IMG/VR virus record: IMGVR_UViG_3300031707_000051
Span: 1 to 41,188 of that record
Origin: a virus
Strand: one strand, 5' to 3'
Length of the DNA stretch: 41,188 bases
Shown: in pieces, positions 1 to 41,188 of the stretch
Numbering within the stretch: the stretch's first letter is position 1
How the letters are laid out: each line of letters opens with the position of its first letter
The notes under the pieces: model-generated
What the model was told of the DNA's origin: nothing
The model's input: the letters and a program-made list of their open reading frames with translations, nothing else
Databases searched by the model: none
Translations under genes and position numbers: made by a program

Positions 1-2
1 TT

Positions 3-83
3 CTCAAGAAGAACCCTCATTTTGCCCAGGCACCGGAGTTGGTTGAGAACATTGTCAGAGAAGAATTAGCCTCTGAGGAATAA
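3..83 (+). CDS. C-terminal end of an unknown protein (partial)
   Basis: An open frame enters the window at its left edge and stops at TAA 81-83. The visible 26 residues are acidic and hydrophilic, ending in EELASEE. No start is visible and no family can be named from so short a tail. It lies on the same strand as the downstream small ORF and tRNA cluster, about 30 bases before the next start codon. Confidence 0.5.
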   Translation, partial: LKKNPHFAQAPELVENIVREELASEE

Positions 84-114
84 CGCCGCAGGGGTTCCAG
101 CAATCAAGGACTTT

Positions 115-333
115 ATGGAACTGCGAATTACTGAAAGACTTGAATATGATGGATGGAATCAAGTCATGTTTAAGGATTTAGTGATTGGTGATATTGTACG
201 GATAGATGATTTACCCAATAGAGCTTATGTGGTTGCAACAACCCCATCAGAAATATCTGATAGAATGACAAATGAATTTTTCTCATTCGAGGGACATAAA
301 ATCGCTCCTATAGACTACTGGCTAGGTCGCTAG
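115..333 (+). CDS. Small hypothetical protein whose 3' end overlaps a tRNA gene
   Basis: A 72-residue frame starting at ATG 115 with an AAGGA Shine-Dalgarno-like element five bases upstream. The product has alternating hydrophobic and charged residues (KDLVIGDIVRIDDL) suggesting a small beta-rich fold, but I do not recognise the family. Its last ten codons and the TAG stop (331-333) lie inside the 5' half of the tRNA-Glu gene that begins at 304, so mRNA translation and tRNA maturation would compete on one transcript. The coding sequence may be real up to that point, with the C-terminus captured from the tRNA, or the frame may simply run on by chance. Function unknown. Confidence 0.55.
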   Translation: MELRITERLEYDGWNQVMFKDLVIGDIVRIDDLPNRAYVVATTPSEISDRMTNEFFSFEGHKIAPIDYWLGR

Positions 334-378
334 CTTCTCAAGATGGAAGAGTGAGATCGATACTCACTAGGAGCACCA
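304..378 (+). tRNA. tRNA-Glu (anticodon CTC)
   Basis: Cloverleaf drawn by eye: acceptor GCTCCTA 304-310 pairs perfectly with TAGGAGC 368-374; D stem GACT/GGTC (313-316/325-328) with a loop containing GG; anticodon stem 330-334/342-346 with one G-A mismatch; loop TTCTCAA 335-341, anticodon CTC 337-339; T stem GTGAG/CTCAC perfect with loop ATCGATA. Discriminator A375 and encoded CCA 376-378. Reads GAG. The mismatched anticodon stem makes the identity less certain than the tRNA call itself. The 5' part overlaps the end of the preceding ORF. Confidence 0.8.
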
Positions 379-390
379 AGATTGAATAGA

Positions 391-466
391 GCCATCGTAG
401 TCTAGCAGAAAGGCACCCGCCTTCTAAGCGGGATTGACGCAGGTGCAACTCCTGTCGATGGCACCA
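391..466 (+). tRNA. tRNA-Arg (anticodon TCT)
   Basis: Acceptor GCCATCG 391-397 pairs with CGATGGC 456-462; D stem GTCT/AGGC; anticodon stem CCCGC/GCGGG perfect around loop CTTCTAA 421-427, anticodon TCT 423-425; T stem GCAGG/CCTGT. Discriminator A463 and encoded CCA 464-466. The D loop (AGCAGAA) lacks the usual GG and the T loop is TGCAACT rather than TTCRANY, so the normal elbow contacts are altered. It would read AGA and, by wobble, AGG. Confidence 0.85.
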
Positions 467-470
467 TAAC

Positions 471-546
471 GCCGCTGTAGCCTAAAGCACAGGCACCTCT
501 CTCCTAAAGAGGAATGATGTGGGTTGGAGTCCCACCAGTGGCACCA
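471..546 (+). tRNA. tRNA-Arg (anticodon CCT)
   Basis: Begins four bases after the previous CCA. Acceptor GCCGCTG 471-477 pairs with CAGTGGC 536-542 (one G-T); D stem GCCT/AGGC perfect; anticodon stem CCTCT/AGAGG perfect around CTCCTAA 501-507, anticodon CCT 503-505; T stem GTGGG/CCCAC perfect. A543 and encoded CCA 544-546. As in its neighbour, the D loop (AAAGCAC) has no GG and the T loop (TTGGAGT) lacks C56. Reads AGG. Confidence 0.85.
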
Positions 547-556
547 CGAGGATATA

Positions 557-955
557 ATGAATTATTTTGATGAAAAAGAACGCAGAGACCCGAAGGATCA
601 TCCTGATATTATTTTTGTGTTTGGGTCCAATCTAGCAGGTCGCCATGGCGCAGGAGCCGCGTTGTTCGCTCGTCATTGGTATGGAGCGAAGTATGGAGTG
701 GGAATCGGACGCACAGGGCAAGCCTATGCGATTCCGACGAAGGATGCGGACTTCAATACTCTCGCACAGGAATTTATTCGACATCAGGTGATAGAGTTTA
801 TCGAGTACGCAAAGTATTATAAGGACTTAGAGTTTTTGGTAACACGAATCGGATGCGGTCTTGCAGGATACAGTAATGAAGACATTGCCCCTATGTTTCG
901 TGGAGCACCTGATAATTGCACGTTTGAGCAATCATGGAAAGAGTTTTTGCAATAA
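557..955 (+). CDS. Macro-domain-like phage protein (A1S_2505-type family)
   Basis: 132 residues from ATG 557, chosen because GAGGA at 549-552 sits just upstream; the same frame is open further 5' but only through the tRNA-Arg(CCT) gene. The core VFGSNLAGRHGAGAA (residues about 21-35) followed by the IGCGLAGY segment resembles the ligand-binding loops of macro domains, and I recall this as the phage A1S_2505 type of non-structural protein. Macro domains bind ADP-ribose or related nucleotides; some act on ADP-ribose 1''-phosphate, a by-product of tRNA splicing. Activity here is inference. The gene lies between tRNA genes and ends one base before tRNA-Arg(TCG), suggesting a link to RNA metabolism. 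Confidence 0.8.
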   Translation: MNYFDEKERRDPKDHPDIIFVFGSNLAGRHGAGAALFARHWYGAKYGVGIGRTGQAYAIPTKDADFNTLAQEFIRHQVIEFIEYAKYYKDLEFLVTRIGCGLAGYSNEDIAPMFRGAPDNCTFEQSWKEFLQ

Positions 956-1034
956 CTCCCTGTGATGGCAATTGGACGCCGACCTCGCTTCGAACGAGGG
1001 TTTTATGCAGGTTCGAATCCTGTCAGGGAGACCA
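956..1034 (+). tRNA. tRNA-Arg (anticodon TCG)
   Basis: Starts immediately after the stop codon of the macro-like gene. Acceptor CTCCCTG 956-962 pairs perfectly with CAGGGAG 1024-1030; D stem TGGC/GCCG with GG in the loop; anticodon stem CCTCG/CGAGG perfect around CTTCGAA 988-994, anticodon TCG 990-992; seven-base variable region; T stem GCAGG/CCTGT with canonical loop TTCGAAT. A1031 and encoded CCA 1032-1034. One extra base seems to separate the acceptor and D stems. Reads CGA. Confidence 0.88.
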
Positions 1035-1052
1035 TTTCATAATGGAGGAACT

Positions 1053-1223
1053 ATGCCACGGTTCGCCGACAGCAAAGAGATTGTCGCTAACGAGGATGTA
1101 GAACCGATAGATACGCAATATCAGATTTATCTACGGTCCCTTAGCTCAATAGAAGAGTGTTGCTTTGACACGGCAGAGACGGTGGGGCAGAACCACCAGG
1201 GATCACCATTTATGCACCGCTAG
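1053..1223 (+). CDS. Possible small protein reading through tRNA-Val
   Basis: A 56-codon frame from ATG 1053, preceded by a strong GGAGGAA (1044-1050), to TAG 1221-1223. The first 27 codons are acidic and not repetitive; the rest are the tRNA-Val gene translated in frame, which ends in a run of polar residues. The good ribosome-binding site argues that ribosomes initiate here, but the second half probably has no protein-level constraint. No family recognised. It may be a decayed gene whose 3' end was replaced by a tRNA. Confidence 0.35.
   Translation: MPRFADSKEIVANEDVEPIDTQYQIYLRSLSSIEECCFDTAETVGQNHQGSPFMHR
1135..1208 (+). tRNA. tRNA-Val (anticodon GAC)
   Basis: Acceptor GGTCCCT 1135-1141 pairs with AGGGATC 1198-1204 (one G-T); D stem GCTC/GAGT; anticodon stem TTGCT/GGCAG (two G-T pairs) around loop TTGACAC 1165-1171, anticodon GAC 1167-1169, the same loop core as E. 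coli tRNA-Val(GAC); T stem GGTGG/CCACC perfect. A1205 and encoded CCA 1206-1208. The D loop AATAGAA lacks GG and the T loop GGCAGAA is far from TTCRANY. Reads GTC and GTT. Confidence 0.75.
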
Positions 1224-1252
1224 CTAAAGCTTGCGGCCCACCAAATTTCTTC

Positions 1253-1281
1253 TTGACATCTTCCTTCTGCTGTGTTATACT
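1253..1281 (+). promoter_or_regulatory. Sigma70-type promoter for the RlaP-like gene
   Basis: TTGACA at 1253-1258 and TATACT at 1276-1281 with an optimal 17-base spacer. The expected transcription start is about 1287-1289, only two to four bases before ATG 1291, so the mRNA would be nearly leaderless and carry no Shine-Dalgarno sequence. This placement also decides the start codon of the downstream gene. Confidence 0.85.
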
Positions 1282-1290
1282 TCTTTTATC

Positions 1291-2232
1291 ATGACACACA
1301 AACTCGTTGAAATGATCTTCGGTTCTCACCTCTACGGTACTTCTTCTTCCAATTCAGACACGGATTACAAGGGCGTGTACATGCCTTCCAAGCGGGAATT
1401 GATCCTCAGTCGATTCCCTAAATCCATCAACGAAAACACAAAACACTCCTCTAATGAAAAGAACACGTCGAGCGACGTTGACAAAGAATTTTACTCACTC
1501 CATTACTTTTTGGAGTTAGCGAAGAAGGGAGAGACTGTCGCGTTAGACATGCTTCACGCACCTTCTTCAGCTTGGATCAGTCATTCGTGGGAATGGGAGT
1601 ACATCGTCAAACGTCGATCTATGTTCTACACGAAGAATCTTTCTTCCCTTGTGGGTTATGCTCGCAAGCAAGCGGCGAAGTACGGAGTCAAGGGTTCCCG
1701 ATTAGCTGAAGCACGATTAGTGTTAGAATGCTTGGAGTTTTACGATCAAAGAAAAGTGGGGGATATTCTCCCCTTGCTTCCGAAGGGTGAACATTGTGGG
1801 TTGCAGACAGAAGAAGGAGTGCAATTTTATCAGGTCTGTGGGAAGAAAATGACGCTCAATGCGTATGCGCTGCATTATGTTCCTATGTTGGAAAATTTTG
1901 TTAGAGAATATGGGGCTCGCGCTATCGAAGCAGAATCGAATTCAGGTATCGATTGGAAAGCCGTGAGTCATGCGTTTCGTGCTGCGTATCAAGTGCGAGC
2001 GATTCTACGAGATGGAGATTTTACATATCCGCTAGCGGAGACGGATTTCATCCGAGCAGTCAAGAGTGGATCATTGCACTTTAAGAATGAAGTGGGACCG
2101 AAGCTGGATACGCTGATGGATGAAGTTGAATTGCTGTCTGCGAAATCGACATTACCAGAAGCAGTAGATTCTGAGTGGATCGATGAGTTGTTGCTTTTTC
2201 TTGTAGATAGGTCACACTCAACTCCAACATAA
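1291..2232 (+). CDS. RlaP-like nucleotidyltransferase (Pol beta superfamily)
   Basis: 313 residues from ATG 1291; a frame open back to 1231 is rejected because the promoter lies inside it. The N-terminus carries the Pol beta-type nucleotidyltransferase signature: GS at residues 11-12 and the metal-binding pair D23-x-D25 in SDTDYKGVYM. This matches the RlaP family (predicted nucleotidyltransferases often encoded with RNA ligases). The C-terminal two thirds is helical and unassigned. RlaP proteins have been proposed to act on RNA ends during RNA repair; substrate here is unknown. The gene has its own promoter and is followed at once by a ligase gene and, 2 kb on, by RtcB, which supports an RNA-repair role. 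Confidence 0.8.
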   Translation: MTHKLVEMIFGSHLYGTSSSNSDTDYKGVYMPSKRELILSRFPKSINENTKHSSNEKNTSSDVDKEFYSLHYFLELAKKGETVALDMLHAPSSAWISHSWEWEYIVKRRSMFYTKNLSSLVGYARKQAAKYGVKGSRLAEARLVLECLEFYDQRKVGDILPLLPKGEHCGLQTEEGVQFYQVCGKKMTLNAYALHYVPMLENFVREYGARAIEAESNSGIDWKAVSHAFRAAYQVRAILRDGDFTYPLAETDFIRAVKSGSLHFKNEVGPKLDTLMDEVELLSAKSTLPEAVDSEWIDELLLFLVDRSHSTPT

Positions 2233-2249
2233 TCAATGACTTGTGAAAC

Positions 2250-2278
2250 TTGACAACTGAGTGATGCTTTGTTATACT
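2250..2278 (+). promoter_or_regulatory. Sigma70-type promoter for the ligase gene
   Basis: TTGACA 2250-2255 and TATACT 2273-2278 with a 17-base spacer. The expected start is near 2285, leaving a leader of about 29 bases with AGGAG before ATG 2314. A perfect palindrome overlaps the -10 box and start point (see 2276-2291). Confidence 0.85.
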
Positions 2279-2291
2279 CCTGTGTAGGAGT
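2276..2291 (+). promoter_or_regulatory. Palindrome across the -10 box and start site
   Basis: ACTCCT-GTGT-AGGAGT: a perfect 6-bp inverted repeat around a 4-base spacer, overlapping the last three bases of the -10 element and the predicted transcription start. It could be a repressor operator or, less likely since part lies upstream of +1, a 5' hairpin. No other copy was noticed in the window. Confidence 0.4.
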
Positions 2292-2313
2292 TGAACACTA
2301 ACAGGAGATTATC

Positions 2314-3459
2314 ATGGAAAAGAAATTCCCCACATTGTACGGATTGTCCTCAAAGGGCGTTGTGAAGTCGTGGAAAATCTGGGTTGCTGAATTCCCTCTT
2401 GAATCTGCGATCATGGTGGAACACGGACAGATTGAGGGAAAGAAGCAGCTTGCTGTTGAAACAATCCGTGAAGGGAAGAACATCGGGAAGTCGAATGAAA
2501 CGTCTCCCTTTGAGCAAGCGGTTCTGGAAGCGGAGTCGAAGTGGAATAAAAAGCATGATTCAAACTATACAGAGTCTTTACCTGAAGGAGAAACGAACAT
2601 TGAACTGAAGTTACTTCCGATGTTAGCGAACAAATATAAGGAGCGTAAGCATACAATAGACTGGATGAATACCTTTGAGCAACCGAAACTTAATGGTTGC
2701 CGGTGTCTTGTAGAGCGCAGAAACGACAAGATCACATTTTGGTCGCGTAAGTCGAAGCAGTACAGGAATTTCAATCTGTATATGGAGCAAGAATTTTTGA
2801 GCTTCATGAAAAACGGAGATATTCTTGATGGGGAAATGTACAACCACAGAGATATTACATTTCAGGAGTTGATGTCCCTGATTACGGACGAGACAACACC
2901 CAACCTTGAGAGTTTGAAGAAGTATGTAAAGTTTCATTGTTATGATCGTCCCAGCGGAGATTTGGATTTTAGTAATCGTTATTTGAAATATAGGCATGAT
3001 ATTCCTAATGGATTGAACTACCTGCGATTGGTTGAGACGTTCAAAGTGACAAGCGAGAAAGATGTCGCTCTGCATCATGGACATTTCATCGCTGATGGAT
3101 ACGAGGGTTCCATCATTCGTTCTGGAAACGAACCCTATAAGTTCCAGTATCGTGCGAATCAACTCCTGAAGAACAAGGATTTTTATGATGCTGAGTACAA
3201 AATTATCGGATGTAAAGAAGGTACAGGTAAGGATGAAGGGAAAGCGATCTTCCGTTGTGTCACGGAGGAGGGGGTCGGGGGCATTACAGGCATAGGTGAC
3301 TTTGATGTGCGCTGCAAGGGAACGGATAAATACCGGTCTAAGCAGTGGGAGAATCGTCTAAAATACATTGGTGAAATGCTGACGGTACGATACCCAAGTT
3401 TCACCGACGACAAGATTCCGCAGCATGGAGTGGGCGTCATTGTGCGTGACTACGAATAA
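2314..3459 (+). CDS. ATP-dependent polynucleotide (DNA-type) ligase
   Basis: 381 residues. Covalent nucleotidyltransferase motifs appear in order: motif I K125-LNG in EQPKLNGCRC (K125 is the predicted adenylated lysine), motif III D172-G-E174, motif IIIa around FHCYDRP, motif IV EGSIIR starting at residue 264, and motif V LLKNK with K286 and K288. The first about 90 residues (KSWKIWVAEF ... GQIEGKKQ) resemble the WGR-like N-terminal domain found in some phage and large-virus ligases. The usual KxDG of DNA ligases is KLNG here. It seals nicks, most likely in DNA during replication or repair; an RNA substrate is possible given the RlaP and RtcB neighbours. Start ATG 2314 has AGGAG upstream. Confidence 0.85.
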   Translation: MEKKFPTLYGLSSKGVVKSWKIWVAEFPLESAIMVEHGQIEGKKQLAVETIREGKNIGKSNETSPFEQAVLEAESKWNKKHDSNYTESLPEGETNIELKLLPMLANKYKERKHTIDWMNTFEQPKLNGCRCLVERRNDKITFWSRKSKQYRNFNLYMEQEFLSFMKNGDILDGEMYNHRDITFQELMSLITDETTPNLESLKKYVKFHCYDRPSGDLDFSNRYLKYRHDIPNGLNYLRLVETFKVTSEKDVALHHGHFIADGYEGSIIRSGNEPYKFQYRANQLLKNKDFYDAEYKIIGCKEGTGKDEGKAIFRCVTEEGVGGITGIGDFDVRCKGTDKYRSKQWENRLKYIGEMLTVRYPSFTDDKIPQHGVGVIVRDYE

Positions 3460-3467
3460 GGAGATGT

Positions 3468-3665
3468 ATGGAAGAAAAGATTTCTGACCTCGATGTCATT
3501 CTTGACTGGGGGCGCACAGGACAACACTTGAAAGCTCGCACGACTAAAGGGACACTCCTGTATTCCAGTGATACGGGTTTTTCCAGCCCCCTTATTTCTG
3601 AGCGACAGTTTAAGTGGATCAACGAGGACTACAAGAGAAAGCGGAAGAACTACGTTTTCTCTTAA
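3468..3665 (+). CDS. Small hypothetical protein
   Basis: 65 residues from ATG 3468 with AAGGAG directly upstream, eight bases after the ligase stop, so it is probably cotranscribed and translated with it. The sequence is polar with a basic C-terminus (NEDYKRKRKNYVF) and no recognisable motif, signal peptide or membrane segment. No family recognised. It ends 15 bases before the next start codon. Confidence 0.65.
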   Translation: MEEKISDLDVILDWGRTGQHLKARTTKGTLLYSSDTGFSSPLISERQFKWINEDYKRKRKNYVFS

Positions 3666-3679
3666 AAAGGATCAGGAAC

Positions 3680-4033
3680 GTGAGAGCTAATAACTTTTTG
3701 CTTGAATTCAGCCCTATTAGCTTTGCGCGATGGTACCATCCTTCTCAGCGTGATTGGGTTGAGGTGCAGTACATCGCAAGGTTTGGAAATCCAGTCTCAA
3801 CGGAGCGACGATGTTACGAATGTTATGTTGGTATTCGTTATACTTACGAGAATGACGGGGATGAAGTATATTCCTATGAGTGTGACGCTTGCGACGGCAC
3901 AGGAAGAATGATGAAGCCCACTGAGGAAATACTTGAGGAATACGCAAGAACGCTCTATAACAAATTCGTTGCTGATGACTACGCTGCACTCAATCTATTC
4001 TTAAAAGAACAGGGACCAAAATATGCCGTATAA
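3680..4033 (+). CDS. Small Cys4 zinc-finger protein (DnaJ-type knuckles)
   Basis: 117 residues from GTG 3680, preferred because AGGA/CAGGAA lies upstream and it avoids a 52-base overlap that the earlier in-frame GTG at 3614 would cause. Two zinc knuckles are visible: C45-x2-C48 and C68-x2-C71, the second as CDACDGTG, close to the CxxCxGxG repeats of DnaJ. The rest is helical and acidic. Probably binds zinc; a chaperone or RNA-binding role cannot be decided. The stop overlaps the RtcB start by 11 bases, implying translational coupling with the RNA ligase. Confidence 0.65.
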   Translation: MRANNFLLEFSPISFARWYHPSQRDWVEVQYIARFGNPVSTERRCYECYVGIRYTYENDGDEVYSYECDACDGTGRMMKPTEEILEEYARTLYNKFVADDYAALNLFLKEQGPKYAV

Positions 4034-5198
4034 CACACTGCAATCATTCGGGGCTCCAATCAAGATTTGGTCCCCACTTGACAAGGTAGAGTCGTCTGCC
4101 TTGGATCAGTTGAAGGACACGTCTACGCTTCCATTCATGTTTAAGCATGGGATGGCTGTCATGCCAGACGTACACAGAGGAATAGGGGCTACAGTGGGAT
4201 CAGTTGTCCCTACAGTGGGCGCAATCACTCCGGCCTGTGTGGGAGTCGATATCGGCTGCGGGATGATGGCTGCATTGCTTCCGTTCAGGTCGAATCGTCT
4301 ACCGGATTCCTTGCAGGGTTTGTACGATGACATCTGCAAGAGGATTCCTGTAGGACAGGACATGCACAATCACGCGATGTTCAGTGGAGTTGATTCAGCG
4401 GGATTCTTGAACCTTCCAAAGAAGATTCAGGATGACTTTGAACGTGTCGTTAAGCAGATGGGTACATTGGGAGGGGGCAATCACTTCATCGAAATCTGCA
4501 TCGATGAGAATGAAAATGTGTGGGCAATGCTGCACTCAGGATCACGCGGTATTGGCAACAAGATTGGGAATTACTACATCGATCAAGCGAAGAAGATCAT
4601 GGAGATTGAGCAGATCAAGTTGAGGGACCCAGACCTTGCGTACTTGTTGGAGGGCACTCAGTTGTTCGATGAATACTGGCGCGACTTGCAGTGGGCGCAA
4701 CGATACGCGATGCAGAACCGCGAAGTGATGATGGAATTGGTATTACAGTCTGTTGGACAGACGATCTTTGGAGATGGAACAGTGAAGCCAGAACTGATGG
4801 TGAACTGTCACCACAACTATGCGGAACGTGAGGAGCATTATGGTGAAAATGTTATTATTACACGCAAGGGCGCTGTCCGTGCTCGCGTTGGTGACTTTGG
4901 TATTATCCCTGGATCGATGGGTACCAAGTCGTATATCGTCGAAGGTTTGGGGAACGTTGAGTCGTATTGTTCGTGCTCACACGGTGCGGGTCGTGTCCTA
5001 TCACGCGGCAAAGCGAAGAAGCAGTTTACCTTAGAGGATGTTGAGAAGCAGACTGCGGGAGTTATGTGCCGGAAGGATGCGGGGATTATCGATGAGTTGC
5101 CGGGGGCCTACAAACCTATAGACGAAGTTATGTCAAATCAATCGGACCTTGTAAAAATTGTGGCAACGCTGAAGGGAGTGCTGTGTATCAAGGGGTGA
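4023..5198 (+). CDS. rtcB: RtcB RNA ligase
   Basis: 391 residues, a normal to slightly short RtcB. Diagnostic motifs in order: MPDVHRGIGATVGSV, GVDIGCGM with metal ligands D76 and C79, GTLGGGNHFIE, HSGSRGIGN, NCHHNYAERE, and SHGAGR with the guanylated histidine H320. RtcB joins RNA 3'-phosphate or 2',3'-cyclic phosphate ends to 5'-OH ends using GTP and Mn2+, as in tRNA splicing and repair. All key residues are present, so the enzyme should be active. No archease cofactor gene is seen in the window. Neighbouring RlaP, ligase, zinc protein and tRNA genes suggest repair of cleaved tRNAs. ATG 4023 overlaps the preceding gene. Confidence 0.96.
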   Translation: MPYNTLQSFGAPIKIWSPLDKVESSALDQLKDTSTLPFMFKHGMAVMPDVHRGIGATVGSVVPTVGAITPACVGVDIGCGMMAALLPFRSNRLPDSLQGLYDDICKRIPVGQDMHNHAMFSGVDSAGFLNLPKKIQDDFERVVKQMGTLGGGNHFIEICIDENENVWAMLHSGSRGIGNKIGNYYIDQAKKIMEIEQIKLRDPDLAYLLEGTQLFDEYWRDLQWAQRYAMQNREVMMELVLQSVGQTIFGDGTVKPELMVNCHHNYAEREEHYGENVIITRKGAVRARVGDFGIIPGSMGTKSYIVEGLGNVESYCSCSHGAGRVLSRGKAKKQFTLEDVEKQTAGVMCRKDAGIIDELPGAYKPIDEVMSNQSDLVKIVATLKGVLCIKG

Positions 5199-5244
5199 TA
5201 CTGAATTGTCTTGTGTGCGGAAAACAAACAAATGAAAGGATAAC

Positions 5245-5649
5245 ATGGAAGATCAAGACCCTTACTTAATGAACAGACTCGGAAATTGTAACAATCGATT
5301 CCAGAACACGGCTGTCTATAAGCGTGTGTTGTGCGTGTGCTCAGCAGGGCTTCTACGCTCTCCGACGGCCGCAGTCGTCCTCTCGCAGGAGCCGTGGCAC
5401 TTCAACACTCGGGCAGCGGGTCTTGCTCCTGAGTTTGCCTTGATTCCAGTGGATCAAGTGTTATTGGAATGGGCGGATGAGGTGGTGTGCATGACGCAGG
5501 ATCAAGCTGATGCGGTGGAAGAAATGTACGTGACGCTCAAACTGAAAACGCCCGTGACGTGTCTTGCTATTCCCGATAACTTTGGGTACCGCGATCCTAA
5601 GTTGGTCGAACTGATTAAGGAGCGATACTCGGCGCGGCATACTGCTTGA
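5245..5649 (+). CDS. Low-molecular-weight tyrosine phosphatase-like protein
   Basis: 134 residues from ATG 5245 with AAAGGA upstream. The P-loop C32-SAGLL-R38-SP matches the C-x5-R-S phosphatase signature, and the C-terminal IPDNFGYRDPKLVELI segment matches the COG4551-type predicted protein-tyrosine phosphatases found in bacteria and phages. The nucleophile C32 and R38 are intact. The physiological substrate is unknown. It is cytoplasmic with no signal peptide. Its TGA stop lies inside the -35 box of the next promoter, so it closes the repair-gene transcription unit. Confidence 0.82.
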   Translation: MEDQDPYLMNRLGNCNNRFQNTAVYKRVLCVCSAGLLRSPTAAVVLSQEPWHFNTRAAGLAPEFALIPVDQVLLEWADEVVCMTQDQADAVEEMYVTLKLKTPVTCLAIPDNFGYRDPKLVELIKERYSARHTA

Positions 5650-5679
5650 CTTTATTCAACTTTTATGATACAATAAATA
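5646..5679 (+). promoter_or_regulatory. Sigma70-type promoter with overlapping late-type box
   Basis: TTGACT 5646-5651 and TACAAT 5669-5674 (17-base spacer, preceded by TGA as a partial extended -10) drive the gene at 5703. AATAAATA at 5672-5679 overlaps the -10 and resembles the late box seen before tail genes, so the gene might be read early and late. The late assignment is weaker than the sigma70 one. Confidence 0.75.
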
Positions 5680-5702
5680 TACGCATAACATGGAAGTGTA
5701 TC

Positions 5703-6797
5703 ATGAAAATTAAACGTCAGTCAACAGAATCCCGTATTAACCAACTTCTCTCAAAAGAGGAACCATCCTATCCAATGATGGAACTTGAACAGATTGAATT
5801 GGGACTCGCATTGAATTGGTACTCACAGCACCGAGAAAAAGAGATGTCGCATAAGTACCTTGCGGAGTATTGCAAGGCGCGAGAAATGAAAGTCAAGAAT
5901 TTTCAAATCGAAGCACAAGTGAGCACACTTGGATTCGTATGTCGCATGATTACACGAGGTGCAATCCTTGATGATAAGTCGATGGAGTGGGTAGAAAAGA
6001 AACTCAAGTCCATGACAGAACTGACAGAGGAAGCGCCCGAACCGACTATCAAATCGACAACAAAGCCAGTCACGATTCAAGATCGTTTGAAAGAGAAATC
6101 CTCTAATCTCATTGGAATGCTGGATTCTGCTATTGATGAATTTATCCTCTCAGACTTTAAGAAGACGCCTAATACGCTAGAACTCATGCGGAACGAGGGA
6201 ATCACAGGAGTCCACGGACCCAATATTGTGAATTGGGGAAAGCATTGCCGCGATGAATACAGAGCCGCGATCTTGGGGAAAGATGAACAAATCGCAGAGG
6301 GATACAGCAATTTTACGTCTGTGCAATTGACGAAGATGGAAGCGTTATTCGATCAGATCATTTCCGATGCTCTCACATTGATGGGTGAAGCAATCAACCA
6401 GAGAGAACCCCGCAAGAAGAAAGTCAAAACTCCTGAACAACAAGTAAAATCACTCAAGTTCTATGCAGAAGATGCGGAACTCAAGATCAAGTCTGTGCCT
6501 CCAACACGCATGATTGGGGCAGAAGGATTGTGGTCCTATCATCGTCCAAGTCGTGTGCTGACAGTTTACGTCGCTGAAGATGCCGCAGGACTGGGGATCA
6601 AGGGATGCACAGTACTCAATTATTCCAAGAGACTGTCACGCTCCAAGAAGTTACGGAAGCCCGAAGAGATTCTTCCTCAGATTCTCTCAAGTGGGAAAAT
6701 ATATTTGAGGAAGATTATGGATGAGTTGACGACCAAGGATATGAAAATATCCGGTCGACTGAACAGTGAAACACTTTTAGTGAGGGTCATTGCTTAA
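5703..6797 (+). CDS. Conserved helical phage protein, function unknown
   Basis: 364 residues from ATG 5703; the frame is open back to 5646 but that part is the promoter. The protein is predominantly helical and charged, with a Lys/Thr-rich linker around residues 105-125 and a basic stretch (REPRKKKVKTPEQQ) near residue 245. The N-terminal block (LALNWYSQHREKE, YLAEYCKAR) and a beta-rich C-terminal block (VPPTRMIGAEGLWSYHRPSRVLTVYV) look like two domains. I recall similar proteins in far-T4 phages without a known function and do not assign one. It has its own promoter. Confidence 0.8.
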   Translation: MKIKRQSTESRINQLLSKEEPSYPMMELEQIELGLALNWYSQHREKEMSHKYLAEYCKAREMKVKNFQIEAQVSTLGFVCRMITRGAILDDKSMEWVEKKLKSMTELTEEAPEPTIKSTTKPVTIQDRLKEKSSNLIGMLDSAIDEFILSDFKKTPNTLELMRNEGITGVHGPNIVNWGKHCRDEYRAAILGKDEQIAEGYSNFTSVQLTKMEALFDQIISDALTLMGEAINQREPRKKKVKTPEQQVKSLKFYAEDAELKIKSVPPTRMIGAEGLWSYHRPSRVLTVYVAEDAAGLGIKGCTVLNYSKRLSRSKKLRKPEEILPQILSSGKIYLRKIMDELTTKDMKISGRLNSETLLVRVIA

Positions 6798-6799
6798 TC

Positions 6800-7027
6800 A
6801 TGTTGACATGGATACATGTGAATCAGCATCGGATTCGTGCGAACAAAAAGAACGGCACAAATGAGCCCGTGATTACTGTAAAGCGCGGTAGAAAGAATAC
6901 GTACTGCCATCAGGTTCATATCGAGGGTCCTTCTGACGTTATCTATTCTGGAAATGAGAAAACATTATTACCTTGTGGAGCGCGGGTCGCAGTTGCGACT
7001 GAATCACCCGTGACGATCATATCATGA
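6800..7027 (+). CDS. Small hypothetical protein upstream of RNase H
   Basis: 75 residues from ATG 6800, two bases after the previous stop. Rich in beta-formers with several basic residues (HRIRANKKNG, KRGRKNTY) and two cysteines; it resembles a small nucleic-acid-contacting beta barrel only in composition. Its TGA overlaps the ATG of the RNase H gene (ATGA), so the two are translationally coupled. No family recognised. Confidence 0.65.
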   Translation: MLTWIHVNQHRIRANKKNGTNEPVITVKRGRKNTYCHQVHIEGPSDVIYSGNEKTLLPCGARVAVATESPVTIIS

Positions 7028-7875
7028 TTATTGTGGATTTCAGCCAAATTGCATATGCGTGTATTCTGCAACACTTGGTAAGTGCAAAAGAATCGGAGAT
7101 TAACGTAGATTCCTCAAGACGACTCATCCTCAATTCCATCGGAGCGAATGTCAGGAGATTTAAGCACGAATATGGTTCTACTGTGATTGCCTGCGATGCT
7201 CCTACGTATTGGCGCACAGAATCATTCCCTCAATACAAGTATAAACGCAAGAAGGAACGTGAAAAGTCGTCGTTCAACTGGGATTCTATATATCATAGCA
7301 TTGATACACTCAAGGGAGAATTTCGAACAAATATGATGTATAAAATCTTACAGGTTGAGGGGTGCGAGGCTGACGATATTATTGCACACCTCTCACAAGT
7401 ATATGGCCCGTCAGAGAAGATTATGATTATCTCAGGAGATAAAGATTTCGCACAACTGTTGGTGAATCCCAATGTGCATCAATATTCTCCATTCCTCAAG
7501 AAGCAAATATACGATGAATTTCCTCTCATGACGCTCAAGCAGATGATTATTCGTGGAGATTTTGGGGATGGGGTTCCTAATATTCTTTCTCCTGATGATG
7601 TCTTCGTGACGGGTCGACGGCAGAAGCCCATTATGGAAAAGAAGCTTATCAACTGGCTAAATACCCCCGCTGAGGAATTTTGTATTGAGGGAGACATGCT
7701 AAAGAATTACAGACGCAACGAAATTCTTATTGACTTGAGGCGCATTCCAGTGGACGTACGAGCCAGGATTGGGAAAGAATATGACGATGCCCCGACGCAC
7801 AGTAGAGGACACTTCCTTCATTATCTCGCCTCAAGTGGACTTAAAGAATTGACCGCGAATATCGAAAATTTTTAA
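7024..7875 (+). CDS. rnh: T4 RNase H-like 5'-3' exonuclease (FEN family)
   Basis: 283 residues versus 305 in T4. The FEN/RNase H metal-binding motifs are visible: VDFSQIA at the N-terminus, CDAPTYWR, the EGCEADDIIA block with E115, D117 and D118, ISGDKDFAQL, and GDFGDGVPNI. T4 RNase H removes RNA primers and adjacent DNA from the 5' ends of Okazaki fragments, working with gp32. The C-terminal basic region would contact DNA. The start overlaps the upstream stop by ATGA, with a weak ribosome-binding site, consistent with coupled translation. In T4 this gene sits near dsbA; here it is about 8 kb away from dsbA. Confidence 0.93.
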   Translation: MIIVDFSQIAYACILQHLVSAKESEINVDSSRRLILNSIGANVRRFKHEYGSTVIACDAPTYWRTESFPQYKYKRKKEREKSSFNWDSIYHSIDTLKGEFRTNMMYKILQVEGCEADDIIAHLSQVYGPSEKIMIISGDKDFAQLLVNPNVHQYSPFLKKQIYDEFPLMTLKQMIIRGDFGDGVPNILSPDDVFVTGRRQKPIMEKKLINWLNTPAEEFCIEGDMLKNYRRNEILIDLRRIPVDVRARIGKEYDDAPTHSRGHFLHYLASSGLKELTANIENF

Positions 7876-7888
7876 CAAAGGAGAGTTT

Positions 7889-8392
7889 ATGAATTACGCG
7901 AGTTTCCTTTTTTCGGAGATATTTAAGGAGTTTGATAAAGCTAAGACGCGAGAACAGAGAATAGCTGTCTTGCAGAAGTATGGGTTTGCAAACGTTTGGT
8001 TCCGCGAATTCCTAAACTATTCTTTCAACCCCAAGATCAAGTTCGACATCGATAAGATTCCAGGTTATAAACCAGCGGTGGAACCAGAGGGACTGTGTTT
8101 CTCCAATCTTAGTAATGAGATGCGACGACTCTATATTTTCATTCAGGGACATCCGAAGCGGGTTGCCAAGCTGAGTGCGAAGAAGGAATCCTCCATTCTC
8201 CATAGTGTTCTCAGTACCATCCACAAGGACGAAGCTGAATTATTGGTGAAGTGTTTCACGAAAGACTTGGACATTAAGTTTCTCACACCGTCCTTAGTGA
8301 AGGAAGCGTTCCCCAATCTTCCCTTTGTATTGGAAGATTCAACAGTTACACCACCCGTGAAGTTGCTCAAGACGAAGGTGGTGAAAGCGTGA
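7889..8392 (+). CDS. Conserved T4-like protein (DUF6433-like)
   Basis: 167 residues from ATG 7889 with AAAGGAG upstream. Helical, with an N-terminal region (FSEIFKEFDKAKTREQRIAVL), a FNPKIKFDI segment, RRLYIFIQGHP in the middle, and a C-terminal LTPSLVKEAFPNLP. This pattern matches a small protein repeatedly found beside RNase H in far-T4 phages that I recall as DUF6433; the name is from memory. Function unknown. The stop overlaps the GTG of the next small gene. Confidence 0.75.
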   Translation: MNYASFLFSEIFKEFDKAKTREQRIAVLQKYGFANVWFREFLNYSFNPKIKFDIDKIPGYKPAVEPEGLCFSNLSNEMRRLYIFIQGHPKRVAKLSAKKESSILHSVLSTIHKDEAELLVKCFTKDLDIKFLTPSLVKEAFPNLPFVLEDSTVTPPVKLLKTKVVKA

Positions 8393-8562
8393 ATACAATC
8401 GAAGTTCAATTGGTTAAACTGACTGATGGACGTACAGCACTGAAGTTTCCCAATACTGGACCTTTGTGGGATATGGAAGGCTATTATCTGCCTTCTCAGG
8501 ATGGCGGCACACTTTTGAAAATGAGCGCGGCACACATAGAGTTTTTGGTGCCGAAGGCATAG
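8389..8562 (+). CDS. Small hypothetical protein (57 aa)
   Basis: GTG 8389 to TAG 8560-8562, overlapping the previous stop by four bases (GTGA), then one base before the glycosyltransferase start. The product is mostly beta (IEVQLVKLTDGRTALKF) and ends in HIEFLVPKA; possibly a small SH3-like barrel, but no family is recognised. Tight packing on both sides with overlapping start supports its being real. Confidence 0.65.
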   Translation: MNTIEVQLVKLTDGRTALKFPNTGPLWDMEGYYLPSQDGGTLLKMSAAHIEFLVPKA

Positions 8563-8563
8563 T

Positions 8564-9319
8564 ATGAAATCATTCGCAGTCATTACTCCCACGATTGGCT
8601 CTAAGCACCTGAAGTGGAACATTGAGTCGCTTCGGGGGCAGGATTGCACCCATTATATCGTGGTGGATGGAGAGAAACATTATGCCGACGTGGACCGGAT
8701 TCTCTTAGACACTAATCAACGGTGGAGCGATAAGCTGAAAATTATTTATCTGCAAGAGAATGTCGGTAAAGGCTGGTATGGACATAGGGTTTACGCTGCG
8801 GCGTCCTTCCTGGTCAACGAAGATGTCCTCTGTTACTTGGATGAGGATAATTCCGTAGACCGCAATTATATTGAGGAATTTCAGAAGGTTTTAGAGGAGA
8901 ATAAATATCAGTGGGCGTATACCCTCAGAACTATTATGGATAATGAGGGAAATATGGTTGCCCAGGATAACTGTGAAAGTCTTGGACATTGGCCTGTACA
9001 GTTCGATGAGTCTCGATTCCATATCGACACAGGATGCTTTGCAATTCCAAGAGAATTAGCTGTGAAAGTCGGACAACATTGGTATGGACAATGGGGTGCA
9101 GATCGGCAGTTCTTTGCAGCCGTGAAAGCGTTTGCTCCTGAATTTGGATGTACAGGAAAGCACACACTCAATTATAGAATGGGTAGTGAAACAAGTAGAG
9201 CCACGAGAGAGATGTTCATTCGGGGAAATTCCATAGCGCAAACTCGATATATGAGTGAGGAGAACTACCCTTGGCACAATCTAAGAAACCGGAGAAAATT
9301 GCAGATAAACCTCTCGTAG
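8564..9319 (+). CDS. Family 2-like glycosyltransferase (GT-A fold)
   Basis: 251 residues. The N-terminus FAVITPTIGSKHLKWNIESL is typical of GT-A enzymes, with a VVDGEKHY turn and a metal/nucleotide-sugar motif YLDEDN (D93, D95) followed by a helical insert and an acceptor domain with IDTGCFAIPR and WGADRQFF. It transfers a sugar from an activated donor to an unknown acceptor; in phages such enzymes modify DNA bases, capsid or host surface glycans, and none can be chosen here. There are no membrane segments. Its 3' end overlaps the ClpP gene by 49 bases. Confidence 0.85.
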   Translation: MKSFAVITPTIGSKHLKWNIESLRGQDCTHYIVVDGEKHYADVDRILLDTNQRWSDKLKIIYLQENVGKGWYGHRVYAAASFLVNEDVLCYLDEDNSVDRNYIEEFQKVLEENKYQWAYTLRTIMDNEGNMVAQDNCESLGHWPVQFDESRFHIDTGCFAIPRELAVKVGQHWYGQWGADRQFFAAVKAFAPEFGCTGKHTLNYRMGSETSRATREMFIRGNSIAQTRYMSEENYPWHNLRNRRKLQINLS

Positions 9320-9909
9320 CCCACAAGGATTCAGAACCCACCATAATCATACAAGAGCCGGACTTTGATCTGATTGGGCAGGGTCTACTTGGAAATCATG
9401 TTCATTTTCTGACAGGGGAACTTGGTGACGAAAATATCAGTAGGGCTATTCAGTGGATTGTTTTTGAACATACGAATGCTGTCAAACCGGATCGTCTGAT
9501 ACTCTACATCAATTCTGGTGGAGGAGACCTGTATAGTGCCTTTGCACTGGTTGACATAATGACATTATCCACGATTCCCGTTTACACAGTAGGGATCGGA
9601 AATATCATGTCCGCCGCTGCACTGATATTCGCATGTGGAGCAAAGGGACACCGTTATGTCGCCCCCCACACGGGGATCATGATGCACGAATTTTACACTG
9701 ACATGGAAGGTAAGGAGCACGAGATCAAAGCATCTATGACGGAGATGATTAACTGCCGTGCAAGGGTGAATGAATTGTTGACGGATCATTGTGGCATAAC
9801 TGAAAAGAAAATCAAAGAGACACTGTTACAGTCTTCCGATGTGTGGTTGACAGCAAAAGAAGCAATCAGGTGTAAATTAGCAGATAAAATGCTCACTCAA
9901 ATATTATAG
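9271..9909 (+). CDS. ClpP-like serine protease
   Basis: 212 residues from TTG 9271, chosen because AGGAG (9257-9261) lies nine bases upstream and no later start keeps the fold. The catalytic triad is visible: S114 in GNIMSAAAL, H139 in GIMMHEF and D190 in SSDVWL; INSGGGDLYSAFALVD is the ClpP oxyanion-loop region. ClpP forms a barrel peptidase normally fed by Clp ATPases; no ATPase partner is in the window, so it may work with host ClpX/ClpA, or act alone as in phage proheads. The first 30 residues are a charged extension. Its position among early genes, not with head genes, makes a head maturation role less likely. Confidence 0.9.
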   Translation: MAQSKKPEKIADKPLVAHKDSEPTIIIQEPDFDLIGQGLLGNHVHFLTGELGDENISRAIQWIVFEHTNAVKPDRLILYINSGGGDLYSAFALVDIMTLSTIPVYTVGIGNIMSAAALIFACGAKGHRYVAPHTGIMMHEFYTDMEGKEHEIKASMTEMINCRARVNELLTDHCGITEKKIKETLLQSSDVWLTAKEAIRCKLADKMLTQIL

Positions 9910-9917
9910 GAGGGTCC

Positions 9918-10073
9918 ATGTACGGTAGTAAACAGTTGGTGAAGAGAGAGAAGCCAAGAAAATTGCGACGGCAGGAAGAGGAAGTCCGAGACAAGCAACG
10001 GAAGAAGCAGCAGCAAAAGCAGATGACCCTGAACCGCGGTTACGATATGTGGGAGGATTCCGAACATGAGTGA
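9918..10073 (+). CDS. Very basic small protein (51 aa)
   Basis: ATG 9918 with AGGAGGG directly upstream, to TGA 10071-10073. The middle is an uninterrupted stretch of Arg, Lys, Glu and Gln (KREKPRKLRRQEEEV and KQRKKQQQKQ), predicting a single charged helix, then NRGYDMWEDSE. Nucleic-acid or protein binding is plausible; no family recognised. The strong ribosome-binding site and overlap with the next gene support it. Confidence 0.6.
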   Translation: MYGSKQLVKREKPRKLRRQEEEVRDKQRKKQQQKQMTLNRGYDMWEDSEHE

Positions 10074-10248
10074 ACTAAAACAGGAAATTTTCAATGCTGA
10101 GTGTGCAGTCGCCGCAGCAAAACTTGTCGTGCGACAGTCACAGGAGAGTTTGATGCTTGCTCAAGAGACGTTGGAAGTCCTGAAGCTCAGATCAGCACGA
10201 ATGACAAATGAAAACGTTGTCGATACAAGGACATTGCTCAATGGATAA
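10066..10248 (+). CDS. Small coiled-coil protein (60 aa)
   Basis: ATG 10066 overlaps the previous stop by eight bases; GGAGGA lies about 11 bases upstream. The first 45 residues form one amphipathic helix (ELKQEIFNAECAVAAAKLVV followed by a Gln/Leu-rich helix), consistent with a coiled coil. Function unknown. Its last eight bases overlap the TusA start. Confidence 0.6.
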   Translation: MSELKQEIFNAECAVAAAKLVVRQSQESLMLAQETLEVLKLRSARMTNENVVDTRTLLNG

Positions 10249-10477
10249 CATCACTCACGAAGAGTGTGATTGTCGAGGATTAGAATGTCCGCTTCCTATA
10301 CTCCAAGTACGTCTACGCTTGAACGAAATGTTTAAGGGTGATACGCTAACGATCTATGCTGATGATGAGTCCTTTGATAAGGACTTCCTAAAATTCTGTC
10401 AACTCGCTGATATAGTCCTTTTGTTTAAGAAGGAATGTGGGGGTTTTCAGGAGTATTTCGTTCAGGTAATCAAGTAA
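10241..10477 (+). CDS. TusA/SirA-family sulfur carrier
   Basis: 78 residues from ATG 10241 (AAGGA about eight bases upstream); an in-frame ATG at 10208 lies inside the previous gene and is not preferred. The family signature CRGLECPLPILQVRLRLNEM is present with the sulfur-accepting cysteine C16 in the CPxP motif, followed by GDTLTIYADDESFDKDFLKF. E. coli TusA is 81 residues and passes persulfide sulfur to TusBCD/MnmA for s2U34 in tRNA Lys, Glu and Gln; other members serve molybdenum cofactor or sulfur metabolism. A phage copy may support tRNA thiolation during infection (inference). Partners are not encoded in the window. Confidence 0.88.
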   Translation: MDNITHEECDCRGLECPLPILQVRLRLNEMFKGDTLTIYADDESFDKDFLKFCQLADIVLLFKKECGGFQEYFVQVIK

Positions 10478-10513
10478 TCAATGAAAACAACAGTTTACAT
10501 GATACAATAATAC

Positions 10514-10541
10514 TTGCTTTTTTTGGGAGACGTGTTATACT
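10514..10541 (+). promoter_or_regulatory. Sigma70-type promoter for the HD-domain gene
   Basis: TTGCTT 10514-10519 and TGTTATACT with -10 at 10536-10541 (TATACT), spacer 16. The predicted start falls at about 10547-10549, which is the A or T of ATG 10548, so the transcript would be leaderless. The -10 neighbourhood GTGTTATACT is the same as in the RlaP promoter at 1274-1281. Confidence 0.7.
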
Positions 10542-10547
10542 CATTTC

Positions 10548-11099
10548 ATGGAACAGACACCCACAAGAACATCTCCTCTCATCGAACGTGCTCGCGTGTT
10601 CGCTACCACTGCCCATGAGGCAGTCGGACAGAAGCGGAAATACACGGATGAGCCCTACATCATACACCCCTCACAAGTCGCCAGGATCGTCCAATCCGTA
10701 CCTGGGCACACTGCACAAATGGTTGCGTCTGCTTATCTCCATGATGTGATAGAGGATACGAAAGTTACTGAAGATGAATTATTTGTGGAATTTGGAGAAG
10801 AAGTCACGAACCTTGTTGTGTGGCTGACGAAGATCACGAAGCCAGAGGATGGGAACCGTGCTCACCGCATGAATCTTGAGCGTGTACGACTTGGAAAAGC
10901 ACCCGCTGAAGCACAGACAGTTAAAGTTGCAGACCTCATTGCGAATGCGGGAAGTATCATGGAATTTGATCCTTCTTTTGCGAAAGTCTATCTGAAGGAA
11001 AAGAAGGAACTTCTTGACGTGCTCACGAAAGCAGATGCGACGTTACGTTGTGCAGCGTATATCACGGTGAACTATGAATTGTTCATGAGGGAGAGTTAA
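10548..11099 (+). CDS. HD-domain alarmone hydrolase (MESH1/SpoT-like)
   Basis: 183 residues. The (p)ppGpp hydrolase-type HD motifs are present: YIIHPSQVARIV, the metal/water motif H65-D66-VI-E69-D70-T, and KVADLIANAG, the K..DxxxN segment that contacts the nucleotide. MESH1-like single-domain enzymes remove the 3' pyrophosphate from (p)ppGpp; there is no synthetase domain here. Phage homologues may blunt the stringent response or neutralise alarmone-type toxins; that role is inference. ATG 10548 coincides with the predicted transcription start, so translation would begin without a leader. Confidence 0.88.
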   Translation: MEQTPTRTSPLIERARVFATTAHEAVGQKRKYTDEPYIIHPSQVARIVQSVPGHTAQMVASAYLHDVIEDTKVTEDELFVEFGEEVTNLVVWLTKITKPEDGNRAHRMNLERVRLGKAPAEAQTVKVADLIANAGSIMEFDPSFAKVYLKEKKELLDVLTKADATLRCAAYITVNYELFMRES

Positions 11100-11100
11100 C

Positions 11101-11331
11101 ATGGAATATCTCCTTTATTACTTCGCGGGAATACTTATCTTGGTTGTGGGTTATGTATTGGGAGTCATTGATGAACGCAAGAACGGTCCAGCAGCAGACC
11201 AGAAGCGGTTAGATATTGAGGTTGCTGCCTACTACGGCATGAAGAATGAGTTCGCTGAATTGGAGGAATCTCTTAGGTGCATAGATAATGAAGTGTCCAG
11301 CAAGTCCATCATTAAATTCTCTAATTCATAA
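11101..11331 (+). CDS. Small membrane-anchored protein
   Basis: 76 residues from ATG 11101, one base after the previous stop with GGGAG upstream. One N-terminal transmembrane helix (YLLYYFAGILILVVGYVLGV), then a hydrophilic, acidic helical domain likely in the cytoplasm. No family recognised. It heads a run of tiny membrane proteins (11101-11912). Confidence 0.7.
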   Translation: MEYLLYYFAGILILVVGYVLGVIDERKNGPAADQKRLDIEVAAYYGMKNEFAELEESLRCIDNEVSSKSIIKFSNS

Positions 11332-11342
11332 GGGGTGAAATA

Positions 11343-11525
11343 ATGGGACTCTTAGCAATGATTACGGGTGTTGGATTGGGAATGTTTGTTGGGGTGACCG
11401 CGGGGTTCGGATTAGGACATCTCAAGTCTGGTGTGAAACGAGCAGAGGAAGCCGCAGAAAATGATCCTGTTGTGCAACAAATCGTTCTCCGTGAACGATT
11501 GAAATTGAAAGGATTGATAAAATAA
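11343..11525 (+). CDS. Glycine-zipper small membrane protein
   Basis: 60 residues from ATG 11343, shortly after the previous stop with GGGGTGAAATA upstream. Residues 3-27 form one transmembrane helix rich in spaced glycines (GVGLGMFVGVTAGFGLGHL), a glycine-zipper pattern favouring helix-helix packing, followed by a charged helix. Possibly oligomeric in the inner membrane; a holin-like role cannot be shown. TAA overlaps the next ATG (TAATG). Confidence 0.65.
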   Translation: MGLLAMITGVGLGMFVGVTAGFGLGHLKSGVKRAEEAAENDPVVQQIVLRERLKLKGLIK

Positions 11526-11701
11526 TGTCAACCCAAAAGAGGAACAAAGCTGAACATCCGAGTTGTGATAAGCAACTCGAAGAGATTCCTTTGTTAGAAG
11601 AGGGTGATGAACTGGAAGAGTTATATAAGAAATTTGAAATAGAGGGAGACGAGGAAATCGGGGAGTTTCCCAATATCAAGAAGTTGTATTATGACCAATG
11701 A
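11525..11701 (+). CDS. Small acidic protein (58 aa)
   Basis: ATG 11525 overlaps the previous stop by one base; ends at TGA 11699-11701, eleven bases into the next gene. Very acidic between residues 19 and 48 (LEEIPLLEEGDELEELYKKF), likely helical and soluble. Acidic small phage proteins are often DNA mimics or inhibitors of host proteins, but nothing here proves that. No family recognised. Confidence 0.65.
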   Translation: MSTQKRNKAEHPSCDKQLEEIPLLEEGDELEELYKKFEIEGDEEIGEFPNIKKLYYDQ

Positions 11702-11912
11702 CACTCTGATAACATGGATGATAAGTGCATTGGGTGTTCTTGTAGTTAGTGTTGTCCTCGTTGGAGGATGGTGGTCGCAGAGTTACAAGTGCGAGAGCCG
11801 TTGGGCTGAAAGCGGTATGAAGTCGCACTTCAGTCTTGTCACTGGCTGCATGATCCAAGTTGCACCAGGGAAGATTATTCCGCAAGACAGTTATCGGGAA
11901 ATTCCTAATTAA
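11691..11912 (+). CDS. Small membrane protein with conserved Cys pair
   Basis: 73 residues from ATG 11691. A transmembrane helix at about residues 7-27 is followed by a periplasm-type domain CESRWAESGMKSHF ... GCMIQVAPGKIIP. The pattern C-x3-W-x-x-S-G ... G-C-x-I ... G-x-x-I-P recurs in many small phage and bacterial membrane proteins of unknown function, and the two cysteines could form a disulfide. Function unknown. Confidence 0.7.
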   Translation: MTNDTLITWMISALGVLVVSVVLVGGWWSQSYKCESRWAESGMKSHFSLVTGCMIQVAPGKIIPQDSYREIPN

Positions 11913-11941
11913 CGTGCGCTAAGATAAATAAGGAGAACATT

Positions 11942-12157
11942 ATGGCAAAGTCTGAGAGTCCACAGGGTAAAGGAACGCGAGCAGTAATGGGTTCATGGCT
12001 CTCAACAAAGAAGCACATGACGTACACGAAGTACTCACAATTACCCACTTCGGAGAAGTTAGTCATTCAGAAGGAATACGGTGGACGAGGAAAGGGGTCA
12101 GTACGTGAGCCTGGACAAAGCAATCCAACACAAGAAGGAACGCCGGCAGCCGTATAG
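11942..12157 (+). CDS. Small basic hypothetical protein
   Basis: 71 residues from ATG 11942 with AGGAG at 11931-11935. Polar, glycine- and lysine-rich (GGRGKGSVREPGQSN) and probably disordered. A GATAAATA box at 11923-11930 resembles the late-promoter motif, but initiation there would remove the Shine-Dalgarno sequence, so I do not call it. No family recognised. The 3' end overlaps the following Cys-rich gene. Confidence 0.6.
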   Translation: MAKSESPQGKGTRAVMGSWLSTKKHMTYTKYSQLPTSEKLVIQKEYGGRGKGSVREPGQSNPTQEGTPAAV

Positions 12158-12284
12158 GAGATCGAAGAGTTTCGATCCAAGTTGCCGCAACCATGGACGT
12201 TGTTCGTGGTGCGTTAGCAATCGCACGTTTCACGACCAGAAGGCGGAAGCATCGGCTGACAATCGAAGTGAGGAGACTGAGTAG
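12105..12284 (+). CDS. Small zinc-finger-like protein (SFDPSCRNHG motif)
   Basis: 59 residues from GTG 12105, within the end of the previous gene in another frame. The segment KSFDPSCRNHGRCSWCVSNR places C27, H30, C33 and C36 in a compact array able to bind zinc. I have seen the same SFDPSCRNHG-x-C-x-x-C-x-x-NR signature in small basic proteins of several myoviruses; function unknown. The conserved motif makes this frame more likely real than its length suggests, though the start codon is uncertain. Confidence 0.6.
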   Translation: MSLDKAIQHKKERRQPYRRSKSFDPSCRNHGRCSWCVSNRTFHDQKAEASADNRSEETE

Positions 12285-12332
12285 ATGCTGGATTTCTTGG
12301 ATGTTAATATTTCATAAAAGGAGAATTTCGCA

Positions 12333-12530
12333 GTGAAGAAGGAAATGATTACACCGAGGGGGATTAGCAGCGAGAATTTAAGACTTCTCGTAGATGATTG
12401 GATTAAAGAAGGAAATCAGGTCACGCTTTGCAGTCAGGGCATTGCGTTGAATTTCATAACGCCAGATTCCCCTAGAGTGGAAGTTCCGAAACGTATACGT
12501 CAAATCATAAGAAATAAGAAGAAGAAGTAG
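12333..12530 (+). CDS. Small hypothetical protein
   Basis: 65 residues from GTG 12333, with AGGAG nine bases upstream; ATG 12345 is an alternative. Pattern: helix (SENLRLLVDDWIKEGNQVTL), short beta part, and a very basic tail (KRIRQIIRNKKKK) that could contact nucleic acid. No family recognised. Followed directly by a promoter, so it ends its transcription unit. Confidence 0.6.
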   Translation: MKKEMITPRGISSENLRLLVDDWIKEGNQVTLCSQGIALNFITPDSPRVEVPKRIRQIIRNKKKK

Positions 12531-12531
12531 C

Positions 12532-12560
12532 TTGACTTTTCTCTTTCAGTGTGTTATTGT
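12532..12560 (+). promoter_or_regulatory. Sigma70-type promoter for the winged-helix gene
   Basis: TTGACT 12532-12537 and TATTGT 12555-12560 with a 17-base spacer. The -10 is weak (four of six). The predicted start near 12567 leaves an 18-base leader with GGAG at 12572-12575 before ATG 12585. Confidence 0.6.
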
Positions 12561-12584
12561 GTCATTTCACTGGAGATGATAATT

Positions 12585-12896
12585 ATGGGACGCGGTAAAT
12601 CAACGTGTGTGACTCAATCGGAAAAATTGTTGTTGATACTCTTGGACGGTCATGAAACTTCAGTGGATGAGATAACCACTTGTCTGGGTGGTGAAATCGT
12701 GCTCAATCGAATCGCCGCGTATATCTGGGACCTCAAGCAGATTGGAGCATATATCAAGCGCAATCGAGTAGGAAAACTTATTGTCTCCTACCAACTGGAC
12801 AACACAGAGGAGATGCACTCTTACGCACTAAAGAGGGGATTGATAGCACCTCCCATTGCGCCCCTCTCCCTCTCAGATTTTGCCGTCTCTTCATAA
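12585..12896 (+). CDS. Winged-helix-like DNA-binding protein
   Basis: 103 residues from ATG 12585, chosen because the promoter overlaps the earlier in-frame ATG at 12549. The sequence QSEKLLLILLDGHETSVDEI ... EIVLNRIAAYIWDLKQIGAYI ... GKLIVSYQL fits a winged-helix: helix 1, a turn, a recognition helix, then a beta wing. It probably regulates transcription, of phage or host genes unknown. It has its own promoter, and the downstream phosphoesterase may share the transcript through a structured intergenic RNA. Confidence 0.65.
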   Translation: MGRGKSTCVTQSEKLLLILLDGHETSVDEITTCLGGEIVLNRIAAYIWDLKQIGAYIKRNRVGKLIVSYQLDNTEEMHSYALKRGLIAPPIAPLSLSDFAVSS

Positions 12897-12902
12897 TATA
12901 AC

Positions 12903-12972
12903 GCTCGCACACATCCGAGGTCTACTCGGCCAATAGCAGAACTGAGGAACATGAAAACTGCCGTGTGCGAGC
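12903..12972 (+). ncRNA. Structured RNA leader (three-way junction) before the phosphoesterase
   Basis: A perfect 10-bp stem, GCTCGCACAC 12903-12912 with GTGTGCGAGC 12963-12972, closes a junction holding a second hairpin CCGAG-GTCTA-CTCGG 12915-12929 and a third stem GCAG 12936-12939 with CTGC 12958-12961 around an 18-base loop. Nothing follows that looks like a U-tract, so it is not a terminator. It ends 13 bases before the phosphoesterase ATG. The architecture suggests a riboswitch-like or processing element; I do not recognise the class. Confidence 0.55.
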
Positions 12973-12985
12973 CAAAAGAGGAAAT

Positions 12986-13639
12986 ATGAGAATAGTTTGT
13001 CTTTCCGATACACACGGTTACCACAAACTCTTAAAAGTCCCTGATGGGGATATGCTGATTTGTGCCGGTGACTTCTCCATGAGCGCAAAGCTACAGCATG
13101 TCGTGCAGTTTGCAGATTGGTTCAAGTCTCGACCGCATAAATATAAGATCATCGTAGCGGGCAATCATGATATGTACTGCGAAGATGACCATTTTTGGAC
13201 TCGTCAAGAATTCTTTCCTGCAATCTATCTGAATCACGAAGCCACCGAAGTCGGGGGATTGAAAATTTTTGGGTCTCCCTATTCCTGTGCCTTGTATCAA
13301 CCCTCTCCGTGGGCATTTGACTATGACCGCAAGTCATACCGTTCAGAACAATTGTGGTCACGGATTCCCGAAGGACTCGATATCCTTATCACCCACGGAC
13401 CCCCCAAGGGTATTCTGGATTTGGTGGATACTCATGGAACCAGAGAGGACCCCAACGTGGGAGACGTGAATCTCCTGTATCATGTGAAGCGCACACTTCC
13501 GAAAGTGCATATCTTTGGGCACATCCACGAAGGATACGGTGCTTATGAGAATGCTGCATTCAGAACTCGTTTCTACAATGTCAGCGCGTGCGACGTAAGA
13601 TATAACCCTTCTAATCCAGTAACCGTGTTCGATCTTTAA
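12986..13639 (+). CDS. Calcineurin-like metallophosphoesterase, MPPED family
   Basis: 217 residues from ATG 12986 (GAGGA upstream). All metallophosphoesterase motifs are present: SDTHG with D8 and H10, GDMLICAGDF, GNHDMYCEDD, THGPPKGILD, and GHIHEGYG. The PHKYKIIVAGNHD, HGPP and GHIHEGYG forms match the MPPED1/MPPED2 (UPF0046) class, which includes cyclic-nucleotide phosphodiesterases. A phage enzyme of this class could degrade cyclic nucleotide signals used in host defence (inference; the substrate is not readable from sequence). The structured RNA immediately upstream suggests post-transcriptional control. Confidence 0.88.
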   Translation: MRIVCLSDTHGYHKLLKVPDGDMLICAGDFSMSAKLQHVVQFADWFKSRPHKYKIIVAGNHDMYCEDDHFWTRQEFFPAIYLNHEATEVGGLKIFGSPYSCALYQPSPWAFDYDRKSYRSEQLWSRIPEGLDILITHGPPKGILDLVDTHGTREDPNVGDVNLLYHVKRTLPKVHIFGHIHEGYGAYENAAFRTRFYNVSACDVRYNPSNPVTVFDL

Positions 13640-13648
13640 GGAGAGACT

Positions 13649-13795
13649 ATGCCATTTTACGTTGTGGAGAATACTATAACCGGGGCTCATGATAATCTTC
13701 CTATGATGTCCTTTGTGCAATTGCAGAAGTTTTTGTCCGAGAATCCAGTCTATAAGCAGGTGCTTACAGCGCCCGCATTCGTCAAGGTGAACTAA
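13649..13795 (+). CDS. Small protein, paralogue of its downstream neighbour (48 aa)
   Basis: ATG 13649 with AAGGAGA upstream, to TAA 13793-13795. The layout MPFYVVEN-x2-TG ... MMSFVQLQKFLSENPVYKQV parallels the N-terminal half of the following protein (P-x-Y, TG, MS-x6-F-x3-NP-x-Y). Homologous small proteins occur in T4-like phages without known function. One base separates it from the next start. Confidence 0.6.
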   Translation: MPFYVVENTITGAHDNLPMMSFVQLQKFLSENPVYKQVLTAPAFVKVN

Positions 13796-13796
13796 G

Positions 13797-14057
13797 GTGC
13801 CGAACTACGATTTCCGTTTCAAACCCACTGGGCAAATCACTGAACGATTCATGTCGATTGCTGAGATGGAAACGTTTATTAAGGACAATCCAGACTATGA
13901 AGTTGCATTCCTGAAGATGCAAGTGGGTGATCCCGTGCTCCTGGGTGTCAAGGGTGTCCCTTCAGACTTCACGAATCACGTCATTGCTCCTATCGAGAAT
14001 CGCTTATTTAAGAAGCGCAGAGAAACACGATTCGCTACAAAGAAAGCACAAGTGTAA
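13797..14057 (+). CDS. Small conserved T4-like protein
   Basis: 86 residues from GTG 13797, one base after the previous stop. N-terminal motif MPNYDFRFKPTGQITERFMS followed by an amphipathic helix AEMETFIKDNPDYEV, then a less conserved basic C-terminus (KKRRETRFATKKAQ). Proteins beginning P-x-Y-D-F ... TG are common in T4-like phages; some may bind DNA, but no role is established that I can name. The stop overlaps the nuclease start (TAATG). Confidence 0.65.
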   Translation: MPNYDFRFKPTGQITERFMSIAEMETFIKDNPDYEVAFLKMQVGDPVLLGVKGVPSDFTNHVIAPIENRLFKKRRETRFATKKAQV

Positions 14058-14740
14058 TGGCGTTTCAGAACACGACAATTCCTGGTCTGGACTACAAGTT
14101 ACCCGTAGTCACAACGGACCGCGGACGTTTCTATGAGACTCCCCAAAAGAAGATGTATGCGTCTGCATCCACTGTTGCCGGTATTCTGAATCGTGAAGCG
14201 ATAGCAAAGTGGAGAGCAAGGGTGGGAGCAGAGGAAGCGAACAAGAAAACGAAGAGGGGAGCGGATCGGGGAACTTATGTGCACCTGCTCTGCGAAAAGT
14301 ATCTCCTGAATACGCTGTCAATGCCGGAGAAAATGGGCATGATGCCCTCCATGAAGGAGTTGTTTTTACAGCTAAAAAAGGAGTTTGACAAGCATATCTC
14401 AGTCGTGTATGCTATAGAACAAGCATTGTACTCGGACAGACTCCGTGTTGCAGGACGAACAGACGGTATCGTAGTATGGGACGGAGAGATTGTCATATTG
14501 GACGTAAAGACTGCGGGTTATGAGAAGCCGGAAGCATGGATCACGAATTACTTTGTGCAAGCATCAGCATACGCTGAAATGTTTGAGGAGCGAACGGGGA
14601 TTCCGATTGAGAAGTTTGTTATTGCCACTGCCGTAGAGGGAACGGGGCATCCGACCATTACTATGAAGAAGAAAACGGAGTATCTTCCTATATTGGACGA
14701 GTGCATTGCGACTTACTATCACGAACAGGAGACAACATGA
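14057..14740 (+). CDS. RecB-family PD-(D/E)XK exonuclease
   Basis: 227 residues. The RecB/Cas4-like nuclease motifs are visible: GTYVHLLCE with H76, GRTDG with D136, ILDVKTAG giving D149-x-K151, and YFVQASAYAEMF with Q168 and Y172. There are no Cas4-type cysteine clusters and no helicase domain. Such stand-alone phage nucleases degrade DNA ends and act in recombination or host DNA breakdown. ATG 14057 overlaps the preceding stop by one base. Confidence 0.88.
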   Translation: MAFQNTTIPGLDYKLPVVTTDRGRFYETPQKKMYASASTVAGILNREAIAKWRARVGAEEANKKTKRGADRGTYVHLLCEKYLLNTLSMPEKMGMMPSMKELFLQLKKEFDKHISVVYAIEQALYSDRLRVAGRTDGIVVWDGEIVILDVKTAGYEKPEAWITNYFVQASAYAEMFEERTGIPIEKFVIATAVEGTGHPTITMKKKTEYLPILDECIATYYHEQETT

Positions 14741-14778
14741 AGTTCCTGGGAAAAGCATTAACCTATTTGGAGGATTAA
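14737..14778 (+). CDS. Possible 13-codon leader ORF before the hydrolase
   Basis: ATG 14737, overlapping the nuclease stop (ATGA), with AGGAGA upstream, encodes MKFLGKALTYLED and stops at TAA 14776-14778. The GGAGG that serves the next gene lies inside its last codons. It may couple translation of the nuclease to the hydrolase at 14781, or be fortuitous. Confidence 0.35.
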   Translation: MKFLGKALTYLED

Positions 14779-14780
14779 CA

Positions 14781-15320
14781 TTGAAACACTTTCTCTTTAT
14801 TCTACTGCTTGCCTCAGCACTTCTATTCGGACCTGAGCTTGCTGTTGAGGAAGCGCAACTCGTCGACCTCTCCCGCACGAACTTAGTTGAGCGTGACTAT
14901 GCAGTAGCGAAAACGATAAAGGAAGAGAAGTGTCTCACGACAGCGATTTACTACGAAGCCGGCAATCAATCAGAGATTGGGAAGGAAGCCGTCGCTATCG
15001 TCATTCTGAATCGAGTTGGTCAGAAGCACAGACCCAGGACGATTTGCGGAGTGATTGCACAAGCACACGTCATTGATGACAGGAAGATTTGTCAGTTCTC
15101 ATTCTTCTGTGAACCGAAGCGCAAACCCAATAAAGAAACTTGGAATCAATCACAGCAAATCGCACATAGAGTATTGACTTCTTACTGGAATAGTGATACA
15201 ATGCTTAAATATGGTAGTGCTGTTTATTTTCATGCAGACTACGTGCATCCGAAGTGGCGCAAGACAAAACTATTCCTCGGTAAGATCGACAATCACTTAT
15301 TTTATGGAGAGAAACCATGA
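14781..15320 (+). CDS. SleB-type cell wall hydrolase with signal/anchor segment
   Basis: 179 residues from TTG 14781; GGAGG at 14769-14773 fixes this start over the longer frame. Residues 3-17 (HFLFILLLASALLFG) form a signal peptide or signal-anchor. The hydrolase_2/SleB core is clear: CLTTAIYYEAGNQSEIGKEA with catalytic-type E59, VIVILNRV-like strand, RTICGVIAQ, ICQFSFFC, and YVHPKW ... IDNHLFYG. These enzymes cut the peptidoglycan glycan backbone as lytic transglycosylases. It is likely the phage endolysin, exported by the host Sec system or as a SAR endolysin. Small membrane-protein genes lie nearby. Confidence 0.88.
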   Translation: MKHFLFILLLASALLFGPELAVEEAQLVDLSRTNLVERDYAVAKTIKEEKCLTTAIYYEAGNQSEIGKEAVAIVILNRVGQKHRPRTICGVIAQAHVIDDRKICQFSFFCEPKRKPNKETWNQSQQIAHRVLTSYWNSDTMLKYGSAVYFHADYVHPKWRKTKLFLGKIDNHLFYGEKP

Positions 15321-15529
15321 AGAGATTACAATTCGTAGCTGATGATGTATGTGTGGTTGCACTTGCGGGATTGAGGATCGTATCAAAAGACGATCAGACG
15401 TGGGCAAGCAAGACATCACATTCCCTGGAATTGAATTACAAAGGAACTGCAAAGAGTTTTAGATACCACTCACCAGAAAAGAGAGATGCAATGTATGAAG
15501 CCATTCGCGCTGAATTGACGAAAATATGA
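15317..15529 (+). CDS. Small hypothetical protein
   Basis: 70 residues from ATG 15317, overlapping the hydrolase stop (ATGA). Beta-rich (LQFVADDVCVVALAGLRIVS) with a C-terminal amphipathic helix (EKRDAMYEAIRAELTKI); composition is like a small PH- or SH3-like domain, but no family is recognised. Coupled on both sides by overlapping start and stop codons. Confidence 0.65.
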   Translation: MKRLQFVADDVCVVALAGLRIVSKDDQTWASKTSHSLELNYKGTAKSFRYHSPEKRDAMYEAIRAELTKI

Positions 15530-15660
15530 GCGGCGAATTCGGTCCGAACAACAACAATCTCATCGTGTCTATCTGGTACTATATAATCATCGCAACAATG
15601 GTTTCCTGTTTCGTGGGTGGTGTCTATCAACTCATTATGTTTTTAATTTATCTTACTTAA
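15526..15660 (+). CDS. Small membrane protein (44 aa)
   Basis: ATG 15526 overlaps the previous stop (ATGA) and the frame ends at TAA 15658-15660. After a polar N-terminus (SGEFGPNNNN) almost all residues are hydrophobic: IVSIWYYIIIATMVSCFVGG then VYQLIMFLIYL, giving one long or two short membrane helices. Located just after the cell wall hydrolase, it could assist lysis as a holin-like protein, but this is only context. Confidence 0.55.
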   Translation: MSGEFGPNNNNLIVSIWYYIIIATMVSCFVGGVYQLIMFLIYLT

Positions 15661-15672
15661 TGGAGGTTTAAT

Positions 15673-15939
15673 ATGCCAACAGTAACCGTTCCCAGTAACT
15701 TGACAGATGAACAGCGTTCCAAACTGGTGAAAGCGTGTAGGGATGCGTCAGACAGTTACACTCGCTCAGCAGCAGAATCAGAATATCTCACGGAGATGAT
15801 TAAGAAGGTTGCCGAGGAACTGAAGTTCCCAAAGAAGCTTATCACTGCACTCGCTAAGACGTATCACAAGCAGAATTTTGAGGAAGTCGTTGCGGAGCAT
15901 GAAACGTTTGAGAAGATTTACAAGGCTGTGGTGAAATAG
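15673..15939 (+). CDS. dsbA: DsbA-like double-stranded DNA-binding protein
   Basis: 88 residues, matching T4 DsbA (89). The C-terminal half aligns by eye with T4 DsbA: KKVAEELKFPKKLI, LAKTYHKQNFEEVVAEHETF and EKIYKAVV correspond to the T4 helix, LLALYHKDN and EEVVELYDTVF segments. T4 DsbA binds late promoter DNA and enhances late transcription. Start ATG 15673 follows GGAGG. The gene lies before gp33, gp59 and gp32 as in T4, which supports the assignment. Confidence 0.82.
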   Translation: MPTVTVPSNLTDEQRSKLVKACRDASDSYTRSAAESEYLTEMIKKVAEELKFPKKLITALAKTYHKQNFEEVVAEHETFEKIYKAVVK

Positions 15940-16064
15940 TGGCTCCCCACACAATGCCCATAAAAGAAGTGCTCGCGGCAATGGATCAACTGATTGCTAT
16001 GTTGACGCTTCTCAAGGCCGACCTGAAGAGGATTGAGGAAAAGAAACATGCCAACCAGGGTTGA
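15939..16064 (+). CDS. Small helical protein (41 aa)
   Basis: GTG 15939 overlaps the dsbA stop by one base; stop TGA 16062-16064 lies 17 bases inside the next gene. The product is a single amphipathic helix (PIKEVLAAMDQLIAMLTLLK followed by ADLKRIEEKKHA), suggestive of a coiled coil. No family recognised. The overlaps favour it being translated. Confidence 0.5.
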   Translation: MAPHTMPIKEVLAAMDQLIAMLTLLKADLKRIEEKKHANQG

Positions 16065-16281
16065 GATTGAAAATTGGAGTCTGATGTTACGGGAATACTC
16101 CAAACGGAAGAATCTCACTCTATGGGAAGGACTATGTGATTACTGTGGAGAATTTAACGTGGAACCGGAAATCGCGGCGTCTCAGTTGACGGAACGAATC
16201 AAACTGGATATCGAGGAGGAGGCTCAAGAACTAAATTTAATGCGGGAAAAGGGAGAGAAATCGGGAAGACTTCCAATTTAG
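16048..16281 (+). CDS. 33: gp33-like late transcription coactivator
   Basis: 77 residues from ATG 16048 (GAGGA upstream). The core LWEGLCDYCGEFNVEPEIAA followed by LTERIKLDIEEEAQELNLM matches small far-T4 proteins annotated as gp33 late promoter accessory factor, and the position between dsbA and gp59 is that of T4 gene 33. In T4, gp33 bridges RNA polymerase and the gp45 sliding clamp through a hydrophobic C-terminal tail. Here the tail (GEKSGRLPI) lacks an obvious clamp motif, and the protein is shorter than T4 gp33 (112 residues), so the assignment leans on context and core similarity. Confidence 0.68.
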   Translation: MPTRVEIENWSLMLREYSKRKNLTLWEGLCDYCGEFNVEPEIAASQLTERIKLDIEEEAQELNLMREKGEKSGRLPI

Positions 16282-16293
16282 CTGGTGATATCT

Positions 16294-16896
16294 ATGCCTT
16301 CTGGATTCGAGACATGGCTCCTATACACGGGGCTCAAACTGCATTTTGACCTAGGTAAATATGACTTCTTTAAGTTCAAAGGACACGTCAGACACATCAC
16401 ACGGGAGAATTTTGAACACCGCAATGACAGGTACTTCTTTCACAAACTCGGTAAGCTCTATGATGATGAAGACACTCTAAAATTCTTTTTCGCGGCGAAC
16501 TTCTACGAGGCAGAGTATACATGGGTCCGTGACTTACTGGGACCTGAAGCGAAGGATATCTACCTCAACCGTTTGGGGGTTAAAGAAAATCTCGATAATC
16601 TGGTGATGGGAGATATCAACTATCTGTTTGAGCATGACTTCGCGGGTGCATTGAAAGTTGTGGGTGGTCAATATCCACGGCTCCTGACAATGGCGCAACA
16701 AGGAAGTATTCATGAAGAGACATTGATCGTTTTGAATGCCGCGATGCAATTCTTACCGATTTGGGCAGAGAAGATTTCAGATACCGTATTATTTCCATCG
16801 ATTCAACACCGAGTCATACGCTACGCTCCATTTCTCGAAATTGACGTGTTGAAGTATCGCAAACTGCTGAGAGAGAAGTTTACGAAAAACACTTAA
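16294..16896 (+). CDS. 59: gp59-like replicative helicase loader
   Basis: 200 residues from ATG 16294 (GTG 16285 is an in-frame alternative giving the N-terminus MISMPSGF, like T4 MIKLRMPAGG). The block KYDFFKFKGHVRHITREN followed by DRYFFHKLGKLYDD matches T4 gp59 (KYDVIKYNW ... RRDKYFFQKL). T4 gp59 (217 residues) binds forked DNA and gp32 and loads the gp41 helicase. All-helical composition fits. It lies directly upstream of gp32, its partner, as in T4. The ribosome-binding site is weak for either start. Confidence 0.86.
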   Translation: MPSGFETWLLYTGLKLHFDLGKYDFFKFKGHVRHITRENFEHRNDRYFFHKLGKLYDDEDTLKFFFAANFYEAEYTWVRDLLGPEAKDIYLNRLGVKENLDNLVMGDINYLFEHDFAGALKVVGGQYPRLLTMAQQGSIHEETLIVLNAAMQFLPIWAEKISDTVLFPSIQHRVIRYAPFLEIDVLKYRKLLREKFTKNT

Positions 16897-16902
16897 TAAT
16901 GA

Positions 16903-16942
16903 TTGACACGTCTCATAAATAGCTGTATAATAGCTGTATAAT
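16903..16942 (+). promoter_or_regulatory. Composite promoter of gp32: perfect sigma70, late box and duplicated -10
   Basis: TTGACA 16903-16908 and TATAAT 16926-16931 are both full consensus with a 17-base spacer. A direct repeat AGCTGTATAAT (16921-16931 and 16932-16942) gives a second TATAAT at 16937-16942. Between the -35 and -10, CATAAATA 16914-16921 matches the late box found before tail genes. gp32 could therefore be expressed early and late. Confidence 0.85.
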
Positions 16943-16984
16943 AGTTCCAGATATTCTTCACATTATCCTAACAGGAGGTTCTAT

Positions 16985-17911
16985 ATGCCGAGTCCTATCA
17001 GTTTTTCCGCCCTGAAGCGTTCAAGAGGGTCCATCGAACAACTTACAAACGCGATACAACAGTCATCTCAAAAGAAGCGCGAAGATGATCGACTCTGGGA
17101 GTGTACGACCGACAAAGCCAAGAACGGACATGCGCTTATCCGCTTCCTTCCCGCCCCTCCTCAAGATGGTGAGGATGGATTACCTTGGGTACGCACATTC
17201 TCTCACGGATTCCAGGGACCCGGTGGTTGGCTTATCGATTTATGTCCAACGACACTGGAACAGAAGTGTCCAGTCTGTGAAGCTAACTCTTTGCTGTGGA
17301 ACTCCGGTATCGAAGCAAACAAAACGACTGCTCGCACTAGAAAGCGCAAGCTGAGTTATACAGCAAACATTCTTGTGGTTTCTGATCCCGCAAAACCTGA
17401 GAACGACGGTAAAGTGAAGTTGTTCCGTTTCGGGTCTAAGGTTTTCAATAAGTTGTATGAGAAGATGCACCCTGAATTCCCAGATGAAGTTGCATTTAGT
17501 CCATTTGATTTGTGGGAAGGTGCCAATTTCAAACTCAAGATTCGTCAAGTTGAGGGATACCGCAACTATGACAAGTCTGAGTTCACGGAACGTTCCCCCG
17601 TGTCAGAGGATGAAGCGAAATTGGAGGCCCTTTGGAAGTCGGAATACCCACTTTTGGATTTCGTCTCACCTGGAAACTTCAAAAGCTACGCACAGATTGC
17701 TGCACGTTTCACTAAAGTCCTGGGAACCGCAGTGACCGCAGTGGCCGCGAACTCCTTAGTCGAAGCTGCACTCCTCGATGGGGTCCATGATAATAACAAA
17801 GAGGATTCGGACTCAGAAGAAGGGACTGCCGGGGGTCATACCGAAGATTACGAAGAAGATGAAAATTTGACTTTTTTCAAGAGACTCGCAGAAAAAGGAG
17901 ACAAGGATTAA
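16985..17911 (+). CDS. 32: gp32-like single-stranded DNA-binding protein
   Basis: 308 residues versus 301 in T4. The zinc site is conserved in spacing: H74-x12-C87-x7-C95-x2-C98, close to T4 H64, C77, C87, C90. An N-terminal basic region (residues 1-35) would mediate cooperativity, an OB-fold core follows, and the C-terminus is very acidic (about residues 262-308) as needed for binding gp59 and other partners. The protein coats ssDNA in replication, recombination and repair. It has a full AGGAGG six bases before ATG 16985 and the strongest promoter in the window, consistent with high expression, and is followed by an intrinsic terminator. Confidence 0.94.
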   Translation: MPSPISFSALKRSRGSIEQLTNAIQQSSQKKREDDRLWECTTDKAKNGHALIRFLPAPPQDGEDGLPWVRTFSHGFQGPGGWLIDLCPTTLEQKCPVCEANSLLWNSGIEANKTTARTRKRKLSYTANILVVSDPAKPENDGKVKLFRFGSKVFNKLYEKMHPEFPDEVAFSPFDLWEGANFKLKIRQVEGYRNYDKSEFTERSPVSEDEAKLEALWKSEYPLLDFVSPGNFKSYAQIAARFTKVLGTAVTAVAANSLVEAALLDGVHDNNKEDSDSEEGTAGGHTEDYEEDENLTFFKRLAEKGDKD

Positions 17912-17930
17912 CTAGGGTTTCGGTACTTTT

Positions 17931-17970
17931 GGAGCCGTGAAGTCACCAAGACCTCACGGCTCCATTGTTT
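17931..17970 (+). terminator. Rho-independent terminator after gp32
   Basis: GGAGCCGTGA 17931-17940 pairs perfectly with TCACGGCTCC 17954-17963; an inner GTC/GAC pair extends the hairpin with one mismatch. It is followed by ATTGTTTT on the plus strand. On the minus strand the hairpin is followed by AAAAGT, not T's, so it terminates only plus-strand transcripts. It separates gp32 from the converging tape measure gene and is the only clear intrinsic terminator in the window. Confidence 0.88.
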
Positions 17971-18009
17971 TAGGGGGTGGAGGGGGTAGAATTGGTTCAA
18001 GGGGGGTTA

Positions 18010-20070
18010 TTAGGAGTGTGCCCATGATCTGTCTATACTCCTCAAATAGCTCGATTCTTCGCTTCGTGCGGGGGAAACTCCTTGTGAGACATTAGTGATG
18101 TTAGAATTGTTGTTCCTGACATTATTGATGATTGTCGCTCCACCCCCGCTTGTTGCAGGTGAAAGTATAGAATTTCGCTGAGCATCCGCCGCTCCAATGA
18201 GTTTCATTCCCGTGGAGGGATTGGGTGCAGGAACCTCGGAAGGTGCGACTGGGGTTGCCGACACAGTGGGGACAGTGATATCTTCTTTGTTTTTAGAAGG
18301 AGTTGTTTCTGGTGCACCTGTCTGAGCCATCTGTGAGGTCTCTGGGGTTTGTTCTGGTGCGTTCAAGAACGCCTCTGATAATGCAGAGGATGCTTCCTTT
18401 GCAAGAGCAAGTAATCTAGGTCCCCTGTCAGGGTCAGTGAGGGGATTCATTGGTTCACCCTTTTCGTCCTTATACAAATCCCCATAGGCAGAATTGACGA
18501 GTTCTGTCAGTGCCCCAGTTGCCGCTAATGCTACGCTGGCCCCAGTGCCGACTCCAGGGACAAGGCTTGCTGCCCCAATAATGCCGTTAATAGCCCCACT
18601 AACATAATTCCCCTGTGCGAGATCATTTGCTGCGAGTGCGAGCCCGACACCTGGAAGTGCCTTACCCAATATTTTTCCTGCGACTTTTGGAACTAGAGAA
18701 CCAAGCACACCGGACACTTTACTTGAGGAAGCAACTTTCCCAACAACACTCTCAGATAATTTTGCACCCAAACTTTTTTCTACTCCCGCGACTGACTTTG
18801 TGGCTTTTAGTGTGATTTTCTTTGCAACTTTTTCGGTTGGTGCTTCTGCGAGTTTACCCGCAATGGCTTCTGACCCCTTTTCACCAAACCCCAGCATCTT
18901 CTTAACACCATTGAGTAGTGAGGAGCCACCTTTCATCACGGCAGAACCAGTAGTCGCTATCCCCGAAAGCAAACCCTTCCCCAATGCAGCAATGATGCTC
19001 TTCAACGGAAGAAGGAACATCGTGAGTCCAGCACCTATGGAGGCGAGTGTGGGGAGAAGTCCTCCAAGACTCTCCGCAAAACTCTTTAACAAATTCCCCA
19101 CCGTGCTGAACATCTCCGATAGGGGGCTTTCCTTTACCGGCCTTTCTTCTGTCTTAGTAATTTGCTGTGCCGGGCTCTTATTCTTGAATCGTGCTTTATC
19201 CTCAGCCGCTTCATCTCTTACATGATCCCAATGATCCTTAGCAATCTTCACACTCATCGCTTCAAAATTCTCAATAGTAGTTAACCGTTTGAGCATTTGT
19301 GACAGAGTGAGAGACATTTTATCCAAGAGGGGAAGAGCATCACCACCCATTCCTTTTCCACCATGTTGCCGCGAAGGGGAACCAAATTCTTTACTTAATT
19401 TTCCCCTTCCGAAAAATGAGGATGGTATCCCCGCTTCGCTTGGAGCTAAATCGGCAAATTGTCGAATACTTTGTTCGTTGCGACCAGTGAGTTTTCCAGC
19501 TAGTGCAACAGCGAGTTTTGAACCACCAGTCAATTTCTTGACGATGTTCAGTGGGTCAAATTTGTGTTTGAACTGTGCAACCCTGAGACCAGCGGCGGCT
19601 TTTATGGCTCCACCAACTCCCCCACCCCCAGCTAAATGTTCAGCAGCAGCATCGGACAGCGTTGCTCCTTGCTGCATCTGTGTTTGACGGAGACGCTTCT
19701 GTAAGTCTTTTAGGAATGATTTTTGATCTTTGAAGCTCTCTTGTACACCCCTCTTCGGTTCAGACTTACTTTGATTTTCAATTCCCGTTCCCTTAGATTG
19801 AACAATAGCAGCAAGCTCTCTATTCATATCCGCAAACTCACTTCTCAGGCTGTCCAGGCCGTCATTCGTCTTCAGCGTAGCCCTTGTCTGTTTCTTTGTG
19901 GCTTTCGTCTGTTCATTCTGAGCGTTCGTTCGTTCCTTGTGTTCCCTTGCTTGCCGTTTGGACTCTCGTGACTCTTTCGCTTCAGCAGGGATGTTCCGCC
20001 TAGTGGTGGGTTTCTCCTTTGCGTCAACGGGGATAACAATGCGTTTCTTGGGTACTACTCTGTCAGCCAT
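18010..20070 (-). CDS. Tail tape measure protein (gp29 role)
   Basis: 686 residues on the minus strand. Charged coiled-coil N-terminus (residues 1-110, many Lys, Glu and Arg), Gly/Ala-rich stretches (AGGGGVGGAIKAAAG), hydrophobic segments (about residues 340-375 and 470-530), and a Pro/Thr-rich tail with NNVRNNNSNITNVSQG near the end. This composition, and its place directly downstream of the gp26/gp51 chaperone pair, fit a tape measure, which sets tail length and is threaded through the tube. T4 gp29 is 590 residues. ATG 20070 is preceded by AAGG. It is the last gene of the minus-strand tail operon. Confidence 0.82.
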   Translation of the reverse strand: MADRVVPKKRIVIPVDAKEKPTTRRNIPAEAKESRESKRQAREHKERTNAQNEQTKATKKQTRATLKTNDGLDSLRSEFADMNRELAAIVQSKGTGIENQSKSEPKRGVQESFKDQKSFLKDLQKRLRQTQMQQGATLSDAAAEHLAGGGGVGGAIKAAAGLRVAQFKHKFDPLNIVKKLTGGSKLAVALAGKLTGRNEQSIRQFADLAPSEAGIPSSFFGRGKLSKEFGSPSRQHGGKGMGGDALPLLDKMSLTLSQMLKRLTTIENFEAMSVKIAKDHWDHVRDEAAEDKARFKNKSPAQQITKTEERPVKESPLSEMFSTVGNLLKSFAESLGGLLPTLASIGAGLTMFLLPLKSIIAALGKGLLSGIATTGSAVMKGGSSLLNGVKKMLGFGEKGSEAIAGKLAEAPTEKVAKKITLKATKSVAGVEKSLGAKLSESVVGKVASSSKVSGVLGSLVPKVAGKILGKALPGVGLALAANDLAQGNYVSGAINGIIGAASLVPGVGTGASVALAATGALTELVNSAYGDLYKDEKGEPMNPLTDPDRGPRLLALAKEASSALSEAFLNAPEQTPETSQMAQTGAPETTPSKNKEDITVPTVSATPVAPSEVPAPNPSTGMKLIGAADAQRNSILSPATSGGGATIINNVRNNNSNITNVSQGVSPARSEESSYLRSIDRSWAHS

Positions 20071-20076
20071 GGTGGA

Positions 20077-20274
20077 TTACCTTATTGTGTTGAGTGCGTG
20101 AATCCGTGCGTTTTCTTTTTCAACCTTCTGAGTCACCAGTGAGAGATAGACTGCCCGTTCCCAGGGTACCATATTTTCTAGTTCTGAAATCGAGAACTTA
20201 TGATCCTGTACCAAAGCGAATGTTGTAGTAAAGTAATTCGCTAAATTATCATGGGACAGGGTTAAGCGAAAAAA
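20077..20274 (-). CDS. 51: gp51-like frame, probably made by -1 frameshift from gp26
   Basis: 65 codons in the -1 frame relative to gp26, beginning at the slippery heptamer and ending at TAA 20079-20077, six bases before the tape measure ATG. The frame contains no ATG, GTG or TTG in its first 20 codons, and an in-frame TAG lies immediately before it, so independent initiation is unlikely. The product has the block FSISELENMVPWERAVYLSL then a charged helix, resembling gp51-type tail assembly factors. Expression as a gp26-gp51 fusion would mirror the G/GT tail chaperones of lambda. Codons 1-2 (FF) are shared with gp26. Confidence 0.7.
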   Translation of the reverse strand, partial: FFRLTLSHDNLANYFTTTFALVQDHKFSISELENMVPWERAVYLSLVTQKVEKENARIHALNTIR

Positions 20275-21002
20275 CTATCGAGACCCTTCACAAGGATGTC
20301 CTCTTCGTAATTGCACTTTGGGCATTTGAAGTGCAATAGCATTTCGATCTTTGGCATCGTCTGGAAAAAATTATCTACTTTCGAGACCTGATCGTGCGTT
20401 AAACTTTCCATAAACTCTATCACATCTGCCTTTGGTTCATCTTTTGTGAGTACGAGTTTATCCTGATCGTTGATCGATTCGACACACTCAACAAGAAAAT
20501 CAAATGCTTCATTCGGTGGTAACTCTTCTCTGACTATGGTGCGGAAGGATTTGAATGTTGGATAGCGAAGCGTCAGCCCTATGGATTCAGAAAGTTGAAT
20601 GTGTTTGTTATGTCCTGGACCGAAAACTGGTTTAATGCTTAACAAATCCACTGGATATTCCGACATCGTGTTGCAGATGACACCAATTCCGGTATTAGCA
20701 TCTACGACATTCTGATTGCATTTGTATCTCAGGGTGATTTCTTCCCCCACACTACGAGCCCGTACATTCAGGAACAAGAATTCCACATCAAACAATGGAA
20801 GTTTATCAACATCAATATTCGAGATTGTGCCGACACAGTTCTCAAGAACCTGACGCGCAGTTTTTAGAATTGTATCAGTATCTTTTGACTGCATCGCAAT
20901 CATCAGTAGCTTTTCTTCTTTAACGAGCCAGGGACGGAAGGAAACTTTTATACCTGAAGGGCATGTGACATCGTATAAGGGAACGGTCAATTTGGGAATC
21001 AT
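20262..21002 (-). CDS. 26: gp26-like baseplate hub assembly chaperone
   Basis: 246 residues versus 208 in T4. N-terminal VPLYDVTCPSGIKVSFRPWL ... EEKLLMIA, central EFLFLNVRARSVGEEITLRY, and a C-terminal zinc-knuckle-like CPKCNYEEDI match the T4-type gp26 family. It helps assemble the baseplate hub and is the positional equivalent of tail assembly chaperone G. The gene sits between the tube protein and gp51/tape measure, conserving the T4 order 26-51-29. Near its stop lies a T TTT TTC slippery site. ATG 21002 is preceded by AAAGGTG. Confidence 0.85.
   Translation of the reverse strand: MIPKLTVPLYDVTCPSGIKVSFRPWLVKEEKLLMIAMQSKDTDTILKTARQVLENCVGTISNIDVDKLPLFDVEFLFLNVRARSVGEEITLRYKCNQNVVDANTGIGVICNTMSEYPVDLLSIKPVFGPGHNKHIQLSESIGLTLRYPTFKSFRTIVREELPPNEAFDFLVECVESINDQDKLVLTKDEPKADVIEFMESLTHDQVSKVDNFFQTMPKIEMLLHFKCPKCNYEEDILVKGLDSFFA
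20268..20274 (-). promoter_or_regulatory. Predicted -1 ribosomal frameshift site T TTT TTC
   Basis: On the minus strand the gp26 reading frame ends AGT TTT TTC GCT TAA, a classic X XXY YYZ heptamer in phase. A Shine-Dalgarno-like AAGGG (20288-20284) lies nine bases upstream, comparable with the stimulator of the dnaX -1 site. An imperfect stem just downstream (CGCTTAA with TTTAGCG) is weak. The -1 frame continues for 65 codons. Confidence 0.7.
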
Positions 21003-21024
21003 TGTGGATCACCTTTCAATAAAG

Positions 21025-21663
21025 TTATGGAGTGCCCTGTGGACGTGCGGGTCCAAATTCTTTTATCGACGACTTAGTGGTGGGTAGTGAATCTTTGGGA
21101 ATCAGAGCGTTCCCCCCAGTTTCTAGCGAGTACCACTCATACGCTAGGTTGATTGTTGTGCGGTGCAGAGCATCTTCAGTCCATGACACGGGCATTTGAT
21201 TGACCGCGGTTGGAAACGCATTATACATTGTCCACGTCGCAATCGCACGTAAACTCGATAGGGGGTCTTTTTCATCCGTCAGCATAACATCATATTGAGT
21301 AAGAGTAACGTCTGTACAGGTTTCCCTTGGATAGGAAATAAGATTCGTACCAGAATTATATACTTGATCCATCCACAACTCAAAGAACCCACGAATCAAG
21401 AACTCTGCGGTTTCAATAAAATTCAGGGTGATTTCCTGGTAGGACGATTGATAGGGAGTCTTGTATGATGGACCATAGGTGCGAGAATCGTTGGAAATGA
21501 TTTGGCGTCCTGGAAGGTCAGCAGTCTCACAGCGCAAACCTAATAATTTGTTCATAGTCAGCCCCGATCCCTGAAAGGGGGTAACGGACAAGCGGAAATG
21601 GGAGGTTTTTGCAACCCCATAGCGTTTGATAAAGGAGAGAAATTCAGTATTATTTCCGGCCAT
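21025..21663 (-). CDS. Tail tube-like protein (gp19/gp54 family)
   Basis: 212 residues. The pattern LRCETADLPGRQIISND ... YGPSYKTPYQSSYQEITLNF ... RGFFELWMDQVYN ... DVTLTQYDVM ... ATWTMYNAFPTAVNQMPVSW is that of T4 gp19-type tube proteins. The length is above T4 gp19 (163) and below T4 gp54 (320), so it could be the main tube protein or the tube initiator gp54; the position near the tape measure and gp48 allows either. ATG 21663 overlaps the preceding gene by one base. Confidence 0.82.
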   Translation of the reverse strand: MAGNNTEFLSFIKRYGVAKTSHFRLSVTPFQGSGLTMNKLLGLRCETADLPGRQIISNDSRTYGPSYKTPYQSSYQEITLNFIETAEFLIRGFFELWMDQVYNSGTNLISYPRETCTDVTLTQYDVMLTDEKDPLSSLRAIATWTMYNAFPTAVNQMPVSWTEDALHRTTINLAYEWYSLETGGNALIPKDSLPTTKSSIKEFGPARPQGTP

Positions 21664-22310
21664 TATTGCTCCTGTTGCTTTTTGAAAAAACCTTCTCTCT
21701 GTTTCCTGAGATGCCTAGCATATTCCTTCTCTCGACTATCCTTCCACACAAATTCTTTCTCAATGTGAGCATAATTCTGTACGGGGAGTGCCGCTGCCAC
21801 GTCCCACTCTTCGGGAGGGATTTCCACAAAGTGGGTGAGGATGTGCGCCGATAAATAGCGTTTAATACAGGGGATCGCTCGATACAACACGGGCATCGAC
21901 TTTAGTAACGGATAGGAGAGCCGCAGGCGAGTCTGTTCATCAGTCAAGGAACCTGTTGCAAAACGACGCAACTGTGACAATAAGATCAATCTATCTCTTG
22001 GATGTAAATAATGAAGATTCAGTCCAAGAAAACCATCTGGGTATTCCTCTATGGGAATAACCATTGGGAACCTATCCCAGTATGGAAGAATATTCCTTGT
22101 CTTGGCAAAATACCCGAAGAAATAGAACCGCCCAATCATAGATACTTCACGTCGCCGAATTTTGTCAAATAATATGTCTTGTCGTTCTCGTTCCCCAGGA
22201 TTCAGTTTAGCCATCTTCTGAAGCAACCAGGATCGCCCGAACGCAGCGGTGGTGTCTAGATTCTTTTTATCAACTTGAGTTTTAATTTGGTCGAGTAATG
22301 ATCCTATCAT
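21663..22310 (-). CDS. Conserved T4-like virion-associated protein, function unknown
   Basis: 215 residues. The central block GRFYFFGYFAKTRNILPYWD then FPMVIPIEEYPDGFLGLNLH and YLHPRDRLILLSQL is highly characteristic of a protein found in many T4-like phages near tail or head-completion genes, usually annotated only as a structural or hypothetical protein. No enzymatic motif is visible; the C-terminus is basic (RHLRKQREGFFKKQQ). It starts at ATG 22310, exactly where transcription from the TATAAATA box at 22323-22316 should begin, implying a leaderless late mRNA. Confidence 0.8.
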   Translation of the reverse strand: MIGSLLDQIKTQVDKKNLDTTAAFGRSWLLQKMAKLNPGERERQDILFDKIRRREVSMIGRFYFFGYFAKTRNILPYWDRFPMVIPIEEYPDGFLGLNLHYLHPRDRLILLSQLRRFATGSLTDEQTRLRLSYPLLKSMPVLYRAIPCIKRYLSAHILTHFVEIPPEEWDVAAALPVQNYAHIEKEFVWKDSREKEYARHLRKQREGFFKKQQEQ

Positions 22311-22315
22311 ATGCT

Positions 22316-22323
22316 TATTTATA
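22316..22323 (-). promoter_or_regulatory. Late promoter box TATAAATA (minus strand)
   Basis: A perfect T4-type late box on the minus strand. If it spans -13 to -6 as in T4, +1 falls on 22310, the A of the downstream ATG. It would drive the tube, gp26/gp51 and tape measure genes. Confidence 0.72.
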
Positions 22324-22326
22324 TGA

Positions 22327-22767
22327 TTAGAAAGAAAGGTTTTTTTCCGTCAACACGATGAATGTCCAACCCTGTTCTTCACAGAATATCTTGGCCGCTT
22401 CCCATTTTGCGAAATTTGTGGCTATGTCAGTCACCTCTTTCAAGTATTTCCTAGAAGAACGTTTGGGTGTCACGCGAAGGTTAGTCTGAGAGTCGGGTTT
22501 TATTTCTATAATCGTAGTTTTTATCTCTCCACTTTTTGTTTTGACTTTGACGAGAAAATCAGGAAAATATCTCCTGTCCCTCTCTGTTACGGGATCGAAG
22601 TATTTTATAGACAATTCTTCGCTCGCCCAGGACAAAACGCCCGGCGATTGATCCAATTGGTGCATCACTCTCAATTCCCATCCAGAACGGTACACAATGT
22701 TCTTCACATTACCCACATATTTATTAGGGTATTTCGGGGTAAATAGTCCCTGATAATACTTTTTCAT
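22327..22767 (-). CDS. 4: gp4-like head completion nuclease
   Basis: 146 residues versus 150 in T4. The N-terminus MKKYYQGLFTPKYPNKYVGN and IVYRSGWELRVMHQLDQSP ... SEELSIKYFDPVTERDRRYF PDF match T4 gp4/gp50. A PD-(D/E)XK-like core is visible: E31 region, PDFLVKVKT and TTIIEIKPDS (E-x-K), consistent with a small endonuclease acting on packaged DNA ends during head completion. ATG 22767 follows GGAAGGAA. It is the first gene of the minus-strand unit and is divergent from gp48. Confidence 0.92.
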   Translation of the reverse strand: MKKYYQGLFTPKYPNKYVGNVKNIVYRSGWELRVMHQLDQSPGVLSWASEELSIKYFDPVTERDRRYFPDFLVKVKTKSGEIKTTIIEIKPDSQTNLRVTPKRSSRKYLKEVTDIATNFAKWEAAKIFCEEQGWTFIVLTEKNLSF

Positions 22768-22783
22768 GCGTTTCCTTCCGAGA

Positions 22784-22791
22784 CATAAATA
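22784..22791 (+). promoter_or_regulatory. Late promoter box CATAAATA before gp48
   Basis: CATAAATAGA on the plus strand, with +1 expected near 22797 and TGGAGGAG (22807-22814) retained in the leader before ATG 22819. Confidence 0.72.
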
Positions 22792-22799
22792 GACGTTAG

Positions 22800-22807
22800 T
22801 ATTTATT
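22800..22807 (-). promoter_or_regulatory. Late promoter box AATAAATA before gp4 (minus strand)
   Basis: Plus-strand TATTTATT reads AATAAATA on the minus strand; +1 is expected near 22794, leaving a 27-base leader with GGAAGGAA before ATG 22767. It lies eight bases from the opposing plus-strand box, so the two start regions overlap. Confidence 0.6.
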
Positions 22808-22818
22808 GGAGGAGATTT

Positions 22819-23904
22819 ATGGCGGGAGAATTCGTTCCACCCACAGGGGTCTTTCAGAAAATCGCGGATGGTGCGGAGGGCTTACTGGTCGGTGAAACTG
22901 CTACCGGCCTCTGGAAAGTAGTGAAGGATGCTGCCGCCTTCGCCGGTCCTAGCGACATTCCAGCACAGGGAGAGCAATCCAAAGGGATAGGGGGAAAATA
23001 CAAGTACGAGTACCTCTCCTTCCCCACGAATTTAGGTGTGGGCACTCGTCATCCATACTACATGACGTTCTATATCAACACACAGGATTTATCCCACTTT
23101 AATAAGGGTAAGTCTCAGGGACCCCCATCGACCATTGAAAGGAATGCACGACAATCAACTACGCTGGCGAAGAACATTACGGGAACTGGACTGGGGTTTG
23201 GTCGCAAGACGCACAGAACAGTCGCAGCGATTCGACTTTATATGCCCGATACTCTTTCATGGAGCTACGAAAATTCCTTCAGAGCAGCAGAAATTTCTGG
23301 TATACCATTGACGGGTACCCTGAACATGGTAGCTTCGATTCCAGCCCTCGGTGTTTCTCAAGCGAAAGCACACCATGACGGAAGTATTATGGGAATCCTT
23401 GCGAGTCTCGAAAAGTCTCCAGCAGCTAGATCGGTAGCTGGAGAGGCGCTTGAGGTTGCGGGAAACGCGCTCCTCGGTCCTGGAGGGGGAGAACTCGCTC
23501 TATCCGCGGCTGGCATCGCCATAAATCCCCAGGTGGATGTGATTTATCAATCTCCCACACTTCGTACATTCAACTTTGACTTTATGTTCGCTCCACGTTC
23601 TAAGAAAGAAGCGGAGAACGCTGCGAAGATCATCCATCTCTTCAAATTTCATTCTGCACCAGAAGCACTGGGTAATGGGATTGGAATTGGACGGTACTTT
23701 GTACCTCCCTCAGAGTTTGATATTCAATTCAGTGTCAACAGCATGGGACGTATCTCTACTTGTGTGTTGCAATCTGTGACTGTAGACTATGCACCTTCGG
23801 GGGCCGCATTCTACGCAGACAATAGACCAGTAGGCACGCGACTGACACTTCACTTCAGAGAACTTGAGTTTATGACGAAGGAACTTATCCAGAAGGGTTT
23901 TTAA
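22819..23904 (+). CDS. 48: gp48-like baseplate tail-tube cap protein
   Basis: 361 residues versus 364 in T4. The C-terminal half is diagnostic: NPQVDVIYQSPTLRTFNFDF ... MFAPRSKKEAENAAKIIHLF ... FVPPSEFDIQF ... CVLQSVTVDYAPSG ... PVGTRLTLHFRELE. A Gly/Ala-rich central stretch (about residues 205-235) resembles a hydrophobic linker. gp48 caps the baseplate hub and starts the tube with gp54. The start has TGGAGGAG upstream and the gene heads the plus-strand baseplate operon. Confidence 0.93.
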   Translation: MAGEFVPPTGVFQKIADGAEGLLVGETATGLWKVVKDAAAFAGPSDIPAQGEQSKGIGGKYKYEYLSFPTNLGVGTRHPYYMTFYINTQDLSHFNKGKSQGPPSTIERNARQSTTLAKNITGTGLGFGRKTHRTVAAIRLYMPDTLSWSYENSFRAAEISGIPLTGTLNMVASIPALGVSQAKAHHDGSIMGILASLEKSPAARSVAGEALEVAGNALLGPGGGELALSAAGIAINPQVDVIYQSPTLRTFNFDFMFAPRSKKEAENAAKIIHLFKFHSAPEALGNGIGIGRYFVPPSEFDIQFSVNSMGRISTCVLQSVTVDYAPSGAAFYADNRPVGTRLTLHFRELEFMTKELIQKGF

Positions 23905-23905
23905 T

Positions 23906-24532
23906 ATGTCTGCATCGTACTTTGAAAATTTCCCCTATATTGCCTATACGATTACCGCGGCTGGAGTAACGCCCAAACCAGGAGAAATCCAATGGGTCAA
24001 GGATATCTTTCGACGAGTTTCAACAGTGAACAATCTTCTAACGCAAAAGCAGATGTTTTATGACTATCAAATCCTTGAGGGGGAAACGCCCGAGATTCTT
24101 GCAGACAGATTGTATGGTTCTGTAAAATACTTCTGGGTTGTAACGCTAATCAACAACATCACCGACCCCCTGATGGACTGGCCTAAGAGTTACGCAAACA
24201 TGTTCCTATATATCACTGACAAATATGGATCAATAGCGAATGCAGCTACAACGATCCATCACTATACACGAACGGAGAAAAAGGTGGATTCACTCGGAAA
24301 TTCCAATACTCAGACTTTTATCACTGACGCGAATAACTACGCGCTATCATACACGACGCCCGTTGTGACTACATTTCCATCAGGAGCAACAGTGACTAAG
24401 ACGATCACAAAAGAAATTGTTTATGCCGATGTCTATGAAAATGATCTGAATGAAGCAAAGCGCAATATCACTCTAGTAAAGGATACCTATATTCCCCAAT
24501 TGGTATCACAACTTGAAAGTCTCTTAGCCTGA
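23906..24532 (+). CDS. 53: gp53-like baseplate wedge protein
   Basis: 208 residues versus 196 in T4. LTQKQMFYDYQILEGETPEI then LADRLYGSVKYFWVVTLINN and DPLMDWPKSYANM match the LysM-like core of gp53 (T4: NAIYGNPQLYWVLLMCND). gp53 locks neighbouring wedges around the hub. A helical C-terminal tail (LNEAKRNITLVKDTYIPQLV) follows a Thr-rich linker. ATG 23906 is one base after the gp48 stop. Confidence 0.9.
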   Translation: MSASYFENFPYIAYTITAAGVTPKPGEIQWVKDIFRRVSTVNNLLTQKQMFYDYQILEGETPEILADRLYGSVKYFWVVTLINNITDPLMDWPKSYANMFLYITDKYGSIANAATTIHHYTRTEKKVDSLGNSNTQTFITDANNYALSYTTPVVTTFPSGATVTKTITKEIVYADVYENDLNEAKRNITLVKDTYIPQLVSQLESLLA

Positions 24533-25845
24533 TGCCTATTTCCGATGGTATTGAATATGCCCCACAGTTTCAACTCGATATGCTTGTTCTGGTATCTTCC
24601 AGCGGGGCGCGTATCGATTTGCGCGAAGTCATGCGTGAACTGAATGTCTTTGAGGATTTGTTCAGCAATACAATGTCTGGAAGTCTCTTTATTTCCGATA
24701 CACAAAATCTCATCAATGTGCTTCCTATTATTGGCGCCGAATATCTAGTTGTAAAACTGACAAAACCATCTTCCCCCTGGAAGATCGAAAAGACGTTTCG
24801 TGTGTACAAGATCACGGATCGACGTAAGGGAACCCCAAACTCAGAGGACTACCTGCTACATTTTTGCTCTGAAGAGTTGATTATCGACCATTCCATCAAG
24901 GTGTCTAATTCTTATAAGCAGATGACAGTCTCGGAGATCATTAAGGATATCGCGTTCAACTATCTAAAAATCAACACAGACAAACTTCCCAGCACAGAAC
25001 TTACACAGACGGTTGGAAATTTTGACCTCCTGATTCCGTTCTGGACTCCCTTCCGTGCAATCAATTGGTTGTCACGTTTGGCTAGAACGGCGAACGAAGT
25101 TGGATGTTCTTTCCTGTTTTATGAGGATGGAGAAGGTTTCCACTTCAATTCCATTGAGTCATTATCGCAACAAACCCCCACTCAGATTGTCAACTTTATG
25201 CCCCTCGGTCTTGCTGGACAGAGCAAAGAAAAGAGCGATAAGACGGACATGCAGCAACGACTTGAATCGGCTGAAGAGTATCAATTTGAGAACACCCCCG
25301 ATACGCTGAAGTTATTTTCCGATGGATTGTATTCGAGTAAACTCATGTTAGTAAATGTTCTCGACCAGGAAATTCACACTCACAGGCAGAACGGACGAGA
25401 TTTTTTCAATAATACTAAACATCTAAATAAAAATACGTTCCTGCAAAATAGCAAAGATCGAACGCTCACCGAACCCACGGATCACCACGATTCTTACTTC
25501 CGTATTTCTGTAGATAACTTAAAGGTAGAAACCTGGATGCTTCAGCGCAACGCATATTTCGCAGCGATTCATGGATTTCAGATCAAAGTGGTCGTGCCAG
25601 GTAATATGTCACTGCGCGTCGGTGGAGTGGTGACGCTGAATTTTCCAGCAGCATCAATAGGAAGAAGAGAAGAGAAGCCAATGGATGTTTTATATTCAGG
25701 AAATTATCTGATTACGGCCATCCGTCATAAAATTGATCGTGTGAAATATGCGTGTGTGCTTGAACTCTCAAAGGATTCTCTCTTGTCTCCTCTTCCTGAA
25801 CCCTTAGAGGGAAATCCTGGTATGGACAAATTAAGGACACTATAA
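24532..25845 (+). CDS. 27: gp27-like baseplate hub protein
   Basis: 437 residues versus 391 in T4. N-terminal beta domain (FQLDMLVLVSSSGARIDLRE, SGSLFISDTQNLINVLPIIG) followed by the second tube-like domain around LIPFWTPFRAINWLSRLART and a C-terminal region VVVPGNMSLRVGGVVTLNFP. These are recognised features of phage hub proteins that form a trimeric ring joining the tube to the gp5 spike. Start ATG 24532 overlaps the gp53 stop by one base. No insertions with separate domains are seen. Confidence 0.88.
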   Translation: MPISDGIEYAPQFQLDMLVLVSSSGARIDLREVMRELNVFEDLFSNTMSGSLFISDTQNLINVLPIIGAEYLVVKLTKPSSPWKIEKTFRVYKITDRRKGTPNSEDYLLHFCSEELIIDHSIKVSNSYKQMTVSEIIKDIAFNYLKINTDKLPSTELTQTVGNFDLLIPFWTPFRAINWLSRLARTANEVGCSFLFYEDGEGFHFNSIESLSQQTPTQIVNFMPLGLAGQSKEKSDKTDMQQRLESAEEYQFENTPDTLKLFSDGLYSSKLMLVNVLDQEIHTHRQNGRDFFNNTKHLNKNTFLQNSKDRTLTEPTDHHDSYFRISVDNLKVETWMLQRNAYFAAIHGFQIKVVVPGNMSLRVGGVVTLNFPAASIGRREEKPMDVLYSGNYLITAIRHKIDRVKYACVLELSKDSLLSPLPEPLEGNPGMDKLRTL

Positions 25846-25846
25846 C

Positions 25847-26812
25847 ATGGAATCTAACCTCGGAAGTCACTTCATATGGTGGGTCGGAGTCGTAGAGGAT
25901 CGTCAAGACCCCCTAAAGGTCGGTCGTTGTAGAGTACGTATCTTGGGCTCCCATTCAGACAGCCGTTCACTTATTCCCACTGAAGACCTGCCGTGGGCGA
26001 TGCCGATGATTCCCCTCAATGATAATGCGTCTCTTCAAATCAAGGAAGGGGATTTTGTTGCGGGTTTCTATCTGGATGGGATGGAGGAACATTCCCCGAT
26101 CATCTGGGGTATCCTTCCAGGTATTCCTAAATCAAGACCCCCTGCATCGGTTGGGTTCTCCGATCCACGAACTGAGGGGGAATTGGAGTCTTCGCCTCAT
26201 CTACCGGACACAAATGCAACTCGCAATCCAAGACGATTGAATGAGCCAACATTTTCACGTCTCGCTCGCAATGAAAAGATCGACGATACGATTGTCGCTA
26301 CGAAGAAATTGGATGTTCAACTTTCGGTACCAACTGCGGGACCGGGAGTGTGGAATGAGCCAGAGACGCCCTATAATGCGGTCTATCCCTACAATCGTGT
26401 CATGGAAACTGAATCGGGTCACGTATTAGAGTTTGATGATACTCCAGGTGCAGAGAGAATCCACATCTACCATCGTTCGGGAACATACGAAGAAGTGCAT
26501 CCAGACGGAACAAAAGTTACTCACATCAAGTCTACGGCGTATGAAGTCGTGCTTTCCGATAAAAATATCTACGTCAGAGGTGATTTGAATTTGACTGCCG
26601 CGGGCAACATAAATATCAAAGCGGGTAGGAATGTCAACATTGAATCGGGAGAAGATATCATTCTTAATGCCACGGGTTCTGTGAATTCACAAGCGGGAAT
26701 ATCTGAAGCACACACCTCAACTGGTGTTATGTCGTTTAATGGACTTCCAATAAACTTGAATGGACCCCCTGGAGCTATTCTCCCTACACCCACACCTGTA
26801 ACGGGAGTTTAA
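25847..26812 (+). CDS. 5: gp5-like central spike protein without lysozyme domain
   Basis: 321 residues versus 575 in T4. Residues 1-100 form the OB-fold (FIWWVGVVEDRQDPLKVGRC, GDFVAGFYLDG, HSPIIWGILPG). Residues about 185-321 carry the needle: EFDDTPGAERIHIYHRSGTY, then beta-helix repeats (DLNLTAAGNINIKAGRNVNI and continuing). The lysozyme domain that T4 gp5 carries between these parts is missing, replaced by a Pro/Arg-rich linker. It punctures the outer membrane with the gp27 hub and PAAR tip. Peptidoglycan cutting must be done elsewhere. ATG 25847 is one base after gp27. Confidence 0.9.
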   Translation: MESNLGSHFIWWVGVVEDRQDPLKVGRCRVRILGSHSDSRSLIPTEDLPWAMPMIPLNDNASLQIKEGDFVAGFYLDGMEEHSPIIWGILPGIPKSRPPASVGFSDPRTEGELESSPHLPDTNATRNPRRLNEPTFSRLARNEKIDDTIVATKKLDVQLSVPTAGPGVWNEPETPYNAVYPYNRVMETESGHVLEFDDTPGAERIHIYHRSGTYEEVHPDGTKVTHIKSTAYEVVLSDKNIYVRGDLNLTAAGNINIKAGRNVNIESGEDIILNATGSVNSQAGISEAHTSTGVMSFNGLPINLNGPPGAILPTPTPVTGV

Positions 26813-26813
26813 C

Positions 26814-27122
26814 ATGGGTGTTGCTCTTCCGGTTGTTCGTATGGGAATAGACATTTGCAGTGGGCATCCAGCAGGACCCACGTTCTTTCCACCACGTCCA
26901 GCGGTCACAGGCTCGTTGACGGTAATGGTGGAGGGATTACCGTGTGTGCGAATCGGAGATTTGTGGGCTCCGCACACGAACATCATCAGCGTTCATCCAA
27001 GTCCTGGAGCGGGTGGCTCACTGACGGTATTTGTAGAGGGGCAACCACTCATGAGAATTGGTGACCCCATTGCATGTGGTTCTGTTTGCGCGATGGGTTC
27101 CAGTACTGTCTTTTGTGGATAA
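26814..27122 (+). CDS. 5.4: PAAR-repeat spike tip protein (gp5.4-like)
   Basis: 102 residues versus 97 in T4. Repeated PAAR features: GSLTVMVEGLPCVRIGD and GSLTVFVEGQPLMRIGD, with CSGHP, HTN, HPS and CGS segments supplying histidine and cysteine zinc ligands. It forms the sharp metal-bound cone at the tip of gp5. Directly follows gp5, as expected. Complete, with no effector domain fused. Confidence 0.92.
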   Translation: MGVALPVVRMGIDICSGHPAGPTFFPPRPAVTGSLTVMVEGLPCVRIGDLWAPHTNIISVHPSPGAGGSLTVFVEGQPLMRIGDPIACGSVCAMGSSTVFCG

Positions 27123-27140
27123 GGAGTATAGGGGTGAGCA

Positions 27141-27932
27141 ATGTTTAACCTAGATTTTGGACACATTCCTGCACTCCCTGGGTTGCCTTCAATCCCGGCG
27201 ATATCCCCTACCGGTATTTCCGACACTACGAAATCTTTGATCGATAAGATCACGACTGACCCAGGAAGCTTGTTTTCAAATCCAATGGTGAACTCTGTAA
27301 ACTTTGTGGGAGATGGGGTCACCCGTCTCGAAACGACGCTCACTAATATTTCAACTGGTTCATTCTCTTCGCCTTCCATCTCTCAAGCTGAAGCACTTGC
27401 GTATTTGTCTACTGATCCTCTTCAGGATATACGCACTTCGATGGGTAACTTCATGATGCACACAGATCGACTTTCAGGACTTCTCAAGAGTCAGGGAATC
27501 CAGGCACCAGGTCTGCAACAAATCATGTCAATCGGTGTGCAGATGCAGAATATGATGACCCTGTTGGAAGCGGGGAAGGGTTGTTTGCCCGTTATTGGGG
27601 GGGCCACCGGACTGTTCTCCGAATCATCTTTCACGGGGTATGCGTCAACTGTAGAAAATATCCTCTCGCAGGTAGAGAGGGGTGTTGCCACAATCGCGGA
27701 TATCACGGACACGATTGTTGGGGTATCTAATCTCATTAAGGGCATCGTGAGTAAGGATAGTCTATTTCTTGAGAGTTGTGTGAATCAGCTTCAGCAAGCC
27801 GCGGTTGCGATGGGTCTGGAAGCTATCAACGCGAACCCATGCGGACATTTTCTCCTCGACACAATTTCCAATAAGAACCCAGGTGGGGTCCTTGATGTCC
27901 TTTCGAAACCTCTTGCTAAACTGAGTGCATAA
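27141..27932 (+). CDS. T4-like tail-associated protein of unknown function
   Basis: 263 residues from ATG 27141, preceded by AGGGG. Largely helical after a Pro-rich N-terminus (HIPALPGLPSIPAISPTG); a Cys-containing segment GKGCLPVIGGATGLF and a helical C-terminal domain are visible. A protein of this kind lies between the spike genes and gp25 in far-T4 phages and I recall it as a DUF without function (possibly DUF7217). Its stop TAA (27930-27932) lies inside the late box for gp25. Confidence 0.7.
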   Translation: MFNLDFGHIPALPGLPSIPAISPTGISDTTKSLIDKITTDPGSLFSNPMVNSVNFVGDGVTRLETTLTNISTGSFSSPSISQAEALAYLSTDPLQDIRTSMGNFMMHTDRLSGLLKSQGIQAPGLQQIMSIGVQMQNMMTLLEAGKGCLPVIGGATGLFSESSFTGYASTVENILSQVERGVATIADITDTIVGVSNLIKGIVSKDSLFLESCVNQLQQAAVAMGLEAINANPCGHFLLDTISNKNPGGVLDVLSKPLAKLSA

Positions 27933-27935
27933 ATA
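27928..27935 (+). promoter_or_regulatory. Late promoter box CATAAATA before gp25
   Basis: CATAAATAGAAGAAC overlaps the stop codon of the preceding gene. With T4 spacing, +1 falls near 27941, three bases before ATG 27944, so the transcript would be almost leaderless. Confidence 0.7.
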
Positions 27936-27943
27936 GAAGAACT

Positions 27944-28333
27944 ATGGCTACACCAATAATTTATCAGGATTTTTCATTGGATTTTTTAATTCACCCTGTC
28001 CGCAAGGACCTGTTGCTGACGAAGAACGAGGACTCGGTTATTGCAGCGATCAGAAATTTGTTGCGGACCAATCACTATGAAATTCCCTTCCATCCTGAAA
28101 TTGGATGCAACATTCGCAAACTCTTATTTGAGAATGTGTCGGAATTTACGGCGAGCGACCTATCGCGTTTTATTCAAGAGACGATTGAAAATTTTGAACC
28201 GCGGTGCACGATTCAGTCATTGTCAGTGACTCCTGATGAGGACCACAATTTATATAATGTTATGTTGCGAGTGATTATCAACTCGTCCGTTAATCCTTTA
28301 TCTGTAGGCTTTATACTCGAAAGGTTGAGATGA
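27944..28333 (+). CDS. 25: gp25-like baseplate wedge protein
   Basis: 129 residues versus 132 in T4. The gp25/GPW family core is clear: YQDFSLDFLIHPVRKDLLLT, DSVIAAIRNLLRTNHYEIPF, HPEIGCNIRKLLFE, then the C-terminal beta strands with LSVTPDEDHN. gp25 binds gp6 and starts sheath polymerisation. ATG 27944 sits almost at the predicted late transcription start. Confidence 0.95.
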   Translation: MATPIIYQDFSLDFLIHPVRKDLLLTKNEDSVIAAIRNLLRTNHYEIPFHPEIGCNIRKLLFENVSEFTASDLSRFIQETIENFEPRCTIQSLSVTPDEDHNLYNVMLRVIINSSVNPLSVGFILERLR

Positions 28334-28334
28334 C

Positions 28335-30380
28335 ATGTCTGAACAACTCCTCATATCGGACCTCGATTTTGAAACTATTAAGACAAACCTGAAGACATTC
28401 CTCAATTCCCAGAAGACATTCCTCGATTACAATTTCGAGGGTTCTGCCTTATCTGTGCTGATAGGACTTCTCGCTTACAACACACACTATAACGGGTTCT
28501 ATGATAACATGGTGGCAAACGAACTTTTCATCGACTCTGCCCAAGTACGCAACTCGCTCTTGTCTCATTCCAAAGCACTGAACTATACTCCCGTTTCTCG
28601 TAGAGCACCCACTGCGATTGTTGATCTGCTTGTTACACCACCGGGCGGGAATACTCAGGCGATTCTTACGTTAGATCGTTTCACTGAATTCCAATCGGAG
28701 GCTGTTGATGGGGTCAACTATACGTTTGTCAATGAAGGGGCGATGACTATTTTCAAGGATAATGGAGCATTTCCATTCAAAGGTATTGAGATCAAAGGGG
28801 GTACTCCACAGTTAGCCACATTCACGTTCGATCCAATCAGTAACCCCGCTTCGCACTTTGAACTTCCAAATGACGATATTGACACCAGTACGTTGTTAGT
28901 GATTGTCCAAACTTCCAGTATCAATACTGCCTCAGAAGTCTTTCAGCTATCTACGGATATCACCGATTCAACCGCAAATACCGCGGTGTATTATTTGAGT
29001 CCTTCAACCAGCAACAGGTATCAACTGACGTTTGGTGATGGTGCTATCTCAAAAGCATTGAGTGCGGGAAACATAGTACTTGCGAGCTACATCACGACTG
29101 TTGGGGTGATTGCGAATAAAGCAAACGTGTTTGCAACGGGTTCTATAGGGGGATGGTCAAACGTCATTATCACCCCCATCTCTTCAGCATCGGGAGGAGC
29201 AGAACGCGAAACCGACGATTCGATTCGTGAAAGAGCGCCCCAGTCTTACACTTCGCAGGGACGCGCCGTGTCTGTGAAGGATTATGAATCCCTATTGAAG
29301 TCTTCGTATCCAGACATTTCAAGTATTTTCGTGTGGGGTGGAGAGGACAATATTCCCCCCGTCTATGGTAAAGTTTTCGTGTCAATTGCTCCTAAAGAGG
29401 GGGTGTTCATCAACGATGCGGAGAAGAATCGTATCGAGATAGAGATATTGGGTCCTCTTCGAGTTGCGGGGATCACTCCAGTCCTCGTTGATCCAGACTA
29501 TGTATATTTGAAATTTGAAACCATTGTCGATGTGGATAGTAAATTTACCCTACTCACCTCTGCTGCAATATCATCGGTTGTGCGTACAGCAATTGTGACA
29601 TACACAACTCAGACGTTTAATCAATTTGGGGCGATTTATTCGGACTCGAAACTCAGTAGACAGATTGACGATTCTCTAGGCTCTTCAACTATTATCGGGT
29701 CTGGAACAACGGTACGATTAGAGAAACGGTTCATTCCTACGCTGAATGTTCGTTCTACCTATACGATCAATTTTGCAACTGAGTTGCATCATGCCGCAAT
29801 TCAGAAGGCGATCAAATCTAGCGCATTATCGGCGTATGATACTAGGAACGTCTTACGCACAGCGTATTTGGAAGAAGTATTTAACTCCTCGACTGGAGTT
29901 GACTCAATTTCAATCACAAATCCGGGGTATAATTACGTTGAAGCACCAACAGTAACCATCACAGGTGATGGGTCGGGAGCAACCGCCACTTCCACCATCG
30001 TTAACGGGAAGATCAATACGATCACGATAATCAAGCGCGGAACGGGTTATACGTCTGCAATTGTCACGCTGAGTGGAGGGGGAGGACAAGCGGGAGCCGC
30101 GTCTGCAATCGTACAAGCGAAGTTTGGTACGATGCGTCTGTATTACTTTAACACCAACTCAGAAAAAGTGGACATCAATTCAGCCATCGGTACAATTGAC
30201 TACCTCAACGGAATTATTGTCATTAAGGATTTGACTGTGGTTAAGGCTCTTTCGGAAACCAACGATATTCGGGTGAGTGCAGAACCAGAATCCGCCATCG
30301 TTGAAACACAACAGAATCAACTTCTCCTTCTTGACACGGATGACCCTACCTCGATTTCTATAACTGTTGTTATGCGGTAA
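28335..30380 (+). CDS. 6: gp6-like baseplate wedge protein
   Basis: 681 residues versus 660 in T4. The N-terminus (DFETIKTNLKTFLNSQKTFL, DYNFEGSALSVLIGLLAYNT) and the middle block GGAERETDDSIRERAPQSYT ... SVKDYESLLKSSYPDISSIF are typical of baseplate_J-like gp6, which forms the inner ring dimers of the wedge. Residues about 526-597 hold a Gly-rich beta module (NPGYNYVEAPTVTITGDGSG, RGTGYTSAIVTLSGGGG) also seen in gp7, gp8 and the 2085-residue protein; it is absent from T4 gp6 as far as I recall. ATG 28335 follows the gp25 stop by one base. Confidence 0.92.
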   Translation: MSEQLLISDLDFETIKTNLKTFLNSQKTFLDYNFEGSALSVLIGLLAYNTHYNGFYDNMVANELFIDSAQVRNSLLSHSKALNYTPVSRRAPTAIVDLLVTPPGGNTQAILTLDRFTEFQSEAVDGVNYTFVNEGAMTIFKDNGAFPFKGIEIKGGTPQLATFTFDPISNPASHFELPNDDIDTSTLLVIVQTSSINTASEVFQLSTDITDSTANTAVYYLSPSTSNRYQLTFGDGAISKALSAGNIVLASYITTVGVIANKANVFATGSIGGWSNVIITPISSASGGAERETDDSIRERAPQSYTSQGRAVSVKDYESLLKSSYPDISSIFVWGGEDNIPPVYGKVFVSIAPKEGVFINDAEKNRIEIEILGPLRVAGITPVLVDPDYVYLKFETIVDVDSKFTLLTSAAISSVVRTAIVTYTTQTFNQFGAIYSDSKLSRQIDDSLGSSTIIGSGTTVRLEKRFIPTLNVRSTYTINFATELHHAAIQKAIKSSALSAYDTRNVLRTAYLEEVFNSSTGVDSISITNPGYNYVEAPTVTITGDGSGATATSTIVNGKINTITIIKRGTGYTSAIVTLSGGGGQAGAASAIVQAKFGTMRLYYFNTNSEKVDINSAIGTIDYLNGIIVIKDLTVVKALSETNDIRVSAEPESAIVETQQNQLLLLDTDDPTSISITVVMR

Positions 30381-30385
30381 GAACT

Positions 30386-32719
30386 ATGGCTAATACATTA
30401 TCTCTCATAGTACGCCAGCAATTACCTGAATACATAAGATCAGAATATGAAACTTTTGTTCTGTTCGTAGAAGCCTATTTTGCCTGGATGGATAAGCCAG
30501 GTAATACGACGAACATTTCCAAGAATATGCTCAGTAATATGGATTTGGATACCACACAACTTGATGATTTTATCACCTTCTTTACGAAGCAATTTCTTCC
30601 GCTCTTCCCCCCTCAATATCTCACGAATCCCACCTTCTTTATTCAACATGCGAAGGAATTCTATCGTGCAAAGGGAACGAATAAGTCGGTGAAGCTTCTG
30701 TTCCGCCTACTTTTTCAACAAGACATCGATATATTCTTTCCAAAGGACAGCATTCTTCGTTCCTCTGAAAGCGGCTGGAAACAGTCACGCTCTCTACGTC
30801 TGGATGGAACAATGTGGACGATTCAGGTAGCCGATGGGATCACTAAACGCTTCCGCGCACTGGATACCTCTCGCACTGTGACACCGTCCCTCTATCTTAA
30901 TGGGGTTTTACAAACACTGAACACCCACTATACACACAGTACCAATGAACCCTGGTTCTCGTTTCTGTCTACACCAACAGTAGGTTACGAGGTGAAAGCC
31001 GTCTATCAGGGAACTGATTTTATTAGTCACTTTGGAACGAATGAAATCGTGACGAAGTTTGTTGGTCAAACTTCAGGAGCGAGCGCGATTTCTGAAACTC
31101 TTCAGCAGGTCACAGAAGATGGAATCACACAACTGGACCTGGAGGTCACAAAACCGCTTGGAATTTTTTCACAGTTTGAACTGGTGAGGGGACGCTGGAC
31201 ATATGATGTGAATGCTGCCCAACATCTCGATATCTACGGTCAGTTGGTCTCCTATCTCAGGGATATTGTAATTGTCGATGGTGGAACACGATATAATGTG
31301 GGTGATACTGTTGTCATTAGTGGTGGATTTCCGGTAATCTCCGCCACTGCGACTGTTGACTCAATTTTTTCAGCACTCATCTCCAATATCACAGTTCTCG
31401 TTGGTGGTGCTGGCTATCAACCGGGACAGTCCGCTTATATCACTTCGACTCCGAACACAGGACTCAATGCGTTTGTCCTCTCTGTGGACACTTCAGAAGC
31501 AGTGCACCCCAATTCCTATCCCATGAATCAAGATGTTTTGACGCTGTGGGCTAACACGGTCATGTCTAATAGCGACTACTACTTCACTTCATCAGTCAGT
31601 GAGAATGTCAATAGCTTAATGAGTATTGCATTTACGGATTTCTTGTTTGGAGAACACCCGATTGAACGATTGGGGCCTGTGTCATCCTTGACGATCACTA
31701 GCAGCACGCAAGTATTCAATCCAGCACCAACACTCGCAATTGATCCTCCCATTGTCCATGTGACAGGGATCACGGCGAACGGTGATACGGCAACAGCAAA
31801 TGTCTCGCTTGCGTATTTCGGGATTCTCGGTAAGATGAACGTGCGTAATGGAGGATCGAACTATCAAGTGGGCGATGAAGTCTCCTTTGAGAACATTCCA
31901 GGGGTCGGGCTAGGCATAGGAGCGGCCGCAGAAGTCACCAGTCTCCATGTAGCGAACACAGGCATTAAGACTGTGAACTTCCGTCCATCACGACTTACGG
32001 GAAATGTCACGGTTAATACAGCAGTGTCCAACGTGCAAGTGGTGGGAACAGGAACATTCTTTACAACTGAATTGGTAGCAAACGATCACATTGAAATCAA
32101 CAGTGAATCGAGCTATGTATCCACAATTATCAACGCAACACATTTAACTGTCAATACCGCGTTCACTCGCAATTCAACTAGCCGACGACTTGGAATCTAT
32201 GGACGTTATTTTGTGGGAGGTATGAACTATCGACAGGAGGCATTACCCACAGTGCGCGTCTCTTCAAATGAAATTACAGCAATAGGGGCAGATGTCGCGG
32301 TTGATCTTGTATTGTCTGGAGGAGCTTCCTTCCTTTTGGAACCGCAGACTCAGGAACCAATTGGAAAAATCAAAACTATTCGTATCACAAATCACGGCTA
32401 TGGATATCAGTCACCCCCTGTCATTGACTTGACGGGTAGTGGAAATGGCAAAGCCAATGCTATCGCCGTCATGTTGAGCAATCTCTTTATAGCACCAGGA
32501 CGTTTCACCACGACAGAAGGATTCTTGAGTTCAGATCGAAAGCTTGAGAATGATGGTTATTACACGACATATTCCTATGTCGTAAGAGCGGAAACAGAAT
32601 TAGCAAAGTATAGCGGAATCCTCAAAGACTTGACGCACCCAGCGGGCATGAAGCTTTGGGGAGAATACGTGATTAGCGATATTGTCACACAAAACTCCAT
32701 TTCCGCACAGAGCGTATAA
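30386..32719 (+). CDS. 7: gp7-like baseplate wedge protein
   Basis: 777 residues versus 1032 in T4. N-terminal helical part (YETFVLFVEAYFAWMDKPGN, FLPLFPPQYLTNPTFFIQHA, KSVKLLFRLLFQQDIDIFFP) and a C-terminal end (ELAKYSGILKDLTHPAGMKL) are typical of far-T4 gp7 proteins. The middle is beta-rich with at least three copies of the Gly-rich module (starting near 31264, 31840 and 32368, for example HGYGYQSPPVIDLTGSGNG). It links gp6, gp8, gp10-type and gp53 in the wedge. The stop TAA is inside the next late box. Confidence 0.82.
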   Translation: MANTLSLIVRQQLPEYIRSEYETFVLFVEAYFAWMDKPGNTTNISKNMLSNMDLDTTQLDDFITFFTKQFLPLFPPQYLTNPTFFIQHAKEFYRAKGTNKSVKLLFRLLFQQDIDIFFPKDSILRSSESGWKQSRSLRLDGTMWTIQVADGITKRFRALDTSRTVTPSLYLNGVLQTLNTHYTHSTNEPWFSFLSTPTVGYEVKAVYQGTDFISHFGTNEIVTKFVGQTSGASAISETLQQVTEDGITQLDLEVTKPLGIFSQFELVRGRWTYDVNAAQHLDIYGQLVSYLRDIVIVDGGTRYNVGDTVVISGGFPVISATATVDSIFSALISNITVLVGGAGYQPGQSAYITSTPNTGLNAFVLSVDTSEAVHPNSYPMNQDVLTLWANTVMSNSDYYFTSSVSENVNSLMSIAFTDFLFGEHPIERLGPVSSLTITSSTQVFNPAPTLAIDPPIVHVTGITANGDTATANVSLAYFGILGKMNVRNGGSNYQVGDEVSFENIPGVGLGIGAAAEVTSLHVANTGIKTVNFRPSRLTGNVTVNTAVSNVQVVGTGTFFTTELVANDHIEINSESSYVSTIINATHLTVNTAFTRNSTSRRLGIYGRYFVGGMNYRQEALPTVRVSSNEITAIGADVAVDLVLSGGASFLLEPQTQEPIGKIKTIRITNHGYGYQSPPVIDLTGSGNGKANAIAVMLSNLFIAPGRFTTTEGFLSSDRKLENDGYYTTYSYVVRAETELAKYSGILKDLTHPAGMKLWGEYVISDIVTQNSISAQSV

Positions 32720-32722
32720 ATA
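32715..32722 (+). promoter_or_regulatory. Late promoter box TATAAATA before gp8
   Basis: Perfect T4 consensus overlapping the gp7 stop codon; +1 near 32728 gives a 15-base leader containing AAGGA before ATG 32743. Confidence 0.8.
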
Positions 32723-32742
32723 GAACACTATAAGGAACTGCT

Positions 32743-34074
32743 ATGCCAAATTCGATTTCTAGGCGTCTTGGGTATGAAGGTGCCTACAATTTCTTCAATA
32801 GTCTTTCTACTTCATCTCCTGACGCCCTAGTAGGTTACGTGATGCTTGGTCGCAGTGTCGCATGGCCGACTGCCAATGACGTTCCCCCCGCGATCTACGA
32901 TACCGAAAACACTCTTTTCGACACTTTCAATAATTTCCTCGGTGGGAAGCGAATCACGGGTAACGATGTTGCCCTCGTGCTTCCCCGTGTCAACTGGACA
33001 GCGAATATCCGATACACCCAATACGACGATCAGAGCAATACATTATTTACGTCATCCAATGCGATGTATGCGTACACATCCACCGGTAGTGTCTATAAAT
33101 GCCTCAACAACGGCAACAATTCCCCCTCGACAATTGAACCTGCCGGGAACTACACTAGCGCGAATGGATTCATCAGTCCCGGTGATGGTTATTTGTGGAA
33201 ATATATGTTCAAGGTTCCAGCAACGAGCAAGTTCCTGACTTCAGCGTGGATTCCCGTTCCAATCACCCAGTCGGCTGCATACTTCGGGTTCGCCAACAAC
33301 ATCGTGAGCGGGGCTCTATCTAGACTCCAGGTGAGCGCAAATGGGTCAGGATACTATCAAGTCAATACCACGGTGGTTATCACTGGTTCGGGGACTGGAG
33401 CGAATGGGACACCAACTGTAACGACTGGGAACCTAGTTTCCGTTGCTCTATCCTCTCATGGGTCGGGATATGCTCGACAAAACGTGAAAGTCTCTGTAGC
33501 GGGTGTCGGAGCGAATGCGGCTGTTCGTGCAATTCTGTCTCCGTTTGGGGGTCATGGATTCAATCCTGCTAGAGAATTGGGATCGAACAGCATTATGCTG
33601 TCAGTGCAGATAGGGTTTCCTGATACGACAGAGGGTGCGACGATTACTTCTAATAACGACTTCCGACAAGTTGGTGTGCTTCTGCGTCCACATAAATATG
33701 GTGAGAACACTGCGGTTACGTCGGCTAATGCAAATGTTGCAGTTACGATGGTTATGCAATTGCTTTTGACTTCTGGTCCTGGATACACGAAAGATGAGCT
33801 TGTCTACCAGGGAACGACGGTCGCAAACGCGACGTTTTCTGCAAATGTCTCGGATATCTTCTCTAATGCAGTGGAAACCGCAAATGTGCAAGGATACCCG
33901 ATTGCTGGGTCCGTGCTCACGGGGAATACTTCAGGAACAGTCCGTACAGTGATTGCATTCACAAACCCAGGACTAGCTGAAGAATCGGGAGATTTGGTCT
34001 ACACAGACAACCGTGCTGCCGTCTCTAGAGCACCGGGGCAGTCCGAAATTATCAACATCATACTCAATTTCTGA
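32743..34074 (+). CDS. 8: gp8-like baseplate wedge protein
   Basis: 443 residues versus 334 in T4. N-terminus FNSLSTSSPDALVGYVMLGR ... WPTANDVPPAIYDTENTLFD and the block SVYKCLNNGNNSPSTIEP ... GFISPGDGYLWKYMFKVPAT are diagnostic of gp8. The extra length comes from an insertion at about residues 192-266 holding two Gly-rich modules (NGSGYYQVNTTVVITGSGTG; HGSGYARQNVKVSVAGVG). gp8 dimers connect gp7 and gp10 in the wedge. Confidence 0.92.
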   Translation: MPNSISRRLGYEGAYNFFNSLSTSSPDALVGYVMLGRSVAWPTANDVPPAIYDTENTLFDTFNNFLGGKRITGNDVALVLPRVNWTANIRYTQYDDQSNTLFTSSNAMYAYTSTGSVYKCLNNGNNSPSTIEPAGNYTSANGFISPGDGYLWKYMFKVPATSKFLTSAWIPVPITQSAAYFGFANNIVSGALSRLQVSANGSGYYQVNTTVVITGSGTGANGTPTVTTGNLVSVALSSHGSGYARQNVKVSVAGVGANAAVRAILSPFGGHGFNPARELGSNSIMLSVQIGFPDTTEGATITSNNDFRQVGVLLRPHKYGENTAVTSANANVAVTMVMQLLLTSGPGYTKDELVYQGTTVANATFSANVSDIFSNAVETANVQGYPIAGSVLTGNTSGTVRTVIAFTNPGLAEESGDLVYTDNRAAVSRAPGQSEIINIILNF

Positions 34075-34082
34075 ATAATGTA

Positions 34083-34090
34083 CATAAATA
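34083..34090 (+). promoter_or_regulatory. Late promoter box CATAAATA before the giant baseplate/fibre gene
   Basis: CATAAATAGAACAAAG, +1 near 34096, leader of 17 bases with a GGCGGGAA element before ATG 34113. Confidence 0.72.
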
Positions 34091-34112
34091 GAACAAAGGC
34101 GGGAACAATTTC

Positions 34113-37100
34113 ATGTCTATAGATTTTTCACAGAACCCATATTACGAGGATTTCGACCCGAAGAAGAATTTTCATAGGATTCTTTTTCGTCCGTCTTTAG
34201 CTGTCCAGTCTCGTGAATTGACACAGGCACAGACAATTCTCCAAGACCAAATTTCCAAATTTGGAACCAGCATCTATCAGCAGGGTTCGATTGTCACGGG
34301 CGGGCAAACCATGCTGGAAAGCACTGCGACAAAGTACGTCTGTATCGAAGCGACTGAGCCAAATGGTTCGGCTGTTGATGTTAATAATTTCATCGGGCAT
34401 TTCCTTATCGATACCGAAACGACTCCTGCTGGCGTTCGCGCTTATGTCATAGCGGGTGCTGCGGCGACCATCACTTCCCCCACCGTCTTGATTGTCAAGT
34501 ATACGTCTGGACAACACTTCTCCAATACCCTGTCACAGCCTTTTCAGACAGAAGATGCTACACACAGCGCAACACTACTGTCAAGTTTGTCAGGATTCAC
34601 AGATGTTACAAGCAACACAGTTGTTGGAGATGCGTCTATTTGCAGTATAGATGAGGGAGTATTTTACGTTGACGGATTCTTCGTCCAAGTTTCTCCGCAA
34701 ACTACGGTGCTCAATGCGTTTAACAATACCCCCACCTATCGTATAGGATTGCAAATAGAGGATAGTATTGTTGATGAGACTCAGGATGCGTCTCTGTTGG
34801 ACCCCGCTCAAGAGTCAACCAACTATCAAGCACCAGGCGCTACTCGTTATAAGATTTCCCTTGTACTTGTTAAGCGTTCCTTGACTTCTGAAGATGATAC
34901 AAAGTTCATTGAACTCATACGTGTTACGAACGGTACACTCACGAAAAAAGTCGTGTATCCTGTATACTCTGCCCTAGAAGAGACTTTGGCACGTCGCACG
35001 AACGATCAGTCGGGCTCTTTCACTGTTCGTCCATTCAAGATTGCGACAATTCCTCACGCCACGTATGCGAATGCCTACAATATTATCATTGAAGCTGGTA
35101 AGGCGTATGTTCAGGGATACGAGTATGAAACTATCGGACCTACGACAATCAAGGCGGAGCGGGCTCGCACCGCAGCGAATGTCACAAACTACAATAGCAC
35201 AATTGACTATCAGAACTGGCTCGAAGTCACAGAAATGGTGGGACCAATTCCTTTTAAGACCCTGCAACCATGCGTTCTACATTGCGTCAGCACAGCAAAT
35301 ATTGCAGTCTCAAACGCAGCCGTTGCTGCAAACACGACGATTGGTACTCTCCGTATTCGTGCGCTTGATTATCAGAGTGGTGCAAATGGCACTTCCATCA
35401 GCACAGCAGTATGGAGAGCGTATGCGTTCGATGCCAATGTGGGGGAGAGCCAAACATGTAACTGCGGGAACACCGGTTCTGCGAACACGATGTTCCTCGC
35501 CACGAACTTCTCATCAATTGCTAATGCGTATGTTGGGGTGAAGTTCACGATCACGACTCATGCTGGAATTGCAGTCAACGAAACACACACGATTGGACGT
35601 TACGAGTCGAATAATAAAGCGTATTTGCAGGGTACGGAAACTTTTGCGTTCGGTACTCCTACAACTGAGACTAAATATCGTCTTGACTATGAATTCAAAG
35701 ATGCAGAGTCCCTTGTCTACGCGAACACGTCAGTCAATCAACATCTTTTCTCAACGACAATGGATGTAAATTCATCCAGTAAAAATGCGCTGTATATAAA
35801 CGGTATTCTCTCAGACCCCTATGAGGGAACCTTTCTTAGTGATACTGGATTTAATCGTCTCATCATGGAATTGCCATATCCTACAATTGCAGATCAATCA
35901 GTAGTTGGTGGATCACCGCTGACAAACACGGAATACTTTGGACGTAAGAGCTACGCTGGACAGTCCTTTACCGCAAATGTCACAACGATAACCAGCGCGG
36001 CTGGAATCACCTCAGCGGTTAATGGGTCGCTATCTGGTTCTGATGCCATCGATAACATTCTCGTTGTGGTGAAAAACAACACAGGTACACCAATCGCAAA
36101 CAATCAAGTCATCAATTTCTCAACAGGAAATCCACAAGGCAACACCGTTGTAGTCAGTACCGTGAGCAATACATCCACATGGGTTATCACTGTACCTAAT
36201 ATGAACAGCGCCTCTTCCGCTGATGTCTACGTAAAAGTTAAGTTACCCTATTCTCATGCACTTGGAAGCTTACTCAAGAGTAAGACTGCTAGAATCGCAA
36301 ATACTGCAAGTGGATTGAATTCTGGTGGAACGCGCATTTCCGATGCAACGGGATTGGTGCAGTGGTATTCACAGGGGTCGGGAACTCTCGGTGCACAAAT
36401 CACGATCTACGCGAATTCTGCTGCATGGCTTAATCTTAAAGACCCAAGCAAATCTCAGTCCTTATTCACTTCCGATGTGACTGCACTTCGCAAGGTTATC
36501 GACGTTGGCTCCAATCTTATTGAAGATGGCAATGTAGCCATTGCTGCGGATATCACCAGTCGTTATACATTGGATAGTGGGCAGCGGGACAACTCCTACG
36601 ATCACGCTTCAATCACACTGAAACCACAATCACAGGGTCCAAGTGGAAATGTGGTCATCTACGTTGACTTCCTGACGCATTCGGGATTGGGATATTTGAC
36701 AGTGGATTCTTATGCGTCGGCCAATATCGCGTATGGTAATATCCCCTCCTACACTTCCGCGTCCACAGGACAGGTATTTAATCTACGTGATTGCATCGAC
36801 TTCAGACCGCGCAGACAAGATGCCGACTATAATAATATCTTCGATGAAGAGGTGTTTGGTATTTCTGGGCTCACTTTCGAGACAGACTTCTCCTACTATC
36901 TCGCACGTATCGATAAGATCACACTCACGAAGGATCGTAAATTCGAAGTCTTGTCTGGTGTGCCGTCATTGTTCCCTGTCAGCCCATCCGACAAAGATAA
37001 TTCCATGACTTTGTATACCTTGGTACTTCCACCCTTCACGAACACTACAAATGAAATTCGTCAACGCTACGTGGACAATAGACGCTACACGATGCGTGAT

Positions 37101-40100
37101 ATTGGTTCGCTTGAAAAGCGTATCTCAAGCTTGGAATACTACACATCTTTGAACTTGCTCGAACAAACCGCTAAGAATCAAGAAATCACTGATGATACGG
37201 GTGCGAACCGTTTCAAGAATGGTATCCTCGTTGATCCATTTACCGGACACAAGATCGGGGATGTCTTGAACGTTGACTATCTCTGTTCTATGGACCCGCA
37301 GAATCAGGAATTGCGCCCAGCTTTCATTCCTCGCAGTCTCCACTTAAAGTTGAGCGCAACGAATTCCTCAAACTATGCACGCATTGGTGCTTTCTTGACG
37401 CTTCCTTACACGGTAACGACGTTCCTCGACCAGTCGATTGCATCAAAGTCTATAAATGTAAACCCATTCAACACAGTCTCATTTATCGGACAAATCAAAC
37501 TTGACCCAACTTCCGATAACTGGGTTGACAGAAATCAAGCCCCTGATGTCAATGTTAATCTTGAGGGGGACAAGGATGCGTGGGAGGCACTTGCATTCAC
37601 TGTCAACAAGACCGCCGCTCAGCAGAAGTTTGGAGAAACAACGTTCGGAACAACCTGGAATGATTGGAAAACGTCCTTCTATGGAGAGAAGCAACAGCCT
37701 GATAAAGTTCTTGTCCCAGGATGGAGAGGTTGGTTGGGACCTGTAGGACACTATATTCCTGTTTTTGGTAACGTCATCAAGCGCAGCACGACGGAAATTA
37801 CACAGACTCAATCACGATCTGGAACGAAGAATCAATTTGGGTCCGAGGTTGTCACGGAATCTATTGGTAACAAAGTCAAGGATGTCACAGTCATACCTTA
37901 TATCCGCTCACGCGGTGTATTGTTTGTCGGAAAAATGTTCGCACCAAATACGAATCTTTATGCCTTTTTCGATGAAACTGCGGTGACAAATTACTGCAAC
38001 CGTCTAAATGTCGTTAAAGTTTATGACACGAGTGCTGTTTACAGGGACAACTACCAGGATGCCGAAAGTGTGCGCGTTTGGGACCCAGCGAGAGGAGCAA
38101 ATTCCGCCTTTGGGACCGTGGTCCTCAGTCGTAGGGAACCCACGTACACCAACGTCAGCCTCGTAAGTGTCACAGGTGGAGATGATGATAACGTGGCGAA
38201 TGCGTACTTCATGCACTCAACCAACTCAACCTTCTTGATTGGGGAAACGAGTGGAGCAAACTCACGTATCTCTGGATACTACCACAATACGGGATTTGCA
38301 CAGAATGGTAACGTCAGTAGCATCCTCTTAGCTCATGATGTGGCTAATTCCAATGTCGCGTTCTCCAATACTTTCCTAGTTGGCAAGTCGATTTACTTTA
38401 CATCTGGAGTTGGACTTGGGCAATCTTCCGTCATCACAGCCTACAATGCGAATACACGTAATGTGTCGTTCAGTCCTACGTTGACCACAGCACTTGGAGT
38501 GAATTCTTCGTACTCAATTGGTCAATTCCAATCGGATTATCGTGGTGAATTTGGAGGTATCTTTGTCATTCCTTCTACTGATGCGATCAGATTCCGAACT
38601 GGAGATCGACAGTTTACCTTCGTCGATTCCTTTTCGGGTTCACTTGAGGGGTCGGGTACAAATGGATCGGTGAATTATCAAGCATCAGGTCTCTTACAGA
38701 CCCTTGAGAACACGATTATTTCCACTCGCGTACCTAGTGTACAACGCACTGTCTTGAGTGAAGCCAAGACCACCCTGACGAATAAGATCACAGATGTTGC
38801 TATCGGAAGAATCCAAGTAGGATACTGGGACCCCCTTGCCCAGACATTCTTAGTCGATCAGACATTCCACCCATCGGGAGTTCAGATTACTGGTGTTCGC
38901 CTGCTCATTAAGACGACCGATCCCAACATTCCACTGCAACTACAACTTCGTCCTGTAGTCAATGGATTCCCGCACTCCTCCGCTGTTATACCAGGCTCCG
39001 ATTTGGTATTGAACGCAGGCGATATTGTTACCTGTTCTGAAGAAACCTTGGCTGCGAAATATCTCGCTGGAGGCAACCCCCTCGACGATGCCACAATGTA
39101 CACACAAGCTAATTTTAGCGGACCAGTGTTCCTCCAGCAGGGGGCAGAATACTGTATCGTGCTTATGGCTAACTCCGTGAAATATGCCGTGTACGTATCA
39201 CGTATGGGAGATAAGATTCTGGGAACTGAACGCTTGATTTCCTCACAACCATATCTTGGGGTGTTGTTCAAGTCTCAGAACTCGACAACATGGAATCCAA
39301 TCCAAGAAGAGGATTTGACGTTCCGTTTGCTTTATGCACAATTCGACAAGACCGTACAATCGAATGTTGAATTCCAATTAGATGCCGCGAATGCAATAAC
39401 CGCCAATGTGCCTTTGGACACGTTCTATGTTTCATCGGGAAACCTTGTACTACCAAATACAAGCATCGATGCGATGTTTGCAACGACAACTGCCGCGGGG
39501 GTGAAAGAAGGTAATAAGATAATCCCATTAGATGAAAACATTTACTTCGATGATACGTTGGGTCGTCGTGTTGCATCCAGTTCCACTTCCTCGTTTAAGC
39601 TACGACTCCTACTCTCCTCCGCGAGCGTTGATGTGTCTCCGGTGGTTGATATGGACCGTCTCTCATTGTTGGGCATCGAAAATCTTGTGAACAACCTCGA
39701 ATTGAGCAATAGTTCAGTTGTCGTTATTAGTTCCAGCAACAATTGGTTTAGTGCCGCGGGTCTCTCTGTCACTATCTCAGGTGGGGGAGGAAGTGGAGCG
39801 AATGCCTATATTGCGAATACCCAAATCGACAGCAACAACCATGTTCTCGCCAATGTCGTTGTAGATTCCAATGGAAGCGGATACACGTCCTCACCAACGA
39901 TCACGATTTCGGGAAACAGCAGCATCACCGCAAATATTCAGTGCATTGGAGAGGATCGTTCTTCGGGTGGACCCGCGTTTGCCCGTTATATCACACGCAA
40001 AGTCACATTGGCTGATGGATTGGATGCAGGAGATTTCCGTGTATTCTTCGCAGCGTACAAACCCTCTACCGCGAATATCTATGTCTACTATAAGATTCTT

Positions 40101-40370
40101 TCCTCGGATGATGCTGATGTGTTCGATAACAAGGGCTACCAACTCATGACGATTATTCAGGGCGCTAATAACTTGTCCCTGAACCAGGACGACGAGAAGG
40201 ACTTTGTGTATGCCCCAGGTACGGGAAATGTCTCGGACAATCGGGTCCAGTATGGCTCGTTTGTGAGTTTCAAATACTTTGCCGTGAAGATCGTCATGAC
40301 ATCGACGGATACGACTAAGGCGCCCCGAATCAGAGATTTCCGAGTTGTGGCGCTTCCATCTCTTTCATAG
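34113..40370 (+). CDS. Giant DUF4815-type baseplate/tail-fibre protein (2085 aa)
   Basis: The N-terminus (DFSQNPYYEDFDPKKNFHRI, RELTQAQTILQDQISKFGTS) matches DUF4815 proteins of far-T4 phages, which replace gp10-type baseplate parts. Other landmarks: GYEYETIGPTTIKAERA near residue 340, LRDCIDFRPRRQD near 890, VIPYIRSRGVLFVGKMFAPN near 1261, GYWDPLAQTFLVD near 1572 and NGFPHSSAVIPGSDLVL beyond. A Gly-rich module is at about residues 1885-1945. Asn, Thr, Ser and Ala are abundant, giving beta-rich, fibre-like composition. It probably forms the outer baseplate and a fibre attachment point. No frameshift is seen across 6.3 kb. Confidence 0.85.
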   Translation: MSIDFSQNPYYEDFDPKKNFHRILFRPSLAVQSRELTQAQTILQDQISKFGTSIYQQGSIVTGGQTMLESTATKYVCIEATEPNGSAVDVNNFIGHFLIDTETTPAGVRAYVIAGAAATITSPTVLIVKYTSGQHFSNTLSQPFQTEDATHSATLLSSLSGFTDVTSNTVVGDASICSIDEGVFYVDGFFVQVSPQTTVLNAFNNTPTYRIGLQIEDSIVDETQDASLLDPAQESTNYQAPGATRYKISLVLVKRSLTSEDDTKFIELIRVTNGTLTKKVVYPVYSALEETLARRTNDQSGSFTVRPFKIATIPHATYANAYNIIIEAGKAYVQGYEYETIGPTTIKAERARTAANVTNYNSTIDYQNWLEVTEMVGPIPFKTLQPCVLHCVSTANIAVSNAAVAANTTIGTLRIRALDYQSGANGTSISTAVWRAYAFDANVGESQTCNCGNTGSANTMFLATNFSSIANAYVGVKFTITTHAGIAVNETHTIGRYESNNKAYLQGTETFAFGTPTTETKYRLDYEFKDAESLVYANTSVNQHLFSTTMDVNSSSKNALYINGILSDPYEGTFLSDTGFNRLIMELPYPTIADQSVVGGSPLTNTEYFGRKSYAGQSFTANVTTITSAAGITSAVNGSLSGSDAIDNILVVVKNNTGTPIANNQVINFSTGNPQGNTVVVSTVSNTSTWVITVPNMNSASSADVYVKVKLPYSHALGSLLKSKTARIANTASGLNSGGTRISDATGLVQWYSQGSGTLGAQITIYANSAAWLNLKDPSKSQSLFTSDVTALRKVIDVGSNLIEDGNVAIAADITSRYTLDSGQRDNSYDHASITLKPQSQGPSGNVVIYVDFLTHSGLGYLTVDSYASANIAYGNIPSYTSASTGQVFNLRDCIDFRPRRQDADYNNIFDEEVFGISGLTFETDFSYYLARIDKITLTKDRKFEVLSGVPSLFPVSPSDKDNSMTLYTLVLPPFTNTTNEIRQRYVDNRRYTMRDIGSLEKRISSLEYYTSLNLLEQTAKNQEITDDTGANRFKNGILVDPFTGHKIGDVLNVDYLCSMDPQNQELRPAFIPRSLHLKLSATNSSNYARIGAFLTLPYTVTTFLDQSIASKSINVNPFNTVSFIGQIKLDPTSDNWVDRNQAPDVNVNLEGDKDAWEALAFTVNKTAAQQKFGETTFGTTWNDWKTSFYGEKQQPDKVLVPGWRGWLGPVGHYIPVFGNVIKRSTTEITQTQSRSGTKNQFGSEVVTESIGNKVKDVTVIPYIRSRGVLFVGKMFAPNTNLYAFFDETAVTNYCNRLNVVKVYDTSAVYRDNYQDAESVRVWDPARGANSAFGTVVLSRREPTYTNVSLVSVTGGDDDNVANAYFMHSTNSTFLIGETSGANSRISGYYHNTGFAQNGNVSSILLAHDVANSNVAFSNTFLVGKSIYFTSGVGLGQSSVITAYNANTRNVSFSPTLTTALGVNSSYSIGQFQSDYRGEFGGIFVIPSTDAIRFRTGDRQFTFVDSFSGSLEGSGTNGSVNYQASGLLQTLENTIISTRVPSVQRTVLSEAKTTLTNKITDVAIGRIQVGYWDPLAQTFLVDQTFHPSGVQITGVRLLIKTTDPNIPLQLQLRPVVNGFPHSSAVIPGSDLVLNAGDIVTCSEETLAAKYLAGGNPLDDATMYTQANFSGPVFLQQGAEYCIVLMANSVKYAVYVSRMGDKILGTERLISSQPYLGVLFKSQNSTTWNPIQEEDLTFRLLYAQFDKTVQSNVEFQLDAANAITANVPLDTFYVSSGNLVLPNTSIDAMFATTTAAGVKEGNKIIPLDENIYFDDTLGRRVASSSTSSFKLRLLLSSASVDVSPVVDMDRLSLLGIENLVNNLELSNSSVVVISSSNNWFSAAGLSVTISGGGGSGANAYIANTQIDSNNHVLANVVVDSNGSGYTSSPTITISGNSSITANIQCIGEDRSSGGPAFARYITRKVTLADGLDAGDFRVFFAAYKPSTANIYVYYKILSSDDADVFDNKGYQLMTIIQGANNLSLNQDDEKDFVYAPGTGNVSDNRVQYGSFVSFKYFAVKIVMTSTDTTKAPRIRDFRVVALPSLS

Positions 40371-40377
40371 GAATGAT

Positions 40378-40614
40378 ATGATAAATACTGTCCAGATAGA
40401 GAATAACAGCGATTTAGTGCGTGATATGAATTCGAAGGCTATCATCAGCACGGATGCCATAGGGCTTGGACGCTATAAAGAACAGCGCCGCAAGGTACTC
40501 GAACAGCGTCATGAGTCTCAAGAAACAAAGAAACGACTCCAAATGATTGAGGGGGAGTTGTCCTCACTGAAACAAACTATCCGTGAACTTGTAGGTATGA
40601 GGAGTAAGAGCTAA
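40378..40614 (+). CDS. Small conserved coiled-coil phage protein
   Basis: 78 residues from ATG 40378, seven bases after the giant gene; GGAAT upstream is a weak ribosome-binding site. NSDLVRDMNSKAIISTDAIG then YKEQRRKVLEQRHESQETKK form an N-terminal motif and a long C-terminal coiled coil. Short proteins with RDM-x2-A-x2-ST-type N-termini follow tail genes in other far-T4 phages; function unknown, possibly a fibre chaperone or structural part. TAA overlaps the next ATG. Confidence 0.7.
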   Translation: MINTVQIENNSDLVRDMNSKAIISTDAIGLGRYKEQRRKVLEQRHESQETKKRLQMIEGELSSLKQTIRELVGMRSKS

Positions 40615-41188
40615 TGTCTATCGGACAAATTACAACAGCGAACACTTTCGGACAGCTTATTACCGCCGTTGCGGCGATGATTGCTGTGGCGAACAACCTC
40701 ACGGATGGACCTCAAGTCACGTCCAATTCCGCATGGACGTACACGAACCCAGGTGTTGGAATCAATGTCGGCAACACGGCACTTATTAAAACCGCAAACA
40801 TTCAGTTCATCAATTCGGGATTTGCGAACATCGTATCGGGGAACATTGCGAGCATCAATACTTCGTCTGCGAATATCACGACGATCAATGCGGTCAATGA
40901 ATTCGTGACAACGCTGTGGGGCACTGAGTATCACACAGCGAACGCGAATGTCTCAGGACTCTTGCAGGTCAGCGACCGTATGAATGTGTTCTCTGCAAAC
41001 ATTGAGTCTGCGAACATCTCTACTATCAGTATCACGACTCTCTCTGTAACTCAAATGACTGTTCCAGTCTTGAATGCGTCATTTGCGAACGTGACTACAC
41101 TTTCAGTTAGTGGGACTTCGCAGCACACGGCCATTATCGCTACACTCGCCACAATAACTACTGCCAATATCACGGGAGAAACCGTAGC
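40614..41188 (+). CDS. Fibre-like protein, N-terminal part (runs off window)
   Basis: ATG 40614 overlaps the previous stop (TAATG) and the frame stays open to the end, 191 codons. After an N-terminus MSIGQITTANTFGQLITAVA the sequence is dominated by Ala, Asn, Ile, Thr and Ser with a recurrent SANI-(S/T)-(S/T)-I unit (SGNIASINTSSANITTINAV; ESANISTISITTLSV), the kind of short beta repeat used in phage fibres. Probably a tail fibre or baseplate-attached fibre shaft; the C-terminal receptor domain lies outside the window. Confidence 0.8.
   Translation, partial: MSIGQITTANTFGQLITAVAAMIAVANNLTDGPQVTSNSAWTYTNPGVGINVGNTALIKTANIQFINSGFANIVSGNIASINTSSANITTINAVNEFVTTLWGTEYHTANANVSGLLQVSDRMNVFSANIESANISTISITTLSVTQMTVPVLNASFANVTTLSVSGTSQHTAIIATLATITTANITGETV

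Follow-up and report, generated by a model that had tools for sequence, protein, structure and literature searches.

A covarying three-way-junction RNA and its replacements at a fixed gene junction in uncultivated T4-like phages

The DNA analysed here, called the window throughout, is a virus record of 41,188 bases that is T4-like in character, its T4-like genes including those for a gp32-like SSB (Pfam, E 1.1e-42), a tail-tube cap and a tail protein. On its + strand, a sigma-70-like promoter (TTGACT-17-TATTGT with a TG before the -10; 12532 to 12560) lies upstream of a gene for a 103-aa winged-helix (WH) protein (12585 to 12896), and by-eye reading finds TTGACA or TTGTCA, a spacer and a TATAAT-like box 5' of the WH gene in most of the relatives inspected. 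The AlphaFold model of the WH protein has a winged-helix fold (mean pLDDT 80.3), for which the nearest solved folds are ArsR/MarR-type repressors, matched weakly at E 0.008 and above only. The protein has a basic N-terminus and matched no Pfam family, and relatives of it were found neither in the genome contig collection nor in named phages. Downstream on the same strand follows the gene for a 217-aa MPPED-like metallophosphoesterase (12986 to 13639, ATG at 12986), which is assigned by its sequence similarity to MPPED2 (3rl4_A, E 6.4e-40). The sequence-only reading that preceded this work had placed a compact structured RNA between these two genes, and the predicted fold and the MPPED2 match bear out its naming of both neighbours.

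The RNA element, which defines family A, spans 12903 to 12972 (+) according to RNAfold and the covariance model, and the same three-way junction is both the MFE and the centroid structure of the window sequence. Its closing stem P1 pairs 10 bp without a flaw between 12903-12912 and 12963-12972. RNAfold further predicts P2, the 5-bp hairpin CCGAG-GUCUA-CUCGG (12915 to 12929; 12915-12919 with 12925-12929) with the loop GUCUA, and P3 (12936 to 12961), whose 4 bp (12936-12939 with 12958-12961) close an 18-nt purine-rich loop at 12940-12957. These are the stems originally drawn from the sequence, and they stand. The span proposed with them, 12903 to 12985, holds up to 12972; the rest, 12973 to 12985, is an unpaired tail outside the structure and forms the ribosome-binding region of the phosphoesterase gene, with a Shine-Dalgarno-like AGAGG from 12977. 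The element folds with -28.1 kcal/mol (z -3.84), whereas shuffled sequences average -16.85 ± 2.93 and none of 200 folds as well. In a 72-nt scan of both strands its site (+ strand) ranks about 28th by GC-corrected energy, so that it is notable mainly as a gene gap: among the 15 other gene gaps of the window that were scored, one 576-nt gap being left out, a single + strand reading falls below z -2 (22768-22818, z -2.78). A 12-codon mini-ORF at 12951-12989, with GAGG before it, begins within the 18-nt loop, and its stop overlaps the phosphoesterase ATG. A leader peptide starting at the ATG at 12951 was rejected as unconserved, a GAGG-preceded ORF being present in the window only among the 13 gaps checked.

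Membership of a known ribozyme or riboswitch family is ruled out by the comparison with Rfam: no family of Rfam 15 reached its gathering score for the window element or for the loci of its relatives, a permissive scan (E up to 5) gave nothing for family A in the window, and further permissive scans gave one chance-level match each, far under gathering. It had also been remarked that the element has neither a U-tract nor a tRNA anticodon arm, and the searches agree. Neither a tRNA nor tRNA arms were found at the element by Rfam and a tRNA search, which rules out tRNA identity. An intrinsic terminator is ruled out as well, no terminator-like site being found on the + strand here, and instead of a G+C-rich stem that runs into U residues, P1 is followed by CAAAAGAGG. 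A hammerhead core, suggested by CUGAGGA and GAAA in the 18-nt loop, was dropped when a matching third strand was not seen by eye. A literature search through listings and selected passages found no description of this element.

A search with the phosphoesterase yielded 25 loci, of which L002 and L003 carry the window gap unchanged over the stretch compared, while in most of the others the sequence upstream of the enzyme is apparently unrelated. The WH gene is the useful anchor, its relatives showing folded RNA directly after the WH stop codon. Family A is shared by six distinct T4-like phages, the window and five environmental ones (L036, on the same contig as L007; L037, the same as L054; L042, the same as L053; L046; and L049), always directly 3' of the WH stop codon. 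The octamer CCTATAAG led to L046 and L049, so the member set is in part a by-eye choice. A covariance model built from the window, L046 and L049 and tested on 283,209 bases recovered the held-out members L036 (E 2.2e-5), L042 (E 9.8e-4) and L037 (E 6.7e-3), and up to E 2 it found nothing elsewhere in those bases. Across the family, P1 has about 8-12 bp, J1/2 two bases, J2/3 6-7 nt and J3/1 1-3 nt, and the length of P3 is variable; P2 has 4 bp and the loop CUAUAA in the five other members, against 5 bp and GUCUA in the window copy. The unpaired positions that are kept are just the first base of J1/2 (A, 6/6) and the loop CUAUAA (5/6, the window excepted).

The element is a conserved structured RNA with compensatory changes in its homologues, the outcome that the sequence-only reading had made the test of its proposal. 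In the six-row alignment, which was fitted to the structure beforehand, 96.7% of the 90 cells pair, and both sides have changed in 11 of the 16 pairs, including 8 of the 10 in P1. The covariation score of 0.629 compares with 0.187 ± 0.051 for shuffled alignments (0/500 as high) and at most 0.171 for slid ones. When four sequences were folded one by one with RNAfold, and L046 and L049 likewise, each formed a closing stem, P2 and a third arm. In P1, three G-U cells are consistent with the sense strand, and reverse-strand scores are much lower (18.4 against 75.4 bits for the window). Family A is present in a single copy per record (6/18 records with the first model; 7/34, including a near-copy of the window, with the refined one) and solely after the WH gene in the records searched. 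As a DNA pattern the core loop matched only near-identical contigs. Of the 11 stretches that contain the exact P2 pattern ACANCCGCCTATAAGCGG, three (L124-L126) belong to known members and eight are other sequences, several of which have one tRNA-like stretch in common; the R1 search in 70 further loci found nothing.

The corresponding site in relatives also houses two other families of covarying RNA: B, a bulged hairpin, and C, a small one. A family B hairpin has 6 + 10 pairs and a 3' bulge of exactly 2 nt; 8 of the 18 representatives contain 11 copies between them, including two in tandem in each of L009, L037 and L154. In its arms 170 of 176 cells pair, and 9 of the 16 pairs have changed on both sides. 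Counted by the tool on nine copies, two badly aligned ones being omitted, both-sided changes affect 5/16 pairs (28/500 shuffles as high) and the covariation is 0.380 versus 0.210 (0/500 shuffles as high), with pair types not in excess (13 vs 13.0). G-U cells number 14 and A-C cells 2, and this excess of standard G-U over A-C mismatches on the + strand points to a sense RNA. All matches to family B, in 9 of 24 records, follow the WH gene. Some of its copies end in GTTRRRY-type sequences; an attC-like site was rejected by eye, these ends being limited to some copies and their order opposite. Family C is the hairpin GCCRAGACYUUNANUCRAGGG inside stems of differing sequence (L017, L056 and L162), and an exact DNA scan for the motif matches the L017 and L056 contigs only. 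The three folds are unrelated and have in common only closed stems at their feet. A genome-wide mobile cassette was rejected, A and B having no copies elsewhere in the records searched.

The tree and the distribution were drawn up on 18 representative phages, for which near-copies (L002, L003, L008, L011-L014, L016, L150) and repeated contigs were dropped, as was L040, which is related to L039, though distinct, and likewise has no element. An element is present in 14 of the 18. The window, L036, L046 and L049 carry A alone, L042 carries A and B, and L037 carries A and two copies of B. One B is found in L015 and L038, two in L009 and L154, another fold with B in L010, C with B in L162, and C with another fold in L017 and L056. 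In the four phages that lack an element (L005, L039, L041 and L057) the next gene comes at once, and in L041 a 176-aa ORF (702-1232) occupies the gap; this ORF is HNH-endonuclease-like by eye and has no Pfam match. On the WH tree family C forms one clade (97/94), and the A label is scattered, with 4 changes (235/500 label shuffles as low). L041 and L046 have nearly identical WH proteins, and their DNA can be aligned as far as the WH stop codon and then again from within the phosphoesterase gene, the material between having been cleanly exchanged: A in L046, the 176-aa ORF in L041. A 98-aa ORF in L005 (2739-3035), related to that of L041 and apparently shortened, overlaps the phosphoesterase start. 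The position of the WGR-domain gene differs between phages (L036, L038, L009 and L042): in some it precedes the phosphoesterase gene, in others it follows. Directly downstream of A it is found in one of the six members (L036); in five of the six, no gene intervenes between the RNA region and the phosphoesterase gene. The constant neighbour of the element is the upstream WH gene, and the downstream gene varies. At this fixed place after the WH stop codon the fold covaries, and in relatives it is replaced by B or C, by a protein gene or by nothing.

The gaps downstream of the WH gene are strongly folded as a group: in 14 of them z runs from -1.28 to -7.78, and 12 lie below -2 (the exceptions are L049, -1.84, and L017, -1.28), against a mean of -0.09 (sd 0.88) and 1/26 below -2 for control gaps, namely other same-strand gaps of 60-260 nt in the same loci. 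The first stem begins 0-7 nt past the WH stop codon in 14/14 MFE folds, and from the foot of the stem to the next start there are 11-16 nt in 10/14, the exceptions being L042 (5), L049 (7), L056 (6) and L017 (1, whose gap does not end exactly at a start codon). The part of the gaps that stays unpaired, 10-23 nt, is as large as after shuffling or larger, so that bridging is unsupported by that number. In silico, the openness of the phosphoesterase Shine-Dalgarno sequence and start is 0.34 with the element and 0.15 with the element removed. It stays at 0.34 when the 5' arm of P1 is blocked, and the stem itself may thus not matter to the ribosome-binding site. No partner masking the ribosome-binding site was found.

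The reading to which we lean, by analogy with T4 genes 25 and 38 and with less than even confidence, is that the element acts as a fold-away spacer or insulator in cis, an interchangeable cassette on the early WH-phosphoesterase transcript. Family A would be one of a set of interchangeable, strongly self-closing RNA cassettes that separate the WH gene from its downstream neighbour, be it the phosphoesterase or WGR, within a single early phage transcript, and it would presumably act without a ligand. Through the long P1, some 70 untranslated nucleotides would be packed into a single closed unit, with its feet 6 nt past the WH stop and 13 nt ahead of the phosphoesterase ATG. By this folding the stop codon and the next ribosome-binding site could be kept close, the site could stay single-stranded, and the untranslated gap would present little open RNA to RNase E or Rho. 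A spacer of this kind is favoured by the fact that A, B and C are all closed stems with one foot close to the WH stop and the other usually 11-16 nt short of the next start codon. However, stable stems in gaps of 89-255 nt might just as well prevent coupling, and the A-specific loop CUAUAA (5/6), which a plain spacer would not need, suggests something more specific.

It is this loop, kept together with the first junction A (6/6) while the stems change, that would make most sense for an operator, in which a phage or host protein binds the P2 hairpin and controls the decay of the WH mRNA or the translation of the next gene. The T4 gp32 and gp43 operators described in passages of PMC3014915 offer precedents, and the basic N-terminus of the WH protein would fit, but the window copy has GUCUA instead, B and C sit at the same site with no motif in common with A, and the WH model weakly resembles DNA-binding repressors of the ArsR/MarR type; on balance we regard such an operator as rather unlikely. 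The 4 label changes of A on the WH tree, clustering no more than shuffled labels do, the clean replacement by an endonuclease-like ORF in L041 and the tandem B copies of L009, L037 and L154 would all suit selfish or passive cassettes (palindromic insertions), tolerated at a hot-spot junction where HNH-like endonuclease and WGR genes come and go. Since A and B are not dispersed in the genomes, and the one-strand G-U covariation implies selection at the level of RNA and not of DNA, this too is unlikely.

A processing site or 3'-end stabiliser of the early WH message, serving as an RNase III-type site or an exonuclease barrier, would account for elements that adjoin the WH stop codon and for the long bulged hairpin of B with its exact 2-nt 3' bulge, yet the closing stem of A has just 10 bp, and we consider this role doubtful. 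Equally doubtful is a trans-acting function, in which the WH gene would carry a quickly evolving module of early RNAs, with between one and three structured RNAs, drawn from three or more unrelated families, made from a strong early promoter, serving for example as host-defence-protein decoys or phage small RNAs and swapped as units between phages. The sequence-only reading had likened the element to a riboswitch and speculated on a nucleotide-sensing leader of the phosphoesterase. A compact three-way junction immediately 5' of a nucleotide-type phosphoesterase, the next gene after the RNA region in 5/6 members, would invite that view, but the evidence does not support it. The J2/3 and J3/1 strands are not conserved, nor is there a conserved ligand-binding core, CUAUAA is absent from the window copy, the perfect 10-bp P1 is probably too stable for easy switching, and there is no expression platform, neither a terminator nor a partner masking the ribosome-binding site; a ligand switch is therefore very improbable. 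L036 has the WGR gene directly downstream, unrelated folds occupy the same site in other phages, and Rfam has no match.

Among known systems, the PeSL cassettes of T4-type phages, reportedly described by Arbiol et al. in 2010, are said to be intergenic stem-loops near early promoters, dispersed units in which a terminator-like stem-loop is paired with a promoter. They resemble the present elements in being intergenic stem-loop cassettes near early promoters of T4-type phages; A and B differ from them, by that definition, in being confined to one site, without dispersed copies, and in having the promoter upstream of the WH gene. Three-way-junction riboswitches such as the purine class likewise arrange three helices round a junction, whereas A lacks a conserved junction core, an expression platform and an Rfam match. 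For T4 genes 25 and 38, section 29 of PMC3014915 describes an intervening RNA fold between the Shine-Dalgarno sequence and the AUG that shortens the effective distance. The fold-away spacer would resemble these cases in that an RNA fold absorbs spacer beside a ribosome-binding site, but it would lie between a stop codon and the next Shine-Dalgarno sequence instead of within the initiation region of one gene, and it is larger and comes in interchangeable families. With the leader operators of T4 genes 32 and 43, as passages of the same source (PMC3014915) present them, A shares a structured RNA 5' of a phage start codon; each of those operators binds the protein whose gene it precedes, whereas A may precede different genes. 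Taken as a whole, one fixed gene junction of uncultivated T4-like phages yields three covarying RNA families not described before, and also a natural experiment, in which close relatives with the same flanking genes have A, B, C, a protein gene or nothing in between. If the fold-away spacer is true, the principle of T4 genes 25 and 38 would reach beyond the inside of a single initiation region and apply to entire intercistronic gaps; elements acting in trans would represent a novel type of phage RNA module that can be exchanged.

Some other features of the window deserve mention. The top folding signal of the 72-nt scan (-25.2 kcal/mol, GC 35%) lies immediately 5' of the tRNA cluster, at 121-192. 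A tRNA-Arg at 956-1034 is called by ARAGORN and not by Rfam, and a tRNA at 1135-1205 by Rfam and not by ARAGORN. A 686-aa protein without a Pfam or PHROGs match is encoded at 18010-20070 (-). Between its reverse gene and the convergent gp32-like gene, a strong fold at 17912-18009 (- strand z -6.5) is probably a terminator. Directly upstream of large genes lie TATAAATAGAACA (32714-32727) and CATAAATAGAACA (34082-34095), which resemble T4-type late promoters.

Follow-up and report, generated by a model that had tools for sequence, protein, structure and literature searches.

Evidence from related phages for a probable −1 ribosomal frameshift that would append a gp51-like extension to gp26 in a viral tail assembly chaperone gene

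In the lambda model of tail assembly, the tape measure protein has two chaperones that bind it, one short and one long, and the domain encoded in the −1 frame of the long form recruits the tail-tube subunit (PMC5009743). The same 2016 review excepted T4 from the tail frameshift rule. The tail assembly chaperone (TAC) genes of T4-like phages have since been identified (Vladimirov, Gautam and Davidson 2022, Virology 566:9-15, cited in PMC10885494 and PMC12846349). Citing that work, the PRFect paper (PMC10885494) states that in some T4-like phages a short TAC gene is accompanied by a long, fused one, and PMC12846349 mentions polyT slip signals in T4-like TAC-N genes. Thus, according to the citing papers, the gp26/gp51 arrangement was already known from the 2022 description, and the frameshift presented here is a new sequence of that arrangement; the author of the first-pass annotation of this DNA had been aware of no description for the T4-type gp26/gp51 pair.

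The window, by which we mean the whole 41,188-nt stretch of DNA from a T4-like virus that was analysed, resembles the T4-like TAC genes as cited in its T-run slip signal and in its putative short and long TAC forms; some T4-like phages have two separate genes. Its probable −1 shift at a T-rich site ending TAC-N also has a counterpart in the TAC frameshift of Vandenendeviridae, a different phage family in which PMC12846349 gives the motif as GTTTTT. In contrast, the lambda gpG/gpGT and P2-type tail frameshifts (PMC5009743) are unrelated or very distant in sequence from the window, where the slip site is T_TTT_TTC. The −1 signal of Escherichia coli dnaX (PMC3711429) has an SD-like element, a slippery heptamer and a downstream hairpin in the same order as the T4-like family, but lies in another gene and uses another heptamer; moreover, the SD-like element of the window is weak and the hairpin type varies among relatives. 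The accounts of T4-like TACs in PMC10885494 and PMC12846349 contain no mention of an upstream SD bias or of 3' hairpins, which the original 2022 paper may report; this stimulator pattern (5' SD, 3' hairpins) may therefore be a new detail.

Comparison of the window with its relatives makes it very probable that a −1 ribosomal frameshift joins gp26 to a gp51-like extension, so that one TAC gene would be read in two ways, as a short TAC-N and as a fusion, TAC-NC. Most ribosomes would end at the gp26 stop and yield the short form, whereas a minority, slipping one base backwards at U_UUU_UUC, would produce a gp26-gp51 fusion of 308 residues. If the two forms work as lambda gpG and gpGT do, the tape measure protein, whose gene lies just downstream, would be coated by the gp26 part, with the gp51 part serving to recruit tail-tube subunits. 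We infer the slippage itself, its ratio and the G/GT-like roles of both forms. The features of the locus, from 5' to 3' on the minus strand, are:

21025-21663, minus strand: tail-tube-like gene, 5' of gp26 (phrog_45, 5e-32)
20262-21002, minus strand: gp26 (TAC-N), zero-frame product of 246 aa (PF12322, 6.5e-53; phrog_150, 3.6e-59)
20284-20288, minus strand: SD-like AAGGG, 9 nt 5' of the heptamer (GAGGG in relatives; window copy not above the synonymous null)
20275-20277, minus strand: TAG in the −1 frame, directly 5' of the heptamer (from the sequence)
20268-20274, minus strand: T_TTT_TTC, the slippery heptamer, in the gp26 reading phase as X XXY YYZ (from the sequence and family conservation)
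20077-20274, minus strand: gp51-like −1 extension (TAC-C), 65 codons plus TAA (phrog_634, 3.9e-23; frame −1 in 186/186 loci)
20262-20264, minus strand: zero-frame stop of gp26, TAA (from the sequence)
20252-20260, minus strand: 5' outer arm of the predicted hairpin, CCTGTCCCA (folding against synonymous recodings)
20236-20242, minus strand: 5' inner arm of the predicted hairpin, AGCGAAT (also in loci L002 and L003)
20215-20221, minus strand: 3' inner arm of the predicted hairpin, ATTCGCT (also in L002 and L003)
20205-20213, minus strand: 3' outer arm of the predicted hairpin, TGGTACAGG (predicted folding)
18010-20070, minus strand: tape-measure-like ORF of 686 aa (by position)

The product of gp26 passes the curated cut-off of PF12322 in a profile match (180 bits vs 24.5). 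The 3' end of the gene reads directly as AGT TTT TTC GCT TAA on the minus strand, with the in-phase heptamer that the first-pass annotation had placed there. The −1 frame holds 65 sense codons, including the two Phe codons of the slip site, is translated as FFRLTLSHDNLANYFTTTFALVQDHKFSISELENMVPWERAVYLSLVTQKVEKENARIHALNTIR and stops at a TAA (20079-20077) six bases (20076-20071) before the ATG at 20070. Its match to phrog_634, named 'baseplate hub assembly catalyst' (gp51), bears out the gp51-like character assigned to it on first reading; the product also matches phrog_150, the gp26 family, at positions 231-279 (3e-5). Because the in-frame TAG abuts the heptamer, the −1 frame is unable to start further upstream, and its earliest ATG, GTG or TTG is a TTG at codon 21, as expected from the earlier statement that the first 20 codons contain none.

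The extension had further been described as lying just before the tape measure gene. A long ORF does follow it in the window, as it does in 159 of the 186 loci compared below, and the ORF of the window resembles its counterparts in L002 and L003; its identity as the tape measure is called from position, since the ORF matched neither PHROG nor Pfam families, and we refer to it as tape-measure-like.

Elsewhere in the window, the plus strand encodes an ATP-dependent DNA ligase (2314-3459, phrog_114), an RtcB-like tRNA splicing ligase (4023-5198, phrog_1075, 4e-140) and a 2085-aa protein (34113-40370) with matches to DUF4815 and to phrog_358, a family of unknown function. Several baseplate-region genes on the same strand (28335-34074 and 34113-40370) have in common a stretch that matches phrog_460 ('head closure Hc2') and is possibly a repeated accessory domain.

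A DNA-level search of phage records returned no match, and relatives were found through protein searches. Contig scans and annotated records together gave 186 loci with a placeable gp26 part and a placeable gp51-like part; this set excludes T4 and a Tulanevirus, where the two are separate genes. The gp51-like frame was −1 relative to gp26 in every locus, including those of annotated phages of Kyanoviridae, Pootjesviridae, Straboviridae and other families. Four contigs with 60-67% identity (L002-L005, of which L003-L005 share a single junction sequence) retain T_TTT_TTC, the adjoining 5' TAG and the extension.

After clustering at 85% nucleotide identity, 141 non-redundant loci remained. An in-phase T_TTT_TTN is present at the end of gp26 in 139 of them, whereas codon usage for the encoded protein would predict about 58 (log10 P = −54, with loci treated as independent although they share ancestry). 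The sole exceptions, Vibrio phage K445 (L019) and an Ackermannviridae locus (L020), retain a gp51-like −1 extension without the canonical heptamer. In one genome, taken alone, the heptamer is weak evidence: the window genome contains 47 in-phase XXXYYYZ motifs in 11,627 codons, and 5 of 34 genes have one near their end. It is the homology of the −1 frame together with conservation across relatives that places the frameshift signal well beyond chance, and the gp26-gp51 fusion by −1 shift advanced in the first-pass annotation stands as the best explanation. A second T_TTT_TTC, 28 nt before the gene 2 homologue ends (21663-22310, minus strand), was considered as another candidate and rejected; relatives lack it, and it therefore looks like chance.

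The choice of codon within the slip site is also informative. Where the second slip-site codon encodes Phe, it is TTC in 116 of 136 cases, compared with 30% elsewhere in gp26. TTC leaves the frame 0 product unchanged, yet its C opens a CGN Arg codon, the third codon of the −1 frame. Since the bias preserves a −1-frame Arg ahead of any ATG, it supports translation of the −1 frame starting at the slip site.

The slip site is flanked 5' and 3' by conserved RNA signals that probably promote frameshifting. On the 5' side, pairing with the 16S 3' end at positions −17 to −6 averages −7.18 kcal/mol in the family and −5.18 kcal/mol in synonymous recodings (z −17), and windows further upstream gave no comparable effect. 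The SD-like element has the form GAGGG in the relatives, in which 95 of 115 Glu codons are GAG (p about 1e-33). As for the AAGGG noted on first reading nine bases upstream of the heptamer, its position and its significance across the family hold, but the window copy itself is weak, and its pairing does not exceed the level expected from the protein sequence alone (−3.9 vs −4.0 kcal/mol).

On the 3' side, predicted folding is more stable than in synonymous recodings of the −1 frame, with a family mean z of −2.03 and 54% of loci below −2; in the window, the predicted hairpin has an MFE of −14.0 vs −5.9 for the recodings (z −3.8). An 11-bp predicted stem following the heptamer after a 5-nt spacer, hairpin A, occurs in 43 loci, whereas slid-partner controls found 0-2 loci, and its pair 20/34 is found as TA, AT and GC, that is, in compensatory types. 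The predicted hairpin of the window differs from hairpin A in being two-part and is common to L002 and L003.

Alternatively, gp51 could be a separate gene with its own start codon, translationally coupled to the gp26 stop. Database records do annotate gp51 at early ATGs, and in 93 of 139 relatives the ten or so codons after the slip site include an ATG, often just past the gp26 stop. However, these early ATGs are nearly devoid of SD (mean upstream pairing −0.70 kcal/mol vs −3.53 at gp26 starts), and in 29 of the 139 loci, among them the window, the first 15 −1-frame codons are free of start codons. Furthermore, a separate gene does not explain why the heptamer and the third −1 codon are conserved, and we consider it very unlikely as an account of the arrangement, although some separate gp51 could be made from the early ATG in those 93 relatives. 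The junction comparison suggested in the first-pass annotation, which had looked to an independent gp51 start without a conserved slip site as the contrary outcome, thus gave a conserved heptamer and, in many relatives, a nearby ATG that nearly lacks SD and falls inside the 5' arm of hairpin A in 42 of the 43 loci with that stem.

Transcriptional slippage of RNA polymerase along the T run, which is always at least 6 T long at the slip site, could instead change the frame. Yet TTC is preferred over TTT as the second Phe codon, keeping the run short, the run holds codon phase, and the SD-like element and hairpins lie at spacings typical of ribosomal frameshifting, all of which make polymerase slippage extremely unlikely. 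A sequencing error or broken gene, conceivable for a window that is a single metagenome-derived record, is refuted by the 186 loci, drawn from many records, that conserve this arrangement, and can be considered practically nil.

The reading of gp26 as a tail assembly chaperone is compatible with its predicted structure. The AlphaFold model of the window gp26 (pLDDT 92.5) aligns over residues 1-95 to 2ob9 (HK97 tail assembly chaperone), 3fgx and 3klu at Z of about 7, a range (below 8) in which a score can mean a mere common arrangement; the next hits were at 4.3 and 2.7. We take 3klu to be YqbN, a prophage tail protein of the tail assembly chaperone kind. Foldseek alone gave no match of the model in the PDB at E < 0.001, and a sequence profile search against solved structures also gave none. 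The modelled N-terminal domain of gp26 may thus have a TAC-like fold.

In T4 itself, gp26 and gp51 are homologous (2e-6), and the extension profile matches residues 200-244 of T4 gp51 (3e-5) with no match in T4 gp26. Given this homology and the presence of the extension in gp51 only, the short and long forms seem to be encoded as separate genes in T4, with gp51 as the long TAC form and gp26 as the short one. Genes 26 and 51 are reportedly the T4 pair in the description by Vladimirov and colleagues, who are also reported to have described frameshifting for other groups of T4-like phages.

The view of gp26 and gp51 as two TAC forms finds support in the arrangement seen among relatives. In many records, gp51 is annotated as a gene of its own with an unlikely start, and these annotations could be corrected. 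It is an evenly balanced proposition that T4-like phages carry a conserved three-part signal, consisting of an internal SD, T_TTT_TTC and a lineage-specific 3' hairpin, that would tune the ratio of short to long chaperone, and that in one clade the hairpin would also hide the early ATG, such that gp51 would be made only as a fusion. These 5' and 3' signals would offer an explanation, open to experimental test, for what sets the ratio of the short and long forms.
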